A stretch of 64,000 nt of DNA from Capitulum mitella (taxonomy: Eukaryota > Arthropoda > Thecostraca > Pollicipedomorpha > Pollicipedidae): NCBI GenBank assembly GCA_030062745.1, contig CP099839.1, positions 22,991,324 through 23,055,323 of the forward strand. The letters are read 5' to 3'. The notes beneath the pieces are model-generated. The model did not search any database, was not told the DNA's origin, and saw nothing but the letters and a program-made list of their open reading frames with translations. Numbering within the stretch: the stretch's first letter is position 1; the number at the start of each line of letters is the position of its first letter. Shown piece by piece: positions 1-64,000 of this stretch. Both the position numbers and the translations under genes were made by a program.

Positions 1-880
1 CTGCTTATTCAGCCGAGGAAACTTTCAGGTGACCTGACCTGTGGTGTCTCCCATACTGTGTGATGCGCTGACCAGGGTGGGTCCACACTCACTTCTGGGA
101 CAGCCAGGCCGCCTACGCTTGGTACGAGCTGAAGAACACCACGTCTAGGGTCTGCATCCTGTGGAGTGTGGGTAGCGGAAAACTGACCGTATAGGTGTGG
201 TTAGCTCTTGAGAACTCCCATATTTCCGCGGAGATGAGGGACGAGTGGTTGTCCAGTACTAGGGCGACGTCATGTCCCTCGCGTGCCTCACTGATGCACT
301 GGAAGTGTTTTAGCCAGGCCTGGAACGTGTCACGAATCGTGCACCCGTTGTCTGAGACGGAGAAGATCGCTCCCGGAGCCGCCCCGCGCTAGAGCTGCCG
401 ACTGAGGTGTTTACGCTGGAAGACCATCTGCGGCGGGAGATGCACGCCTGACGCCGACACGCAGTGAATGGTGGTTATGTTCATACCCCTCTCCGCAGAG
501 GCCACCGTCCCAACGCGGCGTGCCCCCTTCGGTGACATGACCCTGGCTGGGCGTGGCACCGTGGTGTTTTTAGTTTCGTCGACGCTGTACGTTCGTCTTG
601 CACCGAATTCGTACTTGTTGCTAAGTTCGTGGAGCAGACTGTAGAACCGCTCCACAATATCCCTTCTGAAGCCAACAAGGCGACTGATGCTGGTGGACTC
701 TGGCGTTCTCATTGTGACGTCAGGGTGACGCTTTCGGTACAGTCGCATCCATTTCGTTCCGGCCATTCTGTCCTTGAACCCGTGATTTACTCTCCTCATG
801 TCAGCAATGTTAAACACTATGACGCGGATCTAGGTCTCGGTAAGTCCGTAGAACCTGGCGCTCATCTCATTGATGTAACT
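1..880 (-). mobile_element. pogo/Tigger-type DNA transposon, degenerate, cut by window edge
   Basis: The minus strand codes for the DDE transposase core of the pogo/Tigger (DDE_1) family. Around 817-389 it reads an AGTKWMRLYRKRHP-type helix region, then a VDETKNTTVP block near 590-553 that holds the first catalytic Asp, then a VGTVASAERGMN and VSASGVHLPP stretch. After a stop near 390 the same protein continues as GAIFSVSDNG, AWLKHF and VLDNHSS (near 262-236), the second catalytic region, followed by FPLPTLHRMQTLDV. At least two further stops follow towards position 1. Homology upstream of 817 (YGLTET) is interrupted by a stop. The element runs off the left edge, so its 3' end and terminal repeats are not seen. 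It is a dead fossil; the family call is based on motif order. Confidence 0.82.
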
Positions 881-2345
881 ATCTACTCCTCACATTCATC
901 GCCGAGAATCCTGAGTGGGCCCCTCTCGTGGTCACGAGGTGAGCACCCTGACTTATTTCTGATACAATTGGGCACACTGTCCCGAAGCGCTGTTCTTGTT
1001 ATTCTGCAAGACAAAGACTGAGATGACTATGGGACTATGTGGCGAAAAGAGAAGGAAATCGGAAGACTGGGTTCAGTGTGAGGGCACGTCGTGGCTGAAA
1101 AGAAGTAAAAATGGAAGAAGTCAAATAAGTGAATTTGCACACTAACGTAACTGGAATTGTTACATGCACTAACCCAAAGTTCAGAAATGCTTTCTTGACA
1201 GACATCACACTCGCCACACTATTCTTGTCTTCAGCCAAATCTCTTGTGGTCCACGGTATTTTAACCACATTTTGGCGTTTAACCAACGCGATCCGTGAGC
1301 CCTAGAACAATATTCACTGTCCAAGAATGAATGACTCAGAGCTGTGACTAGGAGCCAACTTTTACCAACTGCAAACGCCACCCCACTCGGAACATTGCCA
1401 GGATGCATTTATGCATTGCGGGGTGGATTGCCTCACAGACGGTGAGAGGTCTTTGGACCTCGACAGGGCGCTGGGCAGACCCGAAGGAGGGGGCTACATA
1501 GGCGCATGCTTGGTAGGCGATGTGCTCGTCCCTTGTGGTCCGAAAATGTCTCGCTCTGGAGCCACGCGTCTATTCCCAAAATTTGAAGGTTTTTCCCAAA
1601 AGATCCATTGCAGTCCGTGGGTGTCGCCATGCTTCTCGTCCTGGGTTGTGATTCCATAATGAATGGTAAAACGCGTTGTATTAGTTTCCTCAGCCCGCAT
1701 TGGCGCAGGAGGGTGCCCAGACCCGGGAGGGGGTGGGGGGGGGTAGGGGCTACAGCCTTCCCACGAGAGTTCTCATAACGTTTCTGTCTCACTCCCAAGG
1801 GAACCCTCTGCAGCCGAAATGCACCGGTGATTCCGTCCTCAAATACGCCCAAGGCACATATGAAACACTGGAACATCCATCTGCACACCGTTGCCTGGTC
1901 CTGCCCTAAATGCGACACTGGCGTAATTAGGCCCGATGAATAATGACGCCAACGGAATAATGACTCCACCAGAACAAAACCCGCCGCAGACAAAGACTGC
2001 GCGCACGTATCACCTCCATTCTGATCGCAAATAAGGCAGAATTCCACGACGGAGGCATTGCATAGGATCAAATTTGCCCCACGGCATTGAAAGCACAGCT
2101 GTACAAGGGTATCACAAACCAGAAAATTATTTCATACTTGCATTAAAACTTCGCGGACCTACCGCACGTCTGCACCGCTGCCGGGCAGGAAGAAGGGGAG
2201 GTCAAATTCGCAGCGATGTCATCTCTCTGGAAAATATTGTTGATCTGGCAATCAGCTGCCGCAACTAGGAAGCAATGAGGGGTGGCGTAGTGCGGCAGGA
2301 TGGCTCTCATTGGACAGTTTTGTCTACTTACATAAAATGAAAGAT
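881..2345. other. Stretch without recognisable genes
   Basis: No exon, repeat family or RNA gene could be supported here. A 212-codon open frame on the minus strand (2071-1433) has no recognisable motif, ends in proline-rich low complexity opposite a G-run at about 1729-1743, and is judged accidental. The left part may be the decayed 5' portion of the neighbouring pogo-type element. Confidence 0.4.
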
Positions 2346-2399
2346 GTCTCTAAATGCGATTGCTCTGAGTATCCTCTGGAAAGCATTTGGCATGCTTTT

Positions 2400-3700
2400 T
2401 GTTATTATTAGCATGTCTTTATTTTATGGCGTGAATAGGGAAAAAAAATTTTTTGGGTCAACGGGGCTTTCCCTAGGATTTTCCTTACTTTTTTCAAAAG
2501 ATACTTCCGACCAAAATAGAAAATCTGGTTGAGAAAACCCCAGTGGGCATTGAAAAACAAGGTCAACAAATGGGTCATGAAGTTAACCTGGCCAGGCCAC
2601 GGGGTCAAGGCCACCCAGAATCAAATCGTGTTACAGATCTAACGAAAACTCTCTAAAGCCCAAACACAGTGGTCCTTTCAGACTCAGCGTGGCTCATATA
2701 ATTGTTCATCTACTAAGAAAAAAAAATTGGGACAATATAGCGGGCCTTATGATTTCCTTCAGATTTGGTTAAAATATGTAACGACCGAAATAAAAAAGGA
2801 TGAAGAAACCCGGTTGGCACTGATAAAACGGGCCAACAAGAGGTCCTCAAATTGACCTGGCTAGGTGAAAGTTCAAGGTCACCCAGAATCAAATCGCAAC
2901 GCACATGGAACGGAAGCTCTTTAAAACCCACAAACAACAGTGCTTTCAGATTGTTCGTGGCTTTTATAACTACGAACCTCTGCAGAATCAGAAATATTGG
3001 GCCAATGGGGCGCCCCCTACGATTTTTTTTCAAATTCCGTCAAAAGATGCTCACGAAAGAAATCGAAAATCTGGCTAAAGAAACCCTTGTGGGCATTTGT
3101 AAACAAGGTTATAACCTTGTTAAAGTCTGGTATGTTAATTAACAAAGGAGTCTTGGAGTTGACCTAGCTAGGCCAAGGGATCAAGATCATCAAGAATCAA
3201 TTCGTGACGCGTATAAAACGAAAAATCTCCAAAACCCAAATACAGTATTCTTTTAAGATTGAGTGTGGCGCTTCTAGCATTTGACCTGCTGAGAAACGAA
3301 AATTTTGGGTCAATGGGGCGTCCCGTTCGATTTTTTTCAAAATATGTTATCGAAAGAAATGGCAAATCTGGCTGAAGAAACCGCGGTGGGCATTCATAAT
3401 GTTAACAAGAGAGTTCTGGAGTCGTAAAGTTGACCTGGCTAGGTCACGTGGCCAAGTTCACCCAGAATCAAGCCGCGACGCATATGAAAAGAAAACTCCT
3501 TGAAACCCAAACACAGTGGTGTTTTCAGATTGGCAGTGTCACTTTAATTATTTGATTTAGTTTGAAACGTACATTTTAGATCCATAGCGCGGCCCCTTAC
3601 GACTTTCTTCAAAGTTTTGTCAAAAGAGGTTAAGGACAGAAACGGAGAATTTGGATAAAGAAGCCCCGTATGCATTGACAGATAAGGTTAAAAACTGTAC
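2400..3700 (+). repeat. Tandem array, monomer about 270-305 bp, five diverged copies
   Basis: A recurring motif of the type TTTTGGGTCAATGGGGCG is seen near 2450, 2725, 2995, 3300 and 3575. Each copy is followed at similar distances by TTTTTTTCAAA, GAAATCTGGCT..AAGAAACC, GTGGGCATT, TTGACCTGGCTAGGTCA, CACCCAGAATCAA and AAACCCAAACACAGTGGT. Spacings of 276, 270, 306 and 273 bp define the monomer. Copies are clearly diverged (many substitutions and small indels), so this is an old local satellite-like array or a multi-unit transposon body. Short open frames within it follow the repeat and are not genes. Confidence 0.8.
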
Positions 3701-3719
3701 TAGAACTGGTCAGGCCAAC

Positions 3720-4280
3720 TTAAGGCCCCCTTTGTTGATCTTATTTCAATGCCCGCCGGAATTTCGTCAGCAAGATTTTCCATCTCGGTCGCAAGTATCT
3801 TGGAACAAAATTTAAAGAAAATTGCTCCAGCCGCTCCAATGACCCAAAATTTCGCTTTCTCAGTACATCAGAAACTGTAAGAGCCACACTCAGTCAGAGA
3901 GCACCACTGTGTTTGTGTTTTAGAGAGCTTTCGTTTGATATGCAACACGACTTGATTATGGGTCACCTTAATGCGGTGGCGTAGCCTGGTTACCGTAAGT
4001 ACCCCTTTGTTACCCTTGTTTATCAATGCCCACCGGGTTTTCTCCGGCCAGATGTTCTATTTCAGTCGTTAGCGCCTTTTGAAAATCAAAATCGAGTCCA
4101 ATCAAATAAAAAATAAAAAATGAGAATGGCAAAATTTGAAGAAAATCATAGGGGCAGCCCAACTTACCCAAAGTTTTCGTTACTCAATAGGCCAGAAACT
4201 GGACGTGCTTCATTCACTCGGAGAGTACCATTGTGATTTTTTTTTTAATTTTCAGAGCTTTTGTTTAGTATATCTCCATC
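3720..4280 (-). repeat. Two inverted copies of the same monomer
   Basis: Directly after the forward array the same unit appears reverse-complemented, first with CCAATGACCCAAAATTT near 3835 and CACCACTGTGTTTG near 3910, then again with ACTTACCCAAAGTTTTC near 4160. Five forward units and two reverse units therefore meet head to head near 3710. The arrangement suggests an inversion inside the array or a long foldback element. Confidence 0.7.
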
Positions 4281-6690
4281 TGTATTGAGTGTTTTGATGC
4301 CAAAATGTGCCTATTTTTCCCTCTTGGTTGGAAATCATTGTTCATTAACCGTGGATTTCATATTATTGAAATCCTGACTAAAATGACACTACAAACGAGT
4401 TTTTCGCATCAAGAGCTTTCATTTCACGTGCAGGTTAACATAGTTTGGAACAATGGCGCGGCCAGGCCCCCCCCCCCCCCCAGCCCTCGGCCCGTATTTT
4501 TCGTGAAAACCATTGCTCATCGTCTTCCCAGAAGGACGTTTTCGCGTGATTTCATTTCACACTGACCTCCGGGCCCCCCACCCCCGTTAAGAAAGTCCTG
4601 GCTGTTTCCCTGATTTGGAGCGTCCATTTCGTCATCGTCGACGAAGGCCTGAGGCCATGGCTATTTTGGGCTTTTAAGGCGTTATATTAGATGCCCGTCA
4701 GACAAAATACGATTGTGGTAATCAGCGCCGTTCGATCTATCATATCACCAAATTTCATCGAAACATAAATTTGTTTGTTTGTGAGTTAGGACAAACAGCC
4801 TCTTGGGCTCAGGTGTCCATAGTCTTAGGTCAAGTCTTGTGTCTCGTCGGGCGTCAGTCAGTCTCGTGAAACATAAGGGACCGTCAACCCCTCCCGATCT
4901 GTTGAACGCCTGCACCGGTGTGCGCCAATGCAGCCTAGCAGCGTGCACCAGAGTGAGCGCGAAACTGATCGTAAACGACTGGCGCTACGCCCAAGGATAC
5001 ATAAACCGCTACGCCAACGAAATATCGCAACCTGCATTTGCACTCTGCATTTCGCCATGTTGCATGTAAGTTGAATATCCAGGTTGACTATTTTCACGTG
5101 AATAGCTTTGAAACGTCTGTTTTGATACCTCACTTTGGATTGTACAGGTGCAAGTTTTTGCATAGACTCTGTGTGTATAGTATAATAGTTGTACTGTAGG
5201 AGTAATCATGCTATATGCAATTTTCCTGCACTAAAATTTTGATCTTATGCACAAATTTACCTTGCACGTTGCCATAGTAACGGGAATGTGTTACTCTATT
5301 TTAGGCCCAATACCATCATATCTGATATTTTGCCTGAGACATAGTACCTGTAGCTATGCTCCCCACATATGGCCAGAATTGTACATAGATATACATAAAT
5401 TATGCTGCTGCATTCACAACTCGAAGATGATGCCATGCCCAGTTTTGAGAACATTGTTACACTCCGTGTTTTCTAAGATGACAGAAACTTCTAGTTCATT
5501 GGTTAATGCTTCCTATACATACACAACATTTTCATTTTCCGGGGTTTTGCTCATCATTGGGAATAGTGAGCAATTCATATATATGATGAGTTATGATTGG
5601 GCTTTGTTGGCCAGACCAGGTGCAGAACCAAACCCTGTTACATTTGGCAATTCGTAAACAAACTCTCGTGTGTTCTGATTTTTTTTAATTGTCATGAGAG
5701 CCGTGAAGTATATTAATTCATCACAAACAAATATCCTCACCTGGGCTGGCCTTGTTTTACTTAAATATGATAGATGCAGACTTGATATGCATCCTCAACA
5801 TGTTTGGGACACGATCTAGCCCAAACATACTCCTTTTCAATGAGAAGCAGAGCTCTTGCTTTTGCAAGAAGGCAGAAGAAAAATCCTTCATTTTTAATTT
5901 TGTATAGAATGTCCATACTCTTTTTATACACCACCTAGATAAATCATGCTGTCATTTGCATCTAACCTCTTTGAAATCATGTAAATAGCCGGGTTCTTAC
6001 AGTTTGCCGCGAAAATGCTGGTGGGTGATTTGGTCTTAGATGACCTCTGATGACTGCAATATTGACCTGACTGACTAGATCTCAGTGTTTTCTTTAAGTT
6101 TTATGAAGTCTTTTCGAGCAATGTTTTTACTTTCTCTCTACAACTCATAGTTCTTGAGATTTTGGGGGGCTTCCCATGAACCCCCAGCTTGGGGTAGGTG
6201 GATCTGAGGGCCGACCCAGGAAAGGTCAAACTAGGTTCATAATAAGCAGTATCATACCTAGGATTTTGGTAATAAGGATCAAAGGCAAAATAAAAAAGCT
6301 TTGTGCTACTCTTACCGTTCCTTTGCGAATATGGGAAGAGTGAACCTATCAAACAGTATACCTGGAAATTTTGAAAACAAAAGTACATTACTGTTTAATG
6401 TTAATACATTTTTTACACGAATCGTTCGTGATAATAACCAGCTTTTGGAGACCTTTGACCACAGAAGAGTCAAATGACTCTTCTGATCACCCTCCCGCTA
6501 GTCATGCTACTGGAATTACTTAAAAAGTGTGTTAAAAATGCCATTGTGTTTTTCCCGACGAAAGTTTGGTCGTGTGTTTTCACGATTTAATTCTTGCTAT
6601 TTCTTCTGGAGGAAATACCTCGTTATAGTGGGTGATCAGCCTGTTATAAGAATGAACACCAGACCATACAGCGAGTTGTTTTGTTTTTCA
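4281..6690. other. Stretch without recognisable genes; diverged repeat remains
   Basis: A C-run lies at about 4467-4481. The sequence at 6160-6245 (a G-rich run, then GTAGGTGGATC and GGGCCGACCCAGG) matches the end of a TTAA element seen better at 9277-9357, so a decayed copy ends here. Nothing else is supported. Open frames at 4803-5163 on both strands have no recognisable product. Confidence 0.4.
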
Positions 6691-6699
6691 GTCACTGGC

Positions 6700-6847
6700 A
6701 TGGCAAGAGTTTGCACCGGTCTCCTTGGGCGTTTGTCCTACGCAGCATTGCCGGCCGCCGCCAGTGTGTGCTTCATTCTTATCTCGTTTTATATCAAGCA
6801 TGGGTATACAACGTATACAACGTACGTCAAGCAAGTTGATTTACAAC
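6700..6847 (+). CDS. Candidate exon 1: type II membrane anchor of the VWC-GT31 gene
   Basis: An AG acceptor (6690-6691) is followed after eight bases by an ATG. The frame opens MARVCTGLLGRLSY and then has a hydrophobic helix (about ALPAAASVCFILISFYI) before polar sequence. That is the layout expected for the short cytosolic tail, signal anchor and stem start of a Golgi type II glycosyltransferase. A GTAAAT donor after 6847 leaves the codon in phase 1, which fits the phase-1 start of the VWC exon 445 bases downstream. A better-looking GTAAGA donor exists after 6893 but gives phase 2, and would fit only with another exon in between. The donor lies inside a perfect 10-bp-arm inverted repeat (6835-6857). 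Seen: the ORF, the helix and the splice-like sites. Inferred: that this is the true first coding exon. A longer open frame begins at 6529 but reads through the acceptor. Confidence 0.45.
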
Positions 6848-7291
6848 GTAAATCAACGTCTCTTTCCTTTAAAAACGTTACTGCAAGAGCTCGGTAAGAT
6901 CTATTAATCGTGCAGTCGGTAGTTAGGTCGTGTGCTTTGCTATTCGCAATTTAGCAAATCATGACACGTTATTTTTAATGTTCCGTTATTTAATCTTCGT
7001 CCAATGCGAGTAACTTTATTGACTACTGTGACGATCAAATACTAACGTGACGAGTACCAGAACCATGCACATGTTCTCAGGGCGTCTTTTGACTAAACGT
7101 TACAGAAAACATTCGCTGCATGACTTCATTGTAGGAAAGAGAAGTCACAAAGACCCTAGTAAAGGTGGACATCAGTAGCGATTTCACGCAGGCTAGCAGT
7201 CGCTTTGTATCGGCGACAATACTATTTGTCCCATTTCCGGTAGCCACTACCGTTTTTCATTGTCCTCTTACAGCAGCTTTGTCCGTTTCAG

Positions 7292-7425
7292 CCAGTACTA
7301 GCATCACCGACTGCATGGTGAGGGGTCGCCGCGTGCCGCTGGGAGAGACGGCTGCCTGGGGACATAACCAGGACGACACCAGGCGTGTTCACTCCTGCCT
7401 CAGCTGCGAGTGCACCGTGTCCTCG
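7292..7425 (+). CDS. VWC domain exon, N-terminal half (cysteines 1-4)
   Basis: The acceptor is TTTCAG (7286-7291) and the donor is TCG|GTACGG after 7425. The 134-base exon enters in phase 1 and leaves in phase 0. It encodes a TDC, a GRRVPLGE stretch, a W, a loop with QDDTRR, and HSCLSCEC. This is the C...G....GE..W....C..C.C pattern of the first half of a von Willebrand factor type C module. The second half is on the exon at 13326, whose start phase matches exactly. VWC modules are secreted or lumenal disulfide-bonded domains that usually bind proteins. Here the module would form the stem between a membrane anchor and a GT31 catalytic domain. The exon is GC-rich compared with its flanks. A decayed copy is seen on the minus strand near 37.85 kb. 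Confidence 0.82.
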
Positions 7426-7844
7426 GTACGGTCAAAACGCACAAGCCAGCGGCCTTAGTCCCGAATAGATTCATTGGCCTACGGCGGACGGCGGAACACG
7501 TTTTTGTTAGTTCTTTTATTTCATTTCTTCATTAGTTCCTCTGACCTTTGATGGGTAAACAGGAGGACCCTTCCATGGCTTGCGATCCAATTACGTTAAA
7601 TACCAAATTTAAACATTCGATCTAAACCCAATCACGTTGGAACACAGCACTCCCCATTATTCTTTTTTTTGGGGGGGGGGGCAATCTACCATTAGTGTCA
7701 GTATATTAAGCTCAGGATCTTGATAAGTGCAGCGAAGCTAGTGACTTCCATCAATGTCCTGGGTCACTTATATCAAAGGCTCAACTTTCGCCAAGTTGGA
7801 CGGAAGTTCCTGAGGACCCCCTTCGGTTTTCTGATGCTAGCTAA

Positions 7845-8320
7845 AAGAGGGAAAGGCGCAGAGGTACGAAACTTTTGGGTACCTTTTCATACGTCATAAT
7901 TACACTTTGTGTCAGTTTGCAACAGGGGGTCGCCTTACTGATGGGGCCAGATCAAGTAAGATCGTGTTCCAAAAAATGAAACTGGTGTAACATTTTGTGA
8001 AATGGAACGATTGAAATGAAGCTTGGCATATTGATATGACAGAACCAATGCAACAATTCTGCGATCTCGAGTTTTTCGGAAATATTCAGGTCGTTGGCAT
8101 TAGGTCAGCTGAACTTTGGCTTCTTTACCTTTGCTGTTGCAATTGTGGAACTGATTCGGCGGCTTTAAAGCTTAGATACACGAGTACACCCCCTGCCTCT
8201 CACGTCATTATCTGTCTATCATTCTCACTATCACTTTCACGTCATTTGCGAACATAATTAAACACCTGACCTTTGATCTGAGGTTCGGTTACGTTTCATA
8301 CCAAATTTTCAGGCTCGCAA
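7845..8320 (+). mobile_element. Diverged copy of TTAA family A
   Basis: Landmarks of family A recur in order. TACGAAACTTTTGGGTACCTTTT is near 7866 and an ACTTTGTGTCAG stretch is near 7905. TGCAACAATTCTG followed by TTTTTCGGAAAT and a GGTCGTTGGCATTAGGTCA stretch is at 8048-8107. These match 17815-18062 in the intact copy. The ends are not cleanly defined; a GGGTTAA end at 9351-9357 may belong to a related element. Confidence 0.6.
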
Positions 8321-9269
8321 CGGAGTACAGTTCTTTGGTTTACTGTCCTGGAATGCTCTATATGTGTTTGGGAAGCACTAATATGTTTAGAGCTTATTTG
8401 CCAAGGGTGACACAATCCCGTTTGATCCAAGCTGACCTGATTTAGCCTTTTAAAAGATTATATTTGTTTCAAAGCGAGCACACTTTGTATGGCCCGAAAT
8501 GATAGAAGTATATCCATGCCTTCCTTCTGTGCAGTTTGTACTGCCCTAATATCCTTATTTTCGGTCGCGGAAATAGCGACCCTTGACGTCAAGAAAATAA
8601 CCTACCCCTAAATGTTACGCTTTTGCGTCGCGGCGGTACCCGCCACCAGGTATCTGAGTGACGCACGTGAAACATGATTTGGATCACGGGTTTCGTGATG
8701 TGAAAGGGACATTACATGATTCTATGTTATCAAATGTTTTGCTGTACCGTGTTTGATCAATGATAATGCGATAGATCATACGACAGGCACCAGAAACGCC
8801 AGACGTATAGGAATCAATAGGGTGACCTACGTTGACTTTGTTTGACTTTTATATGTTAACTGTCGACTTCACATGCGGGCCAGACACATCTGCAACGTAT
8901 TCCAGCCAAGACTCATGCTTATCATTCAGAAAAACGAGATTTCTGCTATTACAAAAAAATACGGTTATTCGCCTCATTTTCCGCTTTCCTTGAAATGATC
9001 AAATTTCGGCCCCAAATGCCCTTTTTCCACCTCACATAGGTAAATCAGGCCTTCTTTTTACTGTTTAACTACTTTTAAGCCACGCAGAAGCCTTGTTTAT
9101 AAATGTTTTCCGCCAGAAATGCCAACCAAGTAATTTGACATAAGATAGCTCTGGTGATCGTAACATTGACATTTGGATTATTTGGAGAAGTCCGGTACAT
9201 TCTTTTGGTTTCAAAAAGGGCTTTCCGATGGTGATTTTACTTTTTCTGTGGGACTTACTGTTTTCAAAG

Positions 9270-9357
9270 CGACATGAAATGTGGGGGAGGGGGGATTTCC
9301 ATAAACCGCCGGTCCAGCGTAGGTGGATCGGGAGGCCGGGCCAGCGAGGGTTAAGTA
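9270..9357 (+). mobile_element. Right end of another TTAA-type element
   Basis: A G-rich block followed by GTAGGTGGATC, GGGAGGCCGGGCC and a terminal GAGGGTTAA resembles the GC-rich subterminal and GGGTTAA ends of the TTAA elements elsewhere in the window. The same block, decayed, is seen at 6160-6245. The left end was not located. Confidence 0.45.
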
Positions 9358-10891
9358 GTCTATAAGAAGAAAACTAAAAGATTCCTTTGCCTTTCAGATG
9401 TGACGATGAAGATGAGTGCCATACTTTCCATGAAATTGTGATAGAGGGAGATGCAATGTTCATTGACAAGACGTCATGTCTTGCAGATGTTGTTAGCCAT
9501 TCGGGGTTAAATAGACGGAATGTTATCCGCGCCGTTTTTGTCCGGGTTTGGGCAAAACAACGAACTATTGCATGACTGCAAGGACTGTTTTTGGTTTTAT
9601 TCATAACAAGTTGCCAACACTTCGGAACGTTTGTTTATTGGTAGTGGTTCACACCGTGTTTCATAGCGGTGGTTAACATGCGTTCAAGTCTAGTCTTTCG
9701 TGTGGTGCGAACATATAACAGCTATGAATGGTTGTTGTACAGCAAATTACTCTTCGTGAATAACATGATGTGGATCACTCCGACCTTTGTCAGCTGGAGG
9801 ATGGGCGGTTCAGTACGGTTGATCCTAAGGTTGAGTACTTGGATTTACTCCCTGGTGCATTGCGATTGTACGGACTAATGTTTGGTTGTGTGTCAGTCAG
9901 TTTGTTTTTAGCCAGGGTTGATATTTCAGGGGGCAAAATTTGTTCTGCCACTTGCCGGTTAAGAGGGTTTAATACCGGCATGAAATGGCAGAAAAGGCCG
10001 AAATTATTTTGTACCCATTAAATGTTTCCCGTATATTGAAAGTATCCTAAACCTCCAAAATGCCCCAATATTAGCTAAAAGTTAAATATATGGAACATGC
10101 AAATGAAAAACTGACCGCCCTTAACAGAAATGGATGTATTGCAGACAAAATACTCTGCAAATTGTCCCCAACCTGCCAGTGAAAGTGTTATGCATAGGAA
10201 CAGGGAGGGGCAGTGCACAGCTATGAAATAATGCACAGCTAGCATGCAGCTTAAATTATGTGAGCACATAGCCTTAAGAACATGTAACATGGAAGTTATC
10301 AAGTATCAGCCTTGAGGAAGAATATCAGTAATGTTGTGATCCCTCAAAGCAGTTAGGATTTTGAACAAAAAATTCTATAAATATTGACGGACTCAATACC
10401 TACCTCGTCTTATATCATATCTTTATGTTTCGTCTACATTCATCTTGCAGGTGCCCGTGTGCCGTAGTCATTGTACCATTTCACGAGGCCAATCTTGCAT
10501 ATTCCTGCATAATGATTACAATGTATGCAATTTTGTATGCCATGTGCTATGTTGTATATGTTAAACACTATGTTGTGTGCTGTATACTACATACATTCTT
10601 CTGGTTATTCTCATGTCCAAAGCTAGGACGGCTCCCATTTTATTACAGCTACCTAGCTAATTTATACTACGTATCTAAGACATCTTGTGGAAGTGTTCTG
10701 AGCATGGTCTCTGCTGCTTTCCTGAATGACTAGGAAAGTGGCCAGCCATGTCACTATGCCTGTCAAGATTGCACTCATGAATATGTTTTGGAATAATTTA
10801 TATTTTGAGGTAATCTGTTAGTAATCGGTAGTGGTGTAGTGTCTGAATGATAATTAATACCTTGTTAATGAAATTTAAACAGTCTACTATA

Positions 10892-12400
10892 CGAGGTGCG
10901 ATCAAATAGTTCCGAGACAACGCCTATAAAAAGCATAAGACGTACTTGGTTTAAATTTGGGCGTCATCCCCTTCGAATTAGTCACCCTGCGTAACGATGA
11001 ACCTCTCCATCGCCTCTATCGCGCCTGGAACGCTCCCTGGAAGTCCAATTCTTTAGGCGTGTCAAGCACCATCAGCGATTCGCGCTGGATCATCTCCACA
11101 GTGCCAAAAGGGCGACCCTTCAGCTTGAGCTTCATCTTTGGGAAGAGGAAGAAATAGCAAGGGGCCAAATTCAGCGAGTAGGGCGGTTGGGGAGCGCCGA
11201 TGATGCTGCGGCCCAAAAACTCAAGCACTTTCAACGTATTGTGAGTGGGCGCGTTATGTTGCAGCACCCAGTTGCCGTCGCGCCAGTGTCCGGATCGTTT
11301 GCGCTGATCGTCCTCCTTTAGATGCCTCAGGATGATGCAGCAGAACCTAACACTGACAGTCTCCAACTGTTGAGGACGAAACCGCGATGCGTAACCCCCA
11401 AATGTCGGAATAAAATGACAAGCATGCTCTTCGTCGTGTTCGTGACCTGCCTCACCTCATTCGGTCCTGGGGATCGTGGCTTTTCACTGCGGAGACTGCT
11501 GTTTGGTCTCTAGGTCGTTGCCGTAGACCCAAGGTTTGACACCGGTGATCATCCTCGACATGAAGGTTGGGTCAACCCGAGCCTGTTGTATGAGATCCTT
11601 GCAGGCTTCGACACGGTGCCTCTTCTGCTCGAGGTTCAGGAGCCTCGACACGAACTTGGCAGCGACGCATTGAAAGTAGACGAAAACATTGTGGCCATGT
11701 TTGCTATTTTGGGCTCAAAATGACGCACAGAGACAAAAGAGATACGTTTCAGTATTAGAAATAGTTATATTTGGACGCCATTTTGACAGCGATTTGCATT
11801 TTTACGTTGTAGGATTCACCCATAATGCATCCGTCTCCCCAGGATTTTCACATATTTTGGCGATTGTTACATCTTCGTGCCTAACCAAAAATAGATTTCT
11901 TAAGACTGTGGCCGTTGACAACGTTTATTTTTGCCATGGCCAATGAAATATCGACATTTTTGATCTTTTGCTACATCTTAACACCTAGTGCAAAATAACT
12001 TTGGCCACACTAGACGTGAGGATTGCTTGAAATGGTACAAATGACATGGCGGCGATGTCACCCGCTCCTTTGATGGTGATCTGACGATTCCGACGCAAAA
12101 TTCGTCCAATTTCTTCGACCTTTTCCGGGAATGTGCTCGTTGAGGGTCGTCCTGACCTCTCGTCATCCTCCAGCGACGTTCTACCCCTCTTGAAACGCGA
12201 GTACCACTCGAAACACCTCGCTCGGTTCATAAATTTATTGCCGTAGGCCTGCTTCAACATTTCAAGGGTCTCGGTTGTCCGTTTCCCGAGTTTGACGCAG
12301 AATTTGATGTTTGCTGTAAGCTCAAGTTTTAAGTCCATTCGGAAATCGCAAATGGGCCGTTTAACTTGGTCACAAAAACGCGTTTAAGACAGGTCCCAAT
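10892..12400 (-). mobile_element. mariner transposon, broken and carrying a nested MITE
   Basis: On the minus strand the N-terminal half (12338 to about 12004) encodes MDLKLE, KFCVKLGKRTTET, an AYGNKF..RARCFEWYSRFKRGR helix-turn-helix region and DDERSGRPSTS, all typical of mariner. The second half (about 11686-11016) gives AAKFVSRLL, EQKRH, KPWVYG, then LQHNAPTHN with the middle catalytic motif, PPYSLNLAPCYFFLFPK and the usual mariner C-terminus. Stops and frame changes interrupt the region between 11370 and 11510. A terminal repeat CGAGGTGCGATCAAATAGTT begins at 10892 just after a TA target base pair. The matching right-end repeat was not found, so the 5' limit is approximate. A MITE splits the coding region at about 11686-12003. 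Confidence 0.9.
11686..12003. mobile_element. MITE inserted in the mariner coding region
   Basis: Mariner coding similarity stops after a QAILTS-like peptide and resumes at AAKFVSRLL, with about 318 bp of foreign AT-rich sequence between. The insert has imperfect terminal inverted repeats (TTGTGGCCATGTTTGCTATTTT on the left, and on the right the complement of AGTGTGGCCAAAGTTATTTT). TAGACG occurs next to both ends (11677-11682 and 12011-12016 region) and may be the target duplication. The family is not identified. Confidence 0.6.
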
Positions 12401-13325
12401 GTTCACAGCAGGACGCCTTGTGGCATACTGACGAATGACGATTACTGCTCGCTCCTGCTGCGCTTGCCTTGACCACCTCGCATTCAGTTTCTTCGCGACA
12501 GGGACAGTGTCGGAGGAGATAGATTGCATCTTGTAGTTCCTATCACACACTTTTTTCTATCAGATTCAGATGTGTGACTGTGCATGCGACTCTGAGCCAC
12601 AACTACTTTTTCACTGTGCTGTTCAAAGAATGAATCTAATCCCACTGCTTCTAAGCAGTTCAGTATGTACTGCCATTTGTGTCAGTTTCCTTGCTTGAAT
12701 TACTTCCTCGTACCTTGTGGTGACGTTTTCCACGTATCTGATACTTCAGCTTGCACGAATAGTTGTTTCGCTGTGAATCGTTTTTGCAAGCATACGACAG
12801 TGTTTTCATCAAGAAATTTCTATTGATGTTTTTGCATTTTTAGCCATTTTTCATCACCCCAATTTTTAGCCTGCCGGTTTTATCTGGTTAAAACAGGTTG
12901 GGGAAATCTTTTTTTCAGCCAGCTGCTACCAACGTTTCGTTCATCCATTTCATATCTTAACTCGACAGTCGCGAAAGCAGTCATTTATTGTGCATCGTTT
13001 ACAAAATGGCATCTGAGTGAAAAAGCCGAATTTCCACCGTTCCAGATAACTTGTTTTTGTCATTTGCAAGAACATTTACCAATCTCTCCTTTTTGGACGT
13101 GATTTGTGAGATCTCCTTCTCGTAAGTAGATGAACTCAGAGTGGAACGGTACAGTGCTATCAACATTATCTCTTCTAGTCTTCGGGCAGAATACATTGCA
13201 TTATCATTAGAGAAAGTATGCTGTGGATGAGGCTTCATCTAGAAGAGTGTGGAACGATATACAGCATACTCGACTATCTTTCATCCACTTAACAGCTGCG
13301 TGACCCCAATGGTTTTTGCTTTCAG

Positions 13326-13455
13326 GCAAATGACGCTGCTCGCGCAGAATGTCAAATGTTCAGCTGTCCGGCGCACATGTGCCGTGCGGTGAATGAGAAC
13401 TTCGATCCAGCGCACCAGTGCTGCGCCATATGCGGACCGGTTAAAGCCGATACTG
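13326..13455 (+). CDS. VWC domain exon, C-terminal half (cysteines 5-10)
   Basis: A TTTTGCTTTCAG acceptor precedes 13326 and ACTG|GTGAGT follows 13455. The 130-base exon enters in phase 0 and ends in phase 1. It encodes AEC, FSCP, HMC, then NENFDPAHQCCAICG, the C..C.C..CC..C ending of a VWC module. Joined to the exon at 7292 it gives the canonical ten cysteines and no stop. Its phase-1 exit fits the phase-1 start of the GT31 exon at 21354 (the shared codon would be GAG, Glu). The opposite strand is also open but lacks splice signals. A decayed copy lies on the minus strand at 36907-36785, and the intron sequence GATTTGTGAGATCTCCTTCT (13101-13120) is preserved base for base near that copy. Confidence 0.85.
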
Positions 13456-16400
13456 GTGAGTGGTGTGATCCCCTTAAAAAAAATGTTCTTTAACTCGTCC
13501 ACACCGATGGATTGCCTTTGCTTCCATGAAAAAATAAAAGAAAAAAGAGTAAAGGACGAAATAATAGCAGGCATGCGCATGCTGGTTGCCGTAACATCAC
13601 CCCCGCACGACGGGTGGCGCGTAACCCGCGCCCAACTGGCAGCCGGCGCCATGCACGCCCGACTGGGGGAGAGGACGATTCTCATAAACAGACTGTGTTG
13701 GTCTGGAAAACATCAGTTTTGCTGTTTTCCATACTAATTTCTCGCAAAAGTCTGTAAGCTCCAAAACCGTATTTGATTAACAGCTCCTGTGTACACATTC
13801 ACGACTGTTAGAAAGCATGGGCCTGCGCAAGCCAATGATGCTTCATGCATTACTTGTATATTTATGACACTGTTTATTTGGTAACAACCTATTTATTGGG
13901 TTAGTCTTTACAGAACTAGTGAGCACTTCCCTTTGGTGATATTATTTCTCATATCATTACCAAGAACACGGGCGAACTTTTCTAAACTGTACACCGAGTT
14001 TCATATGACAATAGCATCAACACGCAGACATTAGTCACCGTGTTTTTGGACTACAGTGGATGCACATTCACCGTGAAATTGTTTCACGTTCAGGGTGTTC
14101 AGAAATATAGTTGTTGGATCAGCTCGGCTAATACATGTTGCACACATTGAACAAAAACACATCTTTTGGGTTTCGGACACATAAGAAATTGATATTATGC
14201 ATGCTTCAAGGATAACCTTTAACAAATCACAAGTCTTGGTTTCTGCATTCCACGGAAGTTTTGAGCATATAGCTTCCATCATATCTGGCAGTGATGAGAA
14301 CAAATAGCTGTTGATTATGTAGTTCTGAAACTATCAGTTCTGCTTCAGTTATTGGCGTCTGCATCTTTAAATTCTTTTGTCTTCGGAGATGTACGAATAT
14401 ATCAATCAGTTTGGAAATTTGCGTGACAATTGCAGTCGAATCTTTACATACAGCATACAAGGCATGTAAACCACCTGGAGAAAGTATGATACATTGATTC
14501 CATTCAATTATGTTTCAGATTAATCGAAGAACGTCATTCATCTCACAGTCATATCTTTTTATTCAGGAGCATCAAACCTGAGACAAATCAGATATCACTT
14601 TGGCATGTGTATCACCAGAGCGCTTGCAAGTCCAGCAAGGTATCAAACGGCACAGTAACAGAACGATTTGATTATGTATACCAGTTGTCATTGCCAGTTA
14701 ATGTTATTTGTATCAGATGAAGCGTAATTAACGAGACGCGTTGCGAAAGGCAGCTCCTGTATGCTTAGAGCTCAGTCATCTTACTAAAAGGTTATTATGG
14801 AATGCATGCTTTCACGTGTATCAAGGTGTAACTCCTTAACACTATGTTGTAAATTTATACACTGTAAACACATTTCGACGATGTCAAATTTTTTAACCAC
14901 GAGCCATTGTTCGAAATACAAACAAATGGGTTGTCAGCACACGAGTAACTAGTAAACAACTCAAATACTTGCCATCATCGCTATCGTCTTGCCCTGTGTA
15001 AGTAAAACGAACAAAGAATAAGGAGTCGATCGTAAAAATAGCAAGGATCTTCATCGTAAGTGGATAACGAGCTAAACATTTGTTGGCGCATAAGAGACGT
15101 TTGGATGCTCGTCCTCAACACAAACTACGTGAGCTCGTTGAAGGGAGACGAAAGCAACGTCCACATGGAGTTCGCGTATTAGTCATGACAAGGGCAAGTC
15201 CAAGCAGCGTTTATAACTTCTCGCCAGAATTCAAACGCGATTTTCTAAGACGCCATTTTACAGACAAGCAGATGCGCAGTGTTTCTAGTGCGTGGCCAGG
15301 ATTTGGAGATGGCAACTGTTCGGTATTTGATGTTTTTGTGTTCGGATGTATTGTGGGATGCATATACATGTTTTGATCGGTGTTACCGATGTCAAACTGT
15401 ATCATGGCTAAGCTTTGATGGTCACTGGGACTGAAATGCAACTACAGATCATCTCAGATCAATGTTTCGAGCGGCGTTTGTGACCCACTTAACCGTTGCT
15501 CCACAGTAAGGCAAACACAGGTGAGGGCAAATTCACAGGAAGTTGGTTAATTTTGCAGGTAGCAGACATGCTGCACAGGGAAGATTACGGGTTTGTTGCC
15601 CAATAATTACATATAAGTATAAGATATCGAGTAGGTAGTTTGTGCATATATAAACTACCTACTGCATCTGTGACAGGTAAACAGACGAAAGTCGTTGTGG
15701 AAAACAGTATGCTGTATGTCTCTCACCCTTAAACCATAATAATGGTTTGCTGACCAGTGCCAATTTTTTGGAGATGCTTGCAAAATCTTACCTAAGCTAG
15801 TCTTACCTCACCCTGGGAATATTTAGATGATATGCTGCAGAAGGACTGTTCTGTCTCCATGTGCTTTTTGGCCGGAAAACAAAGCTGAACATTGATATCC
15901 TGCATGCAAACACGCACCATAAAAACCTATGATAGGCCCAACAATAGTTTTTTTTTTTGCAAGAGAAACAAGGACGAAGCTTATTAAAATTGTTCAGATT
16001 CTCCATTTTTCTGGCATGAAGCAGGGATTTTACAACCAAACAGCATTGAATGGAATGTATACCGAAATCATGGAAGGATTGCCCTGGGATTTCGGTCCAG
16101 ATTATCACATTTGATGGTGTGCTGCAGTTATGGCATGTTTGTGGTGTAATGCCTGATATATTTTGCTGTAGGTAATTCTGCTTGTACGGAATTTTTGGAG
16201 ACCAGCAAAATTTCTTCTGTATAGCTAAAATTCCATGTATCCGAACCTCTTAATGCATATTCTGACTTCTAGGGACTGGCAAATTCATTTCCATATGTCA
16301 GGAATCTCATATCATCAGATTCCATACATGGAAACTTATCAGAATAAAGCGCTTTTTGTCAGTTGGGTTGCACGATACCTAGTAGGCTGGATTAATTCAG

Positions 16401-17171
16401 TACATTCTGTGATCCATCCCAGAACCATGAGTTTGACCTCGATCGGTTGCACATGCTGAGTTTGGTATCTTTCAGGTGGTGCTCCAGCACCACCTGACTA
16501 GCAATACTAGGAGCAAACCTGACAAGCAATGACTAGGAATAACTAGCAGCACTAAGCAAAAAATATAGCACCTAAAAAAGCACCAGGTGAAACACACATA
16601 ATACTTTGTAATAAGGAACAAAAAATTGTTTACTTTTTACTGGAACCACAAATTATGTGTCTGTCAGCTTTTTCAACTAAAATAATAATTAGTACATGTC
16701 AGCATTGCATTTCAGGCATCATAAAACCACTATTACGACAACTTCCCCACAATGTACGCGCTAAGCTAAAATCTTACTGTTGACTGTATTTCAGTCAGTT
16801 TTGTATATTTTAGGGTGGCTCTAAAGATTTGCGGGCATATTCTAGAATTTCAGGAAAGTTGTGTGAAAGTAAAGGTCTCCCGGGAATATCTGCCAGAACT
16901 GGTGCTACGCAGTTGGCCTACCTTGCTCAAGTTTTGAGAACAGATTCTAATTTGGTTGCTGCCCATGATGCCTGTCATACCTGAACCATTGTTTGCATCG
17001 CCATTAAATTAATCAAGTTTAAAACACTGTCATTCCCATATTACGACTGTTAAATTCAAACGCATCGTATATGATTCCCAAAGACGCTTGACTTCAAAAA
17101 TTTTAATCGTCTTGCTAGAAAGGTAGAAAACGCAAAGAGAATACAAACGCACACACTCTCTAATTTTTCCT
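13456..17171 (+). other. Intron between VWC and GT31 exons, part 1
   Basis: Mostly AT-rich sequence without recognised families. Overlapping minus-strand open frames at 14460-14227 (77 codons) and 14303-14031 (90 codons), and a plus-strand frame at 15080-15376 (98 codons), have protein-like composition. I recognise no domain or matching splice frame in them, so they are not called as genes. A short perfect hairpin lies at 16473-16496, and a TA microsatellite at 17172-17193 abuts the next element. Confidence 0.4.
16473..16496. repeat. Perfect 24-nt hairpin, 11-bp arms
   Basis: The arms are CAGGTGGTGCT and AGCACCACCTG with a CC centre. It sits at the start of a short stretch rich in GCA/CTAG words (16500-16590). 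It may be the end of a decayed mobile element; no partner end was found. Confidence 0.6.
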
Positions 17172-17198
17172 TTATATATATATATATATATATGGCAA

Positions 17199-17614
17199 CA
17201 GGGGCGTCGATTTCTGTAATGGTCGGGGGGGGGGGTGCGAGCCGAGGGTCCGACAACCTAACCGCCCCCAAAATGTGGGTTTTTCAACGGATTTAGCCCA
17301 TTTTATTTTGATCAGCGGAAATTTACATGGTTTTTTGTTGGTATTTACGAAACAGAAATTTCATTTATTCCCATATATATAGGTATATGTATTATATCGA
17401 AAAGTTAGGAAGATAGGTACATTGATTTAAATTTTATTCCTTACTTTCTCACTATGTCTTGTCTATTGCAGCCGTTATTTTTATTATTAGTACTCATTTC
17501 CCTTTAAAACCTGCAGAAAATATTGGGGAGGGGACCCAAACCAGCATTGGGTCGGTCCAAATCCACATGAGGTGTGCCATGGCCCCCTCAAAAGAATAAA
17601 GATCGACGCCCCTG
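17199..17614 (+). mobile_element. hAT-type MITE, family M1, 416 bp
   Basis: The element begins CAGGGGCGTCGATTT and ends in the complement of CAGGGGCGTCGATCTTTATT. It is flanked by near-identical 8-bp sequences TATGGCAA (17191-17198) and TATTGCAA (17615-17622), the target-duplication length of hAT elements. The body holds a G-run next to the left end and no transposase. A second copy with the same ends lies at 45465-45912 in the opposite orientation. Confidence 0.88.
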
Positions 17615-17732
17615 TATTGCAACCAATTTTGAGAAGCGCCGAAAGGGCGAATCAGGTAATTATTGGCACTTTGATGTTTCATTTACGTGCAAAATAACCG
17701 CCAGATTTTCCTCGGGTGATGCCGATTTTTTC

Positions 17733-18956
17733 TTAACCCGTCCCCGACTGGGGGGGCAGTTGACTGCCCCCCTGAGGTTTTTCTGGGATTGCGAGAGAAC
17801 GAACTAACACAGAGTTACGAAACTTTGTGTACCTTTTGCTCCATCAATTTTACGTCTCGTGTCAAAATTTTCACCTCAGGTCAGGCCAGGTGCCTAACCT
17901 AGGTCAGGTCAAACAGACCTATGTCAAAAAAAGTTTAGCGCCCTCTAACTTTTTCGCAAAACAAGATATCTCAATAATACTTTCAGGGATTAATGACCGT
18001 GATAGATGCAACAAATCTGCTATCTCAGATTTTTCGGAATTTTCCGGGTCATTGACCTAAGGTCAAGACCATTTTTAAGACATATCGCCGTTTTTTCGGA
18101 AATTGACGGAGTATTCCATAACATTTTTAGTGTGGAGTGAAGCAGACATCTAGTTACCGTCATTGGGCAAAGTATCACTGACTTCCATTCATTGACCTGA
18201 GGTCGGGTCACGAATAACTGTAGTGGGCCAAAATGAAACGCCGTCAAAATCGACGATGAATTACTCAGAATGGGTAGAAAATGGCAGAACTAGCTTGCAC
18301 AGACGTAATTAATACTAGGAACCTCAAAAAGTTTGAAAAAGTAGCATATTTTGGACATAAACATACTCTCGCGAATAAAGCTCCGCCAACTTTGTAGATT
18401 GGTAACTAATCAATTTTTCCAAAATTTAAGCATGAGAAACCATCACAAGAACCACAAAAATCAATAAAATTGACATAGATCGTCTTTTTCGCGAAAATAA
18501 AGGAACGCTAAAATTAGCTCCCGTCAATTTGGTACACGCATACGGCCGCGGCGCACACTGACGGTTGACGGGAGAATTACGGTGTCTTTAACTCAACGTT
18601 TCGGCGTATATATTGAACAAATCTGGGGAAATTAGACGTAGATCGGCATCCGCGGACATTTACTTGTGCGTTGGTGCCTTTACCGATGCGGTATTGGTCA
18701 CAGCCCTTGAGATTCAGGCCATTTCTCGGTCTCATGCAGTCGGCTATGAGAAAACATATATAGGGCGTAAATTGGCTTACATATTATCTAAAACTAAAAA
18801 TGAGACCAGTTTCGAGCTCTACTCGTCACAGGCTTTCCAACGGTATGCTTATTTTTATCGTGCGACCAACCGTTCGTGAGATAGAGGGGGGGCAGTCAAC
18901 TGCCCCCCCCCCAGTCGCCGATGTTCGGGACGGACCGACGGTCGTGCGCGGGTTAA
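17733..18956 (+). mobile_element. TTAA-flanked piggyBac-type element, family A, copy 1 (1224 bp)
   Basis: It starts TTAACCCG and ends CGGGTTAA, the TTAA target and CCC/GGG termini typical of piggyBac-type transposition. Just inside the left end is a palindrome with arms GGGGGGCAG and CTGCCCCCC. A matching palindrome sits near the right end (about 18889-18912). The interior has no transposase and is rich in TGACCT/AGGTCA words. A second copy of exactly the same length lies at 34512-35735 in the same orientation. It is non-autonomous; no source element is in the window. Confidence 0.9.
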
Positions 18957-19019
18957 GTTACTCCCATCCCGTATTTTTTGCAAATTGCCAAATATATAGG
19001 TATGTATGTTTTTAATATA

Positions 19020-19497
19020 CAGGTGTCAGTTTTGGAGAATGTCCGGGACCGGGGACCAACCATCCCAAGACGAGGCCCGGTCTAGACTCAATTTTTTGGA
19101 GGGGCCGTCAATGGAAAATTGAAGGAATGTAGGTAAATTTCCTACAAGTGGCCTGGTTTGGACCCGGACCGACCCAAACCGAGCTTATGGCTGGGTCTGC
19201 CCGGCCCTGGCTTTGGCACCACAATGATAGGCTGAAGACCACTTGACTCAGGGGAGTGACTACGCCCTTTTCCTTATTCTGTGTATGGTTGGGAGGCAGT
19301 GGTGTCGAAACCAAGACCCGGCAGGCCCAACGGAAAGCCCGTTTTGGGCCCGATCGGCCCCAAACCGGGAAGCTTGTGGAAAATTTACCCATTGCGCTTC
19401 ATTTTCCCTCTGGCTTCCCTCAAAAAGTTGGGCTTGGACCGGACCTGGTTGGTCCCCGGTCCGCACCGGTCCCGGAAATTCTCTAAGACTGACACCT
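19020..19497. mobile_element. Terminal-inverted-repeat element, about 475 bp, unclassified
   Basis: The left end (AGGTGTCAGTTTTGGAGAAT, then CCGGGACCGG..GGACCAACC) is repeated in reverse at 19450-19497 (GGTTGGTCC..CCGGTCC..ATTCTCTAAGACTGACACCT). The inverted repeats span about 45 bp each. The interior holds GGNCC-type repeats that create long open frames on several strands; these are not genes. No clear target duplication was found. The CAGAGGTGTCAG form of the right end resembles hAT termini. Confidence 0.7.
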
Positions 19498-21100
19498 CTG
19501 TGGCAGGCTCCCACAGTTCAGGGGACTCCCGCCGACTGAGTACTTGGCGAAGAACAGGCAGCCCGTGCGGCAGCAGTTTAACCCTAAAGATGAAGGCTAA
19601 GTTCGGGACAAATATACGGAACAACTGGAATGCGCCCTGGATCAAAGGTATTTCGTCGGTGACGACAAGATCCTGGCTGAAGCAGAGCTACCACTGACCA
19701 CTGGCGAACTTGCTGCAGCCGAACGAAATATATGGGGACCGTGAGCTATGCTATACATCTAATTAAAAAAAATCGTTCATGGCGTTGGACATGAGTCGTT
19801 CGACTAATGTTCGTTCGTTCGGCAGCCAGATATAAAGGGTAACGTGAATTTCGCTGCAAGGACACGCTTAGACAATAAAGAATCGTTCATAGAGTGTTGG
19901 TGTCCGATGCCATGTCGGCTTTACAGAATATACTTCTGACCGTTTTTGTCGTGTGTTTGAAGGCATGAAGCAACAGACTGCCGAAAACCACTACAGCTGT
20001 AAAAATTTACGTTACAAAGGAGACCCCGGTGGCACACATCGATGTTGTGCCTTGTAACCATTTACATGCATGGGACGCACGTCGTACGCGGCCTTATCCT
20101 TACATGGGTGTTCCTTGTTTTTTTTTCAAAAACGAGCACAAAGAATCTCGTTGTCAGAAGCATGCAGGTACTTGGATGTCACTGGTAATGGCATTACTAT
20201 TACATGGTAGATTGTCGTAGATATCACGCAGGCGAAGCAATCATTCATAGATCGCTCGACTAATTACAAGCGCTTGGGTGGTTGAAATACAAGAAACTCG
20301 TCATAACAACGACCCAAAAGGTCGTATTCGAACGAGGCAAAGAATATGCAGTTTTGCGGTAAACTCGGATGGTCGTAAATCTTGCAAGCCCCTGTCGAAA
20401 TGAGTTTAGTGTATCAAGACCAGCCTGCCTTGGAAATAAGTTTCAATATACACTCACAGACAGACACTAGCATCTGTGGCCCACATTATTTACATATGTT
20501 CAAAAACGGATTCGGGTTGATGGTGGCAAATTCATAAAGTAATAGAATTAGCTAAAACTGACTTACCCCTCTGAGTTATTTTAATTCACGTATAATAAAA
20601 AATGTTCTTTTGTCATAGCCCATTAAAAATAAGATAACCTGACTCAGTCTTCAAATCACGCACAAAATATACTTGTAGAGAATCAGCACGAATATTTTCG
20701 TATTCAAATGCCATCGCAGACACAATGATTCCTTTGCTTAAATAATGTTTTTCCCTAGCATCAATGAAAACGTCACGTTTCTGCTTTGGAAGAAACGTTA
20801 CACAACGGCAAAGCACTTCTACATGGTCGATAAATGGGCGGAGCGTAAACGCCCTCTTTTTCGTCACTCGACGGCGAACCAATCACGGCGCGGGATGGCC
20901 ACGGCTTTGGTTGTAACACGTTTTCGCCCACATTGAAGGTCGCGACTAACCACCCCTGACACAGTCCATGCTTACCCGAGCACGATATTGCATTGTGCTG
21001 TGCTTGATCATTACTCTAGTTGCATGGGACATTCGTAATTTAGAGGGCTGTCGAATACGCTAACAAGTATTTGTTACGCTGGCGAGTTAGCCTCGATCGT
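19498..21100 (+). other. Intron remainder before the GT31 exon; possible coding fossil
   Basis: Straight after the inverted-repeat element, two frames read as protein-like text: PPTEYLAKNRQPVRQQFNP near 19528-19590, then, after a frame change, YTEQLECALDQRY to AAERNIWGP, which ends at a stop near 19741. I cannot assign a family, and it may be a transposon coding remnant. The sequence from about 20970 onward is alignable with the inverted copy near 31.6 kb. Confidence 0.35.
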
Positions 21101-21353
21101 CTTGTCTCTGGTCTTGGCATTTTCGAGTTACTTCGACCCTAGAATACTTTTCCGTGGAATACTTTTCTTTAGAATACTTTCCGCCGCTTCTCACTGAGAA
21201 TTGAAAGCAAAACCATATTTAGCCTCAAGGTTAAACATGTCCCTACTTTCAACTCTGCTTTCAACGAGCTTCAAAAGTTTGAAGCTCGTGGCTTTTGCTT
21301 TAAGACCTGGCCATTACCCTGAACGCTCCTGACGCTTTTCTCCCTTGTCTCAG

Positions 21354-22374
21354 AGCGACCACCGCTGATGCAGGCCGTCGACGACTCCATCCCTCTCACA
21401 CGGGACGTCTACCAGTCGTCGTTCCGTCACCTGCCCTCGTCTCCTGTGCGCCGACGGTGGCGGGGCGCCGGTGTCTCTGCTGGCAGTGATCTCGCGGCCC
21501 CGCGCCGCCGCTCGCCGCGCTCTCTTCCGTCGCCTATACGCCACGGAGGCGGCCAGCCACGGCCTCCACCTGCTGTTCGTGCTGGGCCGCGACGCGCCCC
21601 TGCTGCGACCCATCAACGCCCCGACGGAAGACGAGCTCGAGGACGAGCACGAGGACGAGGACGTCGGGGCCGCGGCCGCCGCCGCCATCCGGCGGGAGGA
21701 CGCGATGGAGGGCCCCGGCCGACTTCGCCGCCTGGCAGCGCGGCGTCGACGCCGAGGCGGCCCGCTTCGGCGACATCCTGCAATCGAACGTGACCGAGCA
21801 CTACTTCCACCTGGGCCTGAAGACGCTCAGCCTGCTGGACTTCGCGCGCGCCCGCTGCCGCCGGCTGCGCGTCGTCGTCAAGACGGACGACGACGTGGCG
21901 CTGACGGTGCGCCGGCTGGCCGAGGCGGCGGCCACGCGCGCGCCGCTCGGCGGCATCCACGGCCGGCTGTGCGCCGACTGCGGCCCGGTGCGCGTGTCGC
22001 ACCGCTGGCGCAGCGGCCGCCGCGAGTGGCCCTGGGAACGGTACCCGCCGTTCGTGCTCGGGCCCGGCTACCTGATCGCCGGCGACGCCATCGGGCCGCT
22101 GTTCCGGCAGGCGCTGAGCACGCGCTATCACCACCTGGAGGATGTGTTTATCACGGGCGCGGTGGCGGCGGCGGCGGGCGTTGCGCGCCACCACTGGCGC
22201 GGCCAGTGCGTCAACCACGCGCGCAGGGGAGACGTTTGCGCGCTGGCCCACTGCGCGATCTCGCACCCGACCGAGTACGACGATGACGGAGAGACGATCA
22301 GCGAGTTCATGTGGGCCGCCCGTAGGTTTGATATTGACGACTTGTGTGCTACAGATAAAACGCTGAATGGCTAA
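21354..22374 (+). CDS. GT31 (beta-1,3-galactosyltransferase-like) catalytic exon, two frame breaks
   Basis: The acceptor CTCCCTTGTCTCAG ends at 21353 and the exon enters in phase 1. It encodes QAVDDSIPLTRDVYQSSF, SLLAVISRPRAAARRALFRR (the family's R..R..W-type start), HGLHLLFVLGRD, an acidic loop, FGDILQSNVTEHYFHLGLKT, VVVKTDDDV (the metal-binding DxD motif), YPPFVLGPGYLIAGD and LEDVFITG, then stops with TAA at 22372. These are Galactosyl_T landmarks in order. Such enzymes add galactose or N-acetyl sugars from UDP-sugar donors in the Golgi lumen. The frame changes twice by +1. One change is near 21441-21444, where the inverted copy has one base fewer; the other is between about 21670 and 21722. 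All motifs are otherwise intact, so sequence error or recent decay are both possible. The exon is very GC-rich. The acceptor sugar and precise subfamily cannot be told. Confidence 0.9.
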
Positions 22375-22964
22375 CAAAGCAACGTTCCTGGGTTCGTTTG
22401 TTGGTTTGTTATGGTGGTGTTATGCTGTTATGGTGTTGCTTTGTTACGGTGAGGCTTTCCAGACGTTCGCATTAGTTAACGAGTCGAGTTTGCCTGGAGA
22501 TGGACTTCAAAACTTTCCTAGCGTCTGGCAGAAGTCAAAACATGTCGCCTTTGAGGACGGCTTTGGGTCTTAGGAGAGAAGTCAACGAAAAACATTGTGT
22601 ATAATTTGAATCCTTCGTAAGATTAGTTGTAGTGCAGTGTCGTTTCGCCCGTCACCATCACAGGCCGTTCATGCATCCTCATGATCCGAGCATCAGTGTG
22701 ACGAGTCCAAAAGTAATGTGTCTGTTTAAACTACAACAGTAATTTTTGTGATGTATGAATGTGTTTTAATACTGCATCCGTCCGTCCAGTATGACCCATG
22801 ACGTCAGGACAACAAACTGGATCATCAAACCAACCTTCAGAATATCTGCTGACCGTCATTCAGAATATGAATGTCATTCAAGGGGTAAATGTCAACAGTG
22901 CTACAAAAAATGAGGTATATTCATGGCTGCGAGAGACAGTGCTCCCCAGTTAGTGAAATCTAAT
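22375..22964. other. 3' flank of the GT31 gene
   Basis: No repeat or second gene is recognised. No convincing AATAAA signal lies close to the stop codon, so the 3' end of the transcript cannot be placed. Confidence 0.4.
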
Positions 22965-23255
22965 GGCGGTAGATCTAGTTGGTAGGGCGCTGGTCTCACC
23001 GTCCTGGTAAGACGGGTTCGAGTCGCTGCGGCGTTCGGTGTTTGGCCCGCGGGTCTTGTGGCAGCTGGCCAACATAGGGTCAAGCTGACTACCACACGGT
23101 CGTGTCGCACTGTTGGCGGCACGTTAAAACACAAAACCAGCTGTAAACTGGCACTGAGCGATCGGATGTACGGATCGGAGCGTATTTAACAAGCTCTGCT
23201 TAGCATGCGCTCCCATACCTAACATCGCCCGATCAAAACCACTGGGATCAAATAA
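22965..23255 (+). mobile_element. tRNA-derived SINE, copy 1
   Basis: A tRNA-like head has an A-box-like TAGATCTAGTTGG (22970-22982) and a B-box-like GGTTCGAGTCG (23015-23025). It is followed by a body GTGTTTGGCCCGCGGGTC, GGCAGCTGGCCAACATAGGG and CACACGGTCGTGTCG. The same body is found behind a second head at 48034. The tail is A-rich. The cloverleaf does not close, so it is not a functional tRNA gene. Confidence 0.75.
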
Positions 23256-23745
23256 AAATGTCCCAAACTACGTGTTCTGAAGGACAGGGAAGGAATAAAC
23301 TATTTTTGTTGCGTTGGTTTTTTTGGGAAAAAATCGAAACAAGTCTTACACCTGAATTTTCGTTTTCGTTGATATGTTTTATAGGAAATAAGAGAAAACT
23401 TCGTAACCTGCCATGTAGCACCTCATCATATTTTTGCGTCTGCGTACCGGTTGTATTTGAGTTCGGTTCCTGTTAAGCCGTGAAGGACAGGTTTTCATTC
23501 ACTAAACTGAATAGCATCTAGATGCCAGATATAACAGAACAATATGACAAGAATGGAATTCATCAACGTTTCCTCCCGGTTTATAGCTGAAATTGCACTT
23601 ATCGGTTATTGTCTAACACCAGGCGGTTGTCCTTCTTGCAATCGCGACGCAGAACTGAGGTTCTCCATTTCAGGCCTCGTGTGTTGCACTGTGCCTAATT
23701 CATATTGACTTGATCTGCGTGCTATATAAAACCGCAGCAGCATGT

Positions 23746-24962
23746 TTAACCCTATTCCCGGCAGGGGGGGGGCGGAATCCGCCCCCCCTCGGGTTTTTTG
23801 CTTGCCAATTCCAGGCTTTTTAACGCAGTTTCACGAAACTTGGTGACTTTTCCTAGCTATTCCTTCTACGCGCCGTGACAAAATTTCGAAATTCTATTTT
23901 GCTCAGGGGCGGAGCCAGGCAACGTTTTTGGGAGGCACCTCAGGTCATTTTTGGCCATGTTGAGGGTAAAAGGAAAATGTCTGCCAAAAACAGAGTTTTT
24001 AAGATAAAACTTAAAACTTTATATGAATATATAGCTAAATAGTTGGGCAATGTGCATATATAATTTTCTTTATCTGAGGTCACTTTACAAGGTCAGGTCA
24101 AGGTCAAAAGTCAACATTTGTTTTTTCGCAATAATTTCGGTGCCGTTTTTTCAAATGCCAAACCCGGAATATATATGACGTAGAAAAATGCCCTCTACTT
24201 GTGTACCAAGTTTCAGCTTGATATCAGGTCGGGTCACGGAGCTATGACCTAAAATGTCAGTGCACGTACCCTACATCGCAAAAGCCAAAAAATGAATTTT
24301 TTGGAATAGAGTGAATTTAATCGATTAAAAACGTTTACAGATAATATTGAATGCACACGACATCATTCCAGGTGACCCCAAGGTCACTGGAGGTCATTTA
24401 AGGTCAAAGGTCACAAGTTGATCTGAAGAACGTGTGACCATGACAGTTCCCCCTTTTTTATGTCCCTGGCACCGCCTATGCTAACATTATACAAACATTG
24501 TAATGCGATTTGTACTTCTTTAGCATAACATGACTAGCAGAAGCTAAAAAAGTGTTTTGGCCTCTTTTGTTCATTCCGTTATTAGAAAACTAATCCCCCT
24601 ATTTTTGAAACCCTGTGAACGCCCATGAATTTTCTCAAAATTTCAAATTTGCATACCCATGGTAAAAGCCCTATCCATAATCTGTCGATTGATGCCAGTT
24701 TCATCGAAATCGGTCCATAAACAACGGAGTTATAAGAAGTCAAAAAGTACCCCCATTTTGACATTTTTGCCCCCCTGTATCCACAAATTTCAAAATTTTG
24801 AAAATTTCTTTTTATAAAAATGTAGTTCACGTCACGGCAAATCGATTGCCGTTTGTTGCGATGAAATCGGATAAGTAGTTCTCGAGATCTCAGGGGGGGG
24901 CCGAATCCGCCCCCCCTGCCGGGAATCGGCCATACCGTCTAGCCCTCCGGGAATAGGGTTAA
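23746..24962 (+). mobile_element. TTAA-flanked element, family B, copy 1 (1217 bp)
   Basis: The ends are TTAACCCTATTCCCGG and the complement CCGGGAATAGGGTTAA, a 16-bp perfect terminal inverted repeat including the TTAA target. Near-perfect GC palindromes (arms GGGGGGGCGGA and TCCGCCCCCCC) lie just inside both ends. The interior has no transposase and contains clustered AGGTCA half-sites (24090-24113 and 24370-24418), including TCAAGGTCA at 24098-24106. Copy 2 lies at 59515-60730 with high overall similarity, so the family moved relatively recently. Confidence 0.92.
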
Positions 24963-26998
24963 CACTACATATATTCGTTTGTCTGTAGAGAAAAAACGTG
25001 GCGTCTGTCTACGAGGTGATGTACGAAATTTTGCGAAATTTATACCTAAAATGAATAAAAAATAACAAATAAAAATGTGAGATACGAGTTTTTTTCCTTA
25101 TTTTCAGCCATGTTTCGAATAGTCTGTCTTGAACTGAAATCTGTTTTTGCCGCAGCATATGTGCCTGCTATTTACCTCTAAGTTTTTGCAAGCTCATAAA
25201 AGACAGATGATTTGATGTAACCATGTTAAAGGTTTCTGGAAAAGAGGCATAAATGGAACTCGACGTAGGATGACCACGGATAACAATGAAATTGATCATT
25301 CGGCAAAGAATATACATGCGTTACGTTATCCCCAAGCCTCTCCAGTCACGGTGTTACTTTGCTGCGACTCTCATAGTTTTGGCATATGGAGGGGGATATC
25401 ATGAGTCCCCAGCCTGGCAAAGGCGAGTCCGGTATCTGGTCTGCCGAGGGTTCAAAAGCTGTCTATTTTCACATCACTTCGCATTCATTTGTACGTGCAT
25501 TCGTAGTGAGTTTGGTAGAAACGCAATAACACGTCATTCAGTGTCCACAGCCATAACCACAACCTATGTCTTCCGAAGCCCAAATGCTCCGATTTGTGAA
25601 ATGTGTCAATATTTGAATTGGATGAATGTTTGTAATGTTAGAAATAGTCTTTATATGTTTCCGGGCCTTGAGCACGATTATGAAAACAAGCAAAGGATAT
25701 GAGCGCATGAAATATGTGTATGAAAATAAAGAAGATTCCTTAATTTCGTAGACAATTCTTTTATTCATCATTTGTCGGCCCACTTTAGCTTGCTACGTGT
25801 CGTCACAGAGAGGACTGTCTGTGACAAGTTTGTCACCATTCCGTGCAGTGTTTTGGCCTGCGTCGTTTGTCGCCCTGCGTTATGGTACAGTCTATCACGA
25901 CTTCAGCCCAGACATGCGCACTTCAAACCGACACATCTGTCCGTGAGCAGATGCACACTGTCTGCGGCACATAAATTGCCTAGGTTGCCATATCTTAGAA
26001 ACGCGGCTTACGGCTGACGTCCCATCAATAGCCAATGTGCTGAGACCTGCATTTCCATAGCTGGCCTTCTGTCCGCCCGGCGCCCGAACGCGCCAGCATA
26101 GCGCTCCGACATGCGACCTGTTCATTTCCCTGTCGGCAGTTGCGATGCCGGTGTGTTCCCCCCCCCCCGCCCGGGCGGGTTGTTGCCAGGCGTCGGGTCA
26201 GCCCAGTCTGCACAACTGCGTCATTCAGCCTCGCGCCCGCCACGGTATTTGAGAGTCGGCAGTCGAGGTGCCGAGTCGGTTGAAGAGTCGAGTCGGCAGG
26301 CCGTCGAGACGCCCCACGAGTCCTGCTTTTCGCTGGAAGCCAGCAGGCGTCGAGGAACTGTGTAGTTCCGGCACAACAGGGTCCAACGTGAGGTAGCCGG
26401 CCATAACTACGGCGACCGGAGCTACAACAAAGGCCGACCTCATTTGCTAAGTCGATGCACACGGGTGGTTCGCACGATCCGGGACCGTGCTGAAGGACCG
26501 TTGCGACCGTAAAAACTGATGAAATCCGGCCATGAAAAGTCCGTAGCTGTTCATGCGGCACAGATCGGGTTCTTGGAACACTCGAGCACAGCATTTTCCA
26601 TTTTTCCGAGCGTGTTGTCACGGACACCGACACCTGCAGTCATCGACACCACTGGACGTTTATGTCATCTGAAGTCAGCAGGAAGTTTATTTAGACTGAT
26701 TCGCCTGTCTCCATTTATGATCAATGTATGTGAAATTCGTTGTCTGCTGCAACACACAAACCTAGTCACAAGCTTGCGAAATGATCCAATCGGATCATGT
26801 TTGCTGTACTTCGTGTCGGTTATTCTTTTCCGTCTGCTAAATTTTGTAAAAACCGGCTTCCCGAACGTCGTTAAATGTACTGCGGTATGAAGTTCAGTGA
26901 CTGTAGGAGGGGCTAAACAAACACTGCATCTGTGTTTATGCATTCCTTTGTCAGACCTTTGCATTTTCGTGAAAACAGCCAACTAAAGACATGCATGG
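24963..26998. other. Stretch without recognisable genes, centre of the inverted duplication
   Basis: The symmetry axis of the two gene copies falls near 25-26 kb. A CpG-rich patch lies at about 26030-26350, with a C-run near 26158-26168, but no exon could be supported in it. Open frames here lack recognisable motifs. Confidence 0.4.
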
Positions 26999-27116
26999 CC
27001 GATATGCATACATGATTCATGACCAATATTTTTGAATAATTCAAAACCGATACGCAGATATGATTCATGATCGATACGCGGAAGACTCATTCCCGATACG
27101 CATATATAATTCATAA
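26999..27116. repeat. 24-bp minisatellite, five units
   Basis: Successive units begin CCGATATG, CCAATATT, CCGATACG, TCGATACG and CCGATACG. All but the fourth (22 bp) are 24 bp long, and most contain a TGATTCATGA-like core. An eight-residue periodicity in the overlapping minus-strand frame comes from this repeat. Confidence 0.8.
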
Positions 27117-28158
27117 CAACGTACGCAAGGACACGACATACGACGCGCACATTCTGAACAGGGCGCACGCCATCAACTGTCTACTGTATATAACGTGCAC
27201 CAGAGCAGACATCCGACAAAACGGCGGTTCTCCCGTGCCGATGTTCAAGGGGTACTACATACACAGGCTAGAACGGACACCACAGAGGTACCACAATCGC
27301 CCACAAATGCGGGCCTTTACTGCACCTTTGAACACGCCCGGACCGTCCCGCCTCACCGCCTCCGGCAGCTAGTTGCGTTATGTGGTTGTCGGGCATGCAA
27401 CGTCCTTTCACCAACAGCCATATGGGCGGCCGAGGAACTCTCCAAGTGATACTGTCGGCTGACGGGCTCCTCAGAGCGTGCGTCAGCAAAACACCGGACC
27501 AGACAGGCGAGGCTGTCCGACTGCCCGAACACCTAGTGCATACAATGTTTAGAAATCGTGCATAGGGCATAAGGTGAGGGATAGGAAGTCTGGGAAGGAA
27601 CAGGTTACGCAGTGCTCCAGTCACGTGATCAGATTTGCGATGGGCAAAATAATCATTGCCGCAGAACTGACAAATTTGGAAACATCGTTACAAGCAAAAC
27701 CATTGTCGTACATGGAAATGGAAAATCCGCTGTACTACATAATCAGAACGCGGACGAACACTGCGGGAGGAAGTGTTTCGGGAGGCCAAGACCGACCAGG
27801 ATACCAATGCATTTGGACCCAGTGAGTATGACCCTCCTGAAAGGTTGACCTGTACACCGATATTAATGACCTGTATTGACCTGTACACCGATATTAATGA
27901 AGACTCCTGGCTTCTGGCGCCAGGAAGACTTCTGTCTGATTCGCGTAGTATGAGATCATGTGCATAAAACCAGAAGGCTAAGAAGGAAGTCTCCTCGCGG
28001 TGGATTGTAAGCCTTTCGTCTCGCGTCCACCGCTTGACAATGTTGTGATAGGTGGCACTTTCGCCACTGTACGTTTTGTTTGAGTTCCGAGTCTTGGAGT
28101 TTTCCAGAGTTCCAGTAAGCCCACGGTGTCCACGCACAACACTCAGCTTGCTGAAGGC
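27117..28158. other. Stretch without recognisable genes
   Basis: A 31-bp direct tandem duplication, with unit starting TTGACCTGTACACCG, occupies about 27844-27900. Nothing else is supported. Confidence 0.4.
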
Positions 28159-29108
28159 TTAACCCCTTCCCCGGCGAGGGGGTGACTGTCTTCCCCCGTC
28201 AGCTTTTTATGATAACAAAAAGTGATTGGGCTGGTATGCTGAAATTTTAGACCTGGGCTTTCCTCCATTGCTCATCTTTTGAAAGAAAATTGGTTGAGAT
28301 CAGGCTAGGTCTCGAAGATATGGCGTCATTCTCAGTTTTTTTTTAATATTTTAGATTCTTGGACCATTTTTGCGCAAAAGGTGTAGCATTTTAATGGTGA
28401 TCCGGTGATGTCGGCACATTTCATGTGTCCTCGGACTGAACAGCTAACACCACAATCACACGACGTAGCACGATCTAAAGCAGTCACGTTTGAAGGTGAA
28501 GTCAAGTCGGTGACCTTAGCTGACCTTATATGACCTCGACTTTATTTCGCTTTTTTAAGGGCTTCTGCCAACGAATTTCGTACGGATTAGGAATATTATG
28601 GACAATCAGGGACGGATTAGCTCAGTTGTTACAGCAACTGATTGCCTTGGACCGAGAGGTCCTAGGTTCGATTCCCGAAAGGTGCTGAACTCGGATGACT
28701 TCGGATGACCTTGAACCTCGGATGAACCTCGGAACTAAATGAGCAGTAATGGTACAAAATGGATTCTATAATCGAAAGTGGCGCCCCAAAACGCCCCACA
28801 TTCGACCCGTGGTCAATAAAGGCCATCCGAGGTCACTATGCCACTGACTTCAGATAAGCTAGGATGGCTTTTTGACCTTCGGTTAACACTACGGTATTTG
28901 TTAGCGCTAATTTCAAATTTGGCTTACATTTTGCGCCATTCTGACTCATCCAGGGTCATTCCATGGCAGTGGCTTGCTCTCAGGGCGGCCAACACGTTAG
29001 TTTTAGTTTCGCGGCTCGAGCTCCATAAGGAGAAAAACAGCGAGGGAGGCCTACGCACCACTCTCGCCTGAGACGTAAGTAAAAAAAGCCTACGCCCGAC
29101 AGGGTTAA
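28159..29108 (+). mobile_element. TTAA-flanked element, family C (950 bp)
   Basis: It starts TTAACCCCTTCCCCGGCG and ends with CGCCCGACAGGGTTAA, giving a TTAA duplication and imperfect inverted termini. An imperfect GC palindrome (GGGGG..CCCCC) follows the left end, as in families A and B. The interior carries a tRNA-like segment at 28610-28684. It has no transposase. Only one copy is in the window. Confidence 0.78.
28610..28684 (+). repeat. tRNA-like (SINE head) segment inside family C
   Basis: An A box TTAGCTCAGTTG (28617-28628) and a B box GGTTCGATTCC (28665-28675) are spaced as in a tRNA gene. The 5' strand GGACGGA has no complementary 3' acceptor strand, so a functional tRNA is unlikely. 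It could still act as a pol III promoter. Confidence 0.65.
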
Positions 29109-29422
29109 GAGACTGATTAGGCGGTGGCTAAAGACAGTGCTTCATCCTGGTCGCACTGTCATAAATGGAATTCGTTGGTCTGGCAAACACCACTGATTAC
29201 GTTTACCTCTCCCAGTTTAATGAAAAAAAAATGCTAGTGCTAATCATGAACCTTAATACGCAAGATCCGGGAGTCTTCAGAGGCCATTTTTGTCTTTATT
29301 AAAAAAAACTCTAGAAGCTTAAAAAGAATGCAGCTAATTAAACACTACATTCATCCGCCGACATGGCGTACAACATGTTACATGCCGCCGATATGACATA
29401 TTACAACCCAATGCACACAAGC

Positions 29423-29460
29423 CTTCTGCAGTCGTTAAGTTACCTTAACGACTGCAGAAG
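29423..29460. repeat. Perfect hairpin, 17-bp arms, 4-nt loop
   Basis: The left arm is CTTCTGCAGTCGTTAAG (29423-29439), the loop is TTAC, and the right arm (29444-29460) is its exact complement. It lies outside the recognised elements. It may be a foldback end, a protein-binding palindrome or a structured RNA. Confidence 0.85.
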
Positions 29461-29867
29461 TGACGTCACTCAACAACCGTAGATGGGACACAGCTAAACA
29501 GGAAACAAGGAGCGCTGTCAGAAATCGATTTGAGCCTCACGTGTAAAGTTTTGAGACACACTGTAAATCGTGAAAACGCTCCTCAGACTACCTGCTACAG
29601 TTCGACATTCTCAGTCCAGTACACGCATATAGTCCAGTACAGGAATACAAGAGTCTATGTATACAACATTCCCTCGGTAAAGTCACGTGTTCCTCTCCGC
29701 AAATATTTCCTGTGACTGCATCACGTCTCTGCCAGAGCAGGCTGGGCGAGGCTTCGCGTCAGAACTCATCAGATATTCATTACTCGGCGACGGCCTGAGA
29801 GCCCTCGAGCCGGAGTGACGGAGGAAAAACTCCCCTGGCACCGAGCAGACCGGCCCTTCTCCACACC

Positions 29868-29966
29868 GCTGCCGTACCCGGACAGGAACGTCGCCGGGCT
29901 TCTCCGCGCGGCTGCCGTACCTGCTCAGGGACGTAGCCGGGCTGCTCCGCGCGGCCGCATACCGGG
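29868..29966. repeat. 43-bp GC-rich tandem repeat
   Basis: Two 43-bp units (29868-29910 and 29911-29953) begin GCTGCCGTACC and end CTCCGCGCG; a third partial unit follows. Overlapping open frames on both strands arise from this repeat. Confidence 0.75.
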
Positions 29967-31049
29967 GAAGTTTTCCTGTTTCCCATCTGATCAATCGCGT
30001 CGGCAAATATCAGACATCTTCAGCCTAATCAATGCAAGAAACTAATGCCACCCTCTGCCTGTTTGCGTTTCCCATTGCCCTCTTGGTTTTGTTTGTTTTG
30101 AATAATTGGGCGCTGGAATCGCACCGTCACACCAACAACGCATAATTAATCAGCTCAGAAAGGACGCGCGGGTCGAATGGCTAGTTTTGGGATGCTGTAG
30201 AGCAGAAGGCGTATGAAGAATGAGATTTGTTATTGATCAGGACGATGTCCTTCAGAAATGATTATGGACGAGGTAAGGTGCAGACACCGTAAAAGTCTGA
30301 GCTTAAACGAAAGGTTAAATAAACCCCATGGGATCGTGCTGGGAATGGGACTGGAATAAGTTCAATTTCAAAGCTTTCTGGTAACGTTCACATCATAACT
30401 GCGTTCCCGCGATTCAATATGGTGGCCAGGTCGAATCCAGCATATTGGAGAATTGGTATAACATAGAGTGCTTCCGTATCCCACGTGGTGTCCATGACCC
30501 ATGAGGATAAGGCATTACCGGTGTTTTCGCACCTCGACCACTCTTTCTCACTTGGAAGAAGACTGAGAAAAGAAATAATCGAATTTTAATATCTGCTACA
30601 TTGTATGGAATGTTTGACACATGCGTACTGCTGAGGTCAAGTGAAAGTATAAAATGCATGGTTGAAAAAGACATGAGAACAAATGTAGCCGCTCAGGAAA
30701 CCCAAAACAAATACGATGAGCTGGTCCATGATACGGGCTAAAGCTTTTTCATAACGTCCCAGAAAACATAACGGCCAATGGTCAATAACTGCGTTAAAAA
30801 TTGTGATGGAAAGCTTGTCAAAACGTATTCCAACATTTCATTCCGCCTTTGACGTCGTCTGCAACAGGATTCATTAACTGGTGCTTTAACTGATAAATGA
30901 GTATCTTTCATAGACATAAATGCTGAACTGATGATATAACGATTCAGTAATTGCCGTGCAGCAACGGCAATCCCGACAGGCCTTTGTCCCCATGCACCCT
31001 TCCAAGCTGAATGGCGATCGACCAGTGTTCTGCAGCTGGGCTCGAGCAT
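29967..31049. other. Stretch without recognisable genes
   Basis: This lies downstream of the decayed GT31 copy on the minus strand. Similarity to the GT31 exon stops abruptly near 31050, so the rest of the catalytic domain has been lost or replaced here. Confidence 0.4.
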
Positions 31050-31277
31050 GCCCAACAATCAGGCGCAGGCCGTGGCTGGCCGCCTCCGCGGCGTGCAGGC
31101 GACGGGAGAGAGCGCGGCGAGCGGCGGCGCGGGCCCGCGAGATCACTGCCAGCAGAGACACCGGCGCCCCGCCACCGTCGGCGCACAGAGACGAGGGCAC
31201 GTGATGGAACGACGACTGGTAGACATCCCGTGTGAGAGGGATGGAGTCGTCGACGGCCTGCACCAGCGGTGGTCGCT
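31050..31277 (-). pseudogene. Decayed, truncated inverted copy of the GT31 exon
   Basis: Read on the minus strand, an acceptor TTTGTCTCAG ends at 31278 and the exon copy gives QAVDDSIPLTRDVYQSSF, SSLCADGGGAPVSLLAVIS, ARRALSRRLHAAEAASHGLRL in one frame, closely matching 21354-21575. Similarity ends before the DxD motif, so no catalytic domain remains. Intron sequence upstream is still alignable to about 31600, for instance CTGGTCTTGGCATT at 31440-31453 against 21111-21124. The copy lacks the extra C that breaks the frame in the other copy near 21442. It is a pseudogene fragment of the inverted duplicate. Confidence 0.88.
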
Positions 31278-31832
31278 CTGAGACAAAGGAGAAAAGCGTC
31301 AGACGCGTTCATTGTTCTGTCTGCGTCTTAGCAGCCAAGCCGCGGGCTAACAGGCTCTCAGAACTGGTCTTTGTTTCGCACTCCCAGTAAGAAACATTCC
31401 GCTAACCATTTCTTTCCGGAGCTTCAGTAACTCAGAAATGCCAAGACCAGGGGCACTACATTAGGTCCAAACGGCCAGCGTATGCAAGTCGTATGAATGA
31501 AACCACATATTTATCATACAGCCAACGTAGTAACTCAGCACAGGACCAATGTTACGCTCGGGAGAGCGTGGATTATGCTTTTGGCAGCAGATATTTTATG
31601 TCAGTTCAACCCTCGCCAGTACGCGCTGTTCAGCAACCGACGCAGTACAGGAAAGAGGGGTACGACTCTTCCCAGCATTTCCAAGCCTGACGTGCTAAAA
31701 CGACGAAACAAAAACAGATACGCACCTTGTTTTTTTAACTACACGATGGTATTTCGCTTGCCCAGTTTAGGCCACGCGGTGACCTATGGGACTGTTATTG
31801 GACTGTTGGATGCTATGGGGCCTACAGGGCAC

Positions 31833-33037
31833 TTTTCATCCTACTCCGTGCTCCTGCCCGCTACGTACGATTCCGTGCTGGCGTGGGGGGGGGGGAGATT
31901 CGGCCCCACTGCAATCTCGAAAACTATTGGTCCGATTTCCTAGCAGAAAACAGCTTTCGACAGCTGTTAGCGAGATCTACATACAATTTTAAAAAGAGGC
32001 ATGGGACCAAAATGGAATAGACTTAGGGGTTTACTTTTAAGGAGCTTCCTGGCCATATTTCATGACCGATTCTGTTCCAATTTGTGTCATTCTACCAACA
32101 ACTGAGGGGTCTATCATGTGTGTTAGGAGGAGGTCGATTTGAAAAATTTATAGGCGTATCCGGGCACAAAAAAAGGCACAAAATCATTAAAACGAATTAA
32201 CATTTTGGGAAACATCAACTCATTTTACAAGATATCATGAGTCTAGCGAGCTTATTTATGTCCGAAAAATATTGTTTTATGTGTCACATGCCAAATAATG
32301 TACGTATGACAAATGCCCATGGACGGATCCAGTTACCACAAAACATGGATTGATCCTCTACACAGTAAATGAAGTCATAGTTTCTCAGGAATAAGAAGAA
32401 ATATAGCATTCCTTTAACATTGCCCTGGAGCCGCCTATGACAATTATTTTTACTGAAGTATATGACATTTGATCGCAATATAGGTATGTGGAACCAACAA
32501 AACCAAGCACACCGATCCAGATATCTGTTTTGCCCACTGATACACACCCAAAAAAACAATGCCTGAAGGCACCCCTGGAAGCATACATAGGCGAACTGTA
32601 TTCGTAAAGCTTTGTTTTGCTCATGCAATAAGTCATACATTGTTCAGAATAAGAAAACACAAATACCCTTTTTACATGCCCCTGGATCCGCCATTGACCA
32701 ATATCTTTCTTAAAAATGCTTCAAAGTGTGCAGATTACATTCATTTTGATGATCTGAAGTGCCTTCGGCATTACAAAGGACATCAAATTAGTATATGACC
32801 ACGTCAAAGTGCGTGGTCTCCAGAAAGCGCATTATTCCCCATACATGCCTCCCAAAAACGTGCCTTGGAACCGTCTCTGAACGAGTTAAATTTCCGACAT
32901 TTCGTCACAACATGCAATAAACATATTTAGGAAAAGCCACAAAGTCTTTTTTGTGAAAGCTCCCAGGACCCCGGGGATGGCCAACGAAAAGCCGGAGGGG
33001 AACAGAGTCTGCCCCTCAGCACGGAATAGGGGGTTAA
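31833..33037 (-). mobile_element. Diverged TTAA element of family B, reverse orientation
   Basis: The left part (31860-31945: a G-run, GATTCGGCCCC, ATCTCGAAAACTA, GGTCCGATTTC) is the complement of the family B right end. The right part (32985-33037: AAAAGCCGGAGGGG and GGAATAGGGGGTTAA) is the complement of its left end. The length, about 1205 bp, matches the intact copies. It is heavily diverged, so an older insertion than copies 1 and 2. Its TTAA (33034-33037) is shared with the next element. Confidence 0.72.
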
Positions 33038-33764
33038 CACGCGCGGTGGAAGGGGGTTTCACGTTAACGCGCCCTAGAAAGATTGGGCTCTATCGTGCCC
33101 CTCCCCCTTTCCGATCTTGCAACGGAAAGAACTGGAGACACGAAATTTTTGGAATATGGGGGGACCATAAAGAGTTATATTGCGCTGGAAATATCATGAC
33201 CCTAGGTCAATATCTCCAGTGTTAAACGAGGGTTGAAAAGGTCAGATTTGAACACTTCCTCGGCCCGTGCAGGCCCTTCCGTACGACTTTTCGAACAAAA
33301 CGGGAAAATGGCAAGTAACAGAGCGTTGAAACGTGGAATGTGACAGTTTAAATTCATTTGACGTCTTGGGAGGAAAATTTCGGGTCGATGCTATGTCAAG
33401 TCATTGACATATGACGTCATTTTTTCTTTACAGATTAGATTTCGAGCAGCACAGGATACTGGTGTAGCTTTGGTGCAAATAAGGGTGCTAAACGCACCAT
33501 TCAACGTGTTATAGGTGAAGATAGAAATCATCGGTACACTTGGTCACTTTCTGCGTTCACTAACCTCTGCAAAAGTCAAATGAAGTTAAGCGAGTCAAAT
33601 GAAGTCAAACGACCTTGGATGAAGTATTTGGTCCAAAGAAAGTTCTGTGCAAACTTTGCACTTAAATGATTTGATTCCTGAAAGAAACGGTAATAACTGT
33701 ATACATATAGAGATATATATTATCGCATCCCAGTGCAAAAAAAGACAAATAGCCCCTACCTTAA
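33034..33764 (-). mobile_element. TTAA element of family G, reverse and shortened
   Basis: It begins TTAACACGCGCGGTGGAAGG and then GTTAACGCGCCCTAGAA, the complement of the right end of the element at 52241-53629. Internal similarity continues, for example CCGTACGACTTTTCGAACAA at 33281-33300, the complement of sequence near 53380. The far end may be the TTAA at 33761, giving about 730 bp against 1389 bp for the full copy; that boundary is inferred. Confidence 0.65.
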
Positions 33765-34515
33765 TAATCAAGCAGACACAGATATACGATCACAAACACA
33801 GTTATATCAACAGCATTTCACTGTTTGTTTCGGGCCGGGATCAGTTCATTGATAAATACATTTTCCCAAATTTGGAGGCGTCTTTTGTCGTTTCTTGTCC
33901 GAAAGATGTCAGTGTTGTCTGGCAGTTGCTGTCGTGCTAATGTCCTGTCATCTTTGTCTCGCATGTGCTCTAGTGGTGCCCGTCACGTAAGTGCAGTGTC
34001 AAACGTCGTGAGAGTGTCGTTGTGGTTACACCAATGTAAGTTTGCAGTCACACCGTAGTTTGCAGCCTTCGAAACTACATTTGAATTGATACATTACACT
34101 GGTGGACCATTGTTTGGTTTGTCAGGGTTTTTTTCCTAAGAAGTCAGAGATTTTTCTGTTGCGATTATGAATGATAAGGCCTTCTTTGTGACTCATCTTG
34201 TCTTCAGATTTCAAATGTAATCTCGAAAGCTGCAAACTTTATCCGATACACTACATTGGTTTAACCACGACACTCTCACGGGGCCTGGCAACACACTTAC
34301 GCAATCAGGTACCACTGGAGCCCATGCGATACGAACATGACAAGGCATTAAGATGACAACAATTGACAGACAATAATGACATGCTTCGGACAGGCAACGA
34401 CGGAAGACACCTCCAACCTTGGAAAAAGTATATTTGTCAGTGAATTCACCCCAGCCCTAAATAGACAGTCAAACTCGCATACAACTGATTGTATCTGTGT
34501 CTGTTTGATTATTAA
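33761..34515. mobile_element. Foldback element with about 320-bp inverted arms, TTAA at both ends
   Basis: The left arm (33761 to about 34085) and right arm (about 34205 to 34515) are inverted copies. TTAATAATCAAGCAGACACAG pairs with CTGTGTCTGTTTGATTATTAA, and GTGAGAGTGTCGT (34008-34020) pairs with ACGACACTCTCAC. The loop of about 120 bp is unique. No coding capacity is seen. The right TTAA is also the left TTAA of family A copy 2. Confidence 0.8.
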
Positions 34516-35735
34516 CCCGCCCCCGACTGGGGGAGGTTAACCTCCCCGCTGAGGGTTTTTGTGAGATTGCGAGAGAACGAACAAACACAGAGCCACGAAA
34601 CTTTATATACCTTTTGCTTCATCATTTTTACACCTTGTGTCAAAGTTTTGACCTCAGATCAGGTCAGGTGCTTGACCTAAGTCAGGTCAAACAGACCTCT
34701 GTTCAAAAACGTTTAGCGCCCAGTAACTTTTTCGCAAAACAAGATATCACAATACTACTTTCAGGGATTAGTCATCTTGATACATGCAACAAAGCTGCCA
34801 CCTCAGATTTTTCGGAATTTTCTGGGTTATTAGCCTAAGGTCAAGCCCATTTTAAGACATGGCGTCGTTTTTCGGAAATTGACGGAATATTTCATAACAT
34901 TTTTAGTGTGGAGTGATGCAGATATCTAGTTACCGTCATTGGGCAAATTATCAATGAGTTCCAGCCATTGACCTGATGTCAGGTCACGAATAATTGTAGT
35001 GAGCCAAAATGTACCACAGTCAAAATCAGCGATGAATTACTCAGGATAGGTAGTAAATGGCAGAACTGGCTTGCACAGACTTAAGTAAAACCAGGAACTT
35101 CAAAAAGTTTTAAAAAATCGCGTGTTTTGGAACTAAACAGGCTCTCGCGAATGAAGCTCCGCCAGTTGTGTTGATTGGTAACTAATGAATTTTTTCAAAA
35201 TTTAAGCATGAAAAACCATCGCAAGAACCACTAAGATCAATAAAATTTACATGATAGGCTTTTTTGCGAAAATAAAGGAAAGCTAAAATTAGTTTCCGTT
35301 AATTTCTTACTGTGTACGGCTAGCGGAGCATTTCGCGTCAACAGCCGGCGCGAAAATTGCCGTGTCTTTAACTCAACGTTTCGGCGTATATATGGAAGAA
35401 ATCCGAGAAATTAGATGTGTATCGGCATTTGCGGACTTTTGCTTGTGCGCTGGGGCCTTTACCTATGCGTTATTAGTCACAGCCCTTGTGATTCAGGCCA
35501 TTTCTCGGTTTGATGCAGCGGGCTATGAGAAAACATCTATAGGACGTAAATTTCTTACATATTATCAAAAACTAAAAAATGGGACCAGTTTCGAGCTCTG
35601 CTCATCACAAGCTTTCCAACGGTTTGCTCATTTTTATTGTGCGACCAACCGTTCGTGAGTTAGAGGGGGGGCGGCCAACTGCCCCCCCCCCAGTCGCGCA
35701 TGTTCGAAACCGACCGACGGTCGTGCGCGGGTGAA
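34512..35735 (+). mobile_element. TTAA-flanked element, family A, copy 2 (1224 bp)
   Basis: It is the same length as copy 1 at 17733 and collinear throughout. The left end is TTAACCCGCCCCCGACTGG; the right TTAA has become TGAA (35732-35735). The left subterminal palindrome here has different sequence (arms GGGGAGGTT and AACCTCCCC) but is again a perfect palindrome. Confidence 0.9.
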
Positions 35736-36784
35736 TATCAATGTGTTCTTTAGAACTGGCAGATATATGAAAACCGTCCATTTTTGTTTTGTTACCAAAT
35801 TAATGAATGTTTAGCAAAAAAATGCCAAAATAGGCCGTTTGTTCGAAAAAATAGGGGTCTTAAGTCGCTGCAAACCGTAAAAATAATTCGATTCTGCTAA
35901 AGTTGGCGTCCTTACAGTTGTATTGGACCAAATAATGGGAAAAATTTTTGAAAGGTTTAATTTTCAAAAAGTGTTTAAAAGTGGGTAATCGTGATCAACA
36001 TCCCTAGTTTCATTTGTACGAGGAGCTGTAGACGATTACACCTCATAGAAAAACGTTTTCCATTCTTTCCCGAAAAAGCGTACCTGTTTGACAACTTATC
36101 GGAATATGTACATTTTCGTCACATGGCCACATGCGCGATGCTGTAATCAAACCCTTGCTTATCGTTGCAGGCTATCTTTTTTACGTATTCCTAACGGTGA
36201 AGTTGTCTGCACACTGCTTGAATAAAACAGCTCATCACTGGGTACTCTCACAAGATTTGTACTGCTCTGTTCGGATCCACCAGCTCTAACCGAGTCGTAT
36301 TGATTGCTGCACATATCTGCCCGGGCAGCACAGCTTCATCCTACCAAGTTTACTGGAAAACGTTCGGGAAAAGTGACTGTTACCGGGCTGTAATGATTAC
36401 CGCGTCGCACCGTTCGGGAAGAGCAGCCACACCGAACTGTTTTGAGTAAGAGCAGCACCTAGATCAGCTGAGACTGCAGAGACAGTCTTTCAAGTGAAGT
36501 TCGCGTCGATGCTTCTTCAGCTTTTTCACATTTCGGCACAAAATCGCAGCGTGCTTTGAACCCGGCCTCCCCGTTAAAATGACAGCTGGTTGCATCAGGG
36601 CTTTCAAATCAGAACTGAAGACCTACTTATCGCCTCTCGCCGTGTGATTCAGCCACAGCAAATGTGTCTGTCTCTGTGGTTGTTCCCTCGTTTCCTGTTT
36701 TCTTTTATAATCTTCGACGCAAGCTAAGAAAGTCCGTTGAGTGACTAGATGTGCCCAAGTAAAATAACGTTATGTTTTGCAACT
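35736..36784. other. Stretch without firm features
   Basis: A short plus-strand frame at 36592-36642 (FKSELKTYLSP) followed by a stop resembles the extreme C-terminus of a LINE reverse transcriptase ORF, but the match is too short to call. Confidence 0.35.
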
Positions 36785-36907
36785 CAGTATTCTCCAGCGC
36801 CATCCTTACGCGAACCATATACGACGCAGCCATGGTGTGCTGGTTCGAAGTCTTCATTCTCCGCATTTCCGTGTCAGCCGGACAGTTGATCGTTTCACAT
36901 CAATTGT
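36785..36907 (-). pseudogene. Decayed inverted copy of the second VWC exon
   Basis: On the minus strand a TTTCTGTTTTCAG acceptor is followed by sequence collinear with 13326-13455. AACTGTCCGGC, AATGAAGACTTCGAACCAGC and ATGGCTGCGTCGTATATGG match AGCTGTCCGGC, AATGAGAACTTCGATCCAGC and GTGCTGCGCCATATGCGG. Substitutions and frame changes remove several cysteines. The intron word GATTTGTGAGATCTCCTTCT is conserved exactly upstream (complement at 37003-37022), as at 13101-13120. It is a pseudo-exon of the inverted duplicate. Confidence 0.78.
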
Positions 36908-37807
36908 CTGAAAACAGAAACCCTGAGGGTGAGTGGTTACGCAGTTTTTTTATCGATGATTAAAAGAGCTAGTCGAGCACGATGGCCAGACTATGTGCTT
37001 ACCAGAAGGAGATCTCACAAATCGCATCGCAACAAGGAGAAGTTGAAAAGACACCCCACTGCTTCAACAGAAAATAACCCAGGAACGGCAAATGTTGGCA
37101 TAAAAAACAAGTTTAACACTCACATTTAATTGGCAAATCCGTGCACAATAAATAACTTCTACGTTGTCTATCATAACAAGATGTGCAACAAAGACTGGTT
37201 AGTCGTGGCTCGAGCAGATTTCTAAGTAATTGCTAGGCCTCATGCGTCCTTTACCGGCTTCCGAGGCTAGCCGCACTGCACCACAAAAGTCGGAGGGATG
37301 TACGACTCATGTCTTACATGAGTATAGCAGTTGGCGATAGAAGTATTTAGCGATAATGTGTCTCAGTCACATAACAGGCCGTAAGGTGTTGTCATCACCC
37401 CAAGATGACAATCAGCCGTCTCTTTGATATTGGGCTCGCCACGTGTGGCCTGTACTTTTAGATAAAAACGCAAATTAAGTGGGCGCAAATACTTTTCTTT
37501 TGTTATACCAGACCTCGTTAACAGCACGTTCGGGATATAACGTATTTTCAATGAAAACTTCATCTGCTTAGACCTCTCCTTCGTGAAAAACACGGCACGG
37601 ATGTCTCGTTTTCATCGTAATATTTTACTACATGATAATGGAACCGGCAAAGGAATCGTTTCAAAACTCCTCAAGGACAATGGGCTTCGCCGTCTGCCGT
37701 GGGTCCAGGTAATGTCCCAGGCTGAGGGTCTCCGATGTTTCGCCGTGCGGAGGGCACGGCACATTGACAGCCGAAGCGAGGCGAATATGCTCGATGTCTG
37801 GCGGCAA

Positions 37808-37900
37808 CGAGGACGCGGTGCACCGACGGCAGAGGCAAGGGCGGGCGCAGTCTCTGGCCGTACTTTGCATGGCAGCCAAGGCCAGTCTGACCATCCGTTG
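37808..37900 (-). pseudogene. Probable decayed copy of the first VWC exon
   Basis: On the minus strand, CTTGCCTCTGCCGTCGGTG then CACCGCGTCCTCG aligns with the end of the exon at 7292 (CCTGCCTCAGCTGCGAGTG, CACCGTGTCCTCG). The peptide PCLCRRCTASS matches SCLSCECTVSS, and ATGGTCAG with GGCTGCC upstream matches ATGGTGAG and GGCTGCC. The middle is shortened and the donor GT is lost. The position, just upstream of the other VWC copy, fits the duplicated exon order. Confidence 0.55.
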
Positions 37901-38077
37901 CTCGGGCGTCCCACCACTGCGCACCGAACCTCGCGGACTTGTCCGTACTCTCACGGAACGTGTCGGCCGCCGCAGTGAGCCACTGCCGTGGCTGGCCGAT
38001 AGCCGGCCAACATGCAGAGGGCGGAGACGGCCGGGAGGTGACCATCACACTGGAGAGGTCCACACTGCTGCGGCCAA

Positions 38078-38135
38078 AGAGTGATGAGATGGTCGGAGAC
38101 GGCCGCCGGAAAGCAGTCCGGGAGAACAAACCAGT
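38078..38135 (-). pseudogene. Possible remnant of the anchor exon copy
   Basis: The minus-strand peptide TGLFSRTAFRR lines up with TGLLGRLSYAA of the candidate anchor exon, and the surrounding bases keep patchy similarity. It lies in the right place and order for the duplicate. The match is short and could be chance. A hAT MITE sits directly beside it. Confidence 0.25.
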
Positions 38136-38143
38136 GAGAAGAG

Positions 38144-38447
38144 CAGGCACGTAGCCAAGAATTGGCCGGGGGAGGGGGCCGACCCTCCGGAAGGGGTCTC
38201 CTATATGTGGGACGCCTCCCATAGTATCGAGAAGGCCCTCAGTAGCCTCAAGGAGTCCCCTATGGTCCTCTATAGCAACAGGAAGGGCTCGCCATGACCT
38301 CAGGGGCCATATGTAAGAATCCCGTAAGCTGTTAAAGATGTGAAAGTGGCCCGGAGGGAAAAAATGGAGCCTCTTCCGGGGTCCCCATTTTTCCCCAAGG
38401 GGATGTTGACTAGTCTCTTCCCTCCCCCCCCCCCGGCTACGTCCCTG
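38144..38447. mobile_element. hAT-type MITE, 304 bp
   Basis: The ends are CAGGCACGTAGCC and the complement of CAGGGACGTAGCC, with G-rich (38170-38180) and C-rich (38420-38434) subterminal runs. Flanking 8-mers GAGAAGAG (38136-38143) and GAGAGAAG (38448-38455) agree at six of eight bases, as expected for an aged 8-bp target duplication. Confidence 0.72.
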
Positions 38448-38945
38448 GAGAGAAGGACCCGTGGTAGATGAGATGGGTCCTTCTCGCGTGAAGCAAAGAG
38501 AGAGAGAGAGAGAGGGGGGGAGAAATTCTCTGGAAGACGACCTGGAACAATACGAAGGGAGCCTGAATCTGAACTCAGACGTCCTTTCCTCGTACGTCAG
38601 ACATCATTTCTGATGCCGCCCATGAGGACACTTTTTGTGGATCCACAGGGCTCACAAAAACCAGCGCTCCCGCCGACGTCCACCGAGCCAGATTATAATC
38701 TTGAGGACGCCACCCCGTCGAAGAAGAGACGACCAGGGCTCGGGGAGGCCGGCTCTTTCAGTTCTCAGTCGTGTGCTGCATCCCTGATGAACAGTGTGTG
38801 GAGTCGGTCGAACACTGACTGCGGCACAGAGACAGCTGGCGTGGCGGCCAGCGGTTTTTCCCGATATACCAGGACCCGTGCGCGCCCTCAGTCAGCCTGT
38901 CGAAGCGCTCCGAGCGCCGTGTGCCGGAGTGCCCTCTGATGGCGA

Positions 38946-39014
38946 TACACGCCTCAAAACCGCGCCTCAATACACGCCTCAAAACCGCGCCTCAATACAC
39001 GCCTCAAAACCTCG
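38946..39014. repeat. 25-bp tandem repeat, 2.7 units
   Basis: The unit TACACGCCTCAAAACCGCG..CTCAA starts at 38946, 38971 and 38996, and the first two copies are identical. Such uniformity points to recent expansion. Confidence 0.85.
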
Positions 39015-39475
39015 GTGTCTGGCCAACTTTTTACCCAAAGCAGAACTCGCGTTGAACTCCTTGCCACGTACACCACTACCAGGCCCTATACTTGACCAGA
39101 ATGTGGGTTCGTACTTCTTGAGAAGTTTCCGGATCCTTTCAACATCCTCAAATTTTCTTAAAGCGTACAGTGGCCTCTAATCACACAAATTAGGATGTAA
39201 ACTATAAGTGAAACGCTAATGATAATCTCCAAGATTATCTGCAGTGATAAATTGTTGAGCTTCTATGTTATATGTTTATATATATATACATATACATACG
39301 GATATACATATACATATATATCAAGATCAAGTTTTCTTTTGCTCCTGTCTTATTGGAATTTATATTCAGCGTAAATGAGTTTTCTTCTGGGTTGTTCTAA
39401 AGGTCGGATGCACTTTTTATCTTGTTCCATATCTTTCAATTAAATGTTACCAAAAGGAGTCATAAATCAGTACTT

Positions 39476-39543
39476 TACACACACACACACACACGCACAC
39501 ACACACACACACACACATATACATATATATATATATATATATA
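39476..39543. repeat. Compound CA/TA microsatellite
   Basis: An AC-type dinucleotide run with one CG interruption passes into an AT run at about 39518. A simple repeat with no further feature. Confidence 0.95.
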
Positions 39544-40089
39544 AAATAATAATAATACGTAAATTTCTACCAATTCACGTACATGTTTCAGTCACGGTGG
39601 TAGCGATGTGTGATTGGTAACAGAATGCAATTTTACGGTGAATGATTTTTGTAAGTGTTGATAAATGTAGTAACTGGTGCGTTCCAAGACAAGTCGCCCA
39701 GGCACCTACCAAAATTAACACATCATAGTCCGAATTTTGTACGAAATGTGGTCCCGGGGTAATCTATGACTGATATTTCATATTTTCATTTCATAGCTCG
39801 GTCGGGCTAGCGGTGCTAGGGCAATTTGAAATTTCGGGATGTGATGATTTTTGGCTAAATCCTTGGCTTAACCCTGGCTAAACCCAGACTCGATATATTA
39901 TTGTATATTGAAGCCATCCGCAATAGGCTCGCGGCTATTATGGCCTCTCGTCAAAAGTAATAAAAGCAAGAGGTCAGTAGTCATCAGTACATGCAAACAC
40001 TGTCAAACATACAATGCGCGCAGTCACTGTCATCAGAACGACTTAAAAAAGTGCACAAGACGCGACAAAACAACATACTGATGGACGGC

Positions 40090-40850
40090 GCATCACCCCT
40101 AATCTCTGCTTAGGTAGCGTCTCAGGTGGCGACCAGAGAGATGGAGAGCCGCGGCAACGAGTTGAGATGGGGTGGCAACGAGTTGAGCTGCCGCGCAGCA
40201 CGGCTGCAAAAACGTCTCCGATCCATCTCCGTGCAAGATCTTGGTACATATAGGTTGCCATCCTACCTGATGTGTTGGTCGCGATGCTCCGCAACACATG
40301 AAAACTCGGTGACCAGTCTCTCAGGCTCACCCATGCTGCGCACCTTGTGCGCCAGGCACAGTGTATGGTATGAGACCTTTTTCTCCGCGCAGAGCCAGCC
40401 TAGTCTCCTGAACATATCTGCTATATGATCAAATTTCCTTCGGCCAAAAATAACTGTTGCTGCAAAGTTAATGATTTTCTGCGGGCGAGACATTTTTTGA
40501 GTACCATCGCCACATACCGAGATACAATATCGGATTTGCGAGAGAACTAGAGCATTGACCAGAGCGGAGATAACGGACGGCGGCAGGTAACTCCTAAATG
40601 TGATAGGCCACTTGGAGCTCCAAAACAGCGCCTAGTAACAGCGGTTATGTGGGAGTCCCAGTTGAGACAGCGATCAAGGCTTAGTCCCAGATTTTTAGCT
40701 TCCGAAACGAGGAGAACATTACGATCGCGGAATTTTACGGTGAAATTAGGGGCGTTGTGCAGATTTTGTGCACTGCCCAACAGCATCAGTTGAGTCTCGT
40801 TTGGTGAAATAATGCGTATTACTTCAGTAACCAATGGCCACGTTTCCAAA
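40090..40850 (-). mobile_element. LINE (CR1/Jockey-like) reverse transcriptase 3' remains
   Basis: The minus strand reads NETQLMLLGSAQNL, SEAKNLGLSLDRCLNWDSHI, TRRCFGAPSGLSHL, then after a frame change near 40610 LPPSVISALVNALVLSQIRYC, QKIINFAATVIFGRRKFDHI, RLGWL and LAHKVR. This is the C-terminal half of a non-LTR reverse transcriptase and its thumb region. After another break, FCSRAARQLNSLPPHL marks the ORF's tail. The catalytic domain upstream is absent, as expected for a 5'-truncated copy. At least two frame changes show it is dead. No clear 3' tail repeat or target duplication was found. Confidence 0.88.
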
Positions 40851-42947
40851 AATGGGCATCGGTGTGATCAGGACGAAATGCTGCGTCTTTTTACTATTCG
40901 TCTTTCCCAAAATATGTTTTCCTTTTGTTTGACCCTGAAACCCATCTCCGAGGCCAAGTTCTGAAGCTGTGGCCAGTGATTCAGACTGAAACTGTTGACA
41001 GGTAAAATGTCCTCCAAAGGATTCTCATTTGTTTTAAATCGAGAAAAGCTCCCGATTTTAGTTTCCATGCTACATATTGGATTTCAAAAACGTCCTTGTC
41101 GGAAATTTCCAGCCTGGAGCAGCAAAAAGTAGTATGAGCGACCGGCAAAAGTAGTTTTGAACACCCCAGGTCATTGTTTTCTTTTACGTATATGCCGAAA
41201 ATTCCGTGATCTCATTATATTTATTGCCGTCTGTCGCCCGCTGCGAAGATGTAGTTATACTTTTCTTCACGATAGATGGCCCTTGGCCCACTCTACACGC
41301 CACAGGGAAGTGCGTCGCGGGGGCGGCAAGGCGTTAAAGCTCTTCAGCTTTTTAGCTTTCTAAAAATAGTTTACCCGGTCGGCGATCCGTCGCGGACTCG
41401 GCCGACGCGGACTCAACGGACGAATGGAATGACGCCACCCGGATTTCAATGACGTGACATCTCGGCGGACTCAACTGAAAATGCAGTCAGCAAACTGGGT
41501 TCAGCTCAACATATCCCGCAGTTTCCTTTGTTGACTTCTGCTTTGGGGTGCGAGATTTGTAAAGACCGTCGAGTGGGCCCGTTGGGAGGATTTTGTGCTT
41601 CTTTTAAGTGGCCCCGTACCAGTCGACAGGTCCAAGTTCAGGTTCCCGTACAAGGGGGGGGGGTCTGAACACTTTCCCCCCTTCCAACTTGCGAACCGTA
41701 GCCACAGGAAAAAAAGAAAACAAAAACGTCTTAAAAGTAGAGCTTACATCATGCAGAATATATCAGTTATTGGCGCGCTCTTCCGCCCGCGCCATGCAAT
41801 GACAGGCGACGCCTGCCTGCTGTCTCACTCTCTCAGCCCACCCGTACTAGCAAAGGAGGAGACTAGCGGCATACTGCCCTCTTATTCCACAAAGCATAGT
41901 CATAAACATAAATTGCTGGAAGACACAACGGCGTTGTATTTGGCAATGTAGTGGCATCCTTTGTAATGGGTGAGGCTTGGAGCGCACACCACCACCTCCT
42001 CCCTTGTATATTTATATGCCAAAGTATGCCAAAATATCAAGTAAAGAACATTTTACATGCCTTTTCAACTTCCTAACCAAACTTTAAAGCCCAAATAGGG
42101 TCTTGAATCGAGATGAACTTTAATGACCTTGGCCCCCTTGAGTGCGATAAGCGGTATACATCAGGGATATTTGGGGTGAAAATAGCAATTCATGTTATAA
42201 AACTAAAGAAATGTTGTCCCAAAGTGTTTACATTTAACTCAGAAACGAAATAAAAAATGAGCAGAAATTATCTTCGACCTTGGCCTTGGCTCCTGTGCAC
42301 TGACTGAGGTCAAAAATCTTTTTCACTTGTGCTCATGATGCTGTGGTTTAACTCTCTGCTCACAAGATGCAGTTTTTTAAAGAAGAAAAAAAATACTGGA
42401 AACAAAATTTGTCGAAAATGGCTAAACCTTTTCTTCACCTCAGGTTATTGACCTAACCTTTTCGAGAATTCCGTCGTAAACTCTTGAATTCCATTGGCAG
42501 TATAAGGCCATTTACCAAAATACAGTTTGATATATTTATTGCAGTCTTAACTATTTTTGACATTGGTATCTTTAGCCAGACTTAGATCAATGATCTGACT
42601 CGACCTAAAATTGACATTTGTACAAAATGTGCGCAATAGGTGTGAGAAAAGACACTGGAAATTTGACATCGCTACGCGCTGTCGTTTTGCCACTTTTCTG
42701 AAAAATATGAGGGTTGTGTCCAAACACAGCAGCGTCAAAGACGTCGTTCTCGACCGCCAGGAAGATGATGGAAATCGGCCTCCCAAACCAAAAAGCGGTG
42801 GTCAGACCGTTTTTTGACCCATTACAAAGTGGCCGATTTTTTGTGGCTCTTTACAGGCTATTGGGCAACGGATGGCAGTTTTTACCAGCTCGATGTGACT
42901 CAGACTTCGCATGTCACGTTGAATTTTGATAATGCTCTTTACTCATT
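40851..42947. other. Stretch without recognisable genes
   Basis: A few AGGTCA/TGACCT words and GC tracts (41330-41400, 41656-41665) hint at decayed TTAA elements around 41.3-42.6 kb, but no ends could be paired. Open frames at 41595-41951 and 42611-42929 lack motifs. Confidence 0.35.
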
Positions 42948-43211
42948 CAGGCGCGTAATCAGGATTTTCTTCAGGTGGGGGGAGAAATGTCAAATTTTGT
43001 TTCATGCCACTGGCATATGACGAAATTTACAGGAAAGGTAGCAATTTTATGTAATTTACCTCCTGTTTAACGCACAAGAAAACACATAATGTTTGCTTTT
43101 GCGACATATATGTGGTCATTATTACGTATTCCTGGGAAATCGCTATATATCTAGTGTAGACCGCTTGGTTCGGGGGGAGGGCTATGTTACGTCCTCCTGG
43201 TTACGTCCCAG
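42948..43211. mobile_element. hAT-type MITE with exact 8-bp target duplication, 264 bp
   Basis: It begins CAGGCGCGTAATCAGGATTT and ends in the complement of CTGGGACGTAACCAGGAGG. TACTCATT occurs exactly at both flanks (42940-42947 and 43212-43219). G-rich subterminal tracts are typical of this MITE type. No coding capacity is seen. Confidence 0.88.
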
Positions 43212-45464
43212 TACTCATTTCTTATGTTTCATATCGCAATGTACTTAACGACTGTTTTGCATTTGGCCGTGTGCCTGACTGTATGTCTGCAGTCTGTCCT
43301 GATCCTTTTTCCGCTCGTTTTTTTTATCTTGTCGACTTGGGTCGTAATTGGGTGAATATCTGTGAGCCTTTATCTTAATGAACAGACAACAAAAGATGCA
43401 TAAAGTCAGACTAAATGAATAAGCGATCTGATCGTCAAAACCAGCTGTCTGAATTGGAGGGACAAATAGTGTTTTTACCCTCCGAATTTTAGCCTCAGCC
43501 TTGTTATTTGCTTCCTAAATTAAGCCTGTGAAACGAATAATGAGTTGGCCCGACCGGATCTGCGCTGCCTGTATGCACTTCGCACGCGTCAATAACATGT
43601 CAGCGTTCATCAGAGCACGGGAGCGTGGCGCCAGGAATCAGCCAACGAAGCATGAGTGAGAATGTCAACATGAGTGAAAGTGTCAAAACAGTGCCGGATC
43701 TTCCCGAGCCCTCTCGGATCGTCGGCCCGGTACTCGGCCCTGCTGCCGCGCTACATCCTGAATCACGTCTTTCCGGCAGGAACCAAAAAGGGCAGCTGTG
43801 CAGTTATGCTGGCTTGCCACCCGTATTTTGAAGCAATGATATGCAAAACGGAGAGCGTTGGTAAGACCTCCTAAACGTCTCGAGTAAGTATCCAAAGATT
43901 TTGTGACGCTCAAACATTCTTGACTCGCTCACACGATTATCTGTCGCGCTTTAAACGTTTGATTTCAAGCCAATTAACACTTTGTGGACTTTTCTCATCT
44001 GAGTTTCAGATGCACACAGCCTAATGAAGGAACTAAAAGGAAAGAATATGCAAACGTTCGTTCCTCCCCTTTTTTGCTCGTCTCTCCTATCCATCTCTCC
44101 CACTGGCTTGCAGAAGACAGACAGAAAAGCACCTTAGTGACTGCTGAGCGAGGTATACACTAGTACTGGCAGTGCAGTCAGGATGTATGGTATCTATCTA
44201 CGAGCAAAGGTGGGCCGGTCTGCTTCCGCGAACTGAACACGGCTGTGGTCGCATGTTTCAAGAAAGCGGAGTTGTTGGAAGGAATCGGAGAAAAGTACGG
44301 TAGTATGGCATGGAATTGGAGTTATTAATTACAAAATGCCAAAGGCCTACCGTATAAGCAGAGGTCCCTTTCGACCATTCCCAGTTAAAACCATACCGGT
44401 GTTAACAAAGTTTGTTTGCTTTTGCAAGCACCAGGGAATTTCTCCCGTCCGTAAAAAAAAATTGAGTGCAGTCGCAGCACGACAACTGGCCTCAAGTCTG
44501 AGGAAGTCAATCTGGCCAAGTTAAGACCAAAGGAACACAAGCCAATGATTGTTTTACGTCGCTCAAAAGTTCTGGCAGGGCCTGGCAGTTCCATCGCTGA
44601 AGTGAAAGCCGTCGAGAGTTCAATCAGACGTCGTTTTTCAGCTGAGGCCGGATGTGAGGCGCGTCGCTGGAGGACCTTCTCAGGGCTGATCCGGCCCGGG
44701 ATTAAAGGAGCTCACATGCTGCAGCGCCAGACAGGTCAAGATGTTCTTGATCGGCAGAGTTACGGCACTGCCAGACGAATGTTTGTAATGTTCAGTTCCA
44801 GCCGTATACTGCATAGGGAATGACAAGATGGTTCGGATGTTCGCAGTTTCTAAGTTCGGGTTCCCCATTACCACCGCACTACTATTGCAGATTGTGATCT
44901 AATGTGATATCGTGACTTACGTCATCATTTGCTTGCGGATGTGGCAGAACAACTCGTTGGAAGAACCTATTGATTTTTTAGCAGGTATCCTGACCCGGTA
45001 AAGCAACGGAAGCTCCTTCACGGATCGAGTGGCGGAACCAGACACTCTGTGTTCGTTCGCAGCGCGTGAAGGATATTCTGCTCTGCGTGACGTCACGTAA
45101 AATCTTTTTCGTGTGCGTTCGCAGTGTGGCAGTTTTTTTTTGTTTACAATTTTGTATGACTGATGACAACTGCGCATGCAAGACATAAGCGTGTCCATCA
45201 ATTACTGACACTGGAATCTGAATATAGTGTATCAGCAGTGGATCGGTTACGAGCCTGCTGCATTTCACTGGTATGAATAGATCTCCCAGGACCTCACGTT
45301 GTTCGTGAAACCTCACGAGTGCCTTTACTAGCTGCTGAATAGATCATACAATGATTTGTGTTTTTTTTTCGGTTCCTGTTTTCCCTAGCGGTCCCGTCAG
45401 ACATTCGTAACGTCACCTACGCAATTACCCATTAGCCCATTAACTACTAACGTTGCCTGATCCG
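43212..45464. other. Stretch without recognisable genes
   Basis: Short open frames at 43625-43874, 44545-44823 and on the minus strand at 45316-44917 have no recognisable product or splice context. Nothing else is supported. Confidence 0.35.
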
Positions 45465-45683
45465 CAGGGATGTCGATTTGTATTCTTTCGAGGGGGCCCT
45501 GGCCCACCCAATGTTGATTTGGGCCCATTCAATGTTGATCTGGGTCCTTCCAATATTTTTTGCCAGTTTTAAAGGGAATTGAGCAAAAATAACGAAAGAA
45601 ACGGCCGCAATAGATAAAAGACAAGCAGAAGGTATAGAACAAGGCATAAAGGGATGTATCTACCTATCTTTCTTTCTACCATA

Positions 45684-45736
<53 letters not shown>

Positions 45737-45912
45737 ATATACATGGGATAAAAACAATTTTTTACTTGAAAAATAGTAATAGAAAACTCGAAAATTTTCA
45801 GTGATCAAAATAAAGTGGACTAAGTCCGTTGAGATACCCACATCTGAGGGAGGTTAGGTTGTCAGGCCCACGGCTCGGCCTACCCAATCATTTACAGCTA
45901 TTGACGTCCCTG
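45465..45912 (-). mobile_element. hAT-type MITE, family M1, copy 2, exact 8-bp duplication
   Basis: The left end CAGGGATGTCGATTTGTATT equals the complement of the right end of the copy at 17199-17614. The right end is the complement of CAGGGACGTCAATAGCTGTA and corresponds to that copy's left end, so the copies are opposite in orientation. CTGATCCG flanks both sides exactly (45457-45464 and 45913-45920). An AT microsatellite (45681-45733) has expanded inside, and explains the extra length (448 against 416 bp). Confidence 0.92.
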
Positions 45913-46072
45913 CTGATCCGTCCGTTTATTAAGTAGCCTTGATCCGCAAGTACAATGCGTTCACCATAACCAAAGAAGCTGCGAGTAACCTAGACAGTTA
46001 ATGAGCGAACCTATTGCACCATTTTTGCCAACTCTGACCAAGTAACGAAAACTATTCTGCGCGTCCTACAAA

Positions 46073-46172
46073 GATTCTACCTGACGTCACGAAGAATCTA
46101 TGCCGTCCGCGCGGCATCGAACGGCTTTTCGATCTGGACGGCGAAGAGTCTTCGTGACGTCACATAGAATAT
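46073..46172. repeat. Compact 100-nt foldback with TGACGTCA in both arms
   Basis: GATTCTACCTGACGTCACGA and AATCTATGCCGTCC (46073-46108 region) are mirrored by GGACGGCGAAGAGTC and TTCGTGACGTCACATAGAAT (46136-46171). Pairing is imperfect but long, with a central GC-rich loop. It could be a tiny MITE; the size also fits a hairpin RNA precursor. No evidence of transcription can be read from the sequence. Confidence 0.7.
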
Positions 46173-48033
46173 TGGTCGTCCGGGTGACTGCGTACGCACC
46201 CTTTATATGAGATTGCCAGGCAAATGTTTGGTTTTATCAACACCACCTCTGACCTAAAACAGCTATGGCAAAAGCAGTCAGCCGCAAGAACAGCTTTAAG
46301 GGTTGCAATGTTGCGTGGGAGGAAAGGGCGATTGTATTGTATTGTCACGTACGTATGGTAACGTATTGTCACGTCCCAAATTCGGAAAACACAGCGCATT
46401 GACCGAGTTTTGAGCGGGCTACGCACGAGTAAAACGGATCCTTTTACGTTACATGAGGCCCGTCTGTTTGGGCATAAACTGGCATGTCTTCGCCGATGGG
46501 GTCAATCATTCACAAAGCAGCAATTACAAAAATAGCGCACGAATAATGGTTCATCATCATACATGTTGGCACGTATGTTGTTAAACGATGCTACAGGCTC
46601 ATAATATTATACAATTCCCGTCTTGGGGTGAGTACTGAATGAGTGTTCTACTGTGAAATCGCGACATACCTGTCGTACATCGAGATGGCGCCACTTTGGT
46701 CGTCTAGTGGGAGGGCGCCACGAAATGGTCCAGGTGGCGGTGGTACCCTGTATTTGCAATGCGCAGCTCGGGTAGACCGAAATGCCGAGTGAACGTCCCC
46801 GTCAGCAGAAATCGCCGCGTGAAACCCAAAACGGCTGCATCATCAGCAGAATATTCCATCTGCGTCAGAAAGCCAAAGGCCAAGATTTGTGTTCCGTTGC
46901 TGCGAAGAGGTGAATTTACCTTACGTTTTGCTCTGGCCATTGCTGGATATTGATTGTTCCAAGCAGAAATACTGCAGGTACCACTGGAAGATGCACGCAA
47001 CGCATTTTGCGTACTTTGCGTTACTAAAACCTACCACCCGTCACTACCCTTTTGTTTTAGGCAGGATCTTATGTCTTAACCAGCCATCAAGACAGCTGTA
47101 ATGGATGGCAATGAGCGGTAGTCAATGAGCTGTTATGGAAACTGTGTGTGTCCTCAAATTAGTTCTTAGGTACGCTCTCAGACGTCCTTCCTAATACACC
47201 TCGAGCAAACAGAGATTAGTGGAGAATTTCCGAAAAAGATGTACAAACAAGTCGATCGAAAGACGGTATGTGCTGCCTGGACAGTTGCAGGAAGTCCTGC
47301 GGGGATGTATGTATGAACAGCTGCACAACGTTTGCCATACAGGACTCAATAAGCATCCATGAAATCGCGTTTTTTTTTTGTCTGGACACCGCCAGTTCTT
47401 TGGTCGCAGTCAATGCACAGTAAAAAATCTCCTTCCCATTCTGGAACAGTAAGCATCGAAGGTTTACATCTCCAGACATCGTTAATTGCCGCGTTGCACT
47501 GATACTAAATAAAACGAATGCAAACATGACCCGGTCGTGTGGGTTACAGAAGCAGGGCGGCGGGGCGCGGTAGTATATTTGTTCGGGCGGCCAACACACG
47601 GAAGAAAGTGAAACTCCAGCCCATCACAAAGGACAGATGTAACAAAGAATGTCATATATCGCTAGTGGTACGCTCGTTTGTGCACCACAATTAACGCAAA
47701 ACCAGAGTTCTGTATACATTGCTAATGTATGCATGTACGGTGCATTGACTCTGTTGGTGGGGGGCGCACGTAGAGTGCGCAGCAGTGGATACTAGAGCCG
47801 GGTGCAGCGATGATCGCACATGTGTTTTTTTCGTCAGTTGCAAATTTGGTCCGAATGTTGTGTTGTGGGCATATTAGGGGTCAGAGCAACGCTAAGAAGT
47901 GCGTGCCGCACGGCCTCAACCCTGGCGTCCGTTCGTGTAATTTCAAGTTATTGCCATGATTTTGCAGGTGGAGAAAAAGCGACGTATGGCAAGCGTATAT
48001 TTCCATAGATCTGAAATTTAATTTTTACGACTC
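46173..48033. other. Stretch without recognisable genes
   Basis: Open frames on both strands (for example 47599-47216 minus, 46759-47000) show no recognised domain or splice context. Nothing else is supported. Confidence 0.35.
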
Positions 48034-48167
48034 TTACCCGCCTCAGTCGGCTGAGCTTCATCGCCCTTGTAAGACGGGCTCGAGTCGTCTCGGTGTTAGA
48101 CACTTAGCCTGCGGGTCAGCTAGCAACTTGCCATTACAGGGTCGCACTGATTGTCACACCCATGTCG
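48034..48167 (+). mobile_element. tRNA-derived SINE, copy 2 (partial)
   Basis: GTAAGACGGGCTCGAGTCG (48069-48087) corresponds to the B-box region of the SINE at 22965. The body follows, with TAGCCTGCGGGTCAGCTAGC and AACTTGCCATTACAGGGTC and then CACACCCATGTCG in the same order. It is more diverged and shorter than copy 1. Confidence 0.65.
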
Positions 48168-48862
48168 TTTTGTTTGTTTATTTGCAAGTAAGGACGCACA
48201 TTCTCTTGGTCACATTCTCAAGGCGTCCAGTCTTGCGTCAAGTTTTGTTCTCGCCAAACGTCAGTAAGTCTTCCGTGTCACCCACATCGCACCCTTGGCG
48301 CCACGTACACTGTCTGCCTCGAATCAATGGTTAGGTTGGAATACGCGATCCGGTGTGGGAATCGGTCCGTGCAATAAACTTGCTTAGCACGGTCGATCTT
48401 ACCCCTAACACCATCCCGGAAACCATTCGGGTAAAAGAAAGGCAAAAGAAAGAACAAAATGGAACTATATTATGACCCGAACCCTTGCAACAGTCCATCG
48501 TTACTGGTCCAAGAAATGGGGGGGGGATGGAGGAGAGACACCAGACATCTACCACCCTTCCCAAACCATGGATGAAAGAGCACTTGGTCTGGAAGTTTCA
48601 CAGGTAAATTTACTTATCTAAAATAATACTGCAGCATTTTCCCTTTACCATGGTCCTTAACGTATCAGATGCGCGGCAGGTGTCTCTCTCCACCGGTTCG
48701 TTTTACGCGGGGCATCTCGAGAAGAAAGTACCGAGGTAGTTCCCCTAGTTCCAAGTTTGTTCCTCCTGAGAGTCACGTGGAAAGTTGGTCGGATAACTCA
48801 GCTGGTGAGTGTCTTCTGTATGGCGGGAGAATTACTTACCATTTGTAATACATCTACCTACG

Positions 48863-50672
48863 TATATCCTCTGCCAGTCTACACAGCTCAGAATGTGTTG
48901 ATATTTATTTTCATCAGTTCTGCTTATTAGAATGGCTAGTACCAGATGTTATACATGTTCTCATAGCATGGATTTTAATGTAGGTTTCTGATGCACCATT
49001 GTTAACATCATTTAGGTACTGAGTATAATGATATTTCATATTTATATGTTTTCAGTGTTATGTGTTGAACATATTTTTGTGTTTTGCAAAAACATTTTTT
49101 CCTCAGAATTTTGTGTTGGGGTTACACATATAGGGCCAGGAAGTGCATCAAAATGTGTTGCTTTTGGAAATCCTATGTATGTTGTAAAACTATTGAAATG
49201 TGACTCTTGTAATATCTTTCTCCAGTTGATTTGTCAAGATTTGTAGATAAATGAGGTTGACATCATTAAATCACTTTTGAAATTTTCCACCACAGTTTTT
49301 CTTCTTCATTGTACTTTGTATTGTCTGTGCATGTCTGTCTGTGCAAACAGTGTCATTTTGTTTTGTAGAGTAAGTGCACTGGCCATCATGTTCAGCACTG
49401 TTTTGCTAACCCAAATGGTAGATTGTGTGTTCAGAATGGGTTAAATTAAGGTTGAAAAGTGGGATGTAAAGTGCACTTTCCTAAATTGAATCCCAGGACA
49501 TTCACCTATACATGTCCTGTGGCTATCTTTTTTCCTGTTTATGCTGTAGATAGGGATGTTTTATGAAGTGATCAAACACCTAAAAGTGACCTATTTCTCC
49601 AGAGTTGCCTTATCACAGCAAAAAGCAGACCAAGATTCAAGTTTGTTTTGCAATATGTGTGGTAGTATGGTCTCATGTTGTGATGCTACCTAACTCAAGG
49701 TCATCAAAGGTCAAGGTCACAGGCTAGGTCAAATTTGACATCTGTGATAGCAGGTCATCCATTGCATTTTTCTGACCCATTTGACACAGGTATTCTCAAA
49801 AGGGCATTTTCAAAGAGCATTAGGTATCATTAAACCCTTGAAAAGCCCCCAATTACCATGCACAATGCAAATGTAACATTACATTTTGTATCTTCAAATG
49901 TGGAGTATCACAAGGATTATGAGCATGCTAGTGATTCTACCTACCACCATTGGATCACCCTAGAGGTAAATCTGGCCTGTGTGGCACATTTTGAGGGGAT
50001 GTTGTACAACATTGTCAAGGCCAGGATCTTCACACTGGCCATTGAGAGTGCCAAACAGATGCCATCAGTGTACTTGCCAAGCTGAAATATGGATAAAACT
50101 GCCAGAGTTCATTCTTTAAAAAAATGCTGCTTTGTTGCAAGAAACTGCTGCATAAGTTGTATGTGGGATATTTTACAAGAAAATTCAGTAATCCTTTGGG
50201 ATGTATCAGGAACTCAGTTGCTTCAGTTTCATTTGTAAAATACATTCTCAATGGACCTGGAAAGAAGAAAATATATATTGAACTTACCATGATGTAGCAT
50301 GAGGTCATTGGTGCTCTATTTTAAGCTTTCAGATCATGCTGATGTGCAAAGCAAGCCCAATTACCATATGTCAGAAGTGCACCATACATTTTAAAAGCAT
50401 GGACATTAGGTGGCAAAGTAAAACTGAATGTTTGCAAACATGGTTGTTCTTATGGTGCCATTGTAACATAACCTAGGATAACCTCATTTCCAAATTTTTG
50501 CTGGTATGTGCACAATTGATGTACAAAAAGGTGCTAAAAGTTTCAAGATGCTGCATTTATTCATTGGGAAAATATCATAGAAATGCAGTAACAGGGAGGG
50601 TTAAAGGCACCCATCATTGGGGGATTAAGTCATTTTATGATGCAAAAATGAAATGAGCACAAAATTAATGGT
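48863..50672. other. 1.8-kb block without a single CpG
   Basis: Reading every base from 48863 to 50672 I find no CG dinucleotide, while neighbouring stretches have them at ordinary frequency. TG and CA are abundant, as left by deamination of methylated CpG. A pair of TCAAGGTCA sites lies at 49695-49703 and 49711-49719. No gene or known repeat family was recognised in the block. Confidence 0.85.
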
Positions 50673-52240
50673 CGCAGCAGTACCACATTATTGGAGTGAC
50701 TGAGGGCCCAGCAATTTGGCTCTGATGGGTAACCATGCATTTGGGAAGTGATTACCATGGCATGGTCCTGCATGCAGGTATGCACTAGGTTTTATGTGCT
50801 GCATATTGTTTATCAAGAGCGATTTCTTGTCCACTTTATCAAACACATTACAATGGTCTTGATTTGGGCTTTGTGGTAACGTGTTTGATTCATGTCTGGT
50901 GTATTGCAAGTACTGCAAGTTTGATGACTATGTCAGAAAGTCAGTGCTATTTATCCTGAAACAAACACATTTTACCATACCCATACATGGCAGCTATGCT
51001 GTGGGCATATTGAACATAAAAGGTCTGTAAACTTGTCCAGTCCCAGTGGTTAGGATAAGATTCCTCCCCGAACTCTCAGCAATTTGGTCAGTATGCTCAG
51101 GTCTGCACAGCTCGATGCAGTATAGGTCCTGATCCCAACACTGTACCCTTGGATGGAATGTTCCACCCACTTCCACCTTTGAAGGGAATAGTTCACCCTG
51201 GTGGGAATCCCTCAAATAATATGAAATGACTGTTTAAGCAGAGTACGCAGACAATGGTGACAAAATTTGTTTGTGTCATGAAATTCGGGAAATATAAAAA
51301 ATTTTGATAAAGAAACTGTTGAACACCATGACCATTTGGAAGCATGAAATTGGTGGCTTTTCCATATCATATTGAAATTGAAATCAGCCAGTGTTATGCT
51401 CTTTATTTTTGCACTATTAATTGTTGTACTTTGTTCCATTTTGTTCTTTAAAATTTTCGTTATTTTGAATTTATTCCAGTTCATACCCGAACATGGCATT
51501 CTTCGCGATCGGGGCGGCTTCACTAGCCTGCTACCCGCTTGCATAGTTCACGAAGCCCATCACTATTATCGGTGGCAGGAATAGATTTAGAAAAAAGGGA
51601 TAGGGGTTAGAAGTGTGACCTGAAGTGATTCTTGAAGTAGAGTGGAAACCGTCGCATTTAACGAATGGGTCACAGGAGCATGGAAGTGCACTCCAGCCTT
51701 ATGGATAGAGGGTAAAAAGTTGAGTTATAGACCATTCGGGTAAACGCCATTTGGTAGATTGTTCTTTTTTCTATAATAAATGGCCAAAATAGTTTTACTC
51801 AGCCTTTACGGTTGACTCCGTACCCGGAGTCAGACTGGACCAACACGACCAGAATAGTAATTTTTCGCCTCGGATGAATAAGTTATTTTTCATTGTGGTG
51901 TATGTGCGGATATTCGGCAATGCTTTTATGGTGCTTTAGCCTGCTGCTACGTTTTTTTTAAGCCCGTGATGACCGTACGTCAAGCCGCATAAGAATCTTA
52001 GAATCGACCTTTGAGTGGTTCGCAGATTGTTAACAAAATCCCAAGAAAACGTACTATTTGGTTCCAGCTTATGTGGCCTGACCTTACGTGACTTTTTTGT
52101 GACTTTGAAGACCTTGCTTCTACCATTTGCACTGCCTCTGTTGTGTTTGAAATGCTTATAATAATCAGAAAGATCAAACATAGTCTTTGGCCTTAGTTGA
52201 CTTTTAAAACTGCTTGGGGTTGTTTTGAAAGGTAACATCT
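50673..52240. other. Stretch without recognisable genes
   Basis: CpG reappears gradually from 50673 and is normal from about 51490. No element ends or exons were supported. Confidence 0.35.
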
Positions 52241-53629
52241 TTAACACGCGCACTGGAAGGGGGATCTTTTTGTGCTCCCCACGTGTTTTTCTTGAAAATC
52301 TCGAGAACGGATCAGAGCTGGCTGCTGCTACTTTGTGATATTTATAGCAATTGAATAATCGGCGATTGAAATTGAATTAAAACGCAGAAGAAATCGAAAA
52401 TCGGCGGGAAATTTTTGAAGTTTGAAGCAATTGAAGTCAAGCAAACATAACGAAAATAACGGTTGCCGTTGACAAATGGGAACTTTGTGAAAGAACTAGC
52501 GTTCTACCTGAAACAACCGCTTGAAAACAGTCAGGCGACGCCATTCGGGCATAAGTGATGGTTGTATCAAGACCAAAGCCAGGGTCGATATGGGTCAAGG
52601 TCATCAAGGGTCAAGGTCAGCCAACTTGTGACCTGATCCAGATTTCCTTTGCAACGTATCGGTTTCTATGAAATATGCATTCAGAGAGCCTAATAAAAAC
52701 ACGTGTGCGCACACTGATACGCTTACATATTCCCGGGTCAGTGAAGGTCAAGGTCATCAGAGGTCAAGGTCAGATATCTTGCGACCTGGTCCGGCTTTGT
52801 TTTTCGATTAATGTGCCGAGCGAAATGCCGATTTGTATGAAATATGCATTCAAAAGCCCTAATTAAAACACGTGTGCGCACGTGAATGCGCTTAAATATA
52901 CGAGGGTCAATGCAGGTCAACGTCATCAGAGGTCAAGGGTAACTATGTTGTGACCTGTCCCGATTTGCTTTGCAATATGTGGATTGGTATGAAATATGCG
53001 TTCAAAGACCCTACTAAAAACATGTTTGGCACATTGGTACTCATATGTATATACATATATGCATATACATACGTGCCTACATATAAACGCTGGAAGTGAT
53101 GAAATGTGGTCAATCAATGTCAATGTGATCAAATGTACCGATGTTGGCTATCTTCACTGGAAATACGCCAAATGATGCGTGCAGCGCCCTCATTTACACT
53201 CAAACTATCCCGTGTTGCTCGAAATCTGATCAGCAAAAGATGAAAAAAAAATGACACCATAGGTCAATCACCTGACATGGCTTCGGCCGCAAATCCTCAG
53301 TCAAGACGTCAGATGAATGGAAGTTGTCGTATTCCACGTTTTAACGCTCATACAAATACCCTTTTCCCGTTTCGTTCGGAAAGTTGTACGGAATGGCCTG
53401 TACGGACAGGGGAAGTGTCCAAAATTGACCTTTTCGGCCCCATTTGATCTTGAAGGTTGACCGAGGGTCATAAAAATTGCACACAATATAAATCGTTGTA
53501 TCCCTACCCTGTCCACAAAATTTCATGTCTCTAGCTGTTTCGGTTTCCGAGATCGGAGGGTAGGTCTTTTGGGGCCCTTTCCTTCCAGTGCGCGTTAGCG
53601 CGAAACCTCCTTTCCACTGCGCGGGTTAA
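52241..53629 (+). mobile_element. TTAA-flanked element, family G (1389 bp), with internal tandem units
   Basis: It starts TTAACACGCGCACTGGAAGG and ends CCACTGCGCGGGTTAA; a second inverted CCTTCCAGTGCGCGTTA lies just inside the right end (53581-53597). Between about 52556 and 53100 three units of about 155-185 bp repeat GGTCAAGGTCATCA, GAGGTCAAGG, TTGTGACCTG and GAAATATGCATTCAAA. It has no transposase. A shortened reverse copy lies at 33034. Pairs of TCAAGGTCA 16 bp apart occur at 52595/52611 and 52748/52764. Confidence 0.82.
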
Positions 53630-55079
53630 ACCGGCAGTTGCGGGGGTATTTCGCCATCCGTTACTTGCGTGGGGGGGGGGGCGGTGTCAGACGTTACCAC
53701 TGAATAATTCTGCAAGCAATGGACCCGTTTGGCTAATCAGACGTGTATCGATTACGCTCAATAATGAGACCCTGGATGTGACACATTTTCGGACCTTAAG
53801 GCTGTATTTTTTGTAAGTCTTTATAAGTCACGCCAAAAGTTATTCTGTGACCGATATGAGGCGTGCCGTTTTGTGTACAAAGCCCGAAGTATAGACATGC
53901 TCGGAGTGAAAACGATAAAAATCATGTACAGTATTCCAGTATAAGTGTATCTGAGAAAAATGGCGACGCAGCTCAACGTAGTTCATGAAGTACTAGGATG
54001 TCAGTTACATGTTAGCTTCGAATGTGCTTAATTTGGCGAACATATGTCCATCAACACCGTAAAACTTCATCAGATTTCTCTAAATACTCTCAGTGTATGA
54101 CTGAAGATCGTTCGCCTTTATTTCACGTGATATGACGACTAGCATTGCTTGGCGCTGTTGCGATTTGCATGAATGCGTCGTGAAATAGCATGCAGTGCAA
54201 ACGACGGAAGTTTTCTTTGTTTTGCTTACGTATGTATCCTGAACTGAGTTGCGTGGGCCCTGCGATACGGTACAAGGGATATGAGTGATGGCGTTAAACG
54301 TGCTGTAGCGTTATAATGTAGTATGGTAAAGCATAAGTAGTGCACGCGTACATTGTAGACCACCGTAAACGTCGTGAAACCTGCACCACGCACTCAGTGG
54401 GGGAAAACTAGACATGATAAGCAGCACATCAGCATACACTGGCCGCGATGCCGTGTAAAGCATCGTGCAGGTTGCGGCATATCGTGGGAAATCCGGTTGT
54501 GTTCGCATTAGCGAGGCAGAAGCAGAATTGGTTGGACTGGCAGGAAAAATAAACAGAACTGCTGGCCCGTACCGGTCCTGCCATAATGCTCCCTGGAGTC
54601 TGGTAGCTTCCCAACAAGTGAACAGTGAATCAGGAAAGTAGTTGTACTCTCTAGATTGTACGCGTTTGGATTCCCATTGCGTTTGCTAGTGAACTCTATC
54701 CGCCGTATATAAATATGCCGGGAGTAATGTTTTCGCGCTCATTCGTGTTTTTCCTGGGTGGCTTTGAACCGCTCAGTCATAGCAGCGGAAAATGTCGTGG
54801 GCTGGCGTGACATTTAAGCTTGGAGTTCTTCGTCATGTATGCAAGATGCAAAACGAATGCAGAATGCCGAAATAGATCAACATGTATCTTTTATTGCGAA
54901 ATGCATAAAACATTGGTGCAGGCAGCAACGAAAAAAGGTCTCGCTGGTCATGCGTCCCACAAGGCGTCTTATTGGTTTCGGCACTGCCATTGTTGAGCTA
55001 TGTAATGAAACACCTCCCCAAACGGAAAGATCCTTTCTCTTTGGCGAGTGTCCGGTCGGGCAGACGCAGCCCCAGGTGA
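53630..55079. other. Stretch upstream of the CpG island
   Basis: A G-run lies at about 53670-53681. A TATATAAATAT word at 54706-54716 could be a core promoter element but is some 660 bases from the proposed start codon, so it is not called. No exon is supported. Confidence 0.35.
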
Positions 55080-55480
55080 CACGTGGCGGTCTCGGATCTC
55101 GAGTCTGCTCGGCGAGCGCGGCCGCGGCGGTGTGGTGAAGCGCCTGTTTGTGTCGACCCCCGCCGGCCGTGCCGGATGGACGCGAGAGATAGCGGCGGCC
55201 GGGCCGGCACGGCGCCGGGCTGGGGGCCGGGCCGCGACCGCTGGCGCCGCCTGCCGGCCGGCGCCGCGCCGTCCCCGGCCGCCGCCGCCCGGCCGGCCTG
55301 TCCTGCGGCTGCTCTGTGGTGCGACGCCCGACTCCGCTCCGTTCCCGCTCCTTCCCCGAGCAAACATGCTGGAATGTGAGTGTTCCGATTCGGCCTGCGC
55401 GCGCCCTGTGCTCGGGTCGGGCGGTGGTTGGGGTGTTATCGCTCGCGGGAAGAGCGTGCCAGGCGCCGTGTGAGGGACGG
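55080..55480 (+). promoter_or_regulatory. CpG island, probable promoter and 5' UTR
   Basis: About 400 bp of very GC- and CpG-rich sequence (GCC/CGG runs) ends in an ATG and a consensus splice donor (55366-55380). Long open frames on both strands here follow from GC richness. The position just before a coding-exon start fits an unmethylated promoter island. Confidence 0.55.
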
Positions 55481-58400
55481 CGACGGCGAGGGGGTCACTA
55501 CCGGCCTCCTGTAAATATCGTCAGTTGATGCGCGAACATTGGACAGTGAATTGAGCAGATTTGAGTGATTATTTTGTCTTGCTGAGCAGTTCTGCGCTGT
55601 TCAAGCAAGATGCAGTTGGTGGCCATTTGTTTGGTGTGTCATGATTATATTATGATGTACGAGGGAAGTGTAAATGACACAAAGGGATGGAAAAATGTGT
55701 TCGTGGCACACACCTAAAATGTGTTGTCAGTGAAGTTCGTTTGAGAGGCGTAAATTGCTGACTGTTCGTTGTTCGATATTTACGAACGTGTTGCCTCTGT
55801 ATGCTGTCGGTTATGACCCAAGCCCCGTGTAGATTCTAGGTTTCCTGTGCCATGACGATGAAAGGGAGGAAATGAAGGAGTAAATGCCCACACAACTGAT
55901 TTCATTGTGCATGTGTTGTCGAGTTATCATGTTTTTGTCGTGTCAGATCACGGACCTCACCAGGCATGGGGACGAAGCCGGTTTCGGCTTCGACTTCGGC
56001 TTTGCGAGGCCACATTTTTCAGACATTGCTGACTTCGGCTTCGGCAGTTTGTCATTTCCAACGACTGGTTTTGGCTTCGGTTTTGGCTTCAGCTTCGTGC
56101 CCTTTTTAACGGTTGGCCTAGGGTTCGGCTTTGACTTTGGGCGATTTTTAAATGCTGGGTGTGGCGTCGGTTTCGGCTTCCCACGATTTTTAGTTGCTGG
56201 TTTCGGTTTCAGGAGCTTTATTCAGATGGCTTTGACTTCGGTTTCGCGGTTTTCCCCTCGGCAGTTACAACTGCTTAATAAAACCATTGCTCCCAGTTTC
56301 CCCAAAAGGTAGATGCTAGGCCGTGCAACGGTCTGTAATCGGTAAATACAAAATGTGTCCTGCATTGGTAGCTTTTCTTTTTGTCTGGACGTAAAGCGGC
56401 ATAGGGAATTTGGTACCAGTTGACTAGAATTTTCATATAGCTGAATGGCCTAATTTAACGCTAAAATCGCATTTGACGAGTAGTTACTCTTCGCTAGATT
56501 CAGGTGTCTTCAAAGAAAAGGAAACCATGTGAGCTAGCGAACCTTCCTTGGTTTTCAGGAATGGAAAATACCAAGTGGACATTTTCGACACCTTATATCA
56601 TACCAGTTTTGCATGCATACGACAGTGGTTTTGGCTTTGCAAAACACATGAACACCTGATTCCGCTTTGGCTTCGTGTAATCCTAAGCCGTTGGCTTTGG
56701 CCTCAAGTTTCAAAGTCACTGGCTTCGGCTTTGGCTTCGCGTTTGCGAAGTTCGAAGTCACCGGCTTCGGCATTGACTTTGAGTTTTACAAGTTCGAAGC
56801 CACTGGCTTCGACTTCGGCTTTGCAGTTCCGAGCTTCAAAGCCATCGATTTTGGCTTCGGCTTCGGCTTCGTATCATTGTTATGGGTTTGGATTCGACTC
56901 GGAAGCCAGAAGCCTGGCTTCGTCCCCATGCCTGGACCTCACACGAATGAAACAAGTTCATGGTAACAAAAGTTAACTCGCGACCTGCTAGGGAGAAGGC
57001 TGGACTCCCACTTTATCCCTACCGTGCAGTTTTGCAACCGACAGCGTCTTTAAACTTTCACTACGCCTCGTTACACTAGTTGTGCACATTTGAGTGTAAA
57101 ACATTGTGAAGGTTATGTAAGTCCATGTCAGATGACGTCATGAAGACAAGAGTTTTACGGTTTTGCCGTTTCCCGAGTTTTCTTCGATTTGATCACCACA
57201 GGTCGTAATAACTTCAGGAAAATAAGCCATTCCGATGTGAAATTTTAATGGTTAAGGCATATTTGCATGCACTATGTAATCATAACAGTCCATTTGACCC
57301 ATTCTGAACAAGTGTAAAATCCAATAATGCTTAGAGTAATTGGAGTTTTTGAATTAGCTTCACGAAACTTGTCAATTTTTCGTATGCAGTCCTCCGTTAT
57401 ATCACATCAAAGCCTCATAACTTTATTTTGAGCAGGGCGGAGCCACGCCGAGCTTTTGGAAGGGACCCCAGGCCATGTATGACACTGTTTATGGTAAAAG
57501 AACAGTGGCTGCAGAAACAGTTTTTAAGGTAGACCTTGAAGCTTGATGCGATTTTAAAGGCAGATAACTCGGCAAAGAACGAAAAAACATTTTTGTTCGT
57601 CTGAGATGTCAAAGCCAAAATTCAATTTTTTGAAAATATTTTTGACATTAATTTTGAAAATTATAAAACCTGGAACATATATGACTCATCTCAGTGCCCT
57701 ATCTTGAGGTCAGTTTTTTAGGTTGATGTCAGATTGGGTTACGGGGCTTTGACCTAAGATGTCCGTGCGCCTACCCTGTATCTTGAGGGCCAGAAACAGG
57801 ACTAAGAAATATAGTAAACTAAGGTGATGGGAAACCCCTTCAGACATAATGAAATGAACTCAAGGCCATTCCTTGTGACCTTGTCATTTGAGGTAATTTA
57901 GGGCCAAAGGTCGTAAGTTCACCTGATGGATATGCGACCATGACAGTTTCTTTTATGCCCATGCGCCGCCTATGCCAGAATTTTACAAACATTGTCATAC
58001 TGTTTGTAGTTCTTAAGCTACCATGATGAGTAATAAAAGCTAACAAATATTTTAAACTTTATTCCATTTCATTAAAAAATTGTATTCCTTCCCTTTTTAG
58101 GTCCTGCGAATACCGTAATTTTTTCTCGAAATTCTGAATGTATTGCCCCTGATTTACTCTAGCTGCATCACAATCGAACGATAAACATCGGAGTTATAAC
58201 AGTTAAGAAATACCCTCCCTCTGACTTTTCCCCCTCCCCCTGTATTCACCCTTTTCTTTTTACCGAACGTGCTTTATGTCATGGCAAATCGATGCCCATT
58301 GATTGTGATGAAGTCAAAGGAATTGTTCTGGAGATCTCAGAAGGGGAGGGCGAATAAGCCCTCCCCACCTCCGTCCCCCCAAGAAAAAAAACGGGAATGC

Positions 58401-61373
58401 GCCTTAGCGTTACGGACACGGAAATGGGGTTAAGGGAACGACACTTCGCAGTGAGACCATTTCATATCTCCTCACGCTCTGTTTGTGTGCTGTCGATGGC
58501 TTGGAAATGCAGTGAATGGCGGCACAATTTTTTTTTTTACATGCTGACCTTTGACTCGCACCATTAACCAAGTGAAGCTGAGGTTTTAAAATGTGACAGA
58601 CTGTTGTTAAACTGACGACGGAAAAGATGCACTAAGTATCGCGCCTCCAAATTGCTTTGCATTTCGTGTCATCTGAAACGAGAGGGACATTGAAGATGGC
58701 AAGCGTGTAAGTGAAATGTTACACCCTGGTGGACTGTTTAGAAAAATGATTGGCTCGTGGAAACAAGTTTAGGTTTGAAGATCCATTTTTGGACAAATGT
58801 CTGGAAATATCGAAAAAATCATTCGTTAAAAACCATGTTTTGCAGTTATACGGTAATATGACACAATCCGGCATTCTGCAAACGTTCTGTGACGCACAGT
58901 CGGTCGTGATGTCACGCAACAGCGAAAAATACGACAAGGCTGAATAGGACACAGTAGACAATCGTGAAAAATGGTACTAAAACTCCAAATATGCAGAGTT
59001 CTGAAACACAAGGTAAATTTCAAATCTGTCGGAGATTACTCGTCGCAATTGGGGTATTTCAACTCAGAACAGAAATTAAAAATGGAGCAGTCCCGTTAAG
59101 ATCACCAGTTTCTTGCAACATTTGTGTTACACCGTTTAACCTTTTGGAAGACGTAGAAACATGCGGGATGCGTGTGTTTTAGCCTGGATTCAATTTTTAA
59201 GGATTAACTTCATTAGCTTAAACTTGGCTTGTTCTGCTGAAATGTAAAAAAGCTAATGGAAGCGATGAAATTCATTGCCGCACAAAACAAGTAAGTTTTG
59301 GCGGGACGTGTCTGTCAAACTAAGTGCACTTCCATTTTCTTGCTTTCATTTAGTTCTAGTCAGCTTCAGTTTTTACGACTACTGTTCGGAGGGAATTGTT
59401 TTGACGCGCGGCGTTCGAAGTCGCAGCTCATTGCATTTATGACGAAAAGATTCATGGTTTCAGGCCTGATTCCTGCACGTTGCGCTGGCCCCATTCGTAA
59501 GATTTCGATGGCTGTTAACCCTATTCCCGGCAGGGGGGGGGCTGAATCCGTCCCCCCTCTGGTTTTTTGCTTGCCAATTCCAGGCTGTTTAACGCAGCTT
59601 CACGAAACGTGGTGACTTTTCCTGGCTATTCTTTCTACGTGCCGTGACAAAATTTCAAAGTTCTTTTCCGCTCAGGAGCGGAGCCAGGCAACGCTTTTGG
59701 GAGGCACCTCAGGCTATTTTTGGCCATGTTGAGGGTAAAAGGAAAATGTCTGCCAAAAACAGCGTTTTTAAGATAGAACTTAAAACTTTATATGTATGTA
59801 TAGCCAACTAGTTGAGCAATGTGCAGATATAATTTTGTTCATCTAAGGTCACTTTACAAGGTCAGGTCAAGGTCAAAAATCGAAATTTGTTTTCTTGTAA
59901 TAATTTCGGCGGTGTTTTTTTTTGAAATGCCAAACTCGGAATATATATGACGTAGAAAGGTGCCCTCTACTTATGTGTCAAGTTTCAGCTTGATATCAGG
60001 TCGGGTCACGGAGCTATGACCTAAAATGTCAGTGCGCGTACGCTGTATCGCAGTAGCTATAAAATGAATTTTTTGAGAGTGAATTCAAATGATTGAAAAC
60101 GTTTACTGATAATATTAAATGCACACGAGATCATTCCAAGTGACCTCAAGGCCACTGGAGGTCATTTAAGGTGAAAGGTCACAAGTTGATCTGAAGAACG
60201 TGTGACCATGACAGTTCCCCTTTTTCATGTCCCTGACACCGCCTATGCTAACATGATGCAAACATTGTAATGCGATTTGTAGTTCTTTAGCATAACATGA
60301 CTAGCAGAAGCCAAAAAGAGTGTTGTTGCCTTTTTTGTTCATTTAGTTGTTAGAAAACCAATCCTCCTATTTTTGAAACCTTGTGAACGCCCATGAATTT
60401 TATCAAAATTTCAGACGTCTGTGCCAGTGGTAAATGCCTATCGATAACCTCTCGATTCATGCCAATTTCATCGAAATCGGTCCATAAACAACGGAGCTAT
60501 AAGAAGTCCAAAAATACCCCTGATTTTGACATTTTTGCCCCCTGTATCCACACCTTTCAAAATTTTGAATTTTTTTCTATAAAAATGTAGTTCATGTCAT
60601 GGCAAATCGATTGCCGTTTGTTGCGATGAAATCGGACGAGTAGTTCTCGAGATCTCGGGGGGGGGGGCCGAATCCGCCTCCCCCTGCCGGGAATCGACCA
60701 TACCGTCTAGTCCTCCGGGAATAGGGTTAAGTAAGGATGTGGTGGATGCAGTGTTGAGCGGGCCCAAACGATGAACTGAAAATCTGATACGGCTTTTCGT
60801 TTTCCACTGTCAAGTTTAGTTTGATCTGCGCGGGTTTGGTGTTGAAGAAATGCATTTGGCCGTCTCTGACTGTAAATGTTGTGCATCTGGTATGTTAGGG
60901 CTTTGTTAGGAGAGTCCTAACATCTCGGCATGATCGTTACACAAACAAATCTGGCCATTGACAAATACACCATGAGGCCTGGCGCGGCGCATACGTCTCA
61001 TGAGGATCAATATGTGCAAACGGCTCTGTGGCAGCAGTCTCACCACACGGTGCGTTTTGGGTTCTGGCCGTCTGGCCCCGTGATGATCAGTCGGCCCAGC
61101 CGGCCGTGTGTTTCCCGGCTGCGCGCGGTGCGGCGGAGAGGACCGCGTGCCAGGTGCACACAGCCCCCGGAACGAGGAGTGGCACGACCGTCGCCCGCGG
61201 CGGCCCGTGCACGAGGCCGGCCCGTGCGCTCCCGTCCGCCGCCGCTCACGGCTGCCTCTGTTGCAGACGAGATGATGGAGGGCGGCCAGAAGCAGGTGTC
61301 GTTCGACGGCGGCCTCAAGGCCGAGGAGGAGGCCACCGTCGGCGTGTCGGCCACGGCCGGCGCCCCGTCGCGG
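55366..61373 (+). CDS. First two coding exons of an unrecognised gene running off the right edge
   Basis: Proposed coding exon 1 is ATGCTGGAAT (55366-55375), followed by the donor GTGAGT, in phase 1. Coding exon 2 (61267-61373) follows CTCTGTTGCAG and ends TCGCGG|GTGAGTA in phase 0. The join restores one frame that reads MLEYEMMEGGQKQVSFDGG and then a KAEEEATVGVSATAG stretch ending in PSR. Translation could instead begin at either ATG inside exon 2 (61271 or 61274). Exon 2 is GC-rich with strong third-position bias, like the GT31 exon, and its frame is uninterrupted. The acidic, polar sequence looks like a disordered N-terminus, and I cannot name the protein. The intron of about 5.9 kb carries three mobile elements. 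Remaining exons would lie beyond 64000. Confidence 0.5.
55961..56934. mobile_element. hAT-type element made of GGCTTCGGCTTTGG repeats, 974 bp
   Basis: Perfect 19-bp inverted ends CAGGCATGGGGACGAAGCC (55961-55979, complement at 56916-56934) are flanked by exact 8-bp duplications GACCTCAC (55953-55960 and 56935-56942), diagnostic of hAT-like insertion. Two blocks inside (about 55980-56210 and 56680-56880) are degenerate minisatellite of GGCTTC/GGTTTCGGCTTT words. They give open frames full of GF dipeptides on one strand and KPK on the other. These frames are a by-product of the repeat. No transposase is present. Confidence 0.93.
57293..58433 (+). mobile_element. Diverged TTAA element of family B
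   Basis: Landmarks of family B occur in order: TTCACGAAACTTG (57359), GGCGGAGCCA (57436), GGTTACGGGGCTTTGACCTAA (57736-57756), ACCATGACAGTTTC (57936), GCCGCCTATGC (57964-57974) and a subterminal palindrome AGGGGAGGGCGAATAAGCCC with CCTCCCC after it (58341-58369). The right end is GGGGTTAA (58426-58433). The left end is worn and approximate. It is much older than copies 1 and 2. Confidence 0.75.
59515..60730 (+). mobile_element. TTAA-flanked element, family B, copy 2 (1216 bp)
   Basis: Terminal repeats TTAACCCTATTCCCGG and CCGGGAATAGGGTTAA are intact, as in the copy at 23746. The interior is collinear with only scattered differences and one base in overall length. TCAAGGTCA lies at 59867-59875, matching 24098-24106. 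The copy sits in the first intron of the gene at 55366. Confidence 0.92.
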
Positions 61374-64000
61374 GTGAGTACGTCCGCCGCGGCGTGCCCG
61401 GCCGGACCCGCCGTCGCTGGGAGAGGGACCGGGCTGGGCGGCGGCCGGGTGACGGCGCGGTTGCTCTGGCGACCGCGGTGCGCCGCGGGGCCGGTGGCGC
61501 GCTGCCAGACTGCTAAGGAGGCCGGCGAGGGGAGGCGACCGGCCCACCCTCGGGGCGCTCGACTGATAGATGTCGGGGGAGTGACCGGCCGACTGGCGTT
61601 GCTAGGGGAGGCGCTCTTTCCGGGCGCGCCAGCCCCGACTGTCGCCAGGACGACGGCCGCGGGCCGGCGCCGGCTGCCCTTGCAGCCGGGGGCGCCGCCG
61701 GACGGCGCTCGGCGGGCGCGTTTTCCGTGCCGTGTTGGCATGTGCCCCTCGCGGACGCCTTTGTCGATCTTCCTGTTGTCCATTTTTGGTGCGGTGGACT
61801 AGCAGGACGGGTTATGCGGAAAGGCAACGGGGCCGTTTTTGCGGCGGGGCCTTTGGGCGATGCGATCGCGCGAGGAGTGCTGGTTGTTTAATGTTGGCCT
61901 GGTGTCGGCCAAGTCGGACCAATGGAGTCGGCCAAGGTGACGACGACACAACTGCTGGTGATGGTAATGGAGGTGTGCAAGCCGGCGTGCTAGTCGCGCG
62001 CCGTCCAAAAAATGGCTGTGGAGTTCGAACAGGGGCATGCTTATTAACATTGGCATGTGCTTGTTGGAACAGAGTTCGACGGTATTACGTGTACCAAAGT
62101 GGCGATGCGGCTTTACGCAGTATTCAGAATTAACCGTTTGCGTTTTCGTTGTAGTCTGCTTTCTGCCATTCCGTGTTATGGAACCGAATAAACCCATTTG
62201 CGAGGTCTGATGTCGCATGTAGGTAAGGACGTAAAAAAACTCACGACAATGGAAAGAAGACACAAAAAGAGGATTCTGGCAATCATTTCCGAACCAGTTT
62301 ATGGCTGTTTTCCTCCTTGCCTGAATGTTCGAACTTTTACACCCTTCAACCGTTTTTCCGTGACATATATGGACTTACGAACATTGATGATAAGAGCAGT
62401 ATGAATAAAACGTCTTTAAAAGAGATTTGGCCTCCTGTCACTGGCTTCATAGAGCTTTTAGCAATCACTGGTGATGCATTTCATGAAACATACTGATAAC
62501 ATGAAATGGCTGCCACCGGGGAAAAATCGCCCCTCCTAGCTTGAAATCTGGGGGGGGGGGGGCGCCCCTGGCCATTCCCATTCTGTTTCCTCCTTGTAAT
62601 GTCAACTCACGTCACCCAGATCATTGCGCCTCTATCCAAACATGTTTGTGGTCGCTTTTCCCTGTTATGCCTGTATTTACCTTATTTTGTGAAAATATCT
62701 TTTCCACACCTTTTGGAAGCTTAATTCGACTCAGTACACTGACATCGGGACATTGCCAGGTGACGCATCACACACGTGAGACAGAACAGGACCCACCTCG
62801 CCGACAGGCAAGGAGACAAATAATCACAATCCAGACGGGCAGCATGACGTGCGCTCGGAGGCGGGCCTTACCTTGTGTCGCCGCCGGGACCGACTGCAGC
62901 GGCAGCAGCACGCCTGACCGTCGGCTATCTTATCCGCGGCTCCCTCTCGGTCCGATACGGGCCGCGTCAGGGCCTCGAGCAGTGCGCAGCGGAAAATCGT
63001 CGGGGAACGTGGGTTTGTCGGGGATGGGAAACGGGTGTTTATTCGTGTTTCTTGGCTCGTTGAAATGCTATGTAATTTTTGGGGCTTGTAGTATGGTATT
63101 TTGCGTGACGGCGTAAAGCGATAGAGTTGTTCGCTTTGAGCTTGCATGTAATGACAATATCACTACAATTTTGAACATGTATGTAATGGATGTACTTAAC
63201 ACCACCATTCCGGACTTGTACGTAGTGAGCAGTACAGATGCTATTTGTTATCGTGGCTGGAGATGTCTGAAAGGTTCGTAAGGGAAAAGGTTCGTAACCA
63301 GAGGTTTGTAAACAGGTTGTTGAACGGACGAGGTGCGTTTCGGAAAAGGTTCTTATCGGAAAAGACTCGTATCGGACTTGGGGAAGGGGGACGTGGCCGC
63401 AATGTTCCCCCACCGTCGCCAGCCGCAGCCAGGTGACTCGGCCATGCCGGGACCGACAGAGACAACATGGGCATCTAGTCGGTTTGTCCACGCACTGTCT
63501 GCTTCGTGGGACGGGCATTGGTAGGTGGTGCTTTCCTGCTGGACAGTGTGAATCGGCGGCCAGAATGACAGGCTGCGCGAGGGTTATCGTGTTTTGAAGA
63601 ACGCGGAGCTAGCGTAAAATGAGCCGAGGAGGCAGCTCTCAATAATGCTTTTTTTTTGGGGGGGCAGTTTCTGTCGTAGGTTGAATATTCACACAACGTC
63701 ATTTTCATGCGGTGGACTATACGTGAATTCTATTGGCCTTCCGCCCCCTTTCCGGATGTTTCAAAACGTAACCGTTGTGCTTCAAAACCGTTGCTGCTGC
63801 GGTAGCCCGATTACGTCCACCTTTGGTGGCCTGCTTACGTCCATGGTCTTAGTCCTCATCCCTTCGCGGCCCTCGCTGGTCGCATGCATGCTTACCCTGT
63901 CAAACGGGTGGTCTAGGTAGCGCGGGTCACCCCGTCCCCCTACTAACGTCTCCTGTCATGGCCCAGACATAATCAAACATTGAAAGTGGCGGTGCCGCGT
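61374..64000 (+). other. Second intron start and right edge
   Basis: A CpG-rich patch continues to about 61760. A G-run followed by CGCCCCTG lies at 62551-62571 and may be the end of a hAT MITE with no partner seen. GGTTCGTAA-like words recur at 63272-63360. The long open frames here (60930-61802, 62541-63116, and minus 61783-61040) are products of GC richness and have no recognised domain. No third exon could be supported. Confidence 0.4.

Follow-up and report, generated by a model that had tools for sequence, protein, structure and literature searches.

Barnacles possess a gene family that places a VWC-like stem ahead of a GT31 catalytic domain and that likely encodes type II membrane beta-1,3-galactosyltransferases, and the window (the whole stretch of 64,000 nucleotides analyzed here) holds one frame-broken copy. 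A single membrane-anchored protein that would combine a VWC-type module with a GT31 domain, as the initial annotation had claimed, is supported by three relatives with a single open reading frame (ORF) and by three intact four-exon paralogs. The window copy itself, which had been taken for an intact gene, is not one as assembled.

Exon structure of the window copy

The features discussed are collected in Table 1. Exons 2 to 4 have AG/GT borders and phases 1-0-1, reproducing the phases proposed earlier, and the paralogs show the same phases. The claim that two splice-bordered exons build one module with ten cysteines likewise stands, since both the borders and the VWC order are seen. The exon sum of 1431 nt could be reproduced as well (148 + 134 + 130 + 1021, less 2, with the anchor taken to 6847), but the "two surplus bases" that had been removed correspond to breaks of the reading frame within the GT31 exon, one near 21.44 kb and one near 21.71 kb. 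The downstream frame (21715 to 22371) comprises 219 codons without a stop and keeps the catalytic motifs. The exact anchor donor did not hold up: the phase-1 donor after 6847 is weak (score, 0.5), and the better one after 6893 (score, 3.3) is in the wrong phase (phase 2) when read from the ATG at 6700. The weakness at 6847 is not decisive, however, because the donor of exon 2 at 7425 is equally weak (0.56). The match of the putative anchor to that of the paralog at C15 15.89 Mb is weak, with 35% over a stretch of 23 residues (E=1.6). The introns flanking exon 3 are long, about 5.9 and 7.9 kb. The first of these harbors a mariner-type transposon remnant, outside the gene proper, with a Mos1-type HTH match for 11985 to 12383 (E=1.7e-8); for 11016 to 11456, which has no Pfam match, the mariner label comes from position and inspection by eye.

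Table 1. Features of the window, with coordinates counted from its first nucleotide
Feature	Position	Strand	Remarks
Putative signal-anchor exon	6700..6893	+	Hydrophobic; ATG 6700; MARVCTGLLGRLSYAALPAAASVCFILISFY...; 3' end uncertain
Exon 2, N-terminal half of VWC-like module	7292..7425	+	Cysteines 1-4, Trp ahead of cysteine 2; phases 1/0
Mariner-type transposon remnant	11016..12383	-	Inside the exon 2-exon 3 intron
Exon 3, C-terminal half of VWC-like module	13326..13455	+	Cysteines 5-10; phases 0/1
Exon 4, GT31 catalytic domain to stop codon	21354..22374	+	Two frame breaks; intact from 21715
Shortened inverted copy: intron end and start of GT31 exon	31060..31311	-	94% nt over 253 columns

The inverted copy at 31 kb had been read as a duplicate with the same exon order and as support for one transcription unit. 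We reject that use of it, as its match to the exons is limited to the beginning of the GT31 exon and it lacks the VWC part; a second VWC exon was found neither with this piece nor elsewhere in the window by tblastn at E<=1. True duplicates with the exon order of the window gene lie elsewhere in the genome. The frame of the inverted copy is not broken at the first break position, and its comparison with the window GT31 piece looks neutral (dN/dS, 0.047/0.043 and 0.063/0.055). As a bare cysteine pattern, the first half of the module also occurs in the window at 50.0 kb (plus strand) and 63.5 kb (minus strand), and a loose second half at 26.8, 29.4, 50.1, and 54.4 kb; the full second-half pattern is absent from these further places.

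Relatives and paralogs

When the joined window product was used as a protein query, three of the eight proteins returned shared its layout of anchor, ten-cysteine module, and GT31 domain, each within a single ORF: P0001 (503 aa, on a 1,893-nt contig), P0002 (482 aa, from the barnacle Amphibalanus amphitrite), and P0007 (520 aa, on a 1,721-nt contig). The initial annotation had suggested looking for just such a protein in relatives. As their contigs are shorter than 2 kb, the P0001 and P0007 sequences probably represent spliced transcripts. In the first two protein searches, scoring was confined to the 8,000 candidates with the most shared words, a scope that does not by itself show absence outside barnacles; a query with the VWC and start-of-GT region of P0007 retrieved only P0007 itself among 1,880 candidates.

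In the same genome, both VWC exons lie upstream of the GT31 exon, on the same strand, at all seven close GT31 loci (window included). Phases 1-0-1 are common to the six loci with exons that could be modeled, and the module is split between two exons at the same place in the paralogs. Three paralogs can be read as complete genes of four exons, the anchor exon included, with phases 1-0-1; the models encode 484, 484, and 469 residues, with splice sites picked by eye and other same-phase acceptors possible. A hydropathy scan, which does not tell a signal anchor apart from a cleaved signal peptide, located a hydrophobic anchor exon with a strong phase-1 donor (5.4 to 5.9) in four of the six paralogs; its length of 163 nt is counted from the chosen ATG, longer in-frame starts being possible. 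The scan found no anchor exon within 12 kb upstream of the copy at C1 17.09 Mb, and at C15 9.72 Mb the anchor region lies beside an N gap.

Since three further proteins and six further loci of this genome show the VWC-GT31 arrangement, it is not due to chance. That the VWC exons and the GT31 exon are instead two neighboring genes might be argued from the length of the introns and from the lack of RNA evidence from the window, yet both parts stand in single ORFs of three relatives, order and strand are alike at seven loci, and phases are alike at the six modeled. We therefore reject the two-gene explanation, which we regard as highly improbable, on the three single-ORF relatives and the seven loci of equal order; splicing of the VWC exons into a different protein, named earlier as the outcome that would speak against the fusion, is contradicted by the same ORFs.

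Phylogenetically, the VWC-GT31 family forms one group apart from two ordinary GT31s (98/99, midpoint root); VWC-bearing members occur in each of the three subgroups, and P0007 bears the module as well. The fusion is older than the duplications. No paper on the VWC-GT31 pairing was found in the literature searched, and the barnacle architecture seems not to have been described previously.

State of the window copy and selection

Given that its GT31 exon is frame-broken twice and that its anchor exon fits only via a weak splice site, the window copy is either a pseudogene or the result of local misassembly. We see roughly even chances that the lesions are genuine, in which case there would be no product and the intact paralogs would carry the family on. 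The two frame breaks and the wrong phase of the better-scoring anchor donor point this way, as do the four other copies in the genome that have no break in the exons modeled, and decay does occur in the family: the C15 9.78 Mb copy has lost one cysteine and has a frame break. On the other hand, the catalytic half is stop-free over its 219 codons with motifs retained, and the window branch does not exceed the branch of the relative P0001 in length (0.33 versus 0.36). Furthermore, the VWC exons at C15 9.72 Mb, next to the N gap, contain dense small indels although the GT31 exon of that copy is open; such indels beside an assembly gap raise local assembly error as an alternative for the window breaks. 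There is no N in the window.

Between the intact paralogs at C15 15.89 Mb and 9.66 Mb, dN is 0.278 and dS 0.534 for the VWC part (dN/dS about 0.5), and 0.150 and 0.398 for GT31 (about 0.4). The closest intact pair gives higher ratios from few changes (dN/dS, 0.040/0.072 for VWC and 0.024/0.036 for GT31), and VWC pairs at greater distance are saturated. The VWC part is thus under no more than moderate purifying selection. PMC7077169 describes a barnacle "galactosyltransferase" under positive selection, which cannot be linked to the VWC-GT31 family, and a text search of the Pollicipes genome paper (PMC8917513) found no occurrence of galactosyltransferase, glycosyltransferase, or von Willebrand.

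Identity of the VWC-like module

The window module has ten cysteines in the VWC order, C..C-x2-C-x-C..C-x4-C..C..CC-x2-C. All ten are invariant in the four-protein alignment and in all eight rows of a wider alignment, which omits the copies at C15 9.78 Mb (one cysteine short) and C15 9.72 Mb (VWC exons indel-broken). On the sequence evidence, the module should strictly be called "VWC-like", a name that rests on cysteine spacing. The Pfam check proposed initially succeeded for Galactosyl_T, which is above its cut-off, but not for VWC (PF00093): the window scores 19 bits and C1 17.09 Mb 16.6 bits, both below the gathering cut-off of 27.6, and P0001, P0002, P0007, C15 15.89 Mb, and C15 9.66 Mb have no match to this family.

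The stem could accordingly be a ten-cysteine module of unrelated origin that reached VWC spacing by convergence, the enzyme then still being a stem-decorated GT31. Besides the two sub-cut-off Pfam scores and five absences, this is suggested by the genome-wide VWC family search, which gave no hit at E<=1 at any of the seven loci, though two separate exons encode the module, and by the VWC Trp, which is missing in three of eight rows overall. Still, both matching sequences have VWC as their top-ranking Pfam family, and the Trp is present in all five rows from the same genome. Profile comparison bears on both sides. By hhalign, the family alignment matched solved VWCs at 53% (E=1.4e-4), where known VWCs reach 96 to 98% among themselves. 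None of 100 controls with shuffled columns and none of 100 with permuted segments reached the real score, but 22 of 100 with shuffled non-cysteine columns did, so that the signal is mostly cysteine spacing; with a smaller alignment, the spacing-destroying controls gave 0/100 and 1/100 and the non-cysteine shuffle 56/100. Genuine VWCs are themselves weakly alike in single-sequence search (collagen II versus chordin, E=0.011). Taken together, we consider convergence unlikely and prefer a VWC relationship.

Searches of the PDB matched VWC structures neither with the ten-cysteine profile nor with a single sequence. The profile retrieved nearly exclusively coronavirus nsp10 zinc fingers (E, 0.016 to 0.77) and one mt-SAF34 (E, 0.34), and the single sequence retrieved Mis18-alpha (E, 0.11); we reject all of these as chance. 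An NCBIfam search led nowhere.

The GT31 domain

Assignment of the last exon to GT31 with DxD and EDV motifs was confirmed: the window piece matches Pfam Galactosyl_T (PF01762) with E=3.6e-26 (92.6 bits versus a cut-off of 23) and carries TDDD and EDV, KTDDD and EDVF being invariant in the alignment with the relatives. P0001, P0002, and P0007 score 86.7 to 125.5 bits and C15 15.89 Mb 104.5 bits. The best PDB match is human beta3GalT5 (E=4.4e-21), for which PMC11969544 names residues for donor and acceptor. With that numbering, and mapped by hand on the alignment with beta3GalT5, counterparts of Tyr128, Lys134, Lys154, Asp156, Asp158, Trp198, Phe213, Glu242, and Asp243 are present, and Asp126 is replaced by Glu. 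Lys197, given there as a phosphate contact, is not kept, being Arg in the window and Gln, Ala, Ser, or Gly in relatives; His285 was mapped only from its place in the family alignment.

Discussion

From the domain order, exon-phase conservation, family copies, ten cysteines, and catalytic motifs, we infer a protein whose short cytoplasmic tail is followed by a lone signal-anchor helix, a brief stem, one ten-cysteine VWC-like module, and the GT31 domain. It would reside in the Golgi and might use a UDP donor to transfer galactose, or some other sugar, to a terminal HexNAc in beta-1,3 linkage, by the inverting mechanism of beta3GalT5. The VWC-like stem, which would be disulfide knotted, probably binds acceptor proteins, or possibly a partner, and such binding could direct modification to a particular set of glycoproteins, secreted or of the matrix. 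Conceivably, though this is quite tentative, barnacles evolved protein-specific beta-1,3-galactosyltransferases whose stem docks on secreted matrix proteins (e.g., those of the shell, the cuticle, or the adhesive) or on ligands of the TGF-beta type, placing glycans on chosen proteins. If so, a VWC ligand-binding module would serve as an enzyme-targeting device, and a conserved cysteine-rich module joined to a Golgi galactosyltransferase would mean that acceptor choice is built into the enzyme. Barnacle glycobiology gains an enzyme family that is well delimited and expanded and has intact members.

The barnacle module shares with the VWC domains of collagen II, chordin, and NELL2 (PF00093) the ten-cysteine order with CxxCxC and CCxxC and, in the members from the same genome, the first-half Trp. 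It differs from them in falling below the Pfam cut-off, in its wider spacing between cysteines 4 and 5, and in standing as a single module ahead of an enzyme rather than in a secreted protein. The catalytic domain has the DxD and xED motifs and the acceptor-stacking Trp and Phe of human beta3GalT5 and other GT31 enzymes of the B3GALT1/2/5 type (PF01762). The stem of beta3GalT5 is plain and is not known to include a cysteine module; in contrast, the barnacle family adds the ten-cysteine module, lacks an equivalent of Lys197, and in most rows has an acidic insert before the catalytic motifs. Accessory modules occur in other Golgi glycosyltransferases, such as WSC in invertebrate peptide O-xylosyltransferase, a ricin-type lectin in GALNTs, and a galectin domain in plant GT31, and are regarded as guiding the enzyme toward its acceptors. 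Compared with these, the barnacle enzymes carry a module of another type, a VWC-like one.

RESULTS

The VWC-GT31 fusion that the initial annotation had proposed for a single membrane-anchored gene is a real and apparently undescribed enzyme architecture, and the copy that revealed it is frame-broken in this assembly. The exons of the window gene join in phases 1-0-1, and exons 2 and 3 together encode ten cysteines in VWC order, C-x27-C-x2-C-x-C-x12-C-x4-C-x4-C-x12-CC-x2-C, although the match of this module to Pfam VWC is weak (E=0.0017, 19 bits versus a cut-off of 27.6). The GT31 exon contains two frame changes, near 21.44 kb and near 21.71 kb; its uninterrupted frame, 21715-22371, matches Pfam Galactosyl_T (92.6 bits, E=3.6e-26) and human beta3GalT5 (E=4.4e-21).

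Features of the window gene and its surroundings
Feature	Position	Strand	Remarks
Transposase remnant, left window edge	113-829	-	DDE_1 endonuclease match at 113-388, E=3.8e-8
Exon 2, VWC-like first half	7292-7425 (134 nt)	+	AG/GT borders
Mariner (Mos1-type) transposon remnant	11016-12383	-	Within the intron separating the VWC exons; HTH part, 11985-12383, PF17906, E=1.7e-8
Exon 3, VWC-like second half	13326-13455 (130 nt)	+	AG/GT borders
Dispersed ~1.2-kb repeat, two copies	17776-18956 and 34554-35735		
Exon 4, GT31	21354-22374 (1,021 nt)	+	AG/GT borders
Second dispersed ~1.2-kb repeat, two copies	23746-24962 and 59515-60730		
Partial inverted copy	31060-31311	-	GT31 exon start and preceding intron end only; 94% over 253 columns
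Phe-Gly-Phe repeat-rich open frames	55884-56312 and 56652-56966	+	

The anchor exon, read from the ATG at 6700, is less secure. The donor assigned to it, after 6847, does have the phase 1 that exon 2 requires but is doubtful, as the site is weak and a better donor, after 6893, is in phase 2. When all 3,958 GT sites of the window were scored by donor weights, about 8% ranked above the former and 1.4% above the latter. Weakness alone does not exclude the donor after 6847, since the donor of exon 2 is just as weak (8%).

A duplicate with the same exon order had also been adduced in support, a claim that we abandon: the 31-kb copy comprises the GT31 exon start without a VWC exon. It is unbroken at the first of the two GT31 frame-break positions. 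No VWC exons besides exons 2 and 3 were found in the window by tblastn (E<=1), and the full second-half cysteine pattern was confined to exon 3 in a pattern scan. Regarding the other repeats, both ~1.2-kb elements were detected piecewise, with copies 82-94% alike, and positions 389-829 of the left-edge transposase remnant gave no Pfam match at E<=0.01. The two Phe-Gly-Phe frames, the first of which has no Pfam match, could be simple-repeat DNA.

A search of 5.8 billion proteins with the joined window product, its broken GT31 exon read through, returned eight proteins (P0001 to P0008). Three of these (P0001, P0007, and P0002, an Amphibalanus amphitrite protein annotated at source as "uncharacterized protein") carry an anchor, a ten-Cys module, and GT31 in a single frame, and all ten cysteines are invariant in their alignment with the window product. 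A profile search with this four-fusion alignment recovered the same eight proteins. The starts of P0003 to P0006 fall inside the GT31 exon part or shortly ahead of it, and these proteins are uninformative on the VWC; P0008, from Pollicipes, is an ordinary GT31. The source contigs of P0001 (1,893 nt) and P0007 (1,721 nt) are probably spliced transcripts, since each holds the entire open reading frame in less than 2 kb, whereas the window gene exceeds 15 kb.

In the 477-Mb assembly (16 contigs), P0002 matched seven loci at 50-59% identity: the window, C15 9.66, 9.72, 9.78, 15.89, and 15.94 Mb, and C1 17.09 Mb. The remaining matches were at <=40% identity, except two, one from the remainder of the window exon and one from the 31-kb copy. 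At all seven loci, the VWC exons precede the GT31 exon and share its strand. At five of the six other loci, a search with the window VWC located upstream half-modules (genome-wide E 3.8e-4 to 0.35), with both halves matched at C1 17.09 Mb only; four of these five matches rest on position rather than E-value, because comparable values occur at unrelated places (C2, 0.08; C9, 0.16). A cysteine-pattern scan of 20 kb around each GT31 exon found both halves at five loci; at C15 9.78 Mb, which has a frame break at the GT31 exon start, they were found by a looser pattern only, owing to a lost cysteine. At C15 9.72 Mb, blastn revealed both VWC exons through matches of 89% and 92% with the 9.78 Mb copy; both exons are broken by small indels and adjoin an assembly gap at the expected place of the anchor exon, and the GT31 exon is open.

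With splice sites chosen by eye and then phase-checked, complete genes could be modelled at C15 15.89, 15.94, and 9.66 Mb, in phases 1-0-1 and free of internal stops, the TGA counted at 9.66 Mb being the terminal stop by position. Their exons measure 163 nt (anchor, from the chosen ATG), 137 and 130 or 115 nt (VWC), and ~1 kb (GT31). Exons 2 to 4 are intact at C1 17.09 Mb, where a scan within 12 kb upstream found no anchor exon. A VWC family search of the genome listed 64 stretches, 34 of them scoring above the cut-off; the seven loci are all absent from this list, their VWC exons being split halves. Copies are clustered (at C15 9.64-9.78 and 15.89-15.95 Mb), intact members mixed with frame-broken ones; three are spaced at ~60 kb, and two others, in opposite orientation, are separated by ~50 kb.

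DISCUSSION

The ten-Cys stem is best termed VWC-like, as suggested by its cysteine spacing, by a first-half Trp present in all five own-genome rows and missing from the other three, and by the Pfam results, in which VWC ranked first for each of the two sequences that matched it at all. Comparison by hhalign of an eight-sequence alignment with five solved VWC segments gave 53% probability (E=1.4e-4), a score reached by 0 of 100 controls with all columns shuffled, 0 of 100 with inter-cysteine segments permuted, and 22 of 100 with non-cysteine columns only shuffled. With the first four sequences only, the probability was 10.7% (controls in the same order: 0, 1, and 56 of 100); the same four sequences taken singly gave 0.4-18.7%, and known VWCs versus each other 96-98%.

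In a midpoint-rooted maximum-likelihood tree of 15 GT domains, which included the 219 intact codons of the window and left out C15 9.72 Mb, the barnacle family formed one group (98/99) apart from human beta3GalT5 and P0008. Three sub-groups, all with support below the tool's star, joined the window with P0001-P0003 (85/87), C1 17.09 Mb with P0004 and P0005 (91/92), and the four C15 copies with P0006 (94/95); P0007 sat within the family on a long branch and joined none of them with resolution. VWC-bearing members occur in all three sub-groups, and P0007 is another, so the fusion predates the family duplications.

The literature searched, in which few subscription journals are covered, yielded no description of a VWC and GT31 pairing and no paper naming the window locus. 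The barnacle VWC-like fusion is a variant of GT31, and such fusions may exist outside barnacles; the protein searches returned the eight proteins described.

VWC modules elsewhere have a binding role, and by analogy the putative function of the VWC-like stem would be to bind acceptor proteins or partners. For the catalytic domain, functional residues of beta3GalT5, numbered as in PMC11969544, were placed by hand on the window-beta3GalT5 alignment. Tyr128, Lys134, Lys154, Asp156 and Asp158 (DxD), Trp198, Phe213, and Glu242 and Asp243 (xED) are retained in the window. This retention supports the prediction that intact family members are active inverting transferases on terminal HexNAc, with Gal as the likely donor. 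In contrast, Asp126 of beta3GalT5 is replaced by Glu in the window, and Lys197 by Arg, a position occupied by Gln, Ala, Ser, or Gly in the relatives.
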